Of a stretch of 64,000 nt of DNA, positions 1-64,000 are shown one piece after another (within the stretch, counting starts at the first letter, position 1; the number at the start of each line of letters is the position of its first letter). Position numbers and translations under genes: made by a program. The notes under the pieces are model-generated. The model was given only the letters and a program-made list of their open reading frames with translations, was not told the origin of the DNA and did not search any database. Source of the DNA: an uncultured Flavobacteriaceae bacterium (GTDB lineage Bacteria > Bacteroidota > Bacteroidia > Flavobacteriales > Flavobacteriaceae); NCBI GenBank assembly GCA_947493175.1, contig CANLQD010000002.1, positions 248,001-312,000 on the forward strand. The letters are read 5' to 3'.

Positions 1-684
1 AGTTTCTCCGGATAACTTGCTTGCGCCTTCAAAATATCCCCATTCTAATTGTTCATCCTCAGGATCTACAAAATACCCGGCGATGCCCTCGCCCAGTATA
101 GGGCCTATCCCTGCGAGCATAGGCCACATATTTCCACCACGGTTGTTGCGCAGATCTACGACCCAACCAATAAGGTCTTCACTATCCTGTGATTGAATAT
201 TTTGTTGTATTTCTTCGGCAAAAAGCTGTGCCTCTACCTCATTTCCCAAAAATCCCGTTACGCGTATATATCCTATATTTTCCAGGGTCTTGACGGGGTC
301 GGGTTGGATAGAACAGTCTAAATTCGATGTTCCGACCACTGCCGTTCCGTTAGGTTTGCGAACGAAACTGTGGTTGTCTTTTAAGAGTCCCAGTGCAGTG
401 CTAATCGCAGGATCCAACTGCTCGCGTGTCTGCTTTCCTTTCGCCACATTAAGTACCCTTGTTCGAAAAGAAGGCCAATCAATCGTATTTCTATTGATAG
501 AATTACGTTCCATAATATCTACCATGTTATTGATGAAGTCTATTTGAACCTGTTCAAGTGGAGTGATATCGCGTTCTTGTTGTGGGGGTTCAAGAATAGC
601 TTCGCTACCATCGCTGGAACAAGCTGAAAGCAATAGCATTATCCAAATAAGAAGAAAACGAAAATTGAGAAAACAAGGTTTCAT
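1..684 (-). CDS. S41-family (C-terminal processing type) peptidase lipoprotein, 5' part only
   Basis: The first 228 codons of a gene that runs off the left edge. It starts at the ATG at 684 with a lipoprotein signal peptide (hydrophobic stretch ending LLLSAC, Cys about residue 22), so it is probably anchored in the envelope. A DNHSF motif near residue 102 and the later block VVDLRNNRGGNMWPML are typical of the S41 peptidase fold, which cleaves unstructured C-terminal tails of exported proteins using a Ser/Lys dyad. The catalytic Ser/Lys region lies outside the window, so activity cannot be judged. No PDZ domain is evident in the visible part. The assignment to S41 rests on the DLRxNxGG motif and is fairly firm; the substrate is unknown. 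Confidence 0.8.
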   Translation of the reverse strand, partial: MKPCFLNFRFLLIWIMLLLSACSSDGSEAILEPPQQERDITPLEQVQIDFINNMVDIMERNSINRNTIDWPSFRTRVLNVAKGKQTREQLDPAISTALGLLKDNHSFVRKPNGTAVVGTSNLDCSIQPDPVKTLENIGYIRVTGFLGNEVEAQLFAEEIQQNIQSQDSEDLIGWVVDLRNNRGGNMWPMLAGIGPILGEGIAGYFVDPEDEQLEWGYFEGASKLSGET

Positions 685-870
685 TCGTAGATTGGCTGGG
701 TTGGCGTACACTTTTTCAACGTTCCCTAAAAATATGATTTATTGAGCACAAATTAACTCGATAATCGAAATTTATATGCCCGCCTTTATAACCATTTTGA
801 CGTACGAAGGACCCGAATGAGGGGTTCAGTACCATTTCAGAAGCTGCTTTTAAAGAATACCGTACTTTAT

Positions 871-887
871 AAAGGTTGAGAACCTTT
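871..887. repeat. Short perfect hairpin, 7-bp arms
   Basis: AAAGGTT and AACCTTT are separated by three bases (GAG). It lies between the protease gene and the LytTR remnant. There is no T-run directly after it on either strand, so it is not a convincing terminator. It may be a leftover of the deletion that removed the front of the neighbouring regulator. Confidence 0.3.
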
Positions 888-947
888 AAAAATTTAGGCG
901 CCTAGTTTGTCCACTCTAGAACAGAGCTAGTTTTTAGTGGTTGTTGA

Positions 948-1349
948 AGCTTTAGCATTACGTTTCCTAGGTTTTTAAAAGCCCTTTATAAGTTCAAAAA
1001 ACCTATAACCGAATCCAAGTCCCTACAATCGAACACTGACAAGAACGCCATATTGATCAAAAGCGGAACAGGGTTTCATAGAATTGACAAAAAGGATATT
1101 TTATTTATCAAAGCAGAAGGCAATTATGCTAAAATCATCTTTAACGATAGCAGTATTATGTCCTTAATTAGCTTAAAGAAAATCATTGAGCTTTTAAATA
1201 ATCATGATTTCATACAAATTCATCGCTCTTATATAGTAGCCATATCAAAGATTGAAAAAATTGAAAACCATCAGACAACATTAAATAATATAAGTTTGCC
1301 AATAGGAGTGTCTTTTAGAAAATCTGTAATGAAAAGATTAATTGAATAA
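948..1349 (+). pseudogene. LytTR-type response regulator remnant, receiver domain missing
   Basis: The open frame begins after a stop at 945 to 947 and has no ATG before the domain; the first usable start is TTG at 1053, giving 98 residues. Residues from about 1065 onward form a full LytTR DNA-binding domain (motifs DILFIKAEGNYAKI, FIQIHRSYIVA, LPIGVSFRKSV). The frame upstream still encodes ITFPRFLKALYKF, which matches the receiver-to-LytTR linker of complete regulators such as the one at 12149 to 12886 (ISITRFLKTISKV). The gene therefore looks like a response regulator that lost its receiver domain of about 100 residues. A minimal stand-alone LytTR protein starting at TTG 1053 is possible but less likely. 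Confidence 0.65.
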
Positions 1350-1640
1350 CAGAAAGAGAAGAACTTCTTGTATAAGAATGTGAGTACTACGAATACCGAC
1401 ATGCCTACCAACTTTAAAACAAAAGATCTGGAGGACCGTGTTGCCATGCGGTCTAATCAAAGTATCCCTTCGATTGCGCGGAAGCAAATTTTACGCTAAA
1501 CATGCTATCAAATAGCGATGTGCTATGCAATTTCTTGGAAAAAACCGGTCCGGTATTTTTAATATGGGAAGCTTCACAAAAACCTTGCGGAACGGAATTT
1601 CTTCAATTTGTGCAAAGGGAACTTCAATTATGCCATATTC

Positions 1641-3215
1641 CTAATTGCATTCAGGTACATCTCCTTCAAGAGATCGAAGGGTCCAAGCGGTTTCATAGCC
1701 CAGTTTATGGGCTCGCCATGATCGCCACGCTGCGGAAGCAGTATCCATTGGTTCCTCTCCTAAGTCACATTTTCCTGTTAACAAGGTGTAGATATAGGCA
1801 CCCGAAGCCCTATCCAAATCGCGACTCATATGCCAGTTGTCCCGATACGCAGACGCCGCTATTTGCAGCTCTTTCATTTGGGCGTACAACGCTCGTATCG
1901 GTATGGCCCTAGCGGTGGGTAGTTCGTTTTCGCGCACCATATAAAGGGCCACGCCCAGGTCTGTTCCGTTTTCGGTCTGGGAACCTCTTTTATCGATCCC
2001 ATATAGCATGGACGTATCTCCGGTACTACCGCCATCCTGCATTGGAAAACCGATGGAGTAGTCAAACTTATTGGCATCTACCTTGTAGCGTTTGTTCGCT
2101 TCAAAATTGGTATTGGCCCTTCCCAGATTAAAATGAACGGTTGGGGCCCCATCTCTTTCCAATTGTGTACCATCGTCCTTTGCAACAACCCAATTTAAAC
2201 CACCGATGATACCGTTTTCCGAACTTGTACCTGTATGGTTGTATCGGATAATCGATTCATTGATGTTTCCACCTTGAAACGGGGAATTATAAGTGAACTC
2301 TCCTGAAAAATGTGTCTCGGTTTTTGCTTCTCTAACATGTTGTAAGGCAGCGTCGGCCAAGGAATCATTATAGGCATAATCAGAAGTGGACGCGTTTTCG
2401 TCGTATAGTTGTGCATAAATAGTAGCTGCAGCAAGGTAAGCCCCGTTGGGCGAGGGATGTGCCGTTTCCTCGTCTTTCAATTCCGAAGATAGCCCTTGCC
2501 AAGCGAGTCCCGCCGGTACAACATCCAAGTTTGCTTTGGCGCCATTGGCGATGCGATAGCTAAATTCTTCAAAATGGGAGCTGGGCGCTGTGTTTTGTTC
2601 ATTTTTTGGCCACATCATCAATAACAAGGGTGTAGCACCGCCTTCAGCAACTTTAGCGGCGATCTTATGAACACCCAATGCATAAAACCCCGGTGTTTTC
2701 GAAACAATGTACGGATCGGCCGCAATAACCACATAGTCCCAATCCTTTTCGCTATCGCCCTTTAAATAAGACATACGGTCTTCCTGCCCTTCTGGCCAGT
2801 AATAGTATTGTAGCAGGGAATGCGCGTAATGGGTATATTCTATTTGATTGCTGGCGTCGCTTCCCAAACCGACGACTACATCTTTGGCCCTGTAGGTATC
2901 TTCATATGCAATGTGTACAGGAGTAGTTACCGTGGAGTCTTGAGATAAAATAGCATTCAACTGTGCTGCCACGGGTTCCAACGAAAAAGTGGATACGCCG
3001 GTAGTAATAGATTTACTGGGCCCTAACAGCAAAATATTCAGAGTCCCGTCTTGATTGATGTCCGCATTAAATCTTTCGTCATTGGGTGAGTTTGGAGCCC
3101 CATCTTCCTCAATGGAATCTTCTTCGTTGCCTGTGGTGGACGTTTCATCTTTACTGCAAGCGGTAAAAAGAAACAGGAGGGCAACGAACAAAAGCCAGTT
3201 GAAGCGATTACTCAT
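1641..3215 (-). CDS. SGNH-hydrolase-like lipoprotein of unknown function
   Basis: About 524 residues from the ATG at 3215; an ATG ten codons upstream (3245) is in frame, but the nearer start gives a better signal peptide (MSNRFNWLLFVALLFLFTAC) with a lipobox Cys. After an acidic linker comes a LLLGPSKSI segment, then central motifs WDYVVIAADPYIV and AHPSPNGAYLAA. The latter resembles block V (D-x-x-H with a following HPs..G) of SGNH/GDSL hydrolases. The C-terminal 200 residues show no recognised domain. It is probably an outer-membrane or periplasmic esterase-like protein, but the nucleophile block is weak (GPSKS rather than GDS), so hydrolase activity is uncertain. Confidence 0.6.
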   Translation of the reverse strand: MSNRFNWLLFVALLFLFTACSKDETSTTGNEEDSIEEDGAPNSPNDERFNADINQDGTLNILLLGPSKSITTGVSTFSLEPVAAQLNAILSQDSTVTTPVHIAYEDTYRAKDVVVGLGSDASNQIEYTHYAHSLLQYYYWPEGQEDRMSYLKGDSEKDWDYVVIAADPYIVSKTPGFYALGVHKIAAKVAEGGATPLLLMMWPKNEQNTAPSSHFEEFSYRIANGAKANLDVVPAGLAWQGLSSELKDEETAHPSPNGAYLAAATIYAQLYDENASTSDYAYNDSLADAALQHVREAKTETHFSGEFTYNSPFQGGNINESIIRYNHTGTSSENGIIGGLNWVVAKDDGTQLERDGAPTVHFNLGRANTNFEANKRYKVDANKFDYSIGFPMQDGGSTGDTSMLYGIDKRGSQTENGTDLGVALYMVRENELPTARAIPIRALYAQMKELQIAASAYRDNWHMSRDLDRASGAYIYTLLTGKCDLGEEPMDTASAAWRSWRAHKLGYETAWTLRSLEGDVPECN

Positions 3216-3245
3216 TGTTTGAAAATAATCAGATTCGGATATCAT

Positions 3246-3718
3246 AAAGCTATTTTAAGGGTAAAGGCCCTATAAAACGGTTTACCACATCATATCGTAT
3301 AATGTTACTGGTCATTTAGATGAAATACATACATCCCTGGAAGAACTCACAGACACATGATTTCATATAGTACACTCCCCTCTTGCTCAAATTGGCTAAA
3401 AAGCTTCGGCGACGAACTGGACGGGTCCGGTATGATGGCTGATTATGCATGTTATTAGCCGTTAGTTCGCATACATAAGAATGGTTTGTGCATCCAGGTA
3501 CGGGTGGTCCCTTGTTTTATACAGTTTAGCTTCAGCGTTTTGAGCGACCATGACTTACAAAACCCGTCAGTGGTTAATTTGACATCCCTTACCTGCTTTT
3601 CATCGTGTTTTTGGTCTTATGGATAGACTTCGTAACTATCTTTGAATCAACGGAATAAATAACTAAAAAGAATTGATTGCTTGTTAAGGTTCCCCGCCAC
3701 TCCCAAAATAACCTACTT
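3246..3718. other. Intergenic region between two divergent genes
   Basis: A gene-free stretch of about 470 bases separating the divergently transcribed lipoprotein (minus) and sensor kinase (plus). Apart from the -7-like promoter element at 3637 to 3644 nothing coding or repetitive was recognised. Confidence 0.6.
3637..3644 (+). promoter_or_regulatory. Bacteroidota -7 promoter element for the sensor kinase
   Basis: TATCTTTG matches the TAnnTTTG -7 consensus of Bacteroidota primary sigma factor promoters. It lies about 75 bases before the ATG at 3719. A TTG that could serve as the -33 element sits upstream, but the spacing (about 23 bases) is longer than usual, so this is a tentative call. 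Confidence 0.4.
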
Positions 3719-4936
3719 ATGAAGAATTTAGTTCCAAATCAGAACCGAATTAACGATAAAACGAAACTATTGATCCGATTCAACTACGTTTCGTCTTTGT
3801 TAAGCCTGGTTTTCGGCCTCATCTGTTTTTATTATTTAAATATTAGGGAAGTAATACCCCATGTTTTTGTTTTATACTGTGTACTGAACTTAATCAATGT
3901 AGCTGCCTTTACAAAACATGGGAATTTAACCGTTATGGCCATTTCGACCTCACTATTGTCGGTCGCCAGTACTTTGGCGATAACGCTTTTCAGCGGAGGC
4001 ATTGAGAGTCCTTTTGTGTTTATACTAGGGCTCATTGTGCTTGCGGGGTATATTTCTACAAGCATGTTCGGCAAGATATATCTTTATATCGCTCTTTGTC
4101 TTCTAGCAAGCATATATCTTATTAGTTTGGCTGAATTCCATTTCTTTACCGATGTGGTTCCATCGGAATCGAGGAAAACTTTCAGCTTTGTATGCATCCT
4201 GTTTTCGGTTTACTTATTGGGTGGTTTTTTTGGCAAAAACCTGTTGAAGACACATCATGACCTTTATAAATCGAAAGCGGAAATTGAACGCCGTATTCAA
4301 GAGAAAGAGGTGTTGTTGCGGGAAGTACACCATAGGGTCAAGAACAATATGCAGACCGTATCGAGTTTGCTCAATATGCAGGCCCGAAATACGGCCGATC
4401 ATCAGCTTAAAAGTATTATGAAGAACAGCCAGAACAGGATTATGTCAATGGCCATGGTTCATGAGATGCTATACATGCACAACAATATTTCCAAGATCAA
4501 GTTCGAGCCCTACGTTCAAGAGCTTGGAAAGTACCTGATGAAATCATTGAACACGAACGGAAACCCTATTAAACTGAATATCGATATTCCGGCCATTCAG
4601 TTGGGAATAGATACAGCTATTCCGCTAGGTCTATTGATCAATGAGGCGATTACGAACTCCCTTAAATACGGTTTTGTAGAAACAAGTACCGGGCAAATAG
4701 ATGTTTGGTTGCGAAAAGAAGATGATGGTAGCGGTTATGCACTCAGTATCGGTGATAATGGGATAGGGTTTTCAGGGGAAACTACTTTGAAGGAAACCAA
4801 TACCTTAGGATTAAAGTTGATGCGCAATCTTGCACGTCAGCTTAAGGGATCTATTACGAAAGACCTTTCCAAGGAAGGTACGCACTATGCCATCAAGTTC
4901 CAGGAATTGGACACGCAGTTTAGACGTGTAGCCTAG
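3719..4936 (+). CDS. Membrane sensor histidine kinase, HisKA_2 (HWE-like) family
   Basis: 405 residues from the ATG at 3719; an upstream TTG at 3677 is possible but unnecessary. The first about 180 residues hold roughly six hydrophobic segments and no clear extracellular sensor domain. A short coiled-coil (KAEIERRIQEKEVLLRE) leads into EVHHRVKNNMQTVSSLL, the HisKA_2 phosphoacceptor box, with the His at about residue 204. An HATPase_c domain follows (N-box NEAITNSLKYGF, G-box GDNGIGFSG, then LGLKLMRNLARQL). No response regulator is adjacent, so it is an orphan kinase here. HisKA_2 kinases often feed general stress or light-type pathways, but no ligand can be inferred. Confidence 0.88.
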   Translation: MKNLVPNQNRINDKTKLLIRFNYVSSLLSLVFGLICFYYLNIREVIPHVFVLYCVLNLINVAAFTKHGNLTVMAISTSLLSVASTLAITLFSGGIESPFVFILGLIVLAGYISTSMFGKIYLYIALCLLASIYLISLAEFHFFTDVVPSESRKTFSFVCILFSVYLLGGFFGKNLLKTHHDLYKSKAEIERRIQEKEVLLREVHHRVKNNMQTVSSLLNMQARNTADHQLKSIMKNSQNRIMSMAMVHEMLYMHNNISKIKFEPYVQELGKYLMKSLNTNGNPIKLNIDIPAIQLGIDTAIPLGLLINEAITNSLKYGFVETSTGQIDVWLRKEDDGSGYALSIGDNGIGFSGETTLKETNTLGLKLMRNLARQLKGSITKDLSKEGTHYAIKFQELDTQFRRVA

Positions 4937-5071
4937 TTGCTCGCTTAGCAGTAATTTTAACCTGAGCACCTTTTTCCACTTCTAAATAGGTTGTTTTTTA
5001 CCGCTCATATTCACATTTGAAAACGTTAGTGCGCTATGGGCTTACGTCATTTTTTTATCGATGGTGGTTTT

Positions 5072-5491
5072 TCAGGACTTCTCGATTTTTTTTGTAAACA
5101 TTTTATGAACGATGACCCAGTTGCCGTCTGTCTTGAGGAGCATAAAATAATCGATATACGGAGTGTCATTTTTCGGATGTGAAATTTCCACCTTGGCGAC
5201 TGCCGCATCATTGGTATAATCGATGAACAATATTTTTCCCAGCTCTCCGGTAGGTTTACCCTCCTTGGTGTCATCGATATAGGCTTTACCCGACCAAGTT
5301 GCAATATGATCTTCTCTTATATAATACAGGTTCAGGTCGGGATGGAATACTTCTTTTAGTAGTTTGGGTTGTCCCCCGGTAGACCCGGTAATATATTTGT
5401 CAAGCGCCTCCCGAATGAGGGTATCATCTGTCTGGGCGGTGCTATATTGAATTCCTATAAAAAGAAGCAAAATGGGTACAATGGTTTTCAT
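5072..5491 (-). CDS. Exported NTF2-like (putative lumazine-binding family) protein
   Basis: 139 residues with a cleavable signal peptide (MKTIVPILLLFIGIQYSTAQ). The mature part is a single NTF2-like cone fold: an opening helix DDTLIREALDKYITGSTGG, then HPDLNLYYIRE, and the closing strands VAKVEISHP, YIDYFMLLKTDGNWVIVHKMF. This matches the small exported family annotated as putative lumazine-binding or DUF4440-type proteins, for which no reaction is established. Its ATG overlaps the stop of the short upstream frame by four bases (ATGA). Confidence 0.72.
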   Translation of the reverse strand: MKTIVPILLLFIGIQYSTAQTDDTLIREALDKYITGSTGGQPKLLKEVFHPDLNLYYIREDHIATWSGKAYIDDTKEGKPTGELGKILFIDYTNDAAVAKVEISHPKNDTPYIDYFMLLKTDGNWVIVHKMFTKKIEKS

Positions 5492-5664
5492 GTGTTCGAT
5501 TTTTTTAGATTGATAATAAGCCCGTGTTCCGAAATCATCGGAATCTCTTCAAAAGGTGCTAAAATGGGGTTCGAATAGTCTACGAAATTATAAATCTGTA
5601 GAAAAAGCCCGTTAAAAGCGCCCAGGGCGCTAAAGAAAAATAACAGCTGAATTTCGAAATCCAT
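5488..5664 (-). pseudogene. Remnant of the N-terminus of a membrane AraC-type regulator
   Basis: A 58-codon frame (ATG at 5664; an alternative ATG at 5685) whose first 23 or so residues, MDFEIQLLFFFSALGAF then NGLFL, look like the first membrane helix of flavobacterial AraC-family regulators that carry an N-terminal multi-helix membrane domain. The remaining 33 residues do not continue that domain, and no HTH is present. It ends in an ATGA overlap with the NTF2-like gene, so it may still be translated and couple to it. It is either a decayed regulator or a small membrane peptide; the first is preferred. Confidence 0.35.
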
Positions 5665-5685
5665 ACAGGCAAATATATAAAGCAT

Positions 5686-6055
5686 TTTTTTCTCGATGGT
5701 GGAGCTTTAGAATATTCCGACGCCTACCCGCCTTCATCTAGCCATTTTAGTGAACCGGGGCCTCATACGCCACGCCATGTATTGTGCCAATGTGCCGAAA
5801 CCAACCACATCTAAGAAGGCTTACGTTCTAAGGCGGCATCCTCTTGGGAAGAAGCTAAACTTCATAAAGGAAGATGGTATAAAAGGAAGACAAGCTACTA
5901 AAACCTGAATCAAATGTACCTTGGTTGAAAGACTTTTTTATTGGTAGGGTAATGGAGTTTTGGTACTATTTCACGCTTATTCGAAGAGGATATAGATGTG
6001 TCTATTCTTATAGGGGTAGATTGAAAATCGATATTTTATGATTTAATTTATCGTT
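5686..6055. other. Intergenic region of 370 bases
   Basis: No frame with recognisable coding features was seen. It contains a 32-base segment (5719 to 5750) that resembles the hairpin spacer at 57424 to 57460. The last 60 bases are AT-rich and probably hold the promoter of the lipocalin-like gene, but no clear -7 element was found. Confidence 0.5.
5719..5750. repeat. Short dispersed repeat, copy A
   Basis: The segment with core CCCGCCTT, a few bases, then AGCCATTTT is nearly the same as the segment at 57424 to 57453 in the permease array. In this copy the right arm that would complete a GCCCGCC/GGCGGGC hairpin is absent. Two copies in 64 kb suggest a small genome-wide intergenic repeat. Confidence 0.45.
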
Positions 6056-6538
6056 ATGGCAGTTTTCTACCACATTCGAAACAATACGACACCGCTGTAT
6101 CTTCTTTTTCTACTACTTTGTTTGTCAGGAAGCTGCAGAAACGATGACCTTCCCGATACCCTTTTTGAGCCTATAGGCACGCCTCTTCCCGATGATTCGG
6201 ATTCCAATAATCCAGGTTTGCTTGTAGGCACTTGGTATTTAAAGACACTTTTTGAAGAAGATGGAACGGAGAAAACACTTAGTGATTGTCATAGGAAACG
6301 AAATGCCACTTACTATGCGAATGGAACCTGTCGGCATGCAGTATTTACCCCTACGGATGATGGCTGTACACTAACCAATTCGTACACCTGCCGTTATTCT
6401 TTTGAACTTGGTATTATTACCAGCAGCTCCACTGAGTACGGAACAGTAAAGTCTATTGTAAAGTTCTTTAATGCGAACACCCTGGAAGTCTTTAATAATC
6501 TGGGAAATAAGATTGCAGTTTATCGCAGGCAATTGTAA
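6056..6538 (+). CDS. Lipocalin-like lipoprotein
   Basis: 160 residues with a lipoprotein signal (hydrophobic LYLLFLLLCLSGSC, Cys near residue 27) followed by an acidic linker. The mature domain begins LLVGTWYLKTLFEEDGTEKTL and ends VKFFNANTLEVFNNLGNKIAVYRR, the pattern of small eight-stranded lipocalin-like domains found widely in flavobacterial lipoproteins (GxW start, C-terminal xxxVYxR strand). Several Cys residues (about four in the domain) could form disulfides. The ligand is unknown. The gene is monocistronic between genes on the opposite strand. Confidence 0.7.
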   Translation: MAVFYHIRNNTTPLYLLFLLLCLSGSCRNDDLPDTLFEPIGTPLPDDSDSNNPGLLVGTWYLKTLFEEDGTEKTLSDCHRKRNATYYANGTCRHAVFTPTDDGCTLTNSYTCRYSFELGIITSSSTEYGTVKSIVKFFNANTLEVFNNLGNKIAVYRRQL

Positions 6539-6783
6539 TGTTCAAACAAACTGCTTTAAGGCCTTTCTTTGCTAAAACAACTATGTTCGGAAAGGCAAGC
6601 ATTGGGTATATAAATCCCGATTATTGGGTAAGATAGTTCCGTGGCCTCAATTTGATTTTACCAATCATCAGGGAATTTTTTAATAAGGCTCTCTGTGGAT
6701 GGTATCCAAGACGATGTAACCAAATACGAAACAATTTTTCGTTCAAGAGTAGCTTCAAGTAAGCCTGTAAAGCGTACTGTTTC

Positions 6784-7650
6784 TTAGCGTCTTGATTTCT
6801 TGTCGGCTTCGACCAATTTGTCGTCGTTCCATTTTCCTTTTGCAACGATATCCCCGTCACTACCGATGAACTGACCACTTCCACTGCGTTTGTCTTCCTT
6901 CCATTCGCCAGCATATTTCTCACCATTGGGCCAGTAGTACGTACCTTGCCCATTACGCTTATCATTTTCATAATGACCTACATAGTATTGACCATCGGCC
7001 CAATAGAAGGTACCTTCACCGTGTCGTTGGTTGTCTTTCCACTGCCCCTCATACCGGCTTCCGGTATCTAATAGCGCAATACCAAACCCATTGGCTTTTC
7101 CATGTTTTACTTGACCCACGTAGTGAATCTGGGCACCTTTTTTACTTTTAAATTCAAGGTACTCGCCAAAAGACTTTTGTTGCAATTGCCGTTGCAAACG
7201 GGATAATTTCACCTGGGTCTTCTCCAATATGAACTGAATGGAATCATATTGTTTTGTGGTAGTCGAAAAGGCTACAGGCTGTAGCGACAGACTATCGGCT
7301 TCTTTCTCAATACGCTCCTTAGGAGTTTGTTTTGCAGTCTCGACGTGCATTAGTTTTTCGGCCAGGGCAATTCGTAGGGGAATGGCCATATTGTTCTCGG
7401 CGCTGGCCTCCATAGTCTTAGTATACGACTGTACCGCATCGGTATATGAACCTGTCAATAGCATGGAGTCGATGTCCGCTAGTTGCTCGTAATATGCCAA
7501 TTGTTCTTCAACCTGCACACAACTAGCATCTTTAGAAGCCAATTGTTGGTTCAGATCAATCGTCTGATAGCGGTACCAAATAGCAACACTCGTCATAAGT
7601 GCCAGTAGAAGATAAGGGGCAAATTTTTGTACTTTCATTCGTAATAACAT
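6784..7650 (-). CDS. Membrane-anchored MORN-repeat protein
   Basis: 288 residues: one N-terminal membrane helix (about residues 10 to 25), a helical and coiled-coil stretch to about residue 175, then about five MORN repeats of 22 to 23 residues (for example YEGQWKDNQRHGEGTFYW, YVGHYENDKRNGQGTYYW, YAGEWKEDKRSGSGQF). MORN repeats form extended beta sheets used in membrane or protein binding. Third gene of an operon with the DUF2490 protein (23-base gap) and the 654-residue protein. The tail is basic (KKSRR). The function is not known. Confidence 0.8.
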   Translation of the reverse strand: MLLRMKVQKFAPYLLLALMTSVAIWYRYQTIDLNQQLASKDASCVQVEEQLAYYEQLADIDSMLLTGSYTDAVQSYTKTMEASAENNMAIPLRIALAEKLMHVETAKQTPKERIEKEADSLSLQPVAFSTTTKQYDSIQFILEKTQVKLSRLQRQLQQKSFGEYLEFKSKKGAQIHYVGQVKHGKANGFGIALLDTGSRYEGQWKDNQRHGEGTFYWADGQYYVGHYENDKRNGQGTYYWPNGEKYAGEWKEDKRSGSGQFIGSDGDIVAKGKWNDDKLVEADKKSRR

Positions 7651-7673
7651 GATTTAACATGCATATCTACGAG

Positions 7674-8510
7674 TTAATCGTTGAAATGGATTTCGGGAAG
7701 CTTATTTTTTACTTTTCTAAAATCGGGCGAGAAGTACATATGAAAGCGTAGTGTCCAAGCTTGCTTGTAAATACCGCCGTTCGAAAGTTCCTGTCCCTGC
7801 GAGTACATCAGTCCCGCTGCGAACGATAATCTTGGTGTGGCAATATAACCTAAAGTGGTAGTGATTCGCAGGTCTTCCATCGGACTGGCCACTACTGCCT
7901 TTCCACTTTGCATGATCAGCTCGGCTTCCGGTGAAATGTAGAAAGTCTTTGGTTGTAATTTATGGTTGTTCAGAGGTGTTTTCATCCGGAACATATACCG
8001 CCAACGATTCCGGAAGATATAATCGCTATTTTCTGCGAAACCTTGGGTCCATCGGTGCTCGATACGTATTCGATGGTAGATCATAGAACTTCCCAAGGGC
8101 AAAGCGAATTGGTATTGGTGCCAAATACGCCATTCGGGAACCACATTACGGTCGGGAGAAGCAGGATCGGTGTTGAAGTTGATGCGCACTACCCCACCCA
8201 AACTCGCATTGAATTTTTTGGAATAGATGTATCCGATGGCATGGCGATTGTAAATTTGCCCAATTTGACTTAAATAAGGCGTACTTTCGGTCTCTACGAA
8301 GCGAAAATGGGTTTGTGCATCCCAAAAAAGGCGTTTCGAAATACGAATGTTGCCATAGGTGTTGAACCACGTTCTGGTTACAGGATCCTTGTATTTTGAC
8401 TCTAGCGGCAACTCTTCTTTTTCTTGTTCCTGTGCCGAGATTCCGAAGGTGGTTCCTATGGTAAAAAGGACGCAGAGCCATATGGTATGAAAAGCATAGG
8501 TAGTTCTCAT
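7674..8510 (-). CDS. DUF2490-family outer-membrane-type protein
   Basis: 278 residues with a cleavable signal peptide ending ISAQ near residue 27. The mature part consists of short amphipathic beta strands with aromatic girdle residues (TWFNTYGNIRISKRLFWDAQTHFRF, then RHAIGYIYSKKFNASLGGVVRI, then RIRIEHRWTQ) and ends in a beta-strand region (AWTLRFHMYFSP), fitting the DUF2490 beta-barrel family. The gene's ATG overlaps the stop of the upstream 654-residue gene by four bases, so the two are probably translationally coupled. The role in the envelope is unknown. Confidence 0.75.
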   Translation of the reverse strand: MRTTYAFHTIWLCVLFTIGTTFGISAQEQEKEELPLESKYKDPVTRTWFNTYGNIRISKRLFWDAQTHFRFVETESTPYLSQIGQIYNRHAIGYIYSKKFNASLGGVVRINFNTDPASPDRNVVPEWRIWHQYQFALPLGSSMIYHRIRIEHRWTQGFAENSDYIFRNRWRYMFRMKTPLNNHKLQPKTFYISPEAELIMQSGKAVVASPMEDLRITTTLGYIATPRLSFAAGLMYSQGQELSNGGIYKQAWTLRFHMYFSPDFRKVKNKLPEIHFND

Positions 8511-10471
8511 TCGTGCTCAGTAGCTGGATTTTCTAGGTTGAACAATTCCAGAACCGTTTCGGGATCATCTTCCTTTCGAAGTTTTCGCTCCAATCGTTTC
8601 GTATCTTCATCACGCAGTGCAAGCATGCGCCGGTAGGTTTGCTCCATGCGTTGTTGTATATCCGCCGCTGTTTCACAGCTCAACGAAGTTTGTGTCTGAT
8701 TTAAGAAGTAAGGGACCAACACTTTTTGATAGGCGGAAGTAATACGTTTTTTAAGCTGTTCTTCCATCACAACAGCCACAAACGGGTTCCACACCCCGTC
8801 TACATAGCGTTTTTGTATCGAGTCTGATTGCTGTGGTAACGTACCCACTGCCCTGCCCAATCGATTCAACTCTTTAAAACAGCCGACCAATTCACGGGCC
8901 ATGGTTGGTTTTTCCGAAGTTTCGGGCACGGAAGCGTAGGCTGATAATTGTTTCTCGGCCAACGCGCTTACGCTTCGGAGGGCTTTTAGATGGGATTTTG
9001 GCAACTTGTTTCCAACGGAATCGATATAGCTTTGCAAACTATCGTTCAATCGAATCAACCGTTCTTCCAGTATTAATAGCTCTTGTTGGCTTTGTTGTTT
9101 TCCTAATTTTACTCCTAGTTGTCTTTCGATGACTTGAAGCCCCTGCAATGCGTATTGGGCAACCTGTGATGAGGCCTGCAAATCATTCCCCTGCCAAGTA
9201 AACTGCTCGGCATTGGGTAGTGAAAACGTACGGTCGGTAGCGCCATCTTCTAAGTAGGCTTGAAGGTCTATAGTAGTCGATGGTGTGCCTACCGGCCAGA
9301 TATCGGCCATGAGTTTGGATCGTTGTATGTAGTCCAAAACACCTAAACCTTCATATGAAAGCAAGGTATACAAGGGCTGTAGCCATTCCTCCGAAATCGT
9401 CTGTACCACCGCGTAACCATAAGCTGCTTCCTCGTCCGACAGTTTTAGCAAGTTCAATTGAGAACTGTTCAACAATATATCACTGATCGATTTTGCTTCA
9501 GAGACCTGTGAGCGAATATTTTGCAAATGTGCTTTTTCTAGGGAATCTAGCGGATAATAAGGCAGCTTTACCTTCCATTCAGGGTAAAACGCCGTGGTGC
9601 CAATTTCGGTAAAAATGGTATCCAGCTTATGATAGAAAGAGGTGTTTTGTACCAACAGCTTTGGCAACGACCCTTTTAAAAACGACAACGAATCTTTTGA
9701 AGATGCCTGAAACCTCAATGCTTGTAAATATCCCTCACCAAGCTTAACGGTCTTAAAATCGGCTTTTTCATCGTAGTTCAAGCGCCATTCCGTGATTTCC
9801 CCTTCATTCTTGGTTTCCACCCGTTCCAAGATGCCATCCTTAAAATACCAATCTTCCTCTATTTCGGTATCTCCGCCTCCATACAAGGCCCACTGGTCAT
9901 GGGCGAGGCCATTCCTAAGAAAACGGCCGACCAAGGTGCTTTGCGTATCTTCAATTTGAAAACTCCCCTTAGGAACCCCATTCTGAAAGTCTATCTTACT
10001 TTTGAAGCTTGTCCCGGTTATTTCAGAATTTTCAATTTGGTTCACTAAAATATTCCATGTACCGTTCGGTCGCCCTTCTGATACCAATCCGCTTGCTTCT
10101 TCCTGTACCCCATTTACCAAAACACGGTATTGGTAATCGACTACCTCGGAGCCATTCCCGGAAGTAAAGGATCCGAACCGCAGTTTCCAAGCACCTTCCG
10201 GGGTATTATCCTTAAAATCTCCAGAAAATAGAAAGGAAGTGTCCTCATTTTGCAGCAGGGATTGTAAGTCTGATTTTTGAATGCGAAAAGGACCATTTCG
10301 CAGCGTATCACCTTCTACAATGCGATACTGAAACACCGCTTCCCCTTCATAACCAGCAATCCGCAGCGGCCCCCGATAGGTGTTTTCTTGCGCCTGTATC
10401 ATCGAAATGCCCCCAAGAATGAGTAGCATGGTGGCACATAGACCTCTAATGATGGTTCGGAACAGTATCAT
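8507..10471 (-). CDS. Large exported protein with N-terminal MORN/toxin-antitoxin-like sheet repeats, function unknown
   Basis: 654 residues; signal peptide ending MIQAQ. The first 220 residues repeat a pattern like GDFKDNTPEGAWKLRFG, GRPNGTWNI, GVPKGSFQI, NGLAHDQWALYGG and WYFKDGILERVE, which resembles the variant MORN sheets found in many Bacteroidota exported proteins. The rest is largely alpha-helical with coiled-coil stretches (LEERLIRLNDSLQSYIDSV) and no recognised enzyme motif. First gene of a three-gene operon with the DUF2490 barrel and the membrane MORN protein, so the three may form one envelope complex; that is inference. Confidence 0.6.
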   Translation of the reverse strand: MILFRTIIRGLCATMLLILGGISMIQAQENTYRGPLRIAGYEGEAVFQYRIVEGDTLRNGPFRIQKSDLQSLLQNEDTSFLFSGDFKDNTPEGAWKLRFGSFTSGNGSEVVDYQYRVLVNGVQEEASGLVSEGRPNGTWNILVNQIENSEITGTSFKSKIDFQNGVPKGSFQIEDTQSTLVGRFLRNGLAHDQWALYGGGDTEIEEDWYFKDGILERVETKNEGEITEWRLNYDEKADFKTVKLGEGYLQALRFQASSKDSLSFLKGSLPKLLVQNTSFYHKLDTIFTEIGTTAFYPEWKVKLPYYPLDSLEKAHLQNIRSQVSEAKSISDILLNSSQLNLLKLSDEEAAYGYAVVQTISEEWLQPLYTLLSYEGLGVLDYIQRSKLMADIWPVGTPSTTIDLQAYLEDGATDRTFSLPNAEQFTWQGNDLQASSQVAQYALQGLQVIERQLGVKLGKQQSQQELLILEERLIRLNDSLQSYIDSVGNKLPKSHLKALRSVSALAEKQLSAYASVPETSEKPTMARELVGCFKELNRLGRAVGTLPQQSDSIQKRYVDGVWNPFVAVVMEEQLKKRITSAYQKVLVPYFLNQTQTSLSCETAADIQQRMEQTYRRMLALRDEDTKRLERKLRKEDDPETVLELFNLENPATEHE

Positions 10472-10718
10472 CCGGCAAAAAAAGCGATTTTATTCGATAG
10501 TTACGAGGTATAGTACGAAAAATTGAAAGCTTTGGATTTTCTGCCGCACTTTTTTAAAAGATCTTTGAAGAATTTCCTTGATTTATGGCAATTTCGAACT
10601 TAAGAATTGGTAAATACCCCTTGTTTTTGGAACAAGGGACAAAAATAGCGCCCATATGAGGGGGAGCAGGGTAAGAAGATAGGTATCTGTTCTTATGATG
10701 CAACGGCTCGGCCTAATT

Positions 10719-11576
10719 TTAGTAGGTTGCACCTACTTCTACAAAGGTGTTTTTAGAATGGTATTGTGGTAGTTCGGGAGCCACCATGCAGCAAGTAGAT
10801 CCTAAATAGAAAAGCGCAATCTCTTGTAACTTGTGCACCTTGGTGCCTACTGTTAATTTCTCAGGGAGGGCAATGGTCCCTACCGCCGGGCCTCCAACGA
10901 TAGACAAATACCACGTACGCCCCATGGTATCCACGATGTCTATATTATATCGTTCGTTTCGCAAAGCGGGCAATGAGGGGTTTTGTTTATAAATCCAAGG
11001 TCGCAGTACGACCAAATCCCCAGGAACGTGTTGAATGCGGCTTATGGTACCCGATACCGGGGCATGAATGCGGTGGTAGTTTTTATTATGCAAAAACACG
11101 TTTGAAAAAAAATAATTCTCTGGGATGGAATTTTGCGTTACCTGAAAGATGGTTTCAATATTTCGTTCGTCACCCTTAACGCTAGACACCTTGGTATCGC
11201 CCACCCGACCCGTATCACAGAGCAGACCTTCGCAGGGCCAAACGTAGTTACTCTGGTTTTGGGGAAGCTCCTTGAACTCTCGGGTAAAAAAGTCTTGAAA
11301 GGTATCGAATTCGGCTTTTCCATGAGGAGGCTTGAACTTCTGTAGGTAGTTCTTATCCGAGTAGTTGACCCTTAGATACGGACCGATTATCTTTCTGGAA
11401 TATGATTTTGTATAAAACCTCGAGTACCAAGCAGAGAAACGTTTTTGCAGCGTACTTGGTAGATTGCCCCAAAGCTGTACGGAGAGAAACTGATATACAC
11501 TGGCACGCCACTGGGGTACCTTAAATACCGTAAAATGTGCATCGGAATTGTTGGTCGGAAAAGAAACTGATTGCAT
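10719..11576 (-). CDS. Phosphatidylserine decarboxylase homologue
   Basis: 285 residues, the usual full length. The family makes phosphatidylethanolamine from phosphatidylserine using a pyruvoyl group formed by self-cleavage at LGST; here LGSTCC with the Ser at residue 260. The conserved FLHNKNYHRIHAPVSGTI block carries both His residues (168 and 171). The usual P-x-DG Asp of the self-processing Asp-His-Ser triad is replaced by Glu116 in WPCEG. The GGPAVGTIAL segment is also present. No signal peptide is evident. The gene is monocistronic and has a 10-bp inverted repeat upstream. It may be a paralogue of the housekeeping enzyme rather than psd itself, so no symbol is given. Confidence 0.82.
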   Translation of the reverse strand: MQSVSFPTNNSDAHFTVFKVPQWRASVYQFLSVQLWGNLPSTLQKRFSAWYSRFYTKSYSRKIIGPYLRVNYSDKNYLQKFKPPHGKAEFDTFQDFFTREFKELPQNQSNYVWPCEGLLCDTGRVGDTKVSSVKGDERNIETIFQVTQNSIPENYFFSNVFLHNKNYHRIHAPVSGTISRIQHVPGDLVVLRPWIYKQNPSLPALRNERYNIDIVDTMGRTWYLSIVGGPAVGTIALPEKLTVGTKVHKLQEIALFYLGSTCCMVAPELPQYHSKNTFVEVGATY

Positions 11577-11660
11577 ATCGTTCGTTTTTTTGGTTCACGA
11601 TTTTCCTGTCCGCAATCTATGGTAGTCAGGAAATCCAAAGTTGATGAATTGTTTGTGACG

Positions 11661-11694
11661 GTTCCCGATACCAATTACTAAAGATATCGGGAAC
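11661..11694. promoter_or_regulatory. 10-bp perfect inverted repeat upstream of the decarboxylase gene
   Basis: GTTCCCGATA (11661 to 11670) and TATCGGGAAC (11685 to 11694) are perfect complements with a 14-base gap, about 85 bases before the decarboxylase start codon. It could be a regulator site or an RNA hairpin in the leader. There is no T-run directly after it on the minus strand. Confidence 0.45.
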
Positions 11695-12012
11695 AACCAC
11701 TTGTTGATAGTCATTCGAAAACCTGATGAGGGCTTCTATAATACCATTTCCAACATGAAGTTACTCAATCAAAACATATTGGAAACGGTATAAAAGACTG
11801 TCCGTTTTTGATGATACACCAAAGTAAACCAGCCAACTGGGCTTTCACAAGTCAATTTTGTAAATGACCGTCTTTTTTTTGGATATGACTTTTAACAGCA
11901 TATTGATGCCGAAAATGGGGAAAATAAGGTCGTTTGGAGCAATTACAAGTCATCGAACCCCTATTTAAGGAATGATTAACAAAAAAGAGTGTGAAATTGA
12001 GTAGTTGGTAAG

Positions 12013-12052
<40 letters not shown>

Positions 12053-12055
<3 letters not shown>

Positions 12056-12075
12056 AACTTACATTATATGTTGCC
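12053..12075. repeat. Small inverted repeat GGCAAC / GTTGCC
   Basis: Six-bp arms separated by 11 bases, starting in the last unit of the heptanucleotide run and lying downstream of the LytTR regulator gene. It could be part of that operon's 3' end, but no T-tract follows. Confidence 0.3.
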
Positions 12076-12148
12076 AATTGCTACGGAGGTGTAGCAATAG
12101 AGATTGAGAAATAAGATAGATAAGTCCTTGGTTCTGTTGCTTGCCCGA

Positions 12149-12886
12149 TTACTTGCGGAGGGCTTCCAACGCTTGGGAACGATAATTACGTCCGATAGGA
12201 AGTTCCCTTCCATTTATTTCCACCATGATATTGTTGTAGGCACTGATATGGGCAAGGGAAATAATATAGGAACGATGAATGCGTATGAACCGTTTTCTTG
12301 GAAGTTTTTCTGCTAGATAGCTGATCCGTTGGGTAGTGGTCACTTCTTTTTCTGCTAAATGAATGATAACCTTATCATTTAAGCTTTCTAGATAGTGAAT
12401 ATCATTCAAATGCAACTTCATCACCTTTCGGTCCGATTTGATATAGAGGTACTCCATTTCCGAAGTCGTGGGCAACGGATTACCGGTATCTGATATGTCG
12501 GTTGGTGGTTCGGTATGTGGGCCTTGAAGATATTTATTGACTTTTGAGATGGTTTTTAGAAAACGGGTAATCGAAATGGGTTTCAAAAGATAGTCGATGG
12601 CATCGAGTTCAAAAGCCTTGATGGCAAATTCCCGATAGGCCGTGGTAAAAACGACCAGAGGCGGATTTTTAATGGATTCGATCAGCTCCAATCCGCTTAC
12701 TTTGGGCATTTTGATATCCAAGAATAACAATTGCACCTGCCCCTTTTGAATATGCTCGAACGCTTCCAAGGCGTTACTGCAACTGGCTATTACTTCCAGT
12801 TGATCGATTTGTGCGGCGTATTTGACCAACACGTCCCTTGCCAACGGCTCATCGTCTACAATAATACAATTTATTTTATGCGACAT
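12149..12886 (-). CDS. LytTR-family response regulator
   Basis: 245 residues. A receiver domain (residues 5 to 120) has acidic pair Asp11-Asp12, phosphoacceptor Asp57 in FLDIKMP and Lys102 in YLLKP. A LytTR DNA-binding domain covers about 145 to 243 (YLYIKSDRKVMKLHLNDIHYLESLNDKVIIH, RKRFIRIHRSYIISLAHI, LPIGRNYR). Such regulators bind direct-repeat sites as dimers. Its first codons overlap the end of the kinase gene by 11 bases, so the two form one operon and a cognate pair. Targets cannot be read from the window. Confidence 0.92.
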   Translation of the reverse strand: MSHKINCIIVDDEPLARDVLVKYAAQIDQLEVIASCSNALEAFEHIQKGQVQLLFLDIKMPKVSGLELIESIKNPPLVVFTTAYREFAIKAFELDAIDYLLKPISITRFLKTISKVNKYLQGPHTEPPTDISDTGNPLPTTSEMEYLYIKSDRKVMKLHLNDIHYLESLNDKVIIHLAEKEVTTTQRISYLAEKLPRKRFIRIHRSYIISLAHISAYNNIMVEINGRELPIGRNYRSQALEALRK

Positions 12887-13964
12887 TTTCTTGTTGTATT
12901 ACATCGGGAATCGCACTTAGGTCAAGGGTCAGTTTTACCAAAAAACTATCTTCTTCCTCCAAAATCTTAAGTTCATGCCTTTCAGGAAAAAAAAGGTCTA
13001 AGCGTCTTTTTACATTGATAAGGCCAATATTCTTATCCGTGTCCAGTCCTTCTTTTGCAGGAATAGGGCTTTTACTATTTTCGACCATGAACACAAGCTT
13101 GTTTTTAACCAGTTCTAGGTTGATATTGATCCAAGAGTCATTAATTTCATTGTCTACCCCATGTTTAAAGGCATTTTCGACAAAGGGCAATAGCAGCAAA
13201 GACGGAATCAACGTATCTGTGTCATCGATAGATTCGGAAACGTTGATACTCAAGCCATCCTCATAGCGAATACGTTCCAAGGCGACTAAATTCATTAACT
13301 GCTCCCACTCCCGACCAATGGGAATGAAACGTTCATTACACTCATAAAGCATATAATCCAAAAATTTGGATAGCCCTAGCACCACTTCTGGTGTTTTTTT
13401 TGACTGTGATAGGGACAAGGAATAGATACTGTTCAAGGTATTGAACAGAAAATGGGGATGGATCTGCGCTTTTAGAAACTTAAGTTCCGTAGCTACTTTT
13501 TCTTTTTCAAGCTGCTTGTTGATTTTATCATTTTTATAATAGAACAATTGTAACTTAATGGCCATGGCCACAAAAACCGGGGTGTATACGGCGATTACCG
13601 AGTTGAACACCTTTGGGAGATATAAGATGGGAGTTTTCCAGTATTGCTTTTCAGGGTAGAACCAACGGTACAAATAGGTCCATGTCATATAACGGTCTAT
13701 CAACCCCATGGCAAATGCCAAAAGAATGGATAAGAACACGTATTGAAGTGTCTTTTTGGGATACAGGAACCGGGGCATTAGGTAGTAAAGGGTAATATAA
13801 GTGGGAATCATCTTCCAAGGCAACAAAAACAGCAGTTGCTGGAATTCTTCCCAATATTTCTCGTCATAGCTCCCCCACATCAAGGTATATACGGCCAGAT
13901 AAGCAAGCCAAAAGAGGATATGGTAGGGTATGCGACGTTTGCTATTTAGAATCTTGTCGATCAT
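12876..13964 (-). CDS. LytS-type sensor histidine kinase (His_kinase family)
   Basis: 362 residues. Four membrane helices lie in the first about 140 residues, with no large extracellular domain. A short helix leads into ELKFLKAQIHPHFLFNTLNSI, the His_kinase box with phosphoacceptor His171, followed by a HATPase-like domain (LLLPFVENAFKHG N-box, GLDTDKNIGLINVKRRLDLFF). It overlaps and precedes the LytTR regulator gene, so it is the partner kinase. Confidence 0.92.
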   Translation of the reverse strand: MIDKILNSKRRIPYHILFWLAYLAVYTLMWGSYDEKYWEEFQQLLFLLPWKMIPTYITLYYLMPRFLYPKKTLQYVFLSILLAFAMGLIDRYMTWTYLYRWFYPEKQYWKTPILYLPKVFNSVIAVYTPVFVAMAIKLQLFYYKNDKINKQLEKEKVATELKFLKAQIHPHFLFNTLNSIYSLSLSQSKKTPEVVLGLSKFLDYMLYECNERFIPIGREWEQLMNLVALERIRYEDGLSINVSESIDDTDTLIPSLLLLPFVENAFKHGVDNEINDSWININLELVKNKLVFMVENSKSPIPAKEGLDTDKNIGLINVKRRLDLFFPERHELKILEEEDSFLVKLTLDLSAIPDVIQQENVA

Positions 13965-14224
13965 GGGGAGGGGTACCGTTGCAATTTCTCGTGAATTTAA
14001 TAATTCGGGACTAACTCTTAAAATAACGGAAGCATACGACCGTTTTTGTGCGGTTAAAGTATCTTTTATGCCTGTAAACGTTTTGCTTCCCCCTTACTGT
14101 GAATTCAGATAGTCACGCAGTCACTTTCAAGCAACTAAAAATAGAGCACGGCTTTAACGCTGATAACCAAGACGACATAAAGGCTATCCTTAATATTTTA
14201 ACGTATGGGGCACCTAAATACCTT

Positions 14225-15463
14225 TTAACTGGAAGTCTGTTGGTCTTCCCTATAGGTTACCCTATAAATGGCATCTCCGTAATCATCGGAAATCAAGAGC
14301 GACCCATCGGCCAAGAACAACAGGTCAACGGGTCTTCCGAAACGTTCCTGGGATGCTTCATCGAGCCAGCCCTCCAAAAAGGTATCATAGGCGACGGCCT
14401 TATTGTTTTTTAATTGTACCAAAGAGATTTTGTAACCTACTTTTTTCGAGCGGTTCCACGAGCCGTGTTCCGCAATAAAGGCATAGTCCTTGTATTTTTC
14501 AGGGAACATATCCCCATCGTAAAACTTCACCGCCAGAGGCGCTACATGGGCACCTAAGGCTTGAATCGGTGCTATAAAGTCCGAACAAGGGCGTTGATCT
14601 CCGAATTCAGGGTCTTTCACCATGCCGCCATGACAGAACGGATACCCGAAATGTTGTCCCGCTTCGGTAACACGGTTCAACTCGCAAGGAGGAATATCGT
14701 CTCCCATCATATCCCGACCGTTGTCGGTAAAATAGAATTCCTTTGTTTTAGGGTGCCAAGTAAACCCGACCGAATTGCGAACGCCACGTGCATAGATCTC
14801 GCGATTACTTCCATCAGCATCCATTCTTGTAATCGTTGCAAAACGTTGGTCACTTACTGTAGAGTCACAAATATTACAGGGAGCCCCCACAGGAACATAT
14901 AGCTTTTCATCGGGACCAAAGGCGATGTATTTCCACCCGTGGTGAAATTCGGTTGGGTAATCATCATATACAACAACAGGTTCTGGCGGACTCTCCAACT
15001 GCGCTTCGATGTCGTCATAACGTAACAGACGACCTACTTCCGCAACATATAACGAACCATCTTTATAAGCGATACCATTGGGAACCTCCAAAGTGGTATC
15101 GAGTACGACTACCTTGTCTGCTCGAAAGTCCTTATCACGGTCTTGTATCGCATATACCTTGTTTTCATTACGAGTGCCCACGAAAAGCGTACCGTTCTCC
15201 CCCATCGCCATGGATCTGGCTCCATCAATACTATAGGCATAAACTTCAATTTTGAAACCTTTTGGCAGCTTTAATCGGTCGATCGGCAATGTAGAAACGG
15301 ATTCCTGGTATTGTACCAAGGGGATTTCTTCACTGGTTTCTTCCTGAGTTGTTTTTTGTTGCTCTTTGCAGGAAACCAGTAATGCCATCAGCACTATTAA
15401 AGAAACCCATACGTGGGTAAGAAGCCTTTCTTTTATGCGCTTGTTCAATATAGAAAAAATCAT
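14225..15463 (-). CDS. Sorbosone/glucose dehydrogenase-fold (PQQ-type) lipoprotein
   Basis: About 412 residues from the ATG at 15463; an upstream in-frame ATG at 15505 lies inside a repeat arm and adds 14 residues before the signal. The signal ends LMALLVSC (lipobox), so it is a lipoprotein. The rest is a six-bladed beta-propeller of the soluble glucose/L-sorbosone dehydrogenase family: LPKGFKIEVYA start, MAMGENGTLFVGTR, YVPVGAPCNICD, GVRNSVGFTWHP, ELNRVTEAGQHFGYPFCHGG, and a closing GRPVDLLFLADGSLLISDD. Such proteins oxidise sugars with PQQ in the periplasm, though many homologues have unknown substrates. Confidence 0.82.
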   Translation of the reverse strand: MIFSILNKRIKERLLTHVWVSLIVLMALLVSCKEQQKTTQEETSEEIPLVQYQESVSTLPIDRLKLPKGFKIEVYAYSIDGARSMAMGENGTLFVGTRNENKVYAIQDRDKDFRADKVVVLDTTLEVPNGIAYKDGSLYVAEVGRLLRYDDIEAQLESPPEPVVVYDDYPTEFHHGWKYIAFGPDEKLYVPVGAPCNICDSTVSDQRFATITRMDADGSNREIYARGVRNSVGFTWHPKTKEFYFTDNGRDMMGDDIPPCELNRVTEAGQHFGYPFCHGGMVKDPEFGDQRPCSDFIAPIQALGAHVAPLAVKFYDGDMFPEKYKDYAFIAEHGSWNRSKKVGYKISLVQLKNNKAVAYDTFLEGWLDEASQERFGRPVDLLFLADGSLLISDDYGDAIYRVTYREDQQTSS

Positions 15464-15496
15464 GCTTGTTATCCTTAAAATGAGATAGCAAGATAC

Positions 15497-15658
15497 TGAA
15501 CTCATTTAGACTTTTTGGATTTAAGCGAAAATTAGCTATTTCGAATCAAATTGAAGGCTTTTTTAAGTTGCATAGCAGAGCTACGGAAGGAAAAAAAGAA
15601 AAAAAGTTGGTACGAAAGAGTCATTTTTTAGCAAATTGAAAAAGTCTAAATGAGTTCA
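15497..15658. repeat. 20-bp perfect inverted repeat flanking 122 bases
   Basis: TGAACTCATTTAGACTTTTT at 15497 to 15516 is an exact reverse complement of 15639 to 15658, and after two mismatched bases the pairing continues for ATTT. The element overlaps the upstream alternative start of the dehydrogenase gene. The 122 bases between the arms show no gene. It has the look of a MITE-like or REP-like element, but no target-site duplication was seen. Confidence 0.7.
15608..15657 (+). repeat. 50-base direct repeat, left copy
   Basis: It shares 32 consecutive bases with the copy at 20178 to 20209 and, outside them, the 12-base block TGGTACGAAAGA at the left, with a few differences between the two blocks. 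Its right half is the right arm of the 20-bp inverted repeat. Confidence 0.8.
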
Positions 15659-15758
15659 CTTAATAAAATAGCAAAAAAATAATTGAATAAGGTTTCAGAA
15701 GTGGCCGTTTCCTTTCTGGTTTGGGAACGGTTCTTAAACGGTGATCTAGTATAATTTG

Positions 15759-16214
15759 CTATTCCTTGGCGGGAAACCACAAGGGGCCGACAGCCAGCAG
15801 TAGTATTAAAATGTTGAAAAGAATGTTCGTGCTATTTCCCGAAGCAAAAGAGCCGGCACTATCTAATACAAACCAGGCTAAGATACCGACTATAACACTT
15901 TTTCGAACGAACTCGGGTGCTTTATCATAGACCCAGGCAGACAAACACCAGATCATAACACCCCAACCCAGCAAAAAGCCACCCGTTAAGGCAGATAAAA
16001 AACGGGTAGTCGGTGCCAGAAAATCATGGTTTCCATCAATTGGCCAACTTAGTAGATCCATCGTCCAACTGGCTGCCCCTGAAAATTCGGGAATCGTACC
16101 CAGAAAAAATATCGGCCCAAAGCTTCCTACGATGACCGCTGTTACTTTTAGCCAGAACTTATGAAATCTTTGCGATCTAGGGCCATTTTTCGAGGCGGAT
16201 GTTGTCCTTGTCAT
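15759..16214 (-). CDS. Small four-helix membrane protein, function unknown
   Basis: 151 residues with about four membrane segments (starting near residues 22, 64, 98 and 128) and a basic N-terminus (KNGPRSQRFHKF). No recognised domain. It is the last gene of an apparent operon with the TetR regulator (54-base gap) and the exported methyltransferase, so it may be a target of that regulator. Confidence 0.6.
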   Translation of the reverse strand: MTRTTSASKNGPRSQRFHKFWLKVTAVIVGSFGPIFFLGTIPEFSGAASWTMDLLSWPIDGNHDFLAPTTRFLSALTGGFLLGWGVMIWCLSAWVYDKAPEFVRKSVIVGILAWFVLDSAGSFASGNSTNILFNILILLLAVGPLWFPAKE

Positions 16215-16268
16215 TTTTCCTGCTTTTTAATTTGATAAAGCAAGATTAGATCAAAATCGGGTATATTT

Positions 16269-16835
16269 TTAGACGTTACCGTCCAATGAAGGTACAGACC
16301 TGGTCTTTTTGAACTGTTCAACCATTTTTTTGATGGAATGAAAATACCCATGAAGCCAATCAGGATTAAGGTTCTCATGGGTTATTTGAAGAAAAAAGTT
16401 CTCTAAACTTAATTGCAGTACCAATTCGGCCAAATAAGAATCCTCTTTTAAATCGATAATGGTCGCCCAAATCGGAATCATAGATGGTAATGTTATTTCA
16501 TAAGATTTCAAAAAGCATTTCTCAAAGGACTGGTTTTCCCTGTGGATGCGCAATTGTCGATTAAACAAAAGGTCTATTTTGTGATCGATCAGGACCGTCA
16601 CTAAATCTTCTAAATCATTACATTTCGATTCTTTTTCAGCGATGACATGGGTTTGCTCTAAGTGAAATTCCAGTAGGAAATTGGTGAAAACCTCCAAATC
16701 GGCAAAAAGATGGTAAAAAGACGATTTGTTTTTACCGACCTCTCGCGATAAGCGTTCAATCTTTAAGCCATTAGGCCCTTCAAGGGCAAAGGAATGATAC
16801 CCCGCCTTGACCCAGGATTTCTCGATTGCTTTCAT
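16269..16835 (-). CDS. TetR-family transcriptional regulator
   Basis: 188 residues. The N-terminal helix-turn-helix is visible as AGYHSFALEGPNGLKIERLSREVGKNKSSFYHLFADLEVFTNFLL, where the KSSFYHLF recognition-helix motif is characteristic of TetR regulators. The C-terminal ligand domain is divergent, as usual. It lies 21 bases after the methyltransferase gene and before the small membrane protein, all on the minus strand, suggesting a regulator of its own operon. The ligand is unknown. Confidence 0.82.
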   Translation of the reverse strand: MKAIEKSWVKAGYHSFALEGPNGLKIERLSREVGKNKSSFYHLFADLEVFTNFLLEFHLEQTHVIAEKESKCNDLEDLVTVLIDHKIDLLFNRQLRIHRENQSFEKCFLKSYEITLPSMIPIWATIIDLKEDSYLAELVLQLSLENFFLQITHENLNPDWLHGYFHSIKKMVEQFKKTRSVPSLDGNV

Positions 16836-16856
16836 TAACCGTATTAATTAACTTTT

Positions 16857-17651
16857 CTATTGTTCTTTGACAAATACCATACAGTGTTGCCATGGTAGGG
16901 TATCAATGTTTTCCTCTAATTTCATCCCTGCTGCCTTCATCTCTTTCACTGCCTGTTTTTCGGTCATCTTATGCACTTTCTTGATGGGTACCGAACCATC
17001 TTCACCGCGATACTCGATCAAATAGATTTTACCATCTTGGCGTAATGCTTTTTTGATCGAGGCAATCATCTCGACCGGGTAGTCGAATTCATGATATACA
17101 TCGACCATTAAAACCTTATCCACCGAATTATCCGGAAGATTAACGCTTTTCCCACTTCCCTTAATAATCGTTACATTTTTGCTAGGACCTGTTTTTTTCT
17201 TTTTGTGAAGAGCAGCCAACATTTCATCTTGAATGTCTACAGCGTATACCAGCCCTTTGTTGGCAATGGGAGCCATTTTAAACACATGATACCCTGAACC
17301 TGCGCCGATATCCGCTATGCTGTCGTTGGCTTGAATGTTCATCGCATTCAAGAGATTGGTCGTGTTTTCTTCAGCCTCCCGTTCGGGGCGTTCTAGCCAT
17401 GCCATTCCTTGAAAACCCATCACATGAGCGATTTCTCGACCCATATACCATTTCCCAATACCATTGGGATCTCCTTTTCTATAGGTGTATGGTTCCTTTG
17501 GGGTCTTTTCTTGACTTATACCTTGAAAACCGTTAAGCAACAAGAACAATAGAAACGGAAGGCTGACTTTTCTTTGAACATGTTTGGAAAGGACAGATGT
17601 ATCCGGCCAAGTGGTACTATCGATTTTTTGTTTCATCAACCTATTTTTCAT
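16857..17651 (-). CDS. Predicted exported class I SAM-dependent methyltransferase
   Basis: 264 residues. A hydrophobic signal-like helix (VSLPFLLFLLLNGFQGIS) sits near residues 30 to 47, after a polar stretch of 29 residues, and later ATG codons would shorten this stretch. The body is a Rossmann methyltransferase: motif I ADIGAGSGYHVFKMA, motif II region VYAVDIQDEML, then NSVDKVLMVDVYHEF, and DGKIYLIEYRG. Known homologues are annotated as methyltransferases with signal peptides, but SAM is cytoplasmic, so the exported form is puzzling. First gene of the operon with the TetR regulator. Confidence 0.75.
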   Translation of the reverse strand: MKNRLMKQKIDSTTWPDTSVLSKHVQRKVSLPFLLFLLLNGFQGISQEKTPKEPYTYRKGDPNGIGKWYMGREIAHVMGFQGMAWLERPEREAEENTTNLLNAMNIQANDSIADIGAGSGYHVFKMAPIANKGLVYAVDIQDEMLAALHKKKKTGPSKNVTIIKGSGKSVNLPDNSVDKVLMVDVYHEFDYPVEMIASIKKALRQDGKIYLIEYRGEDGSVPIKKVHKMTEKQAVKEMKAAGMKLEENIDTLPWQHCMVFVKEQ

Positions 17652-17987
17652 ATGAAGATACCACTTAAATGGAAAATGAGCAGTGTGGCCTTAGGACGCT
17701 ATACCTGCGAATATAGAGGCAGAAATTGCTTTCGATCGATCCTATCTTAAAAGAATTCCTAAAAAATCATAAAAAGCCTACAAGTTTCATAATGTAGCTT
17801 TTTCTTAGATTTTTTCGATTTACTTTTCTTGGGACAAACCTGATCAAATGCATAGGAATCTTATAGGCTGTCCATTTCTATGGGCAGGTATCGGCTAAGC
17901 CCAAAAATCAACCTTTTCAAACGACAGTACGGCTACTTCCTTCCTTGACAGAACAGTATTCAGGGCAGGTTATTTTGGCGATTTTTT
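17652..17987. other. Intergenic region of 336 bases
   Basis: No intact gene was recognised. It is AT-rich in the centre and contains the stem-loop at 17771 to 17803. It leads into two gene fragments on the plus strand, so this whole stretch appears to be decaying DNA. Confidence 0.5.
17771..17803. terminator. Terminator-like stem-loop
   Basis: AAAAAG, an unpaired C, CTACA, ten bases, then TGTAG and CTTTTT. The A-tract and T-tract at the two ends make it look like a bidirectional intrinsic terminator. No intact gene now ends directly at it, so it may have served a gene that was lost. Confidence 0.45.
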
Positions 17988-18173
17988 TTGAATCCGGGCT
18001 TTACGGTCGGGGCCGAATACCTTTGGAAAGAAAAGGTACGTACCAAGGAGAAAAGGCGCAAAACCAAGATTATCACAAAACAGTGGTTGTTGAAACGTAA
18101 GCTGGGATTCGGTTGGGATCCGCGTACAGAGTTTGGGCTTTTTACCAATTATGGTATCACCTGGCGAAGTTAA
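17988..18173 (+). pseudogene. Fragment of an envelope (outer-membrane-like) protein
   Basis: A 61-codon frame from TTG that reads NPGFTVGAEYLWKEKV, then a run of basic residues, then KLGFGWDPRTEFGLFTNYGITWR. The alternating strands with aromatic ends look like part of an outer-membrane barrel or exported protein. It has no signal peptide and stops abruptly where the next fragment begins. The family is not named with confidence. Confidence 0.4.
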
Positions 18174-18274
18174 AGGAACTGTTGATTTTCGAACAATCGG
18201 GCCACTCCTCTGTGTTTACTGAACCAGACCGGTTTTCACAAAAGGCGATAGAACTTATTACGCGTACTAAATAA
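18167..18274 (+). pseudogene. C-terminal fragment of an alpha/beta-hydrolase
   Basis: In the next frame, 35 codons and a stop read KELLIFEQSGHSSVFTEP then DRFSQKAIELITRTK. This is the usual end of an alpha/beta-hydrolase, with the catalytic His in SGHS followed by an acidic P-x-x-F helix. The rest of the enzyme is missing, and the fragment begins within the previous fragment's last codons, so a deletion joined two unrelated genes. Confidence 0.5.
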
Positions 18275-18295
18275 AATCGGACCAAGACAGCATAA

Positions 18296-19717
18296 CTAGC
18301 GAAAGTGTGCTGCTAAGAACCGTTTTGCGTTCCCAAACATAAACTTATCCACGATCTCTTTGGCTGTTAGCCTGTTTTTGGGCTTTAATTGCAGACCGCG
18401 TTCACTTTGCAAAAAAAACTTTGCATGTTTTTCGAGAAATTTGGGGAGTTTATCCAAGTCCTTGGCAGTCCAAAAACCGGGCAATGGGTCGATAATACCA
18501 TCAAAATCGGTTCCAAGGCACTGTACATCCCAAGCATCTAAGCCCAGGACATCCAAATATTTGGCCATATGCTCTATCTGATACCAAACAAGCAGAGCGC
18601 TTTTATTTCGTCCGACCAAGGGGCCGACCAATCTTTTATTTGCGATGCGGCGTTCATCGAGTTGTACACCGAAGATGCCTTTTGATCGCGCTATTCGGAA
18701 AATCTCATCATCGTAGAAATTAATGGTGGCATCATTGAAATCGGGATCAATTCGGTTGTTGTGTATCGGATTGTTGATACCATTGACCGCACCATGGCTC
18801 ACGATAAAAGGTATTTCACTGTTATAATTCGCTTTGATCAATTCGTAATACTCATATCGCGACTTTACGTTCATATGTTTTAAGTCGATAAATATACGGG
18901 AGCCGTTGGATGTTGTCAGCAATTTTTCAATGACTCGATGTCCTAACGGGGTGATACCTTGATCATCGTTTACCTTCTGTTTTAGGATGCTGGCCACCAG
19001 ACCATTCATACTTTTTTCGTGTCCGCACAGTTCATTGTCAAAATGATGGGCCAACCCCACAAAAAAGGGCGGATACTTCCATTTTTTTACTACATCGATA
19101 TTTGCTAGCACTTCTTTGGTATTGGCTTTCGGTCTCCCGGCCAATTGCAGTCCCGTATTGAAGACATGACAACCTTCGATACTCATGATCAAAAACACTG
19201 TGGGAACGCCATCGTCTTGCCACTGTTCTATTTCAGCATAATTCGCCACCAATCGATAACGTACCTTCTTACCATCTACGGTTACCAGAGTATTGTGTAG
19301 TGCTAGATAATAATAGTACTCATCCTTTAGATCTTCGAAGTAATCGGGCATCTGTTGCAAGTATGCTATGCGCTTAAGTCCAATGCCAGTAGCCAGATTA
19401 CGCAATAATCGTCCTGTGAGCTTCACACCATCAGCGTCCAAGATCATTTGCTTCTCCATAGGATAAAGCGATACCACCAAAACCTGTAATTTTCCCCGCT
19501 GTACGGAAGTCAAGTCGGCCTGGGTAAACTTGGTCAACGTCAATAGATTGTTGATTTTCTTTCGCAATGGGGTTACTCCCTTGCGATGGTAAATACTGTT
19601 TCTGCGTATTCTATTGGGATTGTTGCGCTTTTCGGTCTTTGGGTCGTCAAAACTTCTACCAAAAGATTTTAGTGCAGGATGGCTATGGAGATCTATAAAC
19701 AGGTTTTTCTTTGACAT
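18296..19717 (-). CDS. Membrane dipeptidase-like (peptidase M19) metallohydrolase
   Basis: 473 residues, without a signal peptide. Metal-binding motifs of the M19 renal-dipeptidase/amidohydrolase fold appear in order: DLHSHP near residue 9, a central MSIEG segment (Glu in the metal-bridging position), FIDLKHMN, PFIVSHGAV, and LGTDFDGI. It is longer than many M19 enzymes because of inserts around residues 20 to 60 and 200 to 240. The family hydrolyses dipeptides or lactone-like substrates with two zinc ions. Downstream of, and 61 bases from, the truncated sugar-isomerase gene. Confidence 0.75.
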   Translation of the reverse strand: MSKKNLFIDLHSHPALKSFGRSFDDPKTEKRNNPNRIRRNSIYHRKGVTPLRKKINNLLTLTKFTQADLTSVQRGKLQVLVVSLYPMEKQMILDADGVKLTGRLLRNLATGIGLKRIAYLQQMPDYFEDLKDEYYYYLALHNTLVTVDGKKVRYRLVANYAEIEQWQDDGVPTVFLIMSIEGCHVFNTGLQLAGRPKANTKEVLANIDVVKKWKYPPFFVGLAHHFDNELCGHEKSMNGLVASILKQKVNDDQGITPLGHRVIEKLLTTSNGSRIFIDLKHMNVKSRYEYYELIKANYNSEIPFIVSHGAVNGINNPIHNNRIDPDFNDATINFYDDEIFRIARSKGIFGVQLDERRIANKRLVGPLVGRNKSALLVWYQIEHMAKYLDVLGLDAWDVQCLGTDFDGIIDPLPGFWTAKDLDKLPKFLEKHAKFFLQSERGLQLKPKNRLTAKEIVDKFMFGNAKRFLAAHFR

Positions 19718-19778
19718 GCTTTTAGGGTCGGTTATATACTTTTTGAGGGTTTCAAACCTTAGAGGCTTCTAGACCTGC

Positions 19779-20177
19779 TTACAAAAAGCGTTGTAGGTAC
19801 TTTTTAAAATAGATGGCACTATCTGTAATGCGCTGCACGGAATTTTGGGCAAAATTCCCGCCCTGCTCCAGATAATAATACTCAAGCCCATTGGTAGGGA
19901 GCTTCGATAACAGGTTTACATAGTCGATAGACCCATTGTCCAGCTCCGTGTAATCGCGGGTACGTTTGTTCATATCCTTAATATGCCATATTACATAGCG
20001 TTCTGGTTGATCGGCCATCCATTCTTCCGGACTCTTTTTAGACGTATGCATCACCCAATAGAGGTCCATTTGTTGTTTTACCAAAGCAACGTCTGTTTCT
20101 TTTAGAATGATGTCGTACCCTATTTTTCTATCGTGTTCGGTAAATTCGAAGTCATGATTGTGGTACGAAAGATCCAT
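19779..20177 (-). pseudogene. Sugar phosphate isomerase/epimerase, 5' half deleted
   Basis: 133 residues from ATG at 20177. It opens directly at DLSYHNHDFEF, a motif from the middle of xylose-isomerase-like TIM barrels, and continues with QQMDLYWVMH, YVIWHIKDMN and YYYLEQGG. Family members are usually about 280 to 300 residues, so roughly the first 150 residues, with the first metal ligand, are absent. The break coincides with the right copy of the 50-base repeat (20161 to 20209), so a recombination event is the likely cause. Confidence 0.75.
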
Positions 20178-20209
20178 TTTTAGCAAATTGAAAAAGTCTA
20201 AATGAGTTC
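20161..20209 (+). repeat. 50-base direct repeat, right copy
   Basis: It matches 15608 to 15657, including a 32-base identical core at 20178 to 20209. The left 17 bases are the first codons of the isomerase fragment read in reverse, so the repeat contains coding sequence from that gene. Confidence 0.8.
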
Positions 20210-20425
20210 TTTGTTAAAAATAAGAAATACCTTTCATTGGTCACAATCATTAGTTGAAACTATGCACTTTAGTGCAAGATATTCAGTTTCCACAATTTTT
20301 CAACTAGTAGGCGGTGGCACTCGGTAGTTCTAAAAGGGCCAAGCTGCTTACTGCTACCTTGGCGCAATGTTCAAAAAGAATTCCGTTCTTTTCTCAAAAT
20401 CGATACATTTTAAATGGATAGTGGT

Positions 20426-23400
20426 TTAATTTTCCATCAACTTTTGAATGGCTTCTTTGACTTTGTTCAGCTGTTGCCGTATGACCTTATCCTTGATATG
20501 ATACAATAAAAAATCGATTTGCAAGAGTTCGATTCGAATGTATCGCGGACTGTAGAGCAATTCGAAAATATGATTGAACTTCTTGATAATATCGATTTCG
20601 GGATTCGGACTAAAATCGTTTTGTAAAAGCATTAGGCCGTATTTTACCTCTGCCATACCAATGAGCACGGAGACGTCTAAGTTTGCTTGGTCAAACTCAT
20701 CGAGTTCCTTATGAAAATTAGTTAGATAAGTGGGCAGATCAGATACCTCACTGAACGCGGAACATTGCTGTAGTCTGGTGAGCACATCTTCGTTCTTGGG
20801 GTCGTTCAATTGTAAAATGTAGGCAACGAAAATCATATTGGTCATTGCATCCAAACAGTGACCATCGTAAGGATCGATCGATGCCAGATATCCTTTTTCA
20901 TAGAAGCTGTAGGCCTTTTTAAGGTACGATACCCTTTCCCGTTTTGTGGTTGTTTGCATCGAGGCGAACTTATAGGCATTGGCCACGATGTTCAATCGAC
21001 TGGGGTTTTTACCGACCATGGTCAGAAATTCAATTTCCTTAAGGTCATCTTTTAAAGTGGCCTTTTTCAGATTGTAGGTTTTAATGACGCAGTATTGTTC
21101 CAATGCTTCTATTGAAAAGTTGCCATTCGCATATTTGAACAATGCTACAAATTTCTCCAGTGCTATCTCCGGTTTTCCCAATTCATCGTAGATAAGAGCT
21201 TCTTTTTCAAGGACCACCGCGTCGAGGAGATTGGCCTGTTCTGCCTTATCCATATACTTATCGAGCTTTTTAAGGGTGGTCTTAGTATCGTGTTTTCGAT
21301 CCCGAATGGCGATTAAGAGGTTATCCATATCGGTATGCACTTGAGAAGCAATCACATACTCTAGCTCTTCCCTTTTGCTTTTTTGTGTACTCTTTAATTT
21401 GTAGAACTGGTTCCCGTAACATTGATAGGCGCCCCAGGTGTTGGTTCCCGGATGTCCCTGATAACATGCCAACCGTGCTTTTTGTACCGAGGTTCCGAAG
21501 TTGTACCCTTCGAACATTTTTTTATAGAAGGTTTCGGCAAAGGTCTTTGCAGCGGCATCATCGACCGCCCAACCTGAGATGATAATGGCTTTCACGCCCA
21601 TTTCAATAAGTTCTGTTCCCACATTGGCCGCTAACCGGTAGCGTTGCTGACTGTACCGGTCGTCTTGGGCATTCATGGTTCCGGAGTAACAACAGTTAAT
21701 GAATACGAATTCGGGAGTATATCCGATTTGTTTTATTTTGCTAGGATCGATGCAAATACCATCACCAATTGCGATACCGACATTTTGATTTTCCGGTTCA
21801 TATACACCATGGCCGGCGAAATGCATGATCTTGTATTCGCGGTCGTATAGTTGGATCATAATGGCATCGGCCGTTTCCCCGATCAGGGAAGCTGTTTTAA
21901 ATCCGTTTGCTTGAAACTGCCCGGTTACCCATTCGGCCTCCGCCGCTGCGGCCGGCAACTGTGGTAGTTCATCCTGTCGATAATCCGGGTCTCCTATAAC
22001 CAAAACCCCATTGTTGCTGAGCGACACCTGTTCAAAACTTTTACCATTGGAGGTTACCAGTTGTCGAATAAAGGTAGAACTTACCGAAATAGGCGTTTCA
22101 TCGGTATTGGAGTCATGTAACAGCTCCCAAGGAATTTCGGCAGCTTTGGTATCTAACTTCAGCACCATATTACCTTGGTTTCTGAAAACATCCTTGAAGT
22201 TATTGGGCACCAACATTTCGAACAAGGCTTTTGACAGACGACGGTCCCAAACGGACGTTTTGGAATGTATTTCCAAAAGGCGATCTACGGTGCGATTTCC
22301 GATACCTATAATCTCTTGCTCCACACGGGCCAGGGCACGGGTAGAATAGTAGCGATACCCGCAGACGCCCTGTTGCTTTTCATCCAAAACACTCTCGATC
22401 TGTAGAGTGTACCACCAGTTGTAGCCGTTGTCTGAGAATAATCGCTTCTTTTTGGCCCCTACTCTTCGGATGACCCCCTTATCCAATCTAATGGAAATAC
22501 GTTTATCCTGGTCGCGCATGCGGCTTAAACTGAAATAAGCCTGACTCGCAACCGATTCGTAGTAGTTGAGTACCTCTATTTTTTTAATCACTTTTAGGCC
22601 CTCCCCAGTTTCGTTAATGTAGCGATTGGCAGCCGAGACACCCAGTAAGATTCCCTTGAGTGAATCCTCTATAGGTAGTTTTCCATAACCGATACCTATT
22701 AAGATAAAAGAGATACCATCTGCATATTGTTTGGCCTTGGGGAGTGTGTAGTTGTCCCGCATGAACATAGCGTATTTTAGAACGGCCAATTCAACGGTTT
22801 TCGATAGTAGAAACGAGGTCAATGTATCGGTACTTCCCAAACCACAGACAATGGCCCCTTTGGGCTGGGTGTTCAGGTTAAAAAATACCTCGCTTTCTCC
22901 TATTTTGCCAGGATAATACCCAATGTTAAGCCGTTGGGTAAGCCGATTGTTCAAATAACCATCAAGGGCTTTTTCGGCACTTAGGATGAGGTCCATAAAA
23001 AAGTGGCCCACCATCACTGGGTATGAGGCGACCTTTAAATCGCCGTTAATGACGGTCACATGAATTTCCTCGGCCTTGGGAACGGCTGGTTTTCGGGTAT
23101 CGAACAGTGCCGTGACGACAGCGTTGGAATCTGTCAGAGGCTCTACATTGGAATGGATTTCCGTAATCGCGCTCGGCCCTCGGGAAATAGGCGGTTGGGT
23201 ACTTAGGCGATTCGTTTTTCCACGGGCAAGTATATCGTGGATTCCTTCAAAAATATACCCTTCGTTGGCCAAATCACCATGGGTGGTATGGGTATAGTAC
23301 AGATTGGGTCCGCCAACCAATTGCTGGGGAACTCCGGTTTGCCACGTAACACTCCCATCTCCTTTAGAAGTACCTAGATAAACGAGCTTCTTATACGCTG

Positions 23401-25744
23401 ATAGAAAGCGGTCTTTAAACCGATAATTGAATACCGTTTCGTCTGCCTTTCCACAGATGTAATACACATTCTTAAAGAATTCCTGGTCATCCTTAATACT
23501 AGACAAAAACTTTAGGGTATTAGTCCTATAGTTCTCAAAATGAGAAAGTAATTCTTTGTGGTTTGTAATATCAGGTAGGTGTTTTAGATTGGATTTTCCA
23601 TTTAATTCCTTCCAAAAATCCGATGTCCAGAAGGCTCTTTTCCCGCTCTGTTCAATGGGTAATAATTCAAACACACCAGGATAGTCCCAAAAAACTTTCA
23701 ACAGGTCGGCCCGGTCATTTTCAAAATCAATAGCAGCCAATTGTTTCACCCTGCCACTATGGCCGGTGAGAACCTCCATGATCAAATAGGAACCTAACCA
23801 CGGGGTTCCCAACATTACGAACTTGTTCTTCTTTCTTTGACTGAATTGGGCCCAGGTATCCGAATATAGTCGCATACATTCCCTGACCACCAGTCCACCC
23901 ATCGAATGTGCCACGATATGAATGGTATGATCATGGCTTTTTAGTTGTTTTTCTAATTCTTTTCTTAGTTGGGTAGCCGCTTCTTCCAATGATTTACGCC
24001 AATCAAAGGCCAATGTTAATACATCATAGTCCTTTAACAGATAGTGGCAAAATTTATCATAAAACTTTTTGACTACACCTGAAGCTTTTATTTTGGCGTT
24101 ATCCGTTTTAAGATGGTCAACAATGGCACCTTTGTTCAAGGCGCGCATCTGTACCCAAAAATCTTCTGCTCCTGTGCCTAGTGTTGATCCCATAATACCC
24201 GGAATGACAATGACCAAATCGCGTGTCGTCTTTTCTGGGCTATAGTTAACGCCGTCCAAAGAGAATAGGTCGAGCAACACCCCACGTTCTCCTGCAGTAA
24301 GCACATGTTTTTCAAAGTACTTGGCGGGGCCCTTCTTATCGGTCAACGCTTCAAAAATTGCCTCGCAGGAGTTTTGGTTTTTAAAGTAGTTAAAATGGTT
24401 GGTGTTCTTATCACGGGAAAGATAGGCATAACTACCATTGACCCTTGGTACCCCGTGTAGCATACGACGGGTATCTATAACCAGATCATTGGCCTCTCGA
24501 TAAAAGAGGTTGGCCAGTATTACTTTGAGGGAGTCGAAGGTAATACCGCCCACTTCCGAATCTCCTGAAATAGCATATAGATCGCTTACGACTGCGGTAT
24601 CCGCGGCGTTCATCATTTTTTGAAACAACGACTCCGGCATCATGCTGTTAAGACCCGCGAGTATCTCAGGATCTTCTTTTTGGGAAATCATTTCCATTAA
24701 GAACGATTTTACGATACCGTACAAGGGATTTCGAACACCAAAGGCAAATGAAATGGCATTTAGCAGTAGGTTGAAGAAGTGGTCTATACGTCTGGAAAGT
24801 ATGGTTGTGCCGCTGGCAGGTGCCGCCACGCGAACTACTTTGCGAACGTAGATTTGTTTCTTGATGAGTTCATTGTTGATCTGCAGCATTAATTTATGGG
24901 AAACCGGATCCCCTTTTTCAACAATGACCAGTTCGTTTTTGCTAAAACCGACTGCCTGACTTTTTGTATTGCCATAATCACATTTGGCCAAAATGTCGGC
25001 AACCAATCCGCCTCGGGAGTGACTTACAATATCGAGCACTATTTCGTTAGGGCAAGCTTTTAAGAAGTCAAGAGCATTTTTTAGGGGACTCACCGATAGC
25101 GTATGGTGCTCCAAAGCGAGCATGTTTTTTCCGTATTGTTGTACGATGCGTTCCCAATGGCTGCCTTCCCTAAGGTCTCCAAAGGCATCCAATGTGGTAG
25201 AAAGCGTTCCATGTATGAACAGCAAATAGGGTTTTGACTGCTCATTATTCTTTACCTTTCCTTTGTTGAAATTGGCATCCAGTTGATAGAGTCCCGGACT
25301 TGGCTGTACCTTTTTATCATAGGCCGTTCCTAATTGCTTCATACCCACTTGGGCGATATCTTTCGTTCCGAAAATCCCAAACACCTTAATTAATGCCCTT
25401 TTAATCGTACCTCGGGTGCTTTCCGCGGTAGCAATACGTGCTTCAAATAAGTAGGTCTCATCGATGATCGACCTTTTCTGCAGTGTATTCTGATGATATA
25501 ATTCTTGTACGGCTGCTGGGTGACCGATCCATTCTGTATTATCGGTAAACTGTATGGCGAGAAGGTCCTCGTCTTCAAAAGCTACCTGAATAGCTTTGTT
25601 ATTCGCTCTTGATGCGGAGACTCGGATACATTTTTTAAGCTCGAACTGTGGAGGTACGGGTGATGAAAAGAACGTTGCTTGGTCTAAATCGATTTCTTTC
25701 CCGTAAAATTTGGCTTTTTGGGTCATGGTTTGGCTATTTTGCAC
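20426..25744 (-). CDS. Giant protein with two alpha/beta-hydrolase domains and a CHAT (caspase-like) domain
   Basis: 1772 residues. No signal peptide is visible, so it is probably cytoplasmic. An N-terminal region leads into hydrolase domain 1 (YLLFIHGTLSTT, nucleophile Ser243 in SHSRGG). Hydrolase domain 2 resembles lecithin:cholesterol acyltransferase-type lipases (LVIVIPGIMGSTLG, nucleophile Ser614 in AHSMGG, then FVMLGTPWLGS). A linker region with GDLKVASYPVMVGHFF follows from about residue 885. The CHAT protease domain has His1312 in HFAGHG and Cys1352 in NCCYSG. The C-terminal about 290 residues are helical, perhaps repeat-like. CHAT proteases act in bacterial self-killing and gasdermin-type defence. 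The gene stands alone, with no defence partner beside it. Confidence 0.85.
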   Translation of the reverse strand: MQNSQTMTQKAKFYGKEIDLDQATFFSSPVPPQFELKKCIRVSASRANNKAIQVAFEDEDLLAIQFTDNTEWIGHPAAVQELYHQNTLQKRSIIDETYLFEARIATAESTRGTIKRALIKVFGIFGTKDIAQVGMKQLGTAYDKKVQPSPGLYQLDANFNKGKVKNNEQSKPYLLFIHGTLSTTLDAFGDLREGSHWERIVQQYGKNMLALEHHTLSVSPLKNALDFLKACPNEIVLDIVSHSRGGLVADILAKCDYGNTKSQAVGFSKNELVIVEKGDPVSHKLMLQINNELIKKQIYVRKVVRVAAPASGTTILSRRIDHFFNLLLNAISFAFGVRNPLYGIVKSFLMEMISQKEDPEILAGLNSMMPESLFQKMMNAADTAVVSDLYAISGDSEVGGITFDSLKVILANLFYREANDLVIDTRRMLHGVPRVNGSYAYLSRDKNTNHFNYFKNQNSCEAIFEALTDKKGPAKYFEKHVLTAGERGVLLDLFSLDGVNYSPEKTTRDLVIVIPGIMGSTLGTGAEDFWVQMRALNKGAIVDHLKTDNAKIKASGVVKKFYDKFCHYLLKDYDVLTLAFDWRKSLEEAATQLRKELEKQLKSHDHTIHIVAHSMGGLVVRECMRLYSDTWAQFSQRKKNKFVMLGTPWLGSYLIMEVLTGHSGRVKQLAAIDFENDRADLLKVFWDYPGVFELLPIEQSGKRAFWTSDFWKELNGKSNLKHLPDITNHKELLSHFENYRTNTLKFLSSIKDDQEFFKNVYYICGKADETVFNYRFKDRFLSAYKKLVYLGTSKGDGSVTWQTGVPQQLVGGPNLYYTHTTHGDLANEGYIFEGIHDILARGKTNRLSTQPPISRGPSAITEIHSNVEPLTDSNAVVTALFDTRKPAVPKAEEIHVTVINGDLKVASYPVMVGHFFMDLILSAEKALDGYLNNRLTQRLNIGYYPGKIGESEVFFNLNTQPKGAIVCGLGSTDTLTSFLLSKTVELAVLKYAMFMRDNYTLPKAKQYADGISFILIGIGYGKLPIEDSLKGILLGVSAANRYINETGEGLKVIKKIEVLNYYESVASQAYFSLSRMRDQDKRISIRLDKGVIRRVGAKKKRLFSDNGYNWWYTLQIESVLDEKQQGVCGYRYYSTRALARVEQEIIGIGNRTVDRLLEIHSKTSVWDRRLSKALFEMLVPNNFKDVFRNQGNMVLKLDTKAAEIPWELLHDSNTDETPISVSSTFIRQLVTSNGKSFEQVSLSNNGVLVIGDPDYRQDELPQLPAAAAEAEWVTGQFQANGFKTASLIGETADAIMIQLYDREYKIMHFAGHGVYEPENQNVGIAIGDGICIDPSKIKQIGYTPEFVFINCCYSGTMNAQDDRYSQQRYRLAANVGTELIEMGVKAIIISGWAVDDAAAKTFAETFYKKMFEGYNFGTSVQKARLACYQGHPGTNTWGAYQCYGNQFYKLKSTQKSKREELEYVIASQVHTDMDNLLIAIRDRKHDTKTTLKKLDKYMDKAEQANLLDAVVLEKEALIYDELGKPEIALEKFVALFKYANGNFSIEALEQYCVIKTYNLKKATLKDDLKEIEFLTMVGKNPSRLNIVANAYKFASMQTTTKRERVSYLKKAYSFYEKGYLASIDPYDGHCLDAMTNMIFVAYILQLNDPKNEDVLTRLQQCSAFSEVSDLPTYLTNFHKELDEFDQANLDVSVLIGMAEVKYGLMLLQNDFSPNPEIDIIKKFNHIFELLYSPRYIRIELLQIDFLLYHIKDKVIRQQLNKVKEAIQKLMEN

Positions 25745-25795
25745 GTTTAGATGTAACTCTGCATCAAATCAGCGTTAGTACATCGCAAATGAACG

Positions 25796-25810
25796 CAACG
25801 ATCATCGTTG
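25796..25810. promoter_or_regulatory. 15-bp palindrome upstream of the CHAT gene
   Basis: CAACGATCATCGTTG is a perfect palindrome with 7-bp arms and one central base, 52 to 66 bases before the ATG at 25744. Its position and symmetry suit an operator for a dimeric regulator or the promoter region. A single copy was seen. Confidence 0.45.
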
Positions 25811-26016
25811 GTTCTTTACTAAAATAAAAGGGGGAATGGGAGAAGGAAACTATCTCGGTAGTTACACAAGATATGAAATTTCTTTGATATGAAGCCTTGG
25901 TATCCAAGGTGAATGTAAGATTCTACCACGCATAATAAGCCTATTAGCTTTTGTTGGGATATCTTAGGGAAATGAAATTCCCTTTGAACATAGCCGCTAA
26001 GGGAACCATGTAGCTA

Positions 26017-27099
26017 ATGAACAAAAAACATAAAGGTTTGAATTTAAAGAAGTCGACCCTATTTGTATTGGTTCTGTCAATAACGCCAATGATCCCATTC
26101 CTGATAGGCTGTGAAGATCCTGTTGGTTCGTTCGTAGTTGAGGATATTGGTAAATCTTACGAATTGCCTAAAGACCTGTTGTTGGAAGGGCTCTACCATC
26201 ATATAGCGGTCGATGACGACGTAATTGGAGGCAATACCAGTATCCGAAATATCGATGAGGGCCATCTTGTTTGGAAAGGAAACCCTAATGGAAATGGGTA
26301 TGGCTATTTTCAGCGGAATCGAGACCTTGGGCAGGTTCTGAATATCCCTAAGGGTATGGACGTTCAGTTGGATGCATTGGTGCTCCGGACCGCTCGTGGC
26401 AATAACGCCATTATGAAAGGGGCGCCGGGAAGCCAACTGGTTGTTGTATGGTACGAGGTACGTGCAGAAAAGGGTCGGGAAATTCATATCAACGAAAATG
26501 GAACGACCAAGGGCGATTTGGCGACACACGGTTTTGACACACAATTCAATAGGGCCGATGACTACCTTGAAGGAGCGAATTACGTATTTCTACACCGTTC
26601 TATAGGAGGTGTTTTTCCCGATGTTCAACCCACTACTCAATTAGTGTACGATAACGGGAAAGAACTTCCTTTCGGAGAACAGGAAGGCCATCTGCGCTAT
26701 TTTCGATGTGATTTTATGAACAGTTCGGAACTTACCTTGAACGGAGGAAAGCGCTACGCTTTTATGATCGGTTTTGCCGAACCAGGTAAAGATCGCGGAT
26801 TGGCGTTGGCCATCGATTCGGATGTACATACCAAAGAAACGGCCGCTTTTGTGCAGGATGCAAGGGGCTCGGCACGCTGGGGAATCCGTAGAGAAGGCAA
26901 TGGTAGCATACCACCTACGATGATCGGGCATTCGAAACCTCCTTCAGATAAGAAACTACACCGGACCTTGGTATCGGAATCTATGTTTCCCAAAAATCAT
27001 TTTGAAACCTTGGCCCCGACCACCGACGGATACCCGGATGTGGACACGTATCGAACGTTACAGTTTTATCTCGAGTTAAAAAAAGTTATCCGAAATTAA
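26017..27099 (+). CDS. Lipoprotein of unknown function, possibly carbohydrate-related
   Basis: 360 residues with a lipoprotein signal ending FLIGC near residue 32. The mature part is a predicted beta-sandwich-like protein (LPKDLLLEGLYHHIAVD, GYGYFQRNRDLGQVL, LRYFRCDFMNSSELTLNGG, YAFMIGFAEPGKDRGLALAI). It has a WKGNPNGNG segment that is reminiscent of carbohydrate-binding modules, but no catalytic motif is seen. It is divergent to the CHAT gene, 272 bases away, so the two may share a control region. The name is left open. Confidence 0.5.
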   Translation: MNKKHKGLNLKKSTLFVLVLSITPMIPFLIGCEDPVGSFVVEDIGKSYELPKDLLLEGLYHHIAVDDDVIGGNTSIRNIDEGHLVWKGNPNGNGYGYFQRNRDLGQVLNIPKGMDVQLDALVLRTARGNNAIMKGAPGSQLVVVWYEVRAEKGREIHINENGTTKGDLATHGFDTQFNRADDYLEGANYVFLHRSIGGVFPDVQPTTQLVYDNGKELPFGEQEGHLRYFRCDFMNSSELTLNGGKRYAFMIGFAEPGKDRGLALAIDSDVHTKETAAFVQDARGSARWGIRREGNGSIPPTMIGHSKPPSDKKLHRTLVSESMFPKNHFETLAPTTDGYPDVDTYRTLQFYLELKKVIRN

Positions 27100-27118
27100 A
27101 CATTGCGGTTTGTTGTTC

Positions 27119-27880
27119 TTACCGAATATGGCTCCCGGCATTTACATCGATCGTAGCGCCCGTAGCATGATCCATACCACCGCTACATATAAGGCCTATT
27201 AGAGGGGCCAGGTCCTGTGGTGTCGTTAATTCATTCAAAGCGATTTCGTTCAAGACCCGTTCTTCCCCGTGTACCTTGATAAAACTATCGGCCATTGGGG
27301 TTCGGGTGAATCCCGGGGCGACCACAAAAGACTTGATCCCATCTTTTCCAAAAGAACGGGCCACACTTCGTGAAAGTGAGGTAATCCCCCCTTTCGAGGC
27401 GGCATAGGCCAAATATTCCTCGGTCTCGCCCCTAAAGGCGGCACGACTGCCGATATACACAAATCTGCCTTGATTTTGCTTTTTAAAATGATCGATTCCC
27501 AATTTTGTCAAAACTCCAACGGAATTCAAGTTGATATCCATTGTCCGCTTCCATACCTTTAACCAAGTTTCAGTGCGCTGCTCAATGGCATGTGGTAAGA
27601 ACACCCCGGCATTTAAAATAATCGTGTCGAGTTTTCCGAAAGCGTCAACGACCGATTCAAATAGTTGAAACACAGCCTTTTCTTTTGAAAGATCGGCTTG
27701 AAAGGCCTGAGAACCATTGTCGTATTTCTCGACTAGTTCTGCTGCCGAAGTGCTATTGGTGTTATAATGTACCGCTACTCGGGCACCCATCTGCATTAAA
27801 AAATCGGCCAGGCCCTTACCAATACCATCCGAAGCACCGGTCAGCAGTATGGAAGCTTTCTTTAAATCATATTGTATCAT
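27119..27880 (-). CDS. Short-chain dehydrogenase/reductase (SDR)
   Basis: 253 residues, the normal classical SDR length. The N-terminal nucleotide-binding motif TGASDGIGKG is at 14 to 23, LNAGVF follows near residue 90, the active-site YAASKGG has Tyr near 157 and Lys near 161, and PGFTRTP follows near residue 190. These are consistent with NAD(P)H-dependent reduction of a carbonyl compound. The substrate cannot be inferred. Convergent with the preceding lipoprotein gene, with a gap of 19 bases. Confidence 0.9.
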   Translation of the reverse strand: MIQYDLKKASILLTGASDGIGKGLADFLMQMGARVAVHYNTNSTSAAELVEKYDNGSQAFQADLSKEKAVFQLFESVVDAFGKLDTIILNAGVFLPHAIEQRTETWLKVWKRTMDINLNSVGVLTKLGIDHFKKQNQGRFVYIGSRAAFRGETEEYLAYAASKGGITSLSRSVARSFGKDGIKSFVVAPGFTRTPMADSFIKVHGEERVLNEIALNELTTPQDLAPLIGLICSGGMDHATGATIDVNAGSHIR

Positions 27881-28019
27881 GGGTTTCGAATCTTACTTTT
27901 TAAAATCGCATCAACTTACACAAATATATTGAACTCGTCTTGAGTTGTTCTTTTACCATCGAAGTTCGTATCTCCGTTTAGCATTCCATTAAATGCCAGC
28001 GTGTTGTATTTTTGAAAGC

Positions 28020-28619
28020 ATGCAAGCATCTGTTCACTACCATTTTAAACTGTACAAACCTTTTGGGATGTTGAGCCAATTAGGCTCCAATGATGCCCGT
28101 GAACAAAGAACCAAGCGCTTTTTGACCGAATTGCACGATTTTCCTTCTGGGATTATGCCCGTGGGCAGGCTCGATGAAAAATCGGAAGGACTTTTACTCA
28201 TGACTACTGATGGTGGGCTGAGCGATTTTATCAACCGTTCCGGAATCGAAAAGGAATACTATGCACAGCTCGATGGCGAGATAACAAAGGAGGCGTTAGC
28301 CCGATTACAATTAGGAGTGGATATCGGTATTGGTGGACGAAAGTACCGTACCAAATCTTGCAAAGCAGGTGCATTACCTTTCACTCCTACCCTTCCAGAA
28401 CCCGATCCCAGTTTGCGAATTGGCCGTCACCGTCCTAGCTCATGGGTTCGTATTGTTTTAACGGAAGGCAAATTTCGTCAGGTACGTAAAATGACTGCGG
28501 CTGTGGGCTACCCTACCCTGCGATTAATACGCGTTCGAATAGGCATTTTTCATTTAGGCGATATGTACCCGGGCATGGTGCATCCTATTTCATTGGAAGG
28601 TATTCGGTCTATGACTTAA
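28020..28619 (+). CDS. 23S rRNA pseudouridine synthase, RluE/RsuA type
   Basis: 199 residues from the ATG at 28020; an upstream ATG at 27993 adds nine poor residues and does not match the family start. Motifs: FKLYKPFGMLSQ, GRLDEKSEGLLLMTTDG (catalytic Asp in GRLD), EGKFRQVRKMTAAVG and LRLIRVRIG. There is no S4 domain, as in RluE, which modifies U2457 of 23S rRNA in E. coli. The 3' end overlaps the convergent cyclase gene by 11 bases. Confidence 0.85.
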   Translation: MQASVHYHFKLYKPFGMLSQLGSNDAREQRTKRFLTELHDFPSGIMPVGRLDEKSEGLLLMTTDGGLSDFINRSGIEKEYYAQLDGEITKEALARLQLGVDIGIGGRKYRTKSCKAGALPFTPTLPEPDPSLRIGRHRPSSWVRIVLTEGKFRQVRKMTAAVGYPTLRLIRVRIGIFHLGDMYPGMVHPISLEGIRSMT

Positions 28620-29679
28620 AGGTTGTTTTTGAACTGTTTTCTTGCACGGCATGAACCAGTACATCCTGTGCTTTTCCTTTTAATGGAATATGGCCCAAAG
28701 CATCATAAGAGAAATGATCAGCTTCTAACTGATTTTTTAATTCTTCGGAAATCAATAGTTCCGCGCCAAGTTCGTTGCATTTCCCCTGAATCCGTGCGGC
28801 CGTATTGATAGTATCTCCGTGGTATGCAATTTCCCTCTTATACTTTCCTACTTCCGTCACCGTTACGATACCGGAATGCATGCCCGCCTTGAAAAAGGGA
28901 AGGCGTTGGTATTTTTCCTGATAATAGGACTCTTTTTTAAGTAGTTGTCCCTTGAAATTATAGTAGGCATTTAAACAGTTCTGGTTTCGAATACCATTTT
29001 TTAATTTCCAGGTAAGAATTACTTCATCACCTACATATTGATAAATTTCGGCCTCATTTTCAACCACTACCCCCAAATCATTAAAGCAGTCCTGTATCAT
29101 CATACTATATCGAATATGCCCCAGTTGCTCCGCGTGTTGGGTAGAGGATTGTAAATCTAGAAACATGAAAATACGTTCCTCTTCACGTGGCGTGTAAAAC
29201 TTTCCCATTAGAAATTTCCACAGATTGTTTTCTCCGAGAAACAGGTTCACCTGTCGAAGCGTGAACATGAAGGTGTCAACTCCTACGATATAAGAATAAA
29301 TGGCAAAACTACCGGGTTCAAAAATAAAGGGAATCAAGTTGATTTCAATCGCAAATAGTACTCTTACCATGGCATAAGCAACCAGAATAATAGTGAAAAC
29401 AAAAAGAACGGCAATCGACAACCGAAGCAGCAATAGTTTTTGAATCGATACCCTTCTATAAAGTCGTTCCTCGGTCCATATCTGTGCATACCCTGAAATC
29501 ACTCCAAAGAGTACCCCAAATACCATTGATATATACATGGTTACGGGAAATTCGAATTGTACAGCACCTTGTTCGATCGTTCCTGCACCCCGCACGACGG
29601 ATAAAATAAGAAAGGCAATCGTCCAACCCACGACATAGTCGCGAACAATTCCCCATCGGCGTCTGTTCTTAAATTTCAT
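28609..29679 (-). CDS. Membrane class III adenylate/guanylate cyclase
   Basis: 356 residues. About four membrane helices fill the first 135 residues. The class III cyclase domain runs from about 170 to 345, with metal-binding Asp175 (MFLDLQSST) and Asp218 (VGDEV), and the transition-state pair Asn-Arg in INTAARI near residue 301. The purine-selecting positions are not obvious, so cAMP or cGMP is unclear. A hairpin touches the start codon. The cyclase sits next to the ABC ATPase gene (75 bases), but is a separate transcription unit by function. Confidence 0.85.
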   Translation of the reverse strand: MKFKNRRRWGIVRDYVVGWTIAFLILSVVRGAGTIEQGAVQFEFPVTMYISMVFGVLFGVISGYAQIWTEERLYRRVSIQKLLLLRLSIAVLFVFTIILVAYAMVRVLFAIEINLIPFIFEPGSFAIYSYIVGVDTFMFTLRQVNLFLGENNLWKFLMGKFYTPREEERIFMFLDLQSSTQHAEQLGHIRYSMMIQDCFNDLGVVVENEAEIYQYVGDEVILTWKLKNGIRNQNCLNAYYNFKGQLLKKESYYQEKYQRLPFFKAGMHSGIVTVTEVGKYKREIAYHGDTINTAARIQGKCNELGAELLISEELKNQLEADHFSYDALGHIPLKGKAQDVLVHAVQENSSKTTFKS

Positions 29680-29713
29680 GGGTATCTTAGGTTACTTGGG
29701 GGAAAGATACCCA
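29679..29713 (-). promoter_or_regulatory. 10-bp inverted repeat touching the cyclase start codon
   Basis: TGGGTATCTT (29679 to 29688) and AAGATACCCA (29704 to 29713) are perfect complements. The first base of the cyclase ATG (29679) is the last paired base, so in the mRNA a hairpin would sit directly before the start codon. It could also be the 3' hairpin signal of the ABC operon, whose ATPase stop is at 29755. Confidence 0.5.
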
Positions 29714-29754
29714 ATTTATTCAGTATTATGTTTTTCGTATAATGCTTTAAACAC

Positions 29755-30423
29755 TTATCCTTCAACCTTGCGCCCATCGAGTAGATGAATGATTCTGGAT
29801 CCGTATTCCGCATTTTTTTCGGAATGTGTCACTTGAATGATAGTGACCCCATCTTGGTTCAACTTTTTGAAGAGTTCCATGATTTCCTCTCCCTGTTTGG
29901 AGTTCAGGTTGCCCGTGGGTTCGTCCGCTAGAATGAGTTTTGGCTTGGTAATCAATGCCCTGGCGACGCCCACCAATTGTTGTTGCCCACCACTCAGTTG
30001 TGTTGGAAATAAATCTTTTTTTCCTACGATACTGAAACGGTCTAACATATCGGCCACGAGTGCTTTTCGTTCCGAACCTTTGATCTTTTTATAGAGCAAG
30101 GGCATTTCCAGGTTTTCATAAACCGTTAGTTCGTCAATAAGGTGGTACGCCTGAAAAACAAAGCCGATATACTGTTTATACAGTTCAGCCCGGTGTTTTT
30201 CTTTGAGGGAATGTACCGATTCGTCCATAAAATGGTATTCGCCTTCGTCAAAGCCATCGAGCATTCCCAGTACATTTAGTAGCGTAGATTTTCCCGACCC
30301 GGATGGACCCATCACGGAAATGAATTCCCCTTCTTCGACTTGGAGATTAATATCTTTCAACAGAAAGACTCGTTTTCCACCTTGTTGTACCCATTTAAAA
30401 ATGTTGTTTAGTTGCAGTAGCAT
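29755..30423 (-). CDS. ABC transporter ATP-binding protein, MacB/LolD type (sole ATPase of the array)
   Basis: 222 residues, a normal single nucleotide-binding domain. Walker A GPSGSGKST at 39 to 47, Q-loop GFVFQAYHLIDELTVYENL near residue 90, signature LSGGQQQ near 143, Walker B LILADEPTG near 163, and H-loop THSEK near 198. The family (MacB, LolD, FtsE-like) drives FtsX-type permeases that transmit mechanical force across the membrane. The signature is followed by LVGVARAL, where relatives usually have RVAIARAL. It is the last gene after at least 14 permease genes on the same strand, and no other ATPase is visible. The 84-base gap to the first permease shows no clear promoter. Confidence 0.93.
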   Translation of the reverse strand: MLLQLNNIFKWVQQGGKRVFLLKDINLQVEEGEFISVMGPSGSGKSTLLNVLGMLDGFDEGEYHFMDESVHSLKEKHRAELYKQYIGFVFQAYHLIDELTVYENLEMPLLYKKIKGSERKALVADMLDRFSIVGKKDLFPTQLSGGQQQLVGVARALITKPKLILADEPTGNLNSKQGEEIMELFKKLNQDGVTIIQVTHSEKNAEYGSRIIHLLDGRKVEG

Positions 30424-30507
30424 ATATTCCTTTTTGATGATTTGTACGAAGTTATGAATCTGTCTTGTTTTTTGGTAACCGGCAATGGTATTCTTGGGAG
30501 CCAGGAG

Positions 30508-32916
30508 CTATTCCGTCCGCAGGCTCTTGACCGGGTTTTGGGTAGCCGCTTTTATCGTTTTATACCCAACCGTAAGTATAGCTATCAATAGCACTAAAGC
30601 TCCTGCGGCCATGAAAAATCCTGGATGTATTGAAATACGGTTGGCATAATTATCGAGCCATTGTTTTAAAAACCACCAGGCAATCGGAGTTGCGATCAAG
30701 AACCCATATAAGACTAATTTCAAGAAGTCTTTTGTTAGCATAAGGGCTATGGTGCCTACTTTGGCACCTACGACCTTTCGAATGCCTATTTCTTTGGTTC
30801 GTTGTGTAACAACTAGCATAGACATGGCAAAAAGGCCGATACAACTTAATACGATCGCTATCACCGACCCACTGGCTATGAGTGAAGCGGTTTCTTTTTC
30901 CCTGCGAAAAGTGCGGTCCATATTTTCGTCTAGATAGGATCCAAGAAACTCGGCATTTGGTTCTATTTTTGACCAAGCCTCCGCAACCAAATCGAAGGAT
31001 TTGGCCATATCTCCAGGGGCTACTTTTACGTAGGCGTAGGTGAGCGCAAGATCATGGCTCATAAAAAAGGTGAGAGGTTGAATCGTACGATCCAAATCTT
31101 GAAAATGATAATCTTTAACGACTCCTAAAACCGGCGAAGGAAACTCCCCAGTAATGTCTAACTGTGCTGATAAGGGGTCTTTTTCTTGTAGTGCCTTTAC
31201 CATGGTCTCATTGATGAGGACTCCGGTACTATCGGCCCAACTTTCAAAGCTTCTGCCCTGTACCATTTGAATACCCAGGGTTTGAATGTATTGATGATCA
31301 ACGACCAAGAAATTGGTTCCTACGATTCTTCCCTTATAATCAAAACCAATTGCGCTCGATGATTGACTCCCATCTCTTCCAGTGCCTAGATTACTATCGG
31401 CAGCCGACACATTAATAATCGTAGGTTGTCCTTTTAACTCTTGTCTTAGGAGGCCCAAGGCGGCATAACTATCTTTTTTGCCGTTCATGGGAAAGGAGAT
31501 AACCTGTTCTTTGTCGTATCCCAAATCCTTATTTCGCATATAATCGATCTGCCCAATAAAAACCAAGGTTCCAGAAATGAGTAAAATGGCCATACTGAAT
31601 TGGAGTATCATCAGTATGTTTCGCACATGATTCTTGCCGTTAGTCAATAACTTGCCCTGCAACGACTGAACGGTACCAAAACGACTTAACAGTATGGCAG
31701 GGTAACCGCCTACGAGCACCGTAATGACCAGTACCAGAAAGATGCCTCCTACCAAGGTCATAGGTGTAAGGAGCACCTCAAGGGTGGCCCCTGTTCGATA
31801 GATACTTTTGAAGGAGCCTAGCAGCGAAACACTCAAAGCGATGCCAATAACTAAGGCACCAGTGAAAATGAGGAAGCTTTCACTCCAAAATTGATAAAAC
31901 AGCTGTTGGGTCCTTGCTCCCAAGGCCTTTCTCATACCAATTTCTTTTAGTCGACTGGCGCTTTTGGCCATATTCATATTGATAAAATTGACGCTTGCGA
32001 TAAAAATAATGAGGAATGCGATACCCAAGATAAAATAGGGATACGTTCTAACGACATTCGCAAACCCCCTTTTGAAATTCGTAAAATGTATATCACTAAT
32101 GGGCAATAGCTTAATGGATCTAAAGTACCCGTCGGCATCGGCCTGCGCTCCATCACGTTTGGCCCTGTCGATGACTTCCTGATAGTGCTGGGTTATAAAA
32201 GCCTGGGTGTTCCTTTCAAATTGCGCTACTGAAACGGCTTTCTGAAGTTGTACATATACCTCATGGTACTGTGCATTCCACTGCTCTTTGGTCGAAAGGT
32301 ATTCTGGATTATTTTCGAAACGAATGGCCATTTCAAAACCCAATGAGGTATTTTGAGGTTGGGTTTCAGTAACGGCCGATACTGTGAAAGGCTTCTCCTC
32401 TCCACCGATAAGGAGCCTGAAGGTTTCTCCGACGGCGTCTTCCGTTCCAAACAATTTACTGGCTGCCTGAGGGGTAATCACCACGGTGCCTAAATCTTGT
32501 GAAAAACTATCGGTACTACCTTTTTCTACCGGGAACGTAAACATTTCAAAAAAATCGGAGTCTACCCAAAGGGCATCTATGCCTATTTCATTTTCACCAT
32601 GCAACGCTAACACCCCATCTTCAAGGACACGACTTATTCTTTCTACACCTGGCACTTCGTCTTTTAAGGCATGGGCGAAGGGGGTGGGTTGGCTGGTACC
32701 CGCTTCTGGTCCTTCTACATATTGCTGTTCTGTATATACTTGAAAAAGGTGCCCCCCATTTTCGTGAAAGTTGTCGAACGACAAATCAAAAAATGCGGCC
32801 ATCGATAAAAGTATGGCCGCTCCGAAAGCCATAGAAAGACCTATAATATTCAAGGCGGTGAACGTTTTATCCTTCAATAAGTTACGCCAGCCTATTTTTA
32901 GATAGCTTTTAAGCAT
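30508..32916 (-). CDS. FtsX/MacB-like ABC permease, array member 1 (next to the ATPase)
   Basis: 802 residues. Two fused FtsX halves: first membrane helix near residue 20 to 42, an extracytoplasmic MacB-type domain to about 290, three helices, then a second helix, second extracytoplasmic domain and three final helices. Signature after helix 1: DLSFDNFHENGGHLFQVY. Coupling motifs: RLKEIGMRKALGA (first half) and RTKEIGIRKVVGA (second half). Second-half signature: GVVKDYHFQDLDRTIQP. C-terminal tail NPVKSLRTE. It is one of the more divergent members, with a single-residue Tyr-to-Phe style in its N-terminal signature. Confidence 0.93.
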   Translation of the reverse strand: MLKSYLKIGWRNLLKDKTFTALNIIGLSMAFGAAILLSMAAFFDLSFDNFHENGGHLFQVYTEQQYVEGPEAGTSQPTPFAHALKDEVPGVERISRVLEDGVLALHGENEIGIDALWVDSDFFEMFTFPVEKGSTDSFSQDLGTVVITPQAASKLFGTEDAVGETFRLLIGGEEKPFTVSAVTETQPQNTSLGFEMAIRFENNPEYLSTKEQWNAQYHEVYVQLQKAVSVAQFERNTQAFITQHYQEVIDRAKRDGAQADADGYFRSIKLLPISDIHFTNFKRGFANVVRTYPYFILGIAFLIIFIASVNFINMNMAKSASRLKEIGMRKALGARTQQLFYQFWSESFLIFTGALVIGIALSVSLLGSFKSIYRTGATLEVLLTPMTLVGGIFLVLVITVLVGGYPAILLSRFGTVQSLQGKLLTNGKNHVRNILMILQFSMAILLISGTLVFIGQIDYMRNKDLGYDKEQVISFPMNGKKDSYAALGLLRQELKGQPTIINVSAADSNLGTGRDGSQSSSAIGFDYKGRIVGTNFLVVDHQYIQTLGIQMVQGRSFESWADSTGVLINETMVKALQEKDPLSAQLDITGEFPSPVLGVVKDYHFQDLDRTIQPLTFFMSHDLALTYAYVKVAPGDMAKSFDLVAEAWSKIEPNAEFLGSYLDENMDRTFRREKETASLIASGSVIAIVLSCIGLFAMSMLVVTQRTKEIGIRKVVGAKVGTIALMLTKDFLKLVLYGFLIATPIAWWFLKQWLDNYANRISIHPGFFMAAGALVLLIAILTVGYKTIKAATQNPVKSLRTE

Positions 32917-32939
32917 TGTATTGTTTTTAATTGACGGTT

Positions 32940-35297
32940 TTATTCTTCCCTTAAAGCATTTACAGGATTCCGATTTGCCGCACGTATCGCTTGGCTACCC
33001 ACGGTCAACATGGCCACAGCCAACGCAAGAACGCCTGCACCAAGGAAATACCAGAACTGAAGCTGAATTCGGTATGCGAAACCAGCCAACCAGTTACTAG
33101 ATATAAAGTAGGCAACAGGCAACGCAAATAGAATTGCCAGGCCTACCAGTTTGGCAAATTCACTGGACAACATGATCGTTACTTGTGCGGCACTTTGTCC
33201 CAGTACTTTTCGAATGCTGATTTCCTTTCTTCTGCGTTCCGAGGTAAATATGGCCAGGCCAAAAAGACCCAAACACGAAATCAGGATGGCCATCCCCGCA
33301 AAATACTTGGATAAGACCGAGACTCTGTTTTCACCGGCATAAAGCCTTTGAAAATCGGCATCTAAAAACTTATATTCGAAAGGATAACCGGGATTATAGC
33401 TTTCGTAAAAAGCCCCGACCCTGCTCAGGGTTTCTTTCAGATTCTCTTTCTCTAATTTTACCATGACGGTATGCAGGCGGTTTGGTTGTAAGAAGATAAA
33501 AGTGGGTGCCAAAGGATCACGGAGCGATTGTAAGTGAAAATTTTTAACCACTCCCACGATTTCTTTTTCTTCTCCCCATAGCCTTACCGTGGATCCAATC
33601 GGATTTTTTAGGCCCATGATGTCGATAGCTGCCTCGTTAAAGATGATTTTGGTGCTATCGGTACCGAACTCCCTTGAAAATGATCGGCCTTCGACCATTT
33701 TCATATCCAGGACCTCTAACAGGTTGTAGTCGGCGACCAGATACCGCATTCCCAATTCAACCCCTTCTTCCTTTCCGCTCCAGTATAGGTCAGATGTACC
33801 GCCATTTCCGCCAAAGATACCGGATGAAGCACTTGCAGCTTCTTTTACCCCGGAAATGTTCTTAACCTCGGAAAGAAATGTTTCTACGTTCGTTTTTAGC
33901 TTCCCGTCCATTCCAAAGTAAATGACATTCTCCCGATCAAATCCTTGGTTTTTGTTTTGCACCATATTCATTTGTTGATAGATTACCAGAACACCAACGA
34001 TTAGAATTACCGATAATGAAAATTGAAACACTACCAACCCTTTCCGCACCAAGAATTCTCCAATACCGGTTTTAGGTTTCCCTTTAAGGGCATTGACAAT
34101 CTTAAATTTGGAAATATAAAAAGCGGGATAAATTCCTGCGATAAAACCAGTGAACAAAGTTATTGCGATGGTAACCAAGATAATCTCCGCGTTTACCGGT
34201 ATCGCCATTGCTTTGTCGGTAATCTGATTGAAAACAGGTAGCAATGCTATCGTTAATAATAGGGCGACCACAAGCGAAAGTGCGACCATGAGTGTAGACT
34301 CTACAAGGAATTGTATCACAAGAGATCTTCTTTTCGTACCCAGCGCTTTCCTAATCCCTACTTCTTTCATTCTCAAGGAAGCTCGTGCTGTAGAAAGATT
34401 TACAAAATTGATACATGCAATCACCAAAATGAACAGTCCGATGAGGGCAAAAAGTTTTACATATTCGATACGTCCCCCTGTTTGTACTCCATTCTCATAG
34501 GTGCCATAGAGATAGCGCTCGGAATACGGTCTGGAGAACAGCGTGGTCGTTTCATCACCTTCATGCACCTCCAATATATTTTCGATTTTTTTGTTGAAGG
34601 CAGTGATTTCGGTTTCAGGTTTCAACAAGACGAACGTGCTAGCGAAAGAAAAACTCCAATCTTCATAAAAGAATGGATAGTGTTCAAAAAGTTGGTCAAA
34701 CGGAAGCACAAAATCGAACTGCATGGTAGACGTGGTCGGAACATTTTCAAAAATACCCGACACCTGGAATTTATGTATTGTGTTTAAAACCACCGATTCC
34801 CCCAAGCCTTTTTCTATGGAGCCAAAGAGTTTTTCGGCGAGTTTTCTGGAAATTATGATGTTGCCCGCACCTGATAAAACATCGGTTTTGGCCCCATGCA
34901 ACAACGGATAGCTAAAGATTTCAAAGAATCCCCTATCGGCATATAGTCCTTGACCATTCATTGCCTTATCATCAAAGGTTACTGTGCTTTTTTCCACCGC
35001 ATCGACCGTTCTTACCACTTCTTCAATTTCTGGAAAATCATGTTTTAATACAGGCCCCAGCAAGGTAGAGTTATTGGATATGACGTTGATCTTGTTACCA
35101 GAATTGTGTCGTAACATTGTTTGAACCAATCGCTTATCATGTTCGTGAAAGGAGTCGACCTTTAACTCGTCGCTTATCCATAAATACACGAGCAATACAC
35201 AGCAAAGGCCGGTAACCAAACCAATAAAATTGATTAAAAAAGTAGGTTTTGATTTTTTGATTCTCCTGAAAAATAATAGAAGTCTTTGCTTTAACAT
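32940..35297 (-). CDS. FtsX/MacB-like ABC permease, array member 2
   Basis: 785 residues, two fused FtsX halves. First helix LINFIGLVTGLCCVLLVYLW, followed by ELKVDSFHEHDKRLVQ. Coupling motifs RMKEVGIRKALGT and RRKEISIRKVLGQ; the Ser in KEIS, where other members have Gly, is shared only with member 3. Second-half signature GVVKNFHLQSLRDPLAP, tail NPVNALREE. Adjacent to, and clearly most similar to, member 3, so the two look like a local duplication. Gap to member 1 is 23 bases. Confidence 0.92.
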   Translation of the reverse strand: MLKQRLLLFFRRIKKSKPTFLINFIGLVTGLCCVLLVYLWISDELKVDSFHEHDKRLVQTMLRHNSGNKINVISNNSTLLGPVLKHDFPEIEEVVRTVDAVEKSTVTFDDKAMNGQGLYADRGFFEIFSYPLLHGAKTDVLSGAGNIIISRKLAEKLFGSIEKGLGESVVLNTIHKFQVSGIFENVPTTSTMQFDFVLPFDQLFEHYPFFYEDWSFSFASTFVLLKPETEITAFNKKIENILEVHEGDETTTLFSRPYSERYLYGTYENGVQTGGRIEYVKLFALIGLFILVIACINFVNLSTARASLRMKEVGIRKALGTKRRSLVIQFLVESTLMVALSLVVALLLTIALLPVFNQITDKAMAIPVNAEIILVTIAITLFTGFIAGIYPAFYISKFKIVNALKGKPKTGIGEFLVRKGLVVFQFSLSVILIVGVLVIYQQMNMVQNKNQGFDRENVIYFGMDGKLKTNVETFLSEVKNISGVKEAASASSGIFGGNGGTSDLYWSGKEEGVELGMRYLVADYNLLEVLDMKMVEGRSFSREFGTDSTKIIFNEAAIDIMGLKNPIGSTVRLWGEEKEIVGVVKNFHLQSLRDPLAPTFIFLQPNRLHTVMVKLEKENLKETLSRVGAFYESYNPGYPFEYKFLDADFQRLYAGENRVSVLSKYFAGMAILISCLGLFGLAIFTSERRRKEISIRKVLGQSAAQVTIMLSSEFAKLVGLAILFALPVAYFISSNWLAGFAYRIQLQFWYFLGAGVLALAVAMLTVGSQAIRAANRNPVNALREE

Positions 35298-35326
35298 GAT
35301 TGTTGTGTTTTTGATCGATGATTCAT

Positions 35327-37699
35327 TTATTCGTCACGCAAGGCATTCACAGGATTGCTATTGGCCGCCCGTATCGCTTGACTGCCCACAGTGAGCATGG
35401 CGACGATCAATGCCACCAAACCCGCACCAATAAAATACCAAAGTTTTAAAGGGATGCGATAGGCAAAGCTTGATAACCATAAGTCTACCAGTATATAGGC
35501 GATGGGTAATGCAATGAATATGGATATCAATACCAGTTTGGCAAATTCGCCGGAAATCATTACGATGACTTGTGTGGCCGTTTGTCCCAATACCTTGCGA
35601 ATACTGATTTCTTTTTTTCTGCGTTCCGCCGTAAACATGGCCAAGCCAAAAAGACCTAAACAGGAGATGATAACCGCCAAGCCGGCAAAGTATTTAGCTA
35701 ATACAGATACCCGTTTTTCAGCGATATACTGCTGTTGGTATTGGTGGTCCAAAAAGCGAAAATCAAATGCTAACCCAGGATTGAACTCGGCGTATAATGC
35801 CGTTAAGTCAGCAATGGTATTTTTCTCCGAACCCGCTTTTATCTTAACGACCAAGGTGCGTACCCATTCTGTTCTACAGAGCAATGCCATAGGCGCAATT
35901 TCTTCATATAGCGATTGAATGTTAAAGTCTTTGACCACGCCGATGATCTCCCTATTATCACCTCTCATATCTATTAATGTCCCGACGGGGTTTTTGAGCC
36001 CCATGAGCGTCACCGCCGTTTCATTTAAGATGATTTTTGATTCGTTGTTGGGTTTTTCGTCTATATAGGAGCGCCCTTCCTTGACCTCAATTCCCATGGT
36101 CTCTATAAAGCGAGGACCCACATGTGCATGTCTAAAGGTCAGTCTTTTGGCTTCTTCGGTTTGACCGGGCCATGAGTGGCCCCAAGATGAGTTGCTAAAA
36201 TTGGTCATATCACCTTGCATATAAGAGGCATTGATCACGCCGGGCAGTTGTCGAGCCTCCTGAAGAAATGTTTCCATATTCGATACCAGTCCGTCTTCCC
36301 GATTAAAAACAAGTACATTGTCCTTATCGTACCCCAGGTTTTTAGATTGTATGAAATGTAGTTGTACATAAATGACACTTACGGCGACAATCAATAGGAT
36401 TGAAATACCAAATTGGAAAATGACCAACCCCTTTCGAATCAAAAGCTCTCCAAAGGCGGTCTTTATTTTTCCTTTCAAGACTTTTATAGGACTAAATTTG
36501 GAGAGGTATAGTGCAGGATAGCTCCCAGATATCAATCCGGTCAACAACGTAATAACGATAATGCCTAAAAGGGCCTTTCCTTCAAGAGCGAATTTTAATT
36601 CTTTTCCCGTAACGTCATTGAACCAAGGCATTAATAATATTACGATCAGCACTGCGCAGACCAGAGAGAAAAAAGAAAGTACCACCGATTCGGTAAGAAA
36701 CTGAAAAATCAAAGATTTTCTACTTGCACCGACCGCTTTTTTGACACCAACTTCCTTTAACCTTCTAGAGGCCCTTGCCGTAGACAAGTTCATAAAATTG
36801 ATACACGCAATTGCCAATACAAAAAACGCGACTAAACCGAATAGAATTACATAATTTATTCTTCCTCCTGTTTGTACGCCATTGTCAAAGTTTCCTTTTA
36901 AATAGTTATCGGAAAACAGCGTAAAGCATACAGATGCCGTGGTTCTTTCACTTTTTTTAGTGATAAAATCCGCTATTTTTTTATTAAAATTCTTGACATC
37001 TATACCCGGTTTTAGGGTCGCATATACTCTTGAGCTATTGCTGCCCCAGTGAATATCCTGGGGATCTCTCAGTTCTAAAAACTTTTTGTAGGTCAGAACA
37101 AAGTCAAACTGCTGTGATGAGTTTTCGGGAATCTCAAAAACTCCGGATATGGTAAAAACAGCGTTGATTTGATCTTCTCCATGTTTGACGGTCAAAGTTT
37201 TACCAACAGGGTCATTTCCTTCCCCAAAAAAACTGTCTGCCAACGCTTTTGAGATTACCACGGAATTTACGTCTTGCAATAGGCTGTTTTTATCCCCCGC
37301 AACAATGGGATAGGAGAACATTTTAAAAAAATCCTCACTTGCCATATTGCCATTGGCCCGTAGCTTTTTCTCCCCACCTTCCAGCATTGTACCGCCCATT
37401 GTATAGAGAGCGGTAGCCATTTCGACTTCGGGAACTTCTTCCTGCAGCGCCCTGAGCATCAAACTAGAATTGGAAGCGTAGGTCGCTATCTCATTTTGAC
37501 CATTTGGTTGATGTCGTAAAACTTGGTACAATCTGGTATCGTTCTCATGAAATTTATCGACCCTTAGTTCATCTGAAACCCATAAATAAACAAGAATAGC
37601 ACAGGCAAGCCCGGTGGTCAATCCGATAAGGTTGATAAAAAAACTGCCCTTGTTTTTTTTGATGTTCCGCAAGTACAGTAGAATGTTGTGTTTTAGCAT
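35327..37699 (-). CDS. FtsX/MacB-like ABC permease, array member 3
   Basis: 790 residues, two fused FtsX halves. First helix FINLIGLTTGLACAILVYLW then ELRVDKFHENDTRLYQVL, closely matching member 2. Coupling motifs RLKEVGVKKAVGA (first half, with Lys in place of the usual Arg) and RKKEISIRKVLGQ. Second-half signature GVVKDFNIQSLYEEIAP, tail NPVNALRDE. Gap to member 2 is 29 bases. Substrate unknown; the pair 2 and 3 form a distinct subgroup by their KEIS motif and NAL tail. Confidence 0.92.
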   Translation of the reverse strand: MLKHNILLYLRNIKKNKGSFFINLIGLTTGLACAILVYLWVSDELRVDKFHENDTRLYQVLRHQPNGQNEIATYASNSSLMLRALQEEVPEVEMATALYTMGGTMLEGGEKKLRANGNMASEDFFKMFSYPIVAGDKNSLLQDVNSVVISKALADSFFGEGNDPVGKTLTVKHGEDQINAVFTISGVFEIPENSSQQFDFVLTYKKFLELRDPQDIHWGSNSSRVYATLKPGIDVKNFNKKIADFITKKSERTTASVCFTLFSDNYLKGNFDNGVQTGGRINYVILFGLVAFFVLAIACINFMNLSTARASRRLKEVGVKKAVGASRKSLIFQFLTESVVLSFFSLVCAVLIVILLMPWFNDVTGKELKFALEGKALLGIIVITLLTGLISGSYPALYLSKFSPIKVLKGKIKTAFGELLIRKGLVIFQFGISILLIVAVSVIYVQLHFIQSKNLGYDKDNVLVFNREDGLVSNMETFLQEARQLPGVINASYMQGDMTNFSNSSWGHSWPGQTEEAKRLTFRHAHVGPRFIETMGIEVKEGRSYIDEKPNNESKIILNETAVTLMGLKNPVGTLIDMRGDNREIIGVVKDFNIQSLYEEIAPMALLCRTEWVRTLVVKIKAGSEKNTIADLTALYAEFNPGLAFDFRFLDHQYQQQYIAEKRVSVLAKYFAGLAVIISCLGLFGLAMFTAERRKKEISIRKVLGQTATQVIVMISGEFAKLVLISIFIALPIAYILVDLWLSSFAYRIPLKLWYFIGAGLVALIVAMLTVGSQAIRAANSNPVNALRDE

Positions 37700-37763
37700 T
37701 TTCTATTACGTTTGGTGACGGCTCAAAATTTTTATGTGTTTTACACGATCTTTTGAAACAACG

Positions 37764-40160
37764 CTACTCGGTTCTTAGACTTTTAATCGGATTTACAATA
37801 GCGGCCTTTATTGCTTGAAAGCTTACCGTTACCAAGGTAATCGCTAGTGCCCCTGCTATTGAAATCACAAATATCCACCAACTTATTTCTATGCGATAGG
37901 CATAGTCCGCTACCCAATTGCTCATGTAATAATAGCCTAGGGGTATGGCAATACAGCTCGATAGGATCACTAGCAGTATAAAATCCTTGGATAGCATTTT
38001 CCACAAGCCTACGACCGAGGCACCGAGTACCTTGCGTATCCCAATTTCCTTGGTACGTTGTTCGGCTACAAAGGCAGAAAGTCCGAAAATACCTAGGCAA
38101 CTGATTAAGATGGCCAATACTGCAAAAAAGCTGGCCAGTTTTGCCATCCGTTCTTCATTAAGAAAGTTTCTGGCGTACTCGTCGTCAAAAAAAGTATAGG
38201 AAAACAAACTTTCGGGGTCTCGTTTTTGAAAAACCGCTTCGATATGGGAGAGTGCCTGTCTGGTATTTGCGCCTTTTCCGATTTTTATATTGATAAAATT
38301 CAGAAAGTTTCCGTAATGAAGGGTGAATAGCATGGGACGCACTTCGTCATAAGGAGATTGGGTAACCATATCCTTAATGACCCCAATGATTTTAAAATTA
38401 CCATTCGTGCCCCATTTTACGTACTCTCCCACCGGATTTTCCAGCCCCATATATGCTACCGCCGTTTCGTTAACGATAAAGGCCAATGAATCACTTTTGA
38501 ACTCTCGGGAAAAATTCCTTCCTTCTTTGATTTCCCAGTCAACCATTTCTCCATAGCCATGGGTAGCCCGTAAAGTGTTGAATTCTTCGCTCATATTGGG
38601 GTCCTTTCCCTTCCAATCAAATCCTCCATTGGTTATAAAAGTGCCTGTTATCAAGACATCCGAGGCCGCCACCTCTTTGATACTGTTGGATTGTAAAAGC
38701 TCATTGCGAAGTGACTCAAAATTGGTCATGATTTCAGACGTATTAATAGGTACATAGAGCAACTGTTCCCGGTCATACCCTACAGGTCTTTCCTTTACAT
38801 ATGCTATTTGTCGGATGATGGTAATTGTACCAATAACCAGCAGTATAGATATGGTGAACTGGAACACTACCAGTCCCTTTCGTAATCGCGAAGCACCTTG
38901 CCCCCTGTTAAAGGTTCCTTTCAACACCTTGGCCGGCTCAAAAGAAGACAGGTAAAAGGCCGGATAGCTGCCGGAAATAAAAGAGGTGATTAAAATGCAA
39001 CCCATACATGTCATCCAAAAGAACGGATTGCCCCATGGAATCCCCATGGTTTTACCGGTAAGATCATTGAAGAACGATTGGCCCAATGCTACTAAAACAA
39101 GTGATACCATAAAAGCCAGGGTGACAACTAATAGGGATTCGCTTAAGAATTGGATAACCAACTGTTCTTTCACGGAACCTATGGTCTTACGAATGCCGAC
39201 CTCTTTAGCTCGTTTTACGGACTTAGCTGTGCTGAGATTCATAAAGTTGATACAGGCGAGAAGCAGAATAAAGACACCGATAATACCGAACAACCAAACA
39301 CGTTCGATAAGTCCACCGGTATTAACGCCATTTTCAAATTTGGAGTGTAGATGCCATTTCTTCATGGGATGTAGATGTATCACGGGCTTGGTTCTTATAC
39401 TAGCCGGATTGTCCCCATTTTTAATATTGTCGTATTTTACATCTTTTATGATGTTAGAAACCGTCGCTAGGTCTGCACCATCCTGTAACTGTACATAGGT
39501 TTGGAACCAATTATTGCCCCAACCCACACGTTCCTCAAAATTGGCCGTCGTCTTTAACAACTCCCAAGGGGCAATAAAAGTAAGATTGCCAAATTCCGAA
39601 TTTTTGGATAGGTCTTCGTAAATTCCGGCGACCTTTGCTTGCATGTTGGTGCCTATTTTAACCGTTTTGTTCATAGGGTCCGATGCTCCGAATAATGCAT
39701 TTGCCGTGGTTCGGGACAATAGTATGGAACTCGGGTCTTTTAGGGCATCTCGGGTGCCCTGTATCATTTTCAAGGACAACATTTCGGTAATTCCAGGCTC
39801 CATAAAGTTTCCTTGCCGCGAGATTTTAGTATCCCCCACCGTCAGGAGCATCGGATTGGTAAAGGAACTGGTCACCACGTGTTTAAAGTGATCACCATAT
39901 TGATTTCTTAATACAGGTGCCAATTGCATCGGCTGGTTCACTCCGGTACCGATTTCTTCGCCAAACGTTTGGCTTTGCATTACCTGTGCGATCGATTCAT
40001 AATTTTCAAACTCTGTGTTATAGGAGATTTCTCCGTACACCCAAACGCCGATTAAAAGCGTGGCCGCCATTCCAACGGCGAGTCCGCCAATATTCAATAG
40101 GGACTGTCCTTTTTTTTCCAGCAGATTTCTCCAAGCGGTTTTTAAATAGGTTTTAAACAT
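37764..40160 (-). CDS. FtsX/MacB-like ABC permease, array member 4
   Basis: About 798 residues from the ATG at 40160 (an upstream in-frame ATG at 40169 is less likely). Subgroup with members 10 and 11: N-terminal signature EISYNTEFENYESIAQVMQS lacks the usual FH, and the second-half signature is GVIKDMVTQSPYDEV. Coupling motifs RAKEVGIRKTIGS and RTKEIGIRKVLGA. Tail NPIKSLRTE. Extracytoplasmic segments such as MQSQTF and FKHVV are shared with member 11. Its relatives lie five genes away, so duplication was not simply local. Gap to member 3 is 64 bases. Confidence 0.92.
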   Translation of the reverse strand: MFKTYLKTAWRNLLEKKGQSLLNIGGLAVGMAATLLIGVWVYGEISYNTEFENYESIAQVMQSQTFGEEIGTGVNQPMQLAPVLRNQYGDHFKHVVTSSFTNPMLLTVGDTKISRQGNFMEPGITEMLSLKMIQGTRDALKDPSSILLSRTTANALFGASDPMNKTVKIGTNMQAKVAGIYEDLSKNSEFGNLTFIAPWELLKTTANFEERVGWGNNWFQTYVQLQDGADLATVSNIIKDVKYDNIKNGDNPASIRTKPVIHLHPMKKWHLHSKFENGVNTGGLIERVWLFGIIGVFILLLACINFMNLSTAKSVKRAKEVGIRKTIGSVKEQLVIQFLSESLLVVTLAFMVSLVLVALGQSFFNDLTGKTMGIPWGNPFFWMTCMGCILITSFISGSYPAFYLSSFEPAKVLKGTFNRGQGASRLRKGLVVFQFTISILLVIGTITIIRQIAYVKERPVGYDREQLLYVPINTSEIMTNFESLRNELLQSNSIKEVAASDVLITGTFITNGGFDWKGKDPNMSEEFNTLRATHGYGEMVDWEIKEGRNFSREFKSDSLAFIVNETAVAYMGLENPVGEYVKWGTNGNFKIIGVIKDMVTQSPYDEVRPMLFTLHYGNFLNFINIKIGKGANTRQALSHIEAVFQKRDPESLFSYTFFDDEYARNFLNEERMAKLASFFAVLAILISCLGIFGLSAFVAEQRTKEIGIRKVLGASVVGLWKMLSKDFILLVILSSCIAIPLGYYYMSNWVADYAYRIEISWWIFVISIAGALAITLVTVSFQAIKAAIVNPIKSLRTE

Positions 40161-40201
40161 AGTGTTCATTTTTTGGCCCTATTTTGGGCAGATTGATGTT
40201 A

Positions 40202-42517
40202 TTATTCTTCTTTTAAGGCTTCTACCGGATTGGCCATGGCTGCCCTGAAACTTTGCCAGCTTACGGTCAACAGCGCTATAATCAGGGCGGTGATACCTGC
40301 CAAAACGAAAATCCACCAGCTCATCGTAGTCCGATAGGCAAAGCCCTCGAGCCATTTTCCCATGGCGTACCAAGAAATGGGAACCGCAATGGCAAACGCC
40401 AAAGCGACCCATTTGACAAAGTCTTTGCTTAAAAGGATGAGAATCTGCGATATCTTGGCCCCGTTTACCTTGCGTATGCCAATTTCCTTATAACGTTGCT
40501 GTATGTAAAATGTGGACATTGCCAAAATCCCTATAAAGGATAGGAGAAAGGATAGGAGCGTAAAATACCCGATTATCTTTCCCGTTTTCACTTCTTTTAC
40601 GTACCAATGATCAATGGTATCATCAACAAATCGTATTTCAAAAGGAAGGTTGTCGACAAGCGATGCATAGGTAGTTTTTACTTGGTCTAGCGTGCCTACC
40701 CTATTTTTTCCGTTTATTTTCAAAAAAAGTGTGCCGGCATAGCTACTATCGTTTTGTTGCCTTATGACCAAAGGGCCTATGTTCTGACGAAGTTCGTTAA
40801 AATGAAAATCCTTGACCACACCAAGAACAGGTTCACTGGTTTCATACATTTTAAAACTGGTCGGAGCTTTTTCAAAACCCAAGGAACTCACGGCCGTTTC
40901 GTTAAAATAGACTCCTTCGGGCGTATAGGCTACATTTGTTGGTTCAACGGCAATATTAAACATAGAGAAAAACGCTGAATCGACACGAATTTCCTGAAAA
41001 CTTTGGGGTTCTCCTTCGTAATCGAACGATTGATTGCTGCCACCATCCAAGGGGCTTCCCCAAACCGTTGAAGCTTCGGTTACCCCTGGTATTTTCATTA
41101 GAGCTTCCTTGATTTCGGTTTTTTTGTTCATTTCCCCTAAAAAGGGTGCCCACACGATATTATCTTTTGTAAACCCTAGTTCCTTATTGGTCATGAAATT
41201 GGTCTGCTTTACAATGATCCAGCTACAGGCCAACAGCGCAATAGTAACGGTATATTGGAAAGTGAGAAAGACTTTTCCGTATACGCCTTTTACCTTCTTT
41301 CGAAAGGTTCCCTTGACCACCTCGATAGGTTGAAAGCCCGTAATTTTTAATGCAGGAGCCAGACCTGATAAAAACCCGATTAGAGAGAAAAGTACGATAC
41401 AGATAAGCACATTACGAAAAGATAGCTGCTCGTTAAGCCTTAATTGTGTATCCAAGAGTGTATTGAACAAGGGCTCTACCAAAACGACCAATACCAGTGA
41501 TAAGGTCACTGCAATACCGCAAAGTAGTAGGGACTCTTTAATGATTTGCAGAAACAATCGCTTTTTAGAACTCCCCAACAGTTTTTTGATGGCCACCTCT
41601 CTGCCACGCAAGGTGGACTGTGCAATGGTGAGATTCACATAATTTCCGATTGCCAAAACCAGTATGAGCAAAACAATGATAGAAAGCACCCAAATTAGGG
41701 TTTTGCTGTTACTTTTGGTGCCGGTTCCCGACATATCACTGAAATAGACTTCTTTTAAAGGGTTGAACTGTAGTGTTTTGGCATAACCGTCTTTGTACAA
41801 CCAAAAGTCTTTTTTAAAATTCGCTAGTATTTGGGGGGTCTTGGAACGAAGGTCTGCATTTGGCTTTTCCAAAAAATAAGTACTCATAGAACAAAACCCA
41901 ATTTCTGTCAGGAATTCTTTAAACTGAAAAACATCGGCCATATTCCGAATATTGATGATGGCGTCTTGTGGTTTTAGATGGGTGTTCTCGGGAAAATCAT
42001 CCATGATGCCCGTAACGATGTACTTAAAACGCGTGTGCAGGGTCACTTCCTTGCCCACCGGGTTTTCATTGCCAAACAAACGGCGGGCAAATGATTTTGA
42101 AACTACTATTTGGTTTTTGGTCGCTATTACCGAAGACGGGTCCCCTTCGATCAACGGATAGGAAAAAATATTAAAAAAAGAAGCATCAACCGCCAGATAA
42201 TCCATTTCAAAGTTCTGGCCGTTCGATAATGTCAGGATGTCCCGATGTTCATAAACCCTAACATAATCGGCTATTTCTGCATACTGTTCTTTCAAGGTGA
42301 CTGCGATGGGCCCCGAAAAATCGGTACTCTCGTGCTCAATACGGTAAATATGCTCTTTATTGGCATGAAAATCATCGACCGAGAGTTCATTCTGGATATA
42401 TATACTTAAAAGAATCACGAATGTAAGTGAAACGGCAAACCCCAACACTGTTACCGTGGTATATAGCTTGTTTTTGAACAGATGTCTGAGGTAGGCTTTT
42501 AAGGATATCATTTTCAA
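40202..42517 (-). CDS. FtsX/MacB-like ABC permease, array member 5 (most divergent)
   Basis: 771 residues, the shortest complete member. N-terminal signature ELSVDDFHANKEHIYRIE is conserved, but the first-half coupling motif is RGREVAIKKLLGS, the most deviant in the array (no KE-G-IR). The second-half motif RYKEIGIRKVNGA stays canonical. Second-half signature GVVKDFHFNELRQNIGP, tail NPVEALKEE. The start codon may be the ATG at 42517 or the one at 42511. Only six bases separate it from member 6, so the two are surely co-transcribed. Confidence 0.92.
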   Translation of the reverse strand: MKMISLKAYLRHLFKNKLYTTVTVLGFAVSLTFVILLSIYIQNELSVDDFHANKEHIYRIEHESTDFSGPIAVTLKEQYAEIADYVRVYEHRDILTLSNGQNFEMDYLAVDASFFNIFSYPLIEGDPSSVIATKNQIVVSKSFARRLFGNENPVGKEVTLHTRFKYIVTGIMDDFPENTHLKPQDAIINIRNMADVFQFKEFLTEIGFCSMSTYFLEKPNADLRSKTPQILANFKKDFWLYKDGYAKTLQFNPLKEVYFSDMSGTGTKSNSKTLIWVLSIIVLLILVLAIGNYVNLTIAQSTLRGREVAIKKLLGSSKKRLFLQIIKESLLLCGIAVTLSLVLVVLVEPLFNTLLDTQLRLNEQLSFRNVLICIVLFSLIGFLSGLAPALKITGFQPIEVVKGTFRKKVKGVYGKVFLTFQYTVTIALLACSWIIVKQTNFMTNKELGFTKDNIVWAPFLGEMNKKTEIKEALMKIPGVTEASTVWGSPLDGGSNQSFDYEGEPQSFQEIRVDSAFFSMFNIAVEPTNVAYTPEGVYFNETAVSSLGFEKAPTSFKMYETSEPVLGVVKDFHFNELRQNIGPLVIRQQNDSSYAGTLFLKINGKNRVGTLDQVKTTYASLVDNLPFEIRFVDDTIDHWYVKEVKTGKIIGYFTLLSFLLSFIGILAMSTFYIQQRYKEIGIRKVNGAKISQILILLSKDFVKWVALAFAIAVPISWYAMGKWLEGFAYRTTMSWWIFVLAGITALIIALLTVSWQSFRAAMANPVEALKEE

Positions 42518-42523
42518 CTTGTT

Positions 42524-44914
42524 TTATTCGGTACGTAAACTTTTTACAGGATTCATAAGGGCCGCTTTGATCGATTGAAAACTAACGGTCAGCAAGGCAA
42601 TTACCAAGGCCAGGGAACCGGCAGCAGCGAAAGTCCACCAGGATATGGAGATGCGGTACGCGAAGTCTTTCAACCAATCGTCCATCACCCAAAATGCTAT
42701 AGGAAAGCCCACTATCATGGCTACCAGTACCAGTTTTACGAATTCTTTGGAAATCATTTTGGCCACGCTGAAGATGGAAGCTCCAAGTACTTTGCGAATG
42801 CCGATTTCCTTTTTTCGTTGCTCTGTCGTAAAAGCTGCTAGACCAAACAATCCTAAACAGGCAACGAAAACGGCCAAAACGCAAAAAATAGAACTGATTA
42901 TGGCGGTTTTACGTTCTTGCGCATATAATTGTTCCAGGTTTTTATCAAGAAAGACGTAATCGAATGCTGATTCGGGGACTACTTTTTTAAACACTGATTC
43001 GAAACGGGACATCATACCTGAAACCGATGTGCCTGTGAACCGTACCATTGCAAAAGATTTCGGTTCGGTCTTGGCATTGTGAAAGGCATAGGCACCGATG
43101 GGTTGATGCAACGATTCGAAATTGAAGTCGTTCACCACACCCATAATGGAAGCCTTGTTCCCAAAGCCTCCGATCAACACTTTTTTCCCGATGGCTTCTT
43201 CAGGGGTATAACCGAGATATGATAGGGCCTTTTTATTCAACAATACATCAATTAACGTATCACCCTCTTGTTTTACTTTCGGCAACGATTTACCGGCCAG
43301 AAAATTCAATTTTAAAAGGTCAATAGCTTCAGCATCTATCCGATTGGTCCTAATTTGCATTCCGCTCTCGTCATTGTCATTTTTCAATAGCATGCGGCCA
43401 CTTACGGTGATACCGGGAAACCCCTGAGCCATGGCAACTTCCTTGACATTACCCAACGTTTTCAGTTCCTGTAATAAGGCATCACTTTTTTCGGCCCCTC
43501 GAATTCCCGCAGTAGAAATGGCTACAATGTTTTCAGGTTCGTAGCCTAGTTTTTTGTTTTGAAGGTAATCTAACTGTTGGTAAATAACCATTACCGCAAC
43601 CACAAGTATCACTGAAGCGGCAAATTGTAATACCACCAAGCCTTTTCGTATGCTGATGACGCTACCTGCATTTTTCTGAGATGTATTCAAAATTGCCTTG
43701 GCCGAAGACCTGGAAAGATAAAATGCCGGATAAGAGCCTGCAATAAGTGTTGTAAGTAACCAGAATATGATAAGACCTACGATTAGTTCGGGACGTACCA
43801 ATTCGGAAATGTTCAACTGCTGCTCTGTGACCGCGTTGAAAATAGGAACTGCAAAACTGGCAAAAAGTAGGCCCATACCGAGAGCGATCAGTGTAATTAA
43901 GCCAGTTTCGGCGTAAAATCGAAAAATCAGGTTTCCTGAAGTAGCTCCCAAGGTTTTGTTTATACCCACATCTTTGGCCCGTTTTTCGGACCTTGCAGTC
44001 ATTAAATTCATATAGTTGACACATGCGATCAACAAAATCAACAAGGCCAAAAATGACAGATTGCGAATCTGGTCGATATCACCGATTCGATTTGTATAGC
44101 TATTGACATAATCGGCCGAATACAGATGAACCTGGTTTAATGGCTGTAACGAGAAGCTATACCATTGTTCTGCCTTATCGACATTCTTATCGAGGATGGT
44201 TTGTAGCTGGCTTTCTACGGTAATTACCGAGGCCTTTGGATTTAGTAACACATAGGTTTCAAAACTTGAGTTGCCCCAGCTTTGTTTTTTGGCGGCAAAA
44301 GTGGAACTGAAAGATCCGATCATGTTGCAATGCAAGGTACTGTTCCCTGGAAAGTCCTTAAAAATACCGGTGACCTCCAATTCCTTGTTGTTGTCTATCG
44401 TAATGGTCTTCCCTATCGGATTCGAACTTCCGAAATACTTCTCTGAAGCAGTTTTGGAAAGTACCACCGTATTCGGACGCTCAATGGCGGTCGTAGAGTT
44501 TCCTTGTAGCAACGGAATATCAAAAACCTGAAAGAGTTCGGGATCGCACCAGTAAAGCTCTTTCTCCAAGAAATTCTCGTTACCTATCCGAATAAAGGCC
44601 GTTTCGCCAAAGTTGTGTTTCAACATTCTTGCTGCTTTCGAAACCGCGGTCAGCCCTTCTTGAAACGCTGGTGCCGCTGCTGCTGGAGCCGTACAGAGTA
44701 CCTCGTTGTTGTATGATTCTTGAGTGTTCACAAGGATTCGATAAATGTGCTCTCCGTTCCCATGCATGGTATCATAGCTTCGTTCGTGGGTAATGAATAA
44801 GAACAATAAAACCGTAATAGCCAACCCCAGGGAAAGCCCGAACACATTGATGAAGGAAAACATCTTGTTGGTTTTCAGAGATCTCCAGGCTACCTTAAAG
44901 TGATTTTTAAACAT
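42524..44914 (-). CDS. FtsX/MacB-like ABC permease, array member 6
   Basis: 796 residues, two fused FtsX halves. Signature ERSYDTMHGNGEHIYRIL after helix 1. First-half coupling motif RAKDVGINKTLGA, with Asn in the position of the usual Arg, while the second half keeps RKKEIGIRKVLGA. Second-half signature GVVNDFNFESLHQPIGA, tail NPVKSLRTE. The first extracytoplasmic domain differs from members 7 to 9. Member 5 follows after six bases and member 7 precedes it by 33 bases. Confidence 0.92.
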   Translation of the reverse strand: MFKNHFKVAWRSLKTNKMFSFINVFGLSLGLAITVLLFLFITHERSYDTMHGNGEHIYRILVNTQESYNNEVLCTAPAAAAPAFQEGLTAVSKAARMLKHNFGETAFIRIGNENFLEKELYWCDPELFQVFDIPLLQGNSTTAIERPNTVVLSKTASEKYFGSSNPIGKTITIDNNKELEVTGIFKDFPGNSTLHCNMIGSFSSTFAAKKQSWGNSSFETYVLLNPKASVITVESQLQTILDKNVDKAEQWYSFSLQPLNQVHLYSADYVNSYTNRIGDIDQIRNLSFLALLILLIACVNYMNLMTARSEKRAKDVGINKTLGATSGNLIFRFYAETGLITLIALGMGLLFASFAVPIFNAVTEQQLNISELVRPELIVGLIIFWLLTTLIAGSYPAFYLSRSSAKAILNTSQKNAGSVISIRKGLVVLQFAASVILVVAVMVIYQQLDYLQNKKLGYEPENIVAISTAGIRGAEKSDALLQELKTLGNVKEVAMAQGFPGITVSGRMLLKNDNDESGMQIRTNRIDAEAIDLLKLNFLAGKSLPKVKQEGDTLIDVLLNKKALSYLGYTPEEAIGKKVLIGGFGNKASIMGVVNDFNFESLHQPIGAYAFHNAKTEPKSFAMVRFTGTSVSGMMSRFESVFKKVVPESAFDYVFLDKNLEQLYAQERKTAIISSIFCVLAVFVACLGLFGLAAFTTEQRKKEIGIRKVLGASIFSVAKMISKEFVKLVLVAMIVGFPIAFWVMDDWLKDFAYRISISWWTFAAAGSLALVIALLTVSFQSIKAALMNPVKSLRTE

Positions 44915-44947
44915 GGTGCGCTATTTTTTTAATAGTTTATTTGGTAT

Positions 44948-47401
44948 TCATTCTGTTCTCAAGCTTTTCACAGGATTCATTAATGCTGTTTTGATACTTC
45001 TATAACTTATGGTGATAAATGCAATGAGTATCGTGGTAATACCTGCAAGTGCAAAAACCCACCATTCAATTGTAATTCGATAAGCAAAATCTTGGAGCCA
45101 TTTGTCCATGAAATAGTACCCTAAAGGAAATGCTATTGCCATAGCTATTACCACTAGTTTTAAAAAGTCTTTGGCCAACATTCCAACAATTTGCGATACC
45201 GAAGAACCCAATACTTTTCGAATACCAATCTCTTTAATGCGCTGTTGGGCGGTGAAAGTCACTAATCCGAACAAACCGAGACAAGCTACTAGTATGGTCA
45301 GGAAAGCAAAAATTTGGAGCACGACATTCATGTTTCGCTCCTTCACATAGGTTTCATTATAAAGGGTATCTAAAAAAGCATAGTCAAAGACCTCCCCGGT
45401 TCCAAAAGATTTCCACTCGGATTCCATGCTCGATACAATTTCCGCCATATGGGCGGATTTAGCTTTTACAATGAGTCCGTAATACGGATTGTATTTCATC
45501 AGCAATGGTTCTATGGGTTCATGAAGTGATCTGGAATGAAAATCCTTTACGACTCCTACAATGGTCAACGCGACCCTGCCTCCTTCAAGATTAGTCGATT
45601 CTATAAGTGTCTGACCAATTGGATTTTCCTTCAGACCAAATGTTTTGATAGCTGTTTCATTGATGATAATGTTGTTCTCTTCTGAACCAAAGGTTTTTGA
45701 AAAATTCCTCCCTGCCAGAAGTTTCATGCCCAAGGTCGGGATATAGGCTTCATCGATATTGTATACTTTGGCCCGTAAGATTTGGGTGGCGTCTGTTTTA
45801 GAGGTAATAGCCGTGCCATTAGTATCACTGGGCCCTGCGGGTATAAAGGCAGATGTGGTTATATGTAAGATACGGGGGTCTTTCTGTAGCACTTCCTTAT
45901 AAGCATTCAACTTATTTCCTAATAAGCCTGCATGCCTTACTACAATCAGCTCTTCACGATCATAACCTACATCCTTGTTTTGAATATAGTTCATTTGTCG
46001 GCCTACGATCAAGGTGGCAACAATCAACCCAATGGAAATTACAAACTGAAATACCACCAAGCCACTCCGAACTCCTTTACTCCCGTCTGAAGAGAATCTA
46101 TTTTTTAAGGCCTGAATTGGCTTAAAGCTTGACATGAAAAAAGCCGGATAACCACCCGCCATTGCGCTAATAAAAATAACAAGGACTGCCAGTGCCCCCA
46201 ATATTGGAGGTTGTAATACTTCATTGAATAAAAAGGATTTACCTGAAAGTTGATTAAAGTAAGGTAGGGTAACAAAAAATAACAATACCCCGACTCCCAT
46301 TGCAAACAGAGTGGCAATGAATGATTCGGTTAGAAACTGAAAGATCAATTGACGCTTCTGGGAACCCAATACCTTGCGCATTCCGATTTCTTTTACCCTT
46401 TTGGAGGCACTTGCGGTCGAAAGGTTCATAAAATTGAAGCAGGCGATTAACAGCATAAATACCGCAATGACCGAAAAGACATATACCGCTTTAATGTCCC
46501 CCCCTTGTTCCAGCTGACCCGCCATGTCGGAATGAAGATGTATCTGTGTCAATGGCTGAAGGTAGAATCCTATTTTGTTTCCTTTTTCCAAAAACTCGCG
46601 AAAGGTCATACCCAGGCCAAGCTCTAGCTGAGGCCCCATGTACTTCTCCGTAATTTCTGATATTTTAGTTTCCAACACTTTCATATCGGTGCCTTCGGCA
46701 AGTAATACATAGGTATGGAAACTACCACTGAGCCAATTTTGGTTGGTCGCATGGTCATAACTCTCCATAGAGGCAAGCAAATCGAAATGAAAGTGTGAAT
46801 TGACGGGCATTTCGTCAATGATACCGGTTACGGTATAGGTGCCGCTGGTATCTGCAAAACCTTCATTGGAATAAAAGCCAATGTCTTTGATGTCAAGAGT
46901 CTTGTACAACGGGTCTTCGTCCCCAAAATAGGCTTCTGCCTGTTGTTTGGTCAAAATAATAGTATTGGGGCGTTTCAAAGCGGTTTTAGCATTCCCTTTG
47001 ATCAGGGGAAAGGTAAATATCTCTAAGAAATTTGGATCTACATAAGCCATTTTACCCTTTCGCAAGGTGATACCATTATAAATCACCTTGGTTTCCTCTT
47101 CGACCTGTATAATGCGTGTCGCTGCCAAAACGTCGGGAAGCTCATTAACTAGAGTCTGGGCTACCGGAGCCATCACATTGGATTCCTTGATAATCTCATC
47201 CCCTAATTTTCCATTGAGGATCACCCGGGCCATTTGATCTGACTTTTCGTGAAAGCGGTCATAGCCAAGTTCATCCACAACAAAGAGTGTGATTGTAAGA
47301 CAGGTAGCAATTCCAAGGGAGAGACCTATGATATTAATCGAAAACAACCCTTTGTTTTTAAGGATGGTCCTCCAAGCGACTTTGAAATAATTTTTAAACA
47401 T
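44948..47401 (-). CDS. FtsX/MacB-like ABC permease, array member 7
   Basis: 817 residues, the longest complete member, with extra length in the first extracytoplasmic domain (a DIGFYSNEGFADTSGTYTV insert near residue 180). Signature ELGYDRFHEKSDQMARVI. Both coupling motifs are well conserved (RVKEIGMRKVLGS and RIKEIGIRKVLGS). Second-half signature GVVKDFHSRSLHEPIEP, tail NPVKSLRTE. A 12-bp hairpin lies in the 52-base gap upstream, between its start and the end of member 8. Confidence 0.92.
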   Translation of the reverse strand: MFKNYFKVAWRTILKNKGLFSINIIGLSLGIATCLTITLFVVDELGYDRFHEKSDQMARVILNGKLGDEIIKESNVMAPVAQTLVNELPDVLAATRIIQVEEETKVIYNGITLRKGKMAYVDPNFLEIFTFPLIKGNAKTALKRPNTIILTKQQAEAYFGDEDPLYKTLDIKDIGFYSNEGFADTSGTYTVTGIIDEMPVNSHFHFDLLASMESYDHATNQNWLSGSFHTYVLLAEGTDMKVLETKISEITEKYMGPQLELGLGMTFREFLEKGNKIGFYLQPLTQIHLHSDMAGQLEQGGDIKAVYVFSVIAVFMLLIACFNFMNLSTASASKRVKEIGMRKVLGSQKRQLIFQFLTESFIATLFAMGVGVLLFFVTLPYFNQLSGKSFLFNEVLQPPILGALAVLVIFISAMAGGYPAFFMSSFKPIQALKNRFSSDGSKGVRSGLVVFQFVISIGLIVATLIVGRQMNYIQNKDVGYDREELIVVRHAGLLGNKLNAYKEVLQKDPRILHITTSAFIPAGPSDTNGTAITSKTDATQILRAKVYNIDEAYIPTLGMKLLAGRNFSKTFGSEENNIIINETAIKTFGLKENPIGQTLIESTNLEGGRVALTIVGVVKDFHSRSLHEPIEPLLMKYNPYYGLIVKAKSAHMAEIVSSMESEWKSFGTGEVFDYAFLDTLYNETYVKERNMNVVLQIFAFLTILVACLGLFGLVTFTAQQRIKEIGIRKVLGSSVSQIVGMLAKDFLKLVVIAMAIAFPLGYYFMDKWLQDFAYRITIEWWVFALAGITTILIAFITISYRSIKTALMNPVKSLRTE

Positions 47402-47418
47402 GATGATATTTTAAAAGG

Positions 47419-47445
47419 CCCCAAAGGTTTTAGAAACCTTTGGGG
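47419..47445 (-). terminator. Strong hairpin between array members 8 and 7
   Basis: CCCCAAAGGTTT and AAACCTTTGGGG form a perfect 12-bp stem with a three-base loop (47431 to 47433), 9 bases after the stop codon of member 8. On the minus strand the stem is followed by CCTTTTAA, a weak T-tract, so it may act as an attenuator or partial terminator inside the array. Confidence 0.6.
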
Positions 47446-47453
47446 TTTCATTT

Positions 47454-49835
47454 TTATTCTGTGCGTAAACTGTTGACCGGATTCGCTAATGAGGCCTTCA
47501 ATGCATGAAAACTTACCGTTGCCAATGCAATGGCCAATGCAGAAATGCCGGAGAGCACGAACGTCCACCATGGGATATCGATTCGATAGGCAAATTCATT
47601 GAGCCAAGAGTCCATTAACAGCCAGGAAACGGGAGCTGCAATTAAAAAGGCAACTCCTACCAGCTTTATAAAGTCCTTTGAAAGCAGGGTAAGAACACCC
47701 GTTACAGAAGACCCTACGACTTTTCGTATCCCAATTTCCTTCTTGCGCTGCAACGTGCTATAAGCTGCAAGGCCCAATAGTCCCAGACAGGAGATGAAAA
47801 TAGCTAGAATGGCAAAGTTCATAAACAGGTTGCCGAAGCGTATTTCGTCTTGATATTGTTGGTTAAATTCTTCATCCATAAACGTGTACTCGAACGGAGT
47901 ATCGGGTAAGATGCGCGCCCATTGGTCTTCGATGGCCGCAACCGTACCTTGAATGTTCTTGGAATCGATTTTCACCGTAAGTACATCGGTGGCACCTTCT
48001 GCCATTCGCATGGTAAGCGGGGCAATATTTTGTGCTAAGGAGCGAAAGTGAAAATCTTGTATTACCCCAATGATCTGTCCCTGTTGTCCCCATTGATCGA
48101 ATTTAGCCCCCAATGCTTCCTTCGGATCGTTATAACCCAATAGTTTTATGGTACGTTGATTAACGACCATGGCCTCCGTAGAATCGGTAGCGAATTCCTC
48201 GGAGAACGTTCGCCCGGCAATTACTTTCATTGCTAACTGATCAATATAATCGTAGTCTACGAAGTAAAGGTCAAGATTCGCAATTTGCATATCACCGTTC
48301 TTATTTTCGATCTGAGAATAGGCTGCGAAGTTGCCCCGCCCTGGAATGGAAGACCCCAAGCCCGTGGATTTTACCTCCTGCATACCATCGATTACATCCC
48401 TGAGTTCTTTTTGTGCAGGAGAAACAGGTGTGTTCAACACTAATATTTGGTCTTTGTCGAACCCGAGTTCTTTACTCTGCATGTAATGGGTCTGCTGGTA
48501 GATGACCATCGTTCCAATGATTAGTACGATAGAAATAGTAAACTGTGCAATGACCAATCCTTTTCTTAAAAAAATACCTTTCGAGCTAGTTGAAAAGGTT
48601 CCTTTTAGCACACTTACGGGTTGAAAAGAGGAAAGCACCATAGCGGGATAGACCCCGGCAAGTATTCCCAATACCATCGAAACAATAAAAAGTATCAAGA
48701 TTTGTAAAGGGTTTGAAAAAATCCCGATACTGATTGTTTTTCCCGCTAGGGTATTGAATAAAGGCAAACAAATTGCTGCTAAGACCAATGTGATCACAAA
48801 GGCAAAAAAAGAGATGATCATTGACTCTCCAATAAATTGTAAGCTCAACTGATTCTTTTTTGCACCGATTACCTTTCGCACCCCTACCTCTTTTGCCCGT
48901 TCCACCGAGCGTGCCGTAGTCAGATTGATGAAGTTGATACAAGCTATCAGCAGAATAAAAAGTGCTATAACGGCAAACGTATATACATTATTGATGTTTC
49001 CTACAATATCACCGCCCCTATCGGAATAAAGATAGACTTCCTTTAAAGGCTCCAGAAATAGGGTTACGAACATCTGATCTGCACGCATTTCGTCTCCGTT
49101 GTTCTGTTCCAAAAATTCTGGTAATTTTGCTTCCAAAGCACTCGGATCGGTTCCTGGCGCCAATAATACATAAGCCGTTGGATCGTACCCGCCCCAATTG
49201 GTATCTATGTCTGGTTCCAAGTCTTCACTATAGGTAGTCATAGATAATAGTACATCGGTATCTATTTGAGAGTTACCCGGAATATCTTGCATCACACCCG
49301 TTACGGTAGCGTTGTACTTTTCCTCCATGATGCTCAACGATTTTCCAATGGGGTTTTCTTCTCCAAAATACTTCTCGGCCGCCGTTTCGGAAAGTACTAT
49401 GCTGTAAGGGGCTGTCAGAACGGTTTTGGTATCGCCCTGAATCAGTTTAAAATCAAAAACATCGAAAAATGCAGAGTCGACAACCACCGTATTTGATTCC
49501 TGAAACCTACTTTCATTATTTCGGACCACCATGTCGATATTCATAATCCGAACCGCTGAAAGTACTTCAGGAAATGTACGTTGTAAGTTAGGGGGTACCG
49601 CGACTGCGGCTTTATTCGCTTCGATATTATCAGTGGGAGTTTTGATGTTGGCAACCACTCTGTAGATATCATCTCCTTTTGTATGAAAATTGTCATAACT
49701 TAGCTCGAAGGCGACGTACATGAGCATTAGAAACCCGGCGGTCAAACCAATGGCGAGCCCGGTAATGTTTAGAAACGAAAAACCTCGATGCCTCCACAAA
49801 TTTCTAAAGGCAATTTTCAAATAGTTTTTAAGCAT
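47454..49835 (-). CDS. FtsX/MacB-like ABC permease, array member 8
   Basis: 793 residues, two fused FtsX halves. Signature ELSYDNFHTKGDDIYRVV. Coupling motifs RAKEVGVRKVIGA and RKKEIGIRKVVGS. Second-half signature GVIQDFHFRSLAQNIAP, tail NPVNSLRTE. Close to members 9 and 14 in N- and C-terminal motifs. The gene is bounded by hairpins on both sides (47419 to 47445 and 49851 to 49878), so its mRNA section may be processed separately. Confidence 0.92.
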   Translation of the reverse strand: MLKNYLKIAFRNLWRHRGFSFLNITGLAIGLTAGFLMLMYVAFELSYDNFHTKGDDIYRVVANIKTPTDNIEANKAAVAVPPNLQRTFPEVLSAVRIMNIDMVVRNNESRFQESNTVVVDSAFFDVFDFKLIQGDTKTVLTAPYSIVLSETAAEKYFGEENPIGKSLSIMEEKYNATVTGVMQDIPGNSQIDTDVLLSMTTYSEDLEPDIDTNWGGYDPTAYVLLAPGTDPSALEAKLPEFLEQNNGDEMRADQMFVTLFLEPLKEVYLYSDRGGDIVGNINNVYTFAVIALFILLIACINFINLTTARSVERAKEVGVRKVIGAKKNQLSLQFIGESMIISFFAFVITLVLAAICLPLFNTLAGKTISIGIFSNPLQILILFIVSMVLGILAGVYPAMVLSSFQPVSVLKGTFSTSSKGIFLRKGLVIAQFTISIVLIIGTMVIYQQTHYMQSKELGFDKDQILVLNTPVSPAQKELRDVIDGMQEVKSTGLGSSIPGRGNFAAYSQIENKNGDMQIANLDLYFVDYDYIDQLAMKVIAGRTFSEEFATDSTEAMVVNQRTIKLLGYNDPKEALGAKFDQWGQQGQIIGVIQDFHFRSLAQNIAPLTMRMAEGATDVLTVKIDSKNIQGTVAAIEDQWARILPDTPFEYTFMDEEFNQQYQDEIRFGNLFMNFAILAIFISCLGLLGLAAYSTLQRKKEIGIRKVVGSSVTGVLTLLSKDFIKLVGVAFLIAAPVSWLLMDSWLNEFAYRIDIPWWTFVLSGISALAIALATVSFHALKASLANPVNSLRTE

Positions 49836-49850
49836 AGTTCTATTTTAGGA

Positions 49851-49878
49851 ACCGAAGGGTTTTCGAAGCCCTTGAGGT
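49851..49878 (-). terminator. Hairpin between array members 9 and 8
   Basis: ACC, g, AAGGG ... CCCTT, ga, GGT: a 5-bp stem continued by three outer pairs, with a nine-base loop. The same position relative to the coding ends, and a similar core (AAGG...CCTT), as the hairpin at 47419 suggests the two spacers share an origin. Confidence 0.45.
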
Positions 49879-49885
49879 CTAGTTT

Positions 49886-52285
49886 TTATTCGGTACGCAA
49901 ACTCTTTACCGGATTTGCATTCGATGCCTTAATTGCTAAGAAGCTTACCGTAAAGACCGCTATTAATAATGCGATTAGTCCGGAAAGCGCGAATACCCAC
50001 CAATGAATCTTGATTTGATACGCATACCTTTCCAACCATTCATGCATTGCATACCAAGAGAACGGGATCGATATAATGATGGCAAGCGAGACCAACTTTA
50101 AAAAGTCCTTTGATAACAGGCCAACGATGTTCAATGCTTCCGCACCAAGAACCTTTCGGATGCCAATTTCCTTGGTCCGTTGTGTTGCACTATAGGTGGC
50201 TAGTCCTAAAAGGCCTAGGCAAGCAATCAAAATAGCAAGGCAAGAAAACAGCGTAAAAAGCTTTTTAAAGCGAATGTCGGCCTCATATTGCTGGTTGAAC
50301 GATTCATCTAAAAAACTGGCTTGGAATTGCCGATGCGGAACAAGGTCTTCCCATTTGTCCTTAATTTTGGCAACGGTAGCCGATAGGTTGTTTGATTGCA
50401 CTTTTAAGCTTAGATATCCACTCACAAAGGGTTGTATCCTAATGGCCAAAGGTTCTACCTTTTGATGCAACGATTGATAATTAAAATCTTTGGTAACCCC
50501 GATAACCTGGCCTTCCCTACTCCATTGTTCAAAACGTTTGCCTATTATATGTTCCGGGTCTGCATATCCGTATAGTTTGGCAGCGGCTTCGTTCAAGATT
50601 AAGGAAGAAATGGTATCGGCGGGAAAATCTCGTGAATATGCCCTGCCGGCGACCATTTCAATACCATAATGGGAAATAAAATCGATATCGACCTCAAAGA
50701 GCGCGGGATCTTTTGTTATCATCTTCCCTTGCGAAGACTCTACGTAAGTACCGGCATTGGGAAAATGGGTTCCCGGAACGGTGCGAGAAGCGGCGGCAGA
50801 CTGCACTTCATTTAAGCTGACGAACTGTTCTTTGATTGTTTCCAAACGATCCAAGACCTCGTCATCCCCATTAAAATTTATGACTAACATCCGTTCTCTT
50901 TCGAAACCTAGATCCTTGTTCAAAATAAAGCTTAACTGAAAGTACACGATGGCGGTACAGGCGATTAAGGCGATGGAAAGGCTAAACTGGAACACGACCA
51001 AGCTTCTTCTTAGATTGGCACCTTTGGGGGCGTTTCGAAAAAGCCCTTTTAAGACACTTACCGGGGTAAAGCGCGATAGTATCAAAGCAGGATAACTCCC
51101 TGCCAATAAACCTGTCAATAAAGCAGTAGCGATGTATATAAAGAGTATGGGGAGGTTAAATATATCGGAAGGTAGGAAGTTCTTTCCTGTGAACTCTTGC
51201 ATCCACGGTATGGAAAGTGTTACGATGCCTAAACCAATAAGCGCCGCAAAAGTGACCATTACCAAAGATTCCCCGAAAAATTGATAAATAAGTCCCGATC
51301 TATGGGCCCCGATGACTTTTCGAATTCCCACTTCCTTCGCTCGTTCCATGGAACGAGCTGTAGCGAGATTCATAAAATTGATACAGGCGATAACAAGAAT
51401 GAACAAGCCTATGACAGCAAAGATGTATACATTTGCCAAACTTCCGGTAACCCCTGGCTGACGTCCCGCCTTTGAGCGCAGGTACGTATCTTTCAAAGGT
51501 TCAATGTCCATATTATAGTAGTACTCATCGGTAAAGGCCTCGTGCTTTGTTAAAAAAGCGGGGATTTTTGATAGAAATACATCTTTATCGAATTGCTCAG
51601 GCACCAAAAAATAGGTGTAAAAATCAACATATCCCCATGAATCGAAAATACCTGGGCGTGTTTGATAAAAAGAACTCATCGACATCAAAAAATCGAAAGT
51701 AAAATGTGAATTGGAGGGTACATCCTGCATTACTCCTGTCACCGTATAGGTATCATCGGCGGCCCTTCCACCGATTCCCTCGAGCGTTTTTCCCATAGGG
51801 TCTTCATCTCCAAAATACTTTTGGGCCATACTTTCGGTCAACACGATCGAATAAGGAGCCTCTAAGGCGGTTTCGGGATTCCCCGCGATTAACTTCCAGC
51901 TGAATACGCCAAAAACACTGGCATCTACATAGAAGCAGTTGTCTTCCTGGAAAGAACGCTCCCCGTACGACAAAAGACTACTGGACCTACCGGAAAACTG
52001 AACCTTCTCCACTACTTCCGAAAAGTCCGTTTTTAAAGTGGGGCCGATAGGTGCATTGCCCCACACCTGATAGCTATCGCTATTGTCCTTCTCATAGGTA
52101 TGTATCACCCGATAGATATTATCGAAATTCTTATGATACCGATCATAGGAGAGTTCGTGCTTTATAAAAAGAGCTATTAAAAGAAAACATGCCATTCCCA
52201 CGGCAAGTCCGCCGATGTTAATAGCCGAATACCCTTTGGTCTTCAGTATGTTTCGCCAGGCAATCTTTAAATAGTTCTTAAGCAT
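49886..52285 (-). CDS. FtsX/MacB-like ABC permease, array member 9
   Basis: 799 residues, two fused FtsX halves. Signature ELSYDRYHKNFDNIYRVI. Coupling motifs RAKEVGIRKVIGA and RTKEIGIRKVLGA. Second-half signature GVTKDFNYQSLHQKVEP, tail NPVKSLRTE. Similar to member 8, with which it shares a PEQF-type insertion region before the second signature that is not found elsewhere. Gap to member 10 is 61 bases. Confidence 0.92.
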   Translation of the reverse strand: MLKNYLKIAWRNILKTKGYSAINIGGLAVGMACFLLIALFIKHELSYDRYHKNFDNIYRVIHTYEKDNSDSYQVWGNAPIGPTLKTDFSEVVEKVQFSGRSSSLLSYGERSFQEDNCFYVDASVFGVFSWKLIAGNPETALEAPYSIVLTESMAQKYFGDEDPMGKTLEGIGGRAADDTYTVTGVMQDVPSNSHFTFDFLMSMSSFYQTRPGIFDSWGYVDFYTYFLVPEQFDKDVFLSKIPAFLTKHEAFTDEYYYNMDIEPLKDTYLRSKAGRQPGVTGSLANVYIFAVIGLFILVIACINFMNLATARSMERAKEVGIRKVIGAHRSGLIYQFFGESLVMVTFAALIGLGIVTLSIPWMQEFTGKNFLPSDIFNLPILFIYIATALLTGLLAGSYPALILSRFTPVSVLKGLFRNAPKGANLRRSLVVFQFSLSIALIACTAIVYFQLSFILNKDLGFERERMLVINFNGDDEVLDRLETIKEQFVSLNEVQSAAASRTVPGTHFPNAGTYVESSQGKMITKDPALFEVDIDFISHYGIEMVAGRAYSRDFPADTISSLILNEAAAKLYGYADPEHIIGKRFEQWSREGQVIGVTKDFNYQSLHQKVEPLAIRIQPFVSGYLSLKVQSNNLSATVAKIKDKWEDLVPHRQFQASFLDESFNQQYEADIRFKKLFTLFSCLAILIACLGLLGLATYSATQRTKEIGIRKVLGAEALNIVGLLSKDFLKLVSLAIIISIPFSWYAMHEWLERYAYQIKIHWWVFALSGLIALLIAVFTVSFLAIKASNANPVKSLRTE

Positions 52286-52346
52286 GATGTTTTGTTTTTG
52301 ATATTTGGCTTTCTTCTAGCACCAGTTGCTAATCGATATTAATTGT

Positions 52347-54758
52347 TCATTCTGTTCGTAAGCTTTTTATCGGATTGACATTTGCTGCCTTGATAGCCTG
52401 AAAACTGACTGTTGCCAGTGTGATCAACAACGCTCCTGCGACCACTGACCCAAAAATCCACCAGGAAATATCTGCACGATATTCGTACTCTTGGAGCCAT
52501 AGGTTCATAAAGTGATATGCGATAGGAATGGCAATGAGACATGCGATCAGCACCAATAACATAAAATCTTTTGAAAGCATTTTCCAGAGATTTAGAATAG
52601 ATGCTCCCAAAACTTTCCGAACACCAATTTCCTTGGTACGTTGTTCAGCGACAAAAGATGCTAAACCAAAAAGGCCGAGACAACTTATGAGAATGGCAAG
52701 AAGTGTAAAAACCCCAGCTAGATTCCCTAGCCGTTTTTCAGATTCGAATTTGAAATCATAGTCTTGACTAACATAGCTGTAATCAAATTTGGCAGAAGGC
52801 ACTACTTTGGCAAATGTGCTTTCAACAGTAGAAATTGCGGTACTGCGGGCGGAATCAGATTTTAATTTTATATTAATATAACTCACATTGTCATAATTGA
52901 TAAAAAAGAGTGCCTGCTTTACAGGTTGGTATGGAGACTGCATAACCATATCTTTCGCTATCCCAATAATTTTGACCCGATTATTACCACCGGTTATATA
53001 TTCTCCAACCGGGTCTTCCAACCCCATATATTTTTGGGCTGATTCATTGATTATTACGGCTGCCGAGTCAGAGGCGAATCCCCTTGAAAAGTCTCTTCCT
53101 TCCAAAATTGTCCAACCCACCGTTTTTCCGTAGTCGTGGGTGACTCGTAGAATGCCGAAATCAGGCCTCATTTCAGGATCTTTCCCAGTCCAGTTGATGC
53201 CACCCCCGCCATTACTATAAACGCCGACTAAAGGTGAAGAAGATTGTGCCATTTCTTCGACTACCCCGGTATTCTTCAATTCAGCACGTAACAAATTGTA
53301 TTTGCCAGCGTATTCAGGATTGTTCATTTGAACTGATATTAAATTGTGTTGGGCATACCCTAGGGGTCTTTTTTTAGTGAATTCGATTTGATTGAACACA
53401 ATGACGGTGCCGACTGCAAGCATTATGGAAACAGCAAATTGAAATACGACCAAAACTTTTCTAGGTACTGTGGCGTATGGCCCCGCTTTAAAAGTACCCT
53501 TTAACACCTTAATTGGTCGGAAAGAAGAAAGATACAATGCCGGATAACTCCCTGCTAACAATCCCGTAAGGAATGTAAAGGATAGTATTGCCAACCAGAA
53601 CAATGGATTGCTCCAAGGCATGCCCATGTCTTTATTGGCAAGATTATTGAACCATGGAAGGGAAAGCAATACCAAGATAATTGCAAGTACAGTTGCGAGG
53701 CTCGAAATCAACAATGATTCACTCAGGAACTGGATAATCAATTGTTTTTTTTGGGATCCAATAGTCTTTCGAATACCCACCTCTTTTGAGCGTTTTTCAG
53801 AACGTGCCGTGCTCAGGTTCATAAAATTAATGCAGGCCAATAAAAGTACGAAGATACCAATGGCAATAAATAGCCAAACAAATGTGATACGGCCCTTTGT
53901 AGGCATACCTTGCTCGTCAAATTCGGAATATAAATGCCATTGATTCATCTGATAGGCAAATGGATGAACACCACGTTTTTCATAGGCATCGACCGAATCC
54001 GAGGGACCATATTGGGTGTATAGATTTCGTAAGGCATTATTAGCAGCCTCAAAGGAAATCCCCGGTTTTAACTTTACATAGAGTTGAAAAGACCAATCGT
54101 CCCACACAGTTTTAATCCTTGTAAAGCGTTCAGGCTCGTTTGCTTCGATCAGATTCCAATTGGCAAAGAACTTTACGTATGCAAAATTGTTGTTTTTGGG
54201 CAAATCTTTATAAACACCCTTTACAACGGCATCCATATCATTGTTGATTTTAATGGATTTACCTATAGGGTCTTCTTTACCGAAAACCGCAAACGCGGCC
54301 GATTCGGATAGGATTATTGAATTCAACTCAGCTAAACTTGAATGCGAACCACTTACCATGTCTAGCGAGAGCATTTCCAATGCCTCCTTTTCAATAAACT
54401 GACCGGTTTGGGTATAATTTTCCCCATCGTTTCCAAGTACATAATCCCCTACCCAAGTCGCCCTTAGAGCGTATTCAAAGTAGTCGGAATAATTTTCTTT
54501 GATTACCGTGCCCATGATGTACATGGTGGAAGGAAAGGAACCAATTTCACCAGAATCCAGATTTTTGGCTCTATTGTAGATTTGGGCAATCTCGTTATAG
54601 TTTTTATGGTATTTGTTGAAAGTAAACTCATCCAATACCCATAAGCCAATCATTATGACTACAGCTATTCCCAATGCCAACCCACCTATGTTAATGATTG
54701 AATAACCCTTATTTCTTTTCAGGTTTCTCCAAGCAATCTTCAGATAGTTCTTAAGCAT
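52347..54758 (-). CDS. FtsX/MacB-like ABC permease, array member 10
   Basis: About 803 residues from the ATG at 54758 (the in-frame ATG at 54764 adds two residues). Subgroup with members 4 and 11: signature EFTFNKYHKNYNEIAQIY, second-half signature GIAKDMVMQSPYQPVKQ. Coupling motifs RSKEVGIRKTIGS and RTKEIGVRKVLGA. Tail NPIKSLRTE. A 153-base gap with a 15-bp hairpin separates it from member 11, the second-longest spacer within the array, so this gene may start a new transcript. Confidence 0.92.
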   Translation of the reverse strand: MLKNYLKIAWRNLKRNKGYSIINIGGLALGIAVVIMIGLWVLDEFTFNKYHKNYNEIAQIYNRAKNLDSGEIGSFPSTMYIMGTVIKENYSDYFEYALRATWVGDYVLGNDGENYTQTGQFIEKEALEMLSLDMVSGSHSSLAELNSIILSESAAFAVFGKEDPIGKSIKINNDMDAVVKGVYKDLPKNNNFAYVKFFANWNLIEANEPERFTRIKTVWDDWSFQLYVKLKPGISFEAANNALRNLYTQYGPSDSVDAYEKRGVHPFAYQMNQWHLYSEFDEQGMPTKGRITFVWLFIAIGIFVLLLACINFMNLSTARSEKRSKEVGIRKTIGSQKKQLIIQFLSESLLISSLATVLAIILVLLSLPWFNNLANKDMGMPWSNPLFWLAILSFTFLTGLLAGSYPALYLSSFRPIKVLKGTFKAGPYATVPRKVLVVFQFAVSIMLAVGTVIVFNQIEFTKKRPLGYAQHNLISVQMNNPEYAGKYNLLRAELKNTGVVEEMAQSSSPLVGVYSNGGGGINWTGKDPEMRPDFGILRVTHDYGKTVGWTILEGRDFSRGFASDSAAVIINESAQKYMGLEDPVGEYITGGNNRVKIIGIAKDMVMQSPYQPVKQALFFINYDNVSYINIKLKSDSARSTAISTVESTFAKVVPSAKFDYSYVSQDYDFKFESEKRLGNLAGVFTLLAILISCLGLFGLASFVAEQRTKEIGVRKVLGASILNLWKMLSKDFMLLVLIACLIAIPIAYHFMNLWLQEYEYRADISWWIFGSVVAGALLITLATVSFQAIKAANVNPIKSLRTE

Positions 54759-54857
54759 GATCATCCTTTTCTGATTTCTTTAAGAATTAATTTCTATTTT
54801 CATGCCAAGGTTGTATTGATTTGACAGTCAAGTGATTGATGCACTACGAGAATACAG

Positions 54858-54900
54858 GGTGTAAACTTTTTGGACATTTTTTGTACAAAAAGTTTACACC
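54858..54900 (-). terminator. Very strong hairpin downstream of array member 11
   Basis: GGTGTAAACTTTTTG (54858 to 54872) and CAAAAAGTTTACACC (54886 to 54900) are perfect 15-bp arms with a 13-base loop. It begins 17 bases after the stop codon of member 11. No T-run follows on the minus strand, so it may be a processing or stability element rather than a classical terminator. Confidence 0.6.
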
Positions 54901-54917
54901 TACAGAAGTGTAGCACC

Positions 54918-57317
54918 CTATTCGGTTCGAAGACTTTTTACAGGATTGGCATTGGCCGCCTTAATGGCTTGAAAGCTTACCGTTAACATGGTAATGGCCA
55001 AAGCTCCGATAACGGCAATCAGGAAAATCCACCATTTTAGAATTACCCGATAGGGATATTCCTGTAGCCATCCGTTCATGATATAATATGAAATAGGTAT
55101 TGCTATGAAACATGAGATGGCCACCAACTTTAGAAAATCTTGTGAAAGCATATTCCAGATGTTGAAAACCGAGGCACCCAGTACCTTTCGTACCCCTATC
55201 TCCTTGGTTCGTTGCTCCGCCACAAAAGATGTAAGCCCAAACAATCCCAAACAGCTTATAAAAATGGCCAGTGCGGTAAAAATAGCGGAGAGCGAACCAA
55301 TCCTTTCCTCCGATGCGAATTTTTTCCCGTATTCCTCATCTACGAAATCGTATTGAAAGGGTATATCGGGAAAGTGCTCCTTAAAGACCCGTTCGACTAT
55401 GGCCAGGTTTTGACTCGCACTTTGTTTCGGGTTCAATCTAATATTGTAAAAGCTAGACTCCCCTTCTTTGTCAAATACATAAACACCCTGTTTTACAGGT
55501 GTGTATGGAGATTGTGTAATCATGTCCTGTACAACGCCTATTATTTTCATGGGCGGGTCTGGATCCTCTTCATCGTCATCTCTAATAAGCATTCCGATGG
55601 GGTTGACGAGTCCCATATATTTCTTGGCGGTTTCATTGATGAGTACCGCATTGGAGTCGGTTGCAAACTCTCTCGAGAAGTCACGGCCTTCCACAATTTT
55701 TAGGTTCAAGGATTTTGCATATTCGGGAGAAACCTCGGTCCATGCCAAATCTTCCTGAAAGCCCTCTGGTTTCCCATCCCAGTCAAACCCACCTCGATTC
55801 GACCATATTTGAGTGGTCGGGCTACTTGATGAAGACATTTCAACTACTGCACCAGATTTTATGAACTCACTGCGCATCAAATCATATTTTCCCGTAAAAG
55901 CTTCGCTAAACGTGGGAATCTGGACCAGGCCTTCCTTATCATACCCTACAGGTCTGTTCTTTGCATGATTAATTTGTTGCATCACAATAAAAGTACCGAT
56001 GATAAAAGCCACTGAGACCGTGAATTGTAAGACAACCAGAATTTTACGTGGCAACCCGGCATACTTACCAGCTTTAAAGGTGCCTTTTAATACATCGACC
56101 GGACGGAACGAGGAAAGATATAAGGCCGGGTAGCTGCCCGCTACTAGGGCCGTAAATAAAACGAATGCGATAGAAAAACCCCAAAAGCTCAAATTGCCCC
56201 AAGGGAAAGCTATCTCTTTTCTTGCTAAATCATTAAACCCATTTAAAGAGAGCAGAACAATCAACAAAGACACGATAAAGGCAAACAGCACCACCAAAAA
56301 CGACTCGCTCAAAAATTGATAAACCAATTGTCTCTTTTGGGAACCAATTGACTTTCGGATACCGACCTCCTTTGATCTTTTTTCCGATCTGGCGGTACTC
56401 AGGTTCATGAAATTGATACAGGCCAAAAGCAATACAAAGGCCCCGATAACCCCAAATAGCCAAACATATTTGATACGACCTCCTACCTGCTGGCCATTTT
56501 CAAAATTGCTACGTAAACACCAGTCCTTCATTGGCAATAAGAACAGTTGTGGATTAAATTCAGCAGTATCTTCGTTAGCGTTCTTCTTTAAATTTCGAAT
56601 CCGCTCCGATACCTGTTGCATGATTACATTGTCGGTAATCTGCACAAATAGCTGAAAAGAATTGTTCCCCCAATTATCTTGGCTGTTCTTCATCCACTCG
56701 TTGGTATTATAGTAGTGTGCCCAAGGCATCAGGAATTCGGTTTCGTTAAACGAATTATTTACCGGAATATCTTCAAACACAGCTGTCACCATCATATCGT
56801 GTTGGTCATCGATTTTTAAGACCTTACCGATGGGATCTGTTGATCCAAACAAGGCATTGGCCGTAGATGCGTTCAGCATAATGGCATTTACTTCTCGAAG
56901 TCCATCAAGCTCCCCTTTGATAATTTTCAAATCCAGCATTTCGGGGGCTCCCGGCTGCATAAAGTTTCCGGTACGTGCAATATTCTTATCATTGAACTCC
57001 AGGTATTTTTGATTGGTCCAAGACGACATCACAATGTGTTTAAAATTGTCGCCATAGGTTTCGCGCAGCGCTGGTTCCAACGGTAGTGGAATTGCAGGGC
57101 CAGTACCGGTCTGATTATTGAAGGTCTGTGACTGGAACACTTGTGCTACGGTGTTCTTATTGGTAAAATAGCTGTTATGGGTAAGCTCATCGGCTATCCA
57201 AAGCCCAATGATCAAGGTCACGGCCATACCCAAAGCAAGACCACCAATATTGATGGCACTGTACCCCTTGTTCTTGAGCAGGTTTCTCCAAGCGATTTTT
57301 AAATAGTTTTTAAACAT
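54918..57317 (-). CDS. FtsX/MacB-like ABC permease, array member 11
   Basis: 799 residues, two fused FtsX halves. Subgroup with members 4 and 10: signature ELTHNSYFTNKNTVAQVF, then QSQTF, second-half signature GVVQDMITQSPYTPVKQ. Coupling motifs RSKEVGIRKSIGS and RTKEIGVRKVLGA. Tail NPVKSLRTE. Extra acidic residues DDDEEDPDPPM occur in the second extracytoplasmic domain. Flanked by hairpin-containing spacers on both sides. Confidence 0.92.
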   Translation of the reverse strand: MFKNYLKIAWRNLLKNKGYSAINIGGLALGMAVTLIIGLWIADELTHNSYFTNKNTVAQVFQSQTFNNQTGTGPAIPLPLEPALRETYGDNFKHIVMSSWTNQKYLEFNDKNIARTGNFMQPGAPEMLDLKIIKGELDGLREVNAIMLNASTANALFGSTDPIGKVLKIDDQHDMMVTAVFEDIPVNNSFNETEFLMPWAHYYNTNEWMKNSQDNWGNNSFQLFVQITDNVIMQQVSERIRNLKKNANEDTAEFNPQLFLLPMKDWCLRSNFENGQQVGGRIKYVWLFGVIGAFVLLLACINFMNLSTARSEKRSKEVGIRKSIGSQKRQLVYQFLSESFLVVLFAFIVSLLIVLLSLNGFNDLARKEIAFPWGNLSFWGFSIAFVLFTALVAGSYPALYLSSFRPVDVLKGTFKAGKYAGLPRKILVVLQFTVSVAFIIGTFIVMQQINHAKNRPVGYDKEGLVQIPTFSEAFTGKYDLMRSEFIKSGAVVEMSSSSSPTTQIWSNRGGFDWDGKPEGFQEDLAWTEVSPEYAKSLNLKIVEGRDFSREFATDSNAVLINETAKKYMGLVNPIGMLIRDDDEEDPDPPMKIIGVVQDMITQSPYTPVKQGVYVFDKEGESSFYNIRLNPKQSASQNLAIVERVFKEHFPDIPFQYDFVDEEYGKKFASEERIGSLSAIFTALAIFISCLGLFGLTSFVAEQRTKEIGVRKVLGASVFNIWNMLSQDFLKLVAISCFIAIPISYYIMNGWLQEYPYRVILKWWIFLIAVIGALAITMLTVSFQAIKAANANPVKSLRTE

Positions 57318-57431
57318 GATACTGTTGATTTTTGATTGATATTACCTTAGTGAACTTTCTTTTTAAAGATTTGTTACGACACTGTTTTGATATGATTACT
57401 CCATAATAGAGATTTAAATGTTCTGACACCT

Positions 57432-57469
57432 GCCCGCCTTACATAGCCATTTTGGCGGGCGAAAGCCCG
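57432..57469. repeat. Dispersed repeat with two alternative hairpins, copy B
   Basis: GCCCGCC (57432 to 57438) pairs with GGCGGGC (57454 to 57460), and CGGGC (57456 to 57460) can instead pair with GCCCG (57465 to 57469) around a GAAA loop. The two hairpins are mutually exclusive. The element lies 8 bases after the stop codon of member 12 and resembles the segment at 5719 to 5750. Confidence 0.55.
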
Positions 57470-57476
57470 AGCTAGT

Positions 57477-59837
57477 TTACTCCATGCGCAAATTTTTTAC
57501 AGGGTTGGCTATTGCTGCCTTTAAGGCTTGAAAACTTACGGTTAGCAAGGCAATACAAATTGCCGTCAATCCTGCTACGGCAAACACCCACCAGCTTATT
57601 TCGATACGATAGGTAAAACCTTCCAACCAGTTTTTCATTACCCACCATGCCAGGGGTATTGCCAATAGGATGGCGATAAGCACTAAGCGGATAAAATCTC
57701 TTGAAAGTAGTTTCACGATTCCTGAAATACTACATCCCAACACCTTACGTACGCCTATTTCCTTTTTGCGTTGCTCGGCGGTATAGGCTGAAAGCCCGAA
57801 TAACCCTAAACAAGAAATAATGATGGCAAGCAGCGCAAATATTTGAGAAAAGTTACTCAACATATTTTCCCCCTTAAATCTTGAATTAAACGAATCATTG
57901 ACAAACTCATATTCAAAAGGAAAAGCGGGGTTATGGGCTTTTAAAACTTTCTCAATAACCGTCAGAGTTTCCGATGTTTTTGTGCCTTTTAGGGTCTTTA
58001 CATACATGTATTGAGCCCATGACGGGTCGTTAAAGAACATAACGGGATCACTGTTTCCGTACATATCGCCATATAAATAATCTTTGACAACACCAATTAC
58101 AGTGTAACGAACACCATAGCGGTTTATGGTCTTGCCAATGGCACTGCCCTTGCCCATCAATTTTGAGAACGATTGGGAAATAATCGTATTGGTACTATCT
58201 ACTGATGTATCTTCTCCAAAGCCACGACCCTCGATGATCTTCATTCCCGCTGTCTTAAAAAAATCAGCACTTATATGTCTAAAAGAAATCAATACATCTT
58301 TGGTATCGGTAGCCCCTTGCCATTCTAGATTCGTTCCATTGTAACCATCGGATAACAATTGGGTATTCATTAAGGCTACGTTTTTGATAACACCTGAAGC
58401 GATCATATCGCCTTTTATCGGGTTGAAATTTTTAATCATATCCCCGCTTACGGGTATCTTGACCAAATGCTCTTTCACGAACCCTACATCTCGGTTCTTT
58501 CCATATTGTATTTGTTGATATGCGATGATCGTACTGATAATAAATACCACAGAAACTACAAACTGTGCGACGACAAGTCCTTTTCTGATCATACCGGAAC
58601 CACCTTGCTTGGTGTTCAACCCCTTTAGCACTTCAGCGGGCCTAAAAGAGGAGAGGTAAAACGCCGGATACCAACCGGCCATCAACCCACAAGTCAAGGT
58701 TATGCCTAAAAAGGAAAGCGAATGTGTCAAATCAAAAAACCGAAGCTGTAACTGTTTTTCAATGAGAAGGTTGAACTCTGGTAATAATATCGACAGGACG
58801 AATATACTGACAACGGCCGCCATACCCGACATTAGCAGGGCCTCTGCCATGAACTGTGAAATCAACCGTTGTTTACCTGACCCCAATACCTTTCGCAATC
58901 CAACTTCTTTAGCTCTCTTTTCACTTCTTGCCGTGGCAAGGTTGGTAAAGTTGATACAGGCGATTAAGAGAATGATCCCGGCGATCCCGGCCATTAACCG
59001 CACAAAAACGATTTGCCCACCTACTTTTACCCCATTTTCAAAATTGGAACGTAAGTGCCAATCCTTAACTGGGTGAAGAAAAAAATAAGAATCGGGATCT
59101 TCTAATTTTTCAGGAAGCAAGCCACGTACTTTGGTATTCACTTCTGTGTAATCAGACCCGGAAGCAAGCTCGATATAGGTATTGGCGAAATTATTACCGT
59201 AGTGCTCCATCCATCCGTTGTCCTCCCCTTCATTAAACCGTTCGAAAGGTGCCAGCCAATTAAAATTAATGGAAGTGTTCTCGGGCCAATCTTCTACAAC
59301 TCCTGTAATCGTATAATAACTGTTGTTATTCACCTGGACGGTTTTGTTCAAAACCAGTTTGTTTTCTCCGAACAGGTCCCTGGCCGTTTGTACTGTTAGT
59401 ATAATCCCATCTGGTCGCTTCAATGCACCTCGCGGAGTTCCTTCCACAAAATGAAGACTGAAAATATCGAGAAAATCATCGTCTACATAACTCCCGGTTC
59501 TTTTCACAATGTTAGCTCCGACCTTAAACAGCATATTCCCATTCGATGCTCTGGCCGCACTAAGGACCCCAGGGACTTCTTCTTTTAAGTCGTGGGCAAG
59601 TGGGCCTGGTGTATCGCCGAAAGTTCGCCATTCCCCTTCAAACTTGCTATTGGTGAGGACTGTATATATCTGATCTCTTTTTTCAAATGTTCGGTCGTAG
59701 TCCACTTCATTTTCTACCCATAGGAATATTAGACTTGCACACGTAATCCCAGTGACCAATCCAAAAATATTAAGAGCACTATATCCTTTACTCTTCCAGA
59801 TATTTCTCCAAGCGATTTTTAAATAGTTTTTGAACAT
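57477..59837 (-). CDS. FtsX/MacB-like ABC permease, array member 12
   Basis: 786 residues, two fused FtsX halves. Signature EVDYDRTFEKRDQIYTVL. Coupling motifs RAKEVGLRKVLGS and RKKEIGVRKVLGC. Second-half signature GVVKDYLYGDMYGNSDP is the most altered in the array. Tail NPVKNLRME, the only one ending in RME. It does not fall clearly into any of the other subgroups. The 159-base spacer before member 11 contains a hairpin repeat. Confidence 0.92.
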   Translation of the reverse strand: MFKNYLKIAWRNIWKSKGYSALNIFGLVTGITCASLIFLWVENEVDYDRTFEKRDQIYTVLTNSKFEGEWRTFGDTPGPLAHDLKEEVPGVLSAARASNGNMLFKVGANIVKRTGSYVDDDFLDIFSLHFVEGTPRGALKRPDGIILTVQTARDLFGENKLVLNKTVQVNNNSYYTITGVVEDWPENTSINFNWLAPFERFNEGEDNGWMEHYGNNFANTYIELASGSDYTEVNTKVRGLLPEKLEDPDSYFFLHPVKDWHLRSNFENGVKVGGQIVFVRLMAGIAGIILLIACINFTNLATARSEKRAKEVGLRKVLGSGKQRLISQFMAEALLMSGMAAVVSIFVLSILLPEFNLLIEKQLQLRFFDLTHSLSFLGITLTCGLMAGWYPAFYLSSFRPAEVLKGLNTKQGGSGMIRKGLVVAQFVVSVVFIISTIIAYQQIQYGKNRDVGFVKEHLVKIPVSGDMIKNFNPIKGDMIASGVIKNVALMNTQLLSDGYNGTNLEWQGATDTKDVLISFRHISADFFKTAGMKIIEGRGFGEDTSVDSTNTIISQSFSKLMGKGSAIGKTINRYGVRYTVIGVVKDYLYGDMYGNSDPVMFFNDPSWAQYMYVKTLKGTKTSETLTVIEKVLKAHNPAFPFEYEFVNDSFNSRFKGENMLSNFSQIFALLAIIISCLGLFGLSAYTAEQRKKEIGVRKVLGCSISGIVKLLSRDFIRLVLIAILLAIPLAWWVMKNWLEGFTYRIEISWWVFAVAGLTAICIALLTVSFQALKAAIANPVKNLRME

Positions 59838-59895
59838 AATAATCGTTGTTTTATATACGCTGTGCTTGGCAAAAGTTGCGGTGTTAATTGTTCTA

Positions 59896-62322
59896 TTAGT
59901 CGGTTCGTAAACTTTTTACTGGATTGGCAATTGCCGACTTCAAGGACTGAAACCCTACCGTTAAAAAGGTAATAAGCAACGCACAACCCCCTGCTAAAGC
60001 AAATACCCACCATTGTATATCAATTCTATAACTGTAGTCTTCCAACCACCGCTCCATGAACAAATATGCAATAGGGGTTGCTATGGTCAGTGCAATGAGT
60101 ACAAGCTTTAAAAAGTCTTTTGTGAGCAGGCGTACTACAGAGTTGATGCTTGCTCCCAATACTTTTCGAATTCCTATTTCCTTTTTCTTCTGTTCGGCTA
60201 CGTAGGATACGAGTCCAAAAAGCCCCAGACAGCTGATCAAAACCGCCAAGATGGTAAAGACGATTGAAATCTGTCCTAGCCGTTTCTCTTCGGCGTATAG
60301 CTTTTCTACCTCTCGATCAACGAATCTATAGTCGAAGGGAACATTTTGTACGGCAGTTTTCCATTGAGCTTCAAGGTTGCCAAGCAACTGTTCATAGTTA
60401 TCAGTATTTGTTTTTAGGAAGAGCCAGTTCGGGGAATTTTCCTTATGAAGGAACAAGGGACTTATTTCTTCCTTTAAAGACGCGAAATGGTAATCTTCAA
60501 CAACACCGATAACCTGCATTTCGAAAGTTTCCTCTCCAAAGCTCTGTATTAGTCTGGTACTCAAAGCCCTCTCTAAAGGAATATCGAAGGCTTTGAGGGT
60601 CGCACGGTTCACGATTATCTGATCGGTAGTGTCACGTGCGCTAAAATCTCTTCCAGAGATGAACGGAATACCCATCGTCTTAAAGTAATCTTCGCTCACT
60701 CCGTTGCGTTTTACCAAGGTAACCCTTTCCCTGCTTCCACCGGGCAGGTAGAGGCCGTTGTCACTCAAGACGACCTCTGAGGGGGCATAATTGCCACTTG
60801 AGACGTCTACAACGCCAGGGATATTTAAAAAAGAGCTTTTTATAGCCTCAAACTTGCTCGAAGCCTCGTCGGTACCAATGCGCAAGGCCACTATATTCTC
60901 CTTTTTGAAACCTAAATCTTTGTTTTGCGAAAAACGAAACTGCTGGGTGATAATAATGACCGCTACCACAAGACTGATCGATACGACAAACTGAAAAACA
61001 ACCAGCGCTTTTCGAAACGTTCCATTCCCGGATTGTAAGATGCTGGTGTTCTTAAGGGCACCTACGGGTTTAATAGATGATAAAACCATTGCAGGATACA
61101 TACCTGCCACCAAACCTGTGAAGATTCCCAGTCCTAGAAGTAGCAAGCCTATTTCCCAATTGAAGATGGCGGTATATAATAAATTCCCCCCTGTGAGTTG
61201 GTTAAGCAATGGGAGCAGTAATATGGTAATGGGGATGCTAATTAGGATCGCAAATAGCGATAATATGAGAGACTCTCCTAGAAATTGCCCTCTTAGCATA
61301 CGTTTGCCAGCTCCTATTACTTTTCGGATACCAATCTCTTTAGCACGTTTCCCCGCTCTTGCCGTACTCAAATTAATAAAATTGATACAGGCAACCAGTT
61401 GAATAAAAAATGCCAAAGTCAATAGAAAATATAAGAACTTAATGTTAGACACCTCATGTAATTGATTCTTTCGGCCTTCTGAATACAGATGAATATCGGC
61501 CACATTTTTGAGAAGTAGCGTTTTGGCATTCATGCCGGCATCCGCCAAGTCTTTAGCCGCTCTTTCCTGTATAAAAGCGGGTAGTTTTTTTTGCAGTGCT
61601 ACGGCATTACTGTTTGGTGCAAGTTGTATATAACTATAAACGAAATTATTCGTGGCAAAATCTTCAAAAGCTTGTACAAAGGTCCCCATTCCGGGAGTGG
61701 TCATACTCACAACATAGTTAGGGTCAAGATGCGATTTTTGGTAGGTTTCATCGAATACTCCTTTTACCGTTAGGGTCTGTTCATCTTCTCCACTACCCCA
61801 TTTCACAGTTTTACCCAATGCGCTTTCCGTTCCAAATAGTTTATGTGCCAAATAGGAAGAAAGCACAATAACGTTCGGCTCGTTCAAGGCGGTCGAAGGC
61901 TGTCCTTCGATAAACCGATAGTCGAAAATCTTAAAGAAGGTCGAGTCCGCTATATAGGCATGCGGTTCGTAATACCCTTCGTTACTCTCCGCTGCCCGAA
62001 TGAGATTACTGTAAAAAACATCGGTAAGTACTACTCTCGTTGCTTCGATCACTTCTGGAAAATCTTCCTTTACCGCAAATGCGATGGGAGGCGACGCCGC
62101 TGCCGAATCAAAGCTTTCATCTTCTCTTTCGATAATCGTCTCTACACGAAAGATAGTGTCGGCCTGTTCGTGATGTTCGTCGTAGCCCATTTGCGCAAAG
62201 ACATACAATAAAATAGAGAGGCAACTTACCGTACCAATCGTAAGGCCCAATAAATTGATGATGGTTTGTTGGGTGTTTTTTGTTAGGTTTCTCCAAGCAA
62301 TTTTTAAATGGTTTTTAAACAT
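59896..62322 (-). CDS. FtsX/MacB-like ABC permease, array member 13
   Basis: About 808 residues from the ATG at 62322; the frame is open to an ATG at 62361, but MFKNHLKIAWRNL matches the array's common start. Signature QMGYDEHHEQADTIFRVE. Coupling motifs RAKEIGIRKVIGA and KKKEIGIRKVLGA. Second-half signature GVVEDYHFASLKEEISP, tail NPVKSLRTD. Gap to member 14 is about 59 bases. Confidence 0.92.
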   Translation of the reverse strand: MFKNHLKIAWRNLTKNTQQTIINLLGLTIGTVSCLSILLYVFAQMGYDEHHEQADTIFRVETIIEREDESFDSAAASPPIAFAVKEDFPEVIEATRVVLTDVFYSNLIRAAESNEGYYEPHAYIADSTFFKIFDYRFIEGQPSTALNEPNVIVLSSYLAHKLFGTESALGKTVKWGSGEDEQTLTVKGVFDETYQKSHLDPNYVVSMTTPGMGTFVQAFEDFATNNFVYSYIQLAPNSNAVALQKKLPAFIQERAAKDLADAGMNAKTLLLKNVADIHLYSEGRKNQLHEVSNIKFLYFLLTLAFFIQLVACINFINLSTARAGKRAKEIGIRKVIGAGKRMLRGQFLGESLILSLFAILISIPITILLLPLLNQLTGGNLLYTAIFNWEIGLLLLGLGIFTGLVAGMYPAMVLSSIKPVGALKNTSILQSGNGTFRKALVVFQFVVSISLVVAVIIITQQFRFSQNKDLGFKKENIVALRIGTDEASSKFEAIKSSFLNIPGVVDVSSGNYAPSEVVLSDNGLYLPGGSRERVTLVKRNGVSEDYFKTMGIPFISGRDFSARDTTDQIIVNRATLKAFDIPLERALSTRLIQSFGEETFEMQVIGVVEDYHFASLKEEISPLFLHKENSPNWLFLKTNTDNYEQLLGNLEAQWKTAVQNVPFDYRFVDREVEKLYAEEKRLGQISIVFTILAVLISCLGLFGLVSYVAEQKKKEIGIRKVLGASINSVVRLLTKDFLKLVLIALTIATPIAYLFMERWLEDYSYRIDIQWWVFALAGGCALLITFLTVGFQSLKSAIANPVKSLRTD

Positions 62323-62381
62323 GACGGTCGTTTTTTGATGTTTTAAAAGTGCTGGGCACAAGTTGATTGATGGTTATTTGT

Positions 62382-64000
62382 TCATTCGGTACGCAAACTT
62401 TTTACGGGGTTCACAATAGCGGCTTTAATGCTTTGGTAACTTACGGTCAACACGGCAATCACGATTGCCGATACTGCGGCGATAACGAGTACTCCCCATC
62501 CGATCTCGATACGATAAGAGAAATCCTCGAGCCATTTATTCATTGCCAACCAACCTAAGGGTAGGGATATAAGGATGGCAACACCTACCAGTTTTAAAAA
62601 ATCAGTCGTCAAGGTATATGTAATTTGCGTTACTGTGGCTCCCAGTACCTTTCGGACACCAATTTCCTTTTTACGCTTTTCCGCATTGAACGCGGCCAGT
62701 CCGAACAAGCCTAAGCAAGCTATGAAAATCGACAGAAGTGTAAATGTCATGAAGATGTGGCCTAAACGTTGCTCTGCTTGGTAGGTGGTGTTGAAAGAAT
62801 CTTCCATAAAGGTATAGGCAAATGGTTGGGATGGCACCAACCTTGTCCACACCTCTTCGATCTCCGCTACACTTTGTGATAGATTTGACACTTCTAGTTT
62901 TATGGCCATATTTCCCGTAGAACGCCCTAGACTCAAACTTAGGGCCCCAATATCTTCCCTTAACGACCGAAAATGAAAATTCTCTACCACGCCGATAACC
63001 GTTAAGAATCGCCCATTTTCATCTCCTAAATCACTCGAGAGTCGCATCCCCAAAACTTCCTCTGGCGTAACACCAAGAAGGGAAACCGCAGTCTCATTAA
63101 TAAGTATGGCAGTAGAATCGGTAGCGCGTTGTTGGTTGAAATCACGGCCCGCGATAATTTTTAGGTTCAAGGCCGAAACATAGTCATGGTCTATCAACCA
63201 TCGTTGCATATTCACAGCGTTTTCTTGCTCTGTTGCCCCTTCCCTGAAAAAGGTGTAATCGGCTCGGCTAGAGGGTGTCGGCAGAAAGCTGGTCAAGGAA
63301 GCCTTCTTTACCTGGGCCAACTTTTCCACTTCTTCCTTAAATGCATCTGCGGTATCACCTGCTCCATAGACGTCGTTTATGATAAGTACCTGTTCCTTGG
63401 AAAAGCCCAGTTCCTTATTCTGTATAAAACGTATTTGCTGAAAAACAACGATAGTACCCACAATAAGAAAGATCGAAATAGCGAATTGAAAAACCACAAG
63501 GAAATTTCTAATATTTCCGCCACCAACATTATTTTCACCTAGTCCTTTAAGGACTTTGACCGGGATGAAACGAGACATGAAAAATGCGGGATACCAACCA
63601 GCAAATAAACTTAACAGTACGGTGGCGGCAAGGAGTAACATCCAGAAAAAAGGACTGGTAAAAGGAATGGTGATTTCCGTATCGGCCAGACGATTAAAAA
63701 AGGGCATGACCAAAAATGATACCAGCACTGCGATTACTAGTGAAATAAAGGAAATCAGTGCCGATTCTGTCAAAAATTGTTTTATCAAACCCGATCGATC
63801 TGAACCCAATGTTTTGCGAATACCTACTTCTTTGGCTCTTTTTAAAGAGTGGGCGGTAGATAAGTTCATAAAATTGACAGTTGCCAATAAAATCAAGAAT
63901 AGTCCTATAAACGAAAGAATGTAAATGTTTTGGATCGATCCATTTGCACTTAGTTCTATCCTAGCATCGGAATGCAAATGAATATCGGTAAGCGGAATGG
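62382..64000 (-). CDS. FtsX/MacB-like ABC permease, array member 14, 3' part only
   Basis: The last 539 codons; the 5' part is beyond the right edge. The visible part starts in the first extracytoplasmic domain (PLTDIHLHSDARIEL) and includes the first-half coupling motif RAKEVGIRKTLGS, the second half with RKKEIGVRKVLGA, the signature GVVENFHFRSLREDIGA and the tail NPVKSLRTE. The array therefore continues past the window, and the true number of permeases is at least 14. Confidence 0.9.
   Translation of the reverse strand, partial: IPLTDIHLHSDARIELSANGSIQNIYILSFIGLFLILLATVNFMNLSTAHSLKRAKEVGIRKTLGSDRSGLIKQFLTESALISFISLVIAVLVSFLVMPFFNRLADTEITIPFTSPFFWMLLLAATVLLSLFAGWYPAFFMSRFIPVKVLKGLGENNVGGGNIRNFLVVFQFAISIFLIVGTIVVFQQIRFIQNKELGFSKEQVLIINDVYGAGDTADAFKEEVEKLAQVKKASLTSFLPTPSSRADYTFFREGATEQENAVNMQRWLIDHDYVSALNLKIIAGRDFNQQRATDSTAILINETAVSLLGVTPEEVLGMRLSSDLGDENGRFLTVIGVVENFHFRSLREDIGALSLSLGRSTGNMAIKLEVSNLSQSVAEIEEVWTRLVPSQPFAYTFMEDSFNTTYQAEQRLGHIFMTFTLLSIFIACLGLFGLAAFNAEKRKKEIGVRKVLGATVTQITYTLTTDFLKLVGVAILISLPLGWLAMNKWLEDFSYRIEIGWGVLVIAAVSAIVIAVLTVSYQSIKAAIVNPVKSLRTE

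Follow-up and report, generated by a model that had tools for sequence, protein, structure and literature searches.

The stretch of DNA analysed here (64,000 nucleotides, referred to below as the window) comes from a marine flavobacterium, and it carries an open reading frame (20426..25744, minus strand; 1772 codons when counted from a GTG) encoding one giant protein with five folded parts in a single chain. The likelier start of this reading frame is the ATG at codon 7 (position 25726), giving a protein of 1766 aa, because homologues align from residues 5-9; the full-length homologues show 53-66% identity and the divergent ones 31-36%, and all of them begin near these residues. The order of the domains is a DUF7379 hydrolase, an LCAT-fold hydrolase, a macro-like domain, a CHAT protease and a TPR-S-like C-terminus, and the identical order is found in Bacteroidota and on plasmids of Pseudomonadota, down to about 30% identity and with the catalytic residues retained. 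The N-terminal region (residues 7-165; 25250..25726, minus) has no Pfam match and a model pLDDT of 50-75; one relative (L082) has a fused pYEATS domain at the corresponding terminus (Pfam 3.9e-5, which is under the Pfam cut-off). Neither a signal peptide nor a membrane segment was found in the protein (maximum 19-residue hydropathy 1.47; Kyte-Doolittle maxima 1.3-1.8). The protein was modelled with AlphaFold in two pieces (residues 8-868 at a mean pLDDT of 79.5, and residues 890-1772 at pLDDT 76.2), which were compared with the PDB, and in Foldseek searches against this database no single entry showed the same combination of domains, each match row spanning one domain. No model in PADLOC or PHROGs matched the protein, and nothing useful on DUF7379, on TPR-S together with CHAT, or on pYEATS was found in the literature searched.

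The first-pass annotation of this reading frame, as two hydrolases and a CHAT protease fused in one chain, agrees with both the Pfam matches and the AlphaFold models, in which the two hydrolase folds and the CHAT fold are all borne out. The four catalytic residues that it named, viz. Ser243, Ser614, His1312 and Cys1352, are invariant across 21 aligned sequences, and the loss of such residues in homologues, which it had raised as a possibility, is not seen in either of the two phyla; that two possible lipases are fused to a CHAT protease is correct. However, its list of parts was incomplete, as a macro/LAP-N-like domain (residues 890-1085) was missed, and the C-terminus, which it described as helical, was not recognised as a TPR-S-like array.

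The first alpha/beta-hydrolase domain (residues 168-472; 24329..25243, minus) is matched by the Pfam family DUF7379 (PF24096) at 2.5e-36, with 125.9 bits against a cut-off of 33, and when its AlphaFold model is compared with the PDB, the structural matches are bacterial lipases and hydrolases (Z of about 15-16). Its triad (Ser243-Asp420-His450) is invariant in 21 aligned sequences, and in a set of 28 sequences that includes Pseudomonadota, Ser243 and Asp420 are retained in all 24 sequences possessing the DUF7379 domain. The second alpha/beta-hydrolase domain (residues 507-847; 23204..24226, minus) is of the LCAT/PLA2G15 fold and is matched by LCAT (PF02450) at 2.4e-16 (60.4 bits, cut-off 21). 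Its triad, Ser614-Asp796-His822, is likewise invariant in the 21 aligned sequences and is retained in 27 of the 27 sequences of the larger set where it is present, inclusive of the Pseudomonadota at about 30% identity. The best structural match of the modelled domain in the PDB is lysosomal phospholipase A2 (LPLA2; Z 26.7 over 298 residues, 3.0 A), and further matches are LCAT (Z 24) and Tle4, a lipase of the T6SS (Z 22.4). The fold and the Ser-Asp-His triad are common to all of these enzymes and hydrolase 2; however, unlike them, hydrolase 2 is one domain within a cytosolic protease fusion. As this predicted phospholipase-like domain resembles phospholipases best, the damaging of membranes by it is plausible, judging from the modelled fold.

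The next domain (residues 890-1085; 22490..23077, minus) is macro-like or, equally, similar to the N-terminal domain of leucine aminopeptidase (LAP), as the structural score for the LAP N-domain (Z 15.2) is tied with that for the macrodomain of macroH2A1.1 (Z 14.8). Its match to Peptidase_M17_N (PF02789) is under the cut-off in the window's protein (0.056) and above it in two relatives (L071, 6e-7; L081, 3e-7), and these matches, together with a profile match to LAP at 3e-4, support the assignment. When the ADP-ribose motif of macro domains was sought, GDL was found to be frequent and the ligand residues were not strictly conserved. The CHAT caspase-like protease domain (residues 1169-1445; 21410..22240, minus) matches PF12770 at 3.1e-26, above the Pfam cut-off, and SAVED-CHAT (8tl0) at Z 18.3. 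Its residues His1312, Cys1352 and Asp1396 are present in 28 of 28 sequences, including those from Pseudomonadota at about 30% identity, and since the adjoining Cys1351 is replaced by Ala in three sequences, Cys1352 is the catalytic cysteine; Asp1396 lies within a W-x-V-x-D segment, which we take to be reminiscent of the S1 segment of separase. The C-terminal array (residues 1465-1772; 20429..21352, minus) matches structurally, in the AlphaFold model, the central regulatory (TPR) region of human ASK1 (Z 19.1 over 268 residues), and TPR-S (PF20308) matches it at 0.0024, with 18.9 bits against a cut-off of 27.6. Because helical repeats readily reach Z of about 13 in structure comparison, the assignment as an ASK1/TPR-S-like array rests mainly on the relative L082, in which TPR-S is matched at 8.8e-11 (42.7 bits).

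Each of the linkers flanking hydrolase 2 contains a conserved arginine. Arg487 (24284..24286, minus; 21 of 24 sequences), between the two hydrolases, is the sole position of linker 1 (residues 472-507) with at least 85% conservation, and Arg855 (23180..23182, minus; 25 of 26 sequences, from two phyla) lies between hydrolase 2 and the macro-like domain, with Gly842, Thr844 and Pro852 also conserved near it. The residue following each arginine is mostly Gly or Ser, and both are situated where the confidence of the models falls (pLDDT of about 52-73). Relatives of CHAT in clan CD, such as separase and gingipain R, cleave after arginine. The conservation of an arginine in each linker therefore suggests, at the level of sequence, that Arg487 and Arg855 are candidate CHAT cleavage sites, and that the protease could excise hydrolase 2 from its own chain and so free the lipase. 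The two arginines may instead have a structural role.

The distribution of the gene is sporadic. Full-length homologues are present in 10 of the 199 sampled genomes of the family, and homologues are found in 6 of 395 genomes of the class and 6 of 296 of the phylum, one match in each of these two samples (G806 and G149, respectively) being partial. Within the genus, 3 of 10 genomes carry the gene, the two other copies showing 54-66% identity, and in the genome where the position was checked (G835) it lies at a different place; as the gene is found in 3 of 10 genomes and is non-syntenic, it is interpreted as accessory, and it appears to move. Copies in Ensifer, Azotobacter and Paracoccus are on plasmids. 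A phage or prophage origin was considered and rejected, as no relative was found in phages, nor in IMG/VR when the C-terminal alignment was used.

In the window, no defence gene lies beside the gene and its neighbours are metabolic. The downstream M19 dipeptidase was rejected as a partner, since a related genome (G828) has the dipeptidase without the gene and in G835 the two are 184 kb apart. An ORF of 135 aa starting with TTG (19779-20186, minus), with no Pfam match, resembles the final part of a TIM barrel of the sugar isomerase type and is probably a truncated gene remnant. Elsewhere in the window there is a protein with a class III adenylate/guanylate cyclase domain (28609-29679, minus; weak Pycsar cyclase match, 9.7e-8), one ABC ATPase (29755-30423) and, adjoining the latter, an unusually long tandem array of 14 consecutive same-strand genes for MacB/FtsX-type permeases (30508-63977, minus; Pfam matches on two), which are mutually related at 27-49% identity, all 182 pairs being detected.

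The earlier description of the gene as solitary, without adjacent defence genes, is thus correct for the window; however, it does not extend to many of the homologues. Of the 21 Bacteroidota loci, inclusive of the window, 14 have immunity-type, lysis or T6SS genes near the homologue and 7, the window among them, do not, and due to this pattern and to the sporadic, non-syntenic occurrence of the gene, a consistent housekeeping context, which had been envisaged as the contrary outcome, is not observed. A protein of about 410 aa with PG_binding_1, endolysin-type PHROG matches and no signal peptide is encoded 8-15 bp downstream of the gene in five loci (L004, L005, L006, L023 and L029) and also adjoins it in L032, and an Amidase_3 gene adjoins the homologue in L008. 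In all, peptidoglycan enzymes are adjacent in 7 Bacteroidota loci and one Rhizobium locus, of which the homologous PG_binding pairs do not count as mutually independent, and the wall enzymes of the three different kinds do; the PG_binding partner was not found in the window's own genome or on the plasmids. In L007 and L027, a KAP NTPase is encoded 20 bp downstream of the gene, and in L029 the homologue has DRT2 and a type IIG restriction enzyme near it. In L009 there is a metallophosphatase and, two genes downstream of the homologue, a T4 gp19-type tail-tube gene (16945-17403); the ORFs listed near this gene include no further tail gene. In L028, an ECF sigma-like gene (by inspection) lies upstream and the homologue carries a C-terminal extension of about 400 aa (12603-13868), in which a trypsin-like GDSGA motif is seen by inspection and Pfam assigns no family.

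TIR genes are found near three homologues (ThsB-like in L025, CHASE2-TIR in L032, and directly upstream in L082). Of 14 carrier genomes, with 37 TIR places among them, 3 have a TIR within 10 kb of the gene, against 0.18 expected (P 5e-4, simulation), the TIR-adjacent copies being divergent relatives only (about 33% identity) and the close orthologues having no TIR link. The TIR gene of L082 is followed by the pYEATS-containing homologue and then by a gene for a patatin-like phospholipase (1999-13038).

Among the Pseudomonadota, the gene in Ensifer follows SIR2, nSTAND1 and periplasmic binding protein genes, in this order, in a tightly packed operon, the homologue in Azotobacter is beside a type I restriction-modification system, and the copy in Paracoccus yeei adjoins genes for an unassigned protein and a solute-binding protein. 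Related proteins with fewer or rearranged modules are also found. LCAT-macro-CHAT proteins without DUF7379 occur in L071, where SIR2 adjoins, and in L081, and in Rhizobium leguminosarum a macro-CHAT protein is flanked by TIR-nSTAND1-WD40 genes, after which a GH108/PG_binding_3 enzyme is encoded. A DUF7379-CHAT arrangement is seen in L075 and on the megaplasmid of Ruegeria pomeroyi (L083:9464-16265), where the next genes encode a PtuA-like ATPase that contains SIR2 and an HNH protein of the PtuB type (Septu PtuA/PtuB matches of 6e-47 and 1e-66); this locus has the appearance of a variant of Septu to which a caspase-hydrolase has been added. A fusion of a C14 caspase with DUF7379 is present in L076 and L077. 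In the latter (6709-12803), its gene overlaps a downstream TPR-CHAT gene, so that a single operon encodes a hydrolase along with two proteases of the caspase fold. The two kinds of fusion indicate that the DUF7379 hydrolase associates with two separate caspase-fold families, in accord with the caspase-type VMAP systems, in which a neighbouring alpha/beta-hydrolase gene is always present (PMC7159879).

Based on the occurrence of its relatives in bacterial immunity loci, the protein is probably a self-contained effector of cell suicide or defence. We consider it somewhat more probable than otherwise that it is a cytosolic, single-chain effector of bacterial immunity or programmed death, which would be gated by its protease and act by lysing membranes. 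In such an effector, the C-terminal TPR array, perhaps together with the macro domain, would receive a danger signal, possibly, in some lineages, an NAD+-derived nucleotide from a TIR protein; TPR-S is reportedly predicted, in work of Burroughs and Aravind from 2020, to read signals of this kind. Reception of the signal would activate the CHAT protease, which would either cut after Arg487 and Arg855 around hydrolase 2 or change shape, and the phospholipase-like domain or domains, once unlocked, would degrade the membrane of the cell itself. In some lineages, the adjoining endolysin-like peptidoglycan enzyme, which lacks a signal peptide, could next attack the wall. The specific version, viz. 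a one-protein immune circuit in which the sensor-activated protease cuts its own chain at these two arginines and frees a membrane-destroying phospholipase, joined in some lineages by the wall enzyme, is put forward tentatively, as less probable. The known bacterial caspase-like systems act in trans on gasdermins, nucleases or protein substrates. If the circuit is correct, protease and lipase effector would be combined in cis with a sensor fold shared with animal ASK1 in a compact suicide device, in which a bacterial caspase would activate a lipase of its own chain, and protease-activated effectors would be extended from nucleases and pores to lipases. The idea is directly accessible to point mutants, which could be placed at the conserved arginines of the linkers and at each of the three catalytic sites.

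In another account, the target of the protease is a different one. The CHAT domain could act in trans on a partner, such as the peptidoglycan enzyme, the ATPase or another neighbour, with the hydrolases switched allosterically and not by cleavage, as many loci encode a partner 8-20 bp downstream, which is not the same in every lineage, and the Craspase and Canu proteases work in trans (PMC9729208, PMC12799240). However, no partner is evident in many loci, among them the window, whose genome lacks the PG_binding partner, and the conserved arginines flank hydrolase 2 within the same chain; we therefore regard action in trans as doubtful. It is quite improbable that the protein is a regulated enzyme of lipid or envelope maintenance with no role in defence. 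The metabolic neighbours in the window, the seven loci without defence genes and the copy in Paracoccus yeei, which adjoins genes for sugar catabolism, would suit such an enzyme, but a sporadic and mobile distribution, with plasmid copies and synteny lost within the genus, would not, and neither would the enrichment near TIR genes or the recurrence of a caspase-hydrolase fusion next to Septu.

A cargo of contractile injection systems, i.e. a lipase effector fired into other cells on a T6SS or eCIS tube, is suggested by some of the loci. TssD-TssC-TssD is present at L090; in G835, from the same genus as the window, the gene directly follows these three; the tube gene of L009, the resemblance of hydrolase 2 to Tle4 and the adjoining peptidoglycan enzymes without signal peptides are in line with this. 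However, the T6SS-iii sheath protein TssC is not enriched in carriers (6 of 19, versus 8 of 33 non-carrier relatives; Fisher P 0.75), the T6SS of the window's genome is 168 kb from the gene, and the Pseudomonadota relatives are in SIR2, STAND and restriction contexts. As 13 of the 19 carriers are without this sheath, delivery as a T6SS cargo is rejected as the general role of the protein, and the cargo explanation as a whole is improbable, although single lineages may use the protein in this manner.

The double-hydrolase/CHAT protein is taken to be a variant of the known caspase/hydrolase conflict systems. With the threshold-activated immune systems of TPR-S, pYEATS and TIR, reportedly described by Burroughs and Aravind in 2020, it shares the TPR-S-like C-terminus and the ASK1-like TPR fold, and in L082 the fused pYEATS and a neighbouring TIR gene are shared as well; unlike in those systems, TPR-S is here part of a chain that also contains CHAT, the macro-like domain and the two hydrolases, and there is no TIR gene near the one in the window. 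Thoeris II has the macro-domain ThsA and Thoeris IV is caspase-like, and a macro-like fold, a caspase-like protease and, in some relatives, TIR neighbours are found here also; however, the TIR pairing of Thoeris was not seen in the window region, no TIR gene being beside this copy. A paper on a TIR-activated caspase is cited in PMC12799240. With SAVED-CHAT and the TPR-CHAT protease of Craspase, the protein shares the CHAT fold and the coupling of a sensor to it; it differs from them in that no SAVED domain was found in it by Pfam, no Cas7-11 or Csx30 is among the annotated neighbours in the window, and the effector hydrolases are in cis. In the VMAP ternary systems (Kaur et al. 2020, PMC7159879), a caspase-superfamily protease always occurs with an alpha/beta-hydrolase, as it does here, whereas none of the genes annotated around the one in the window is MoxR, vWA or VMAP, and its protease and two hydrolases are fused in one chain. 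Canu, in which a caspase activates a proenzyme effector in phage defence, is likewise a TPR-containing system coupling a caspase-type protease to an effector enzyme (PMC12799240); however, the effector of Canu is a separate nuclease, whereas the one described here is a lipase-like hydrolase within the same chain.
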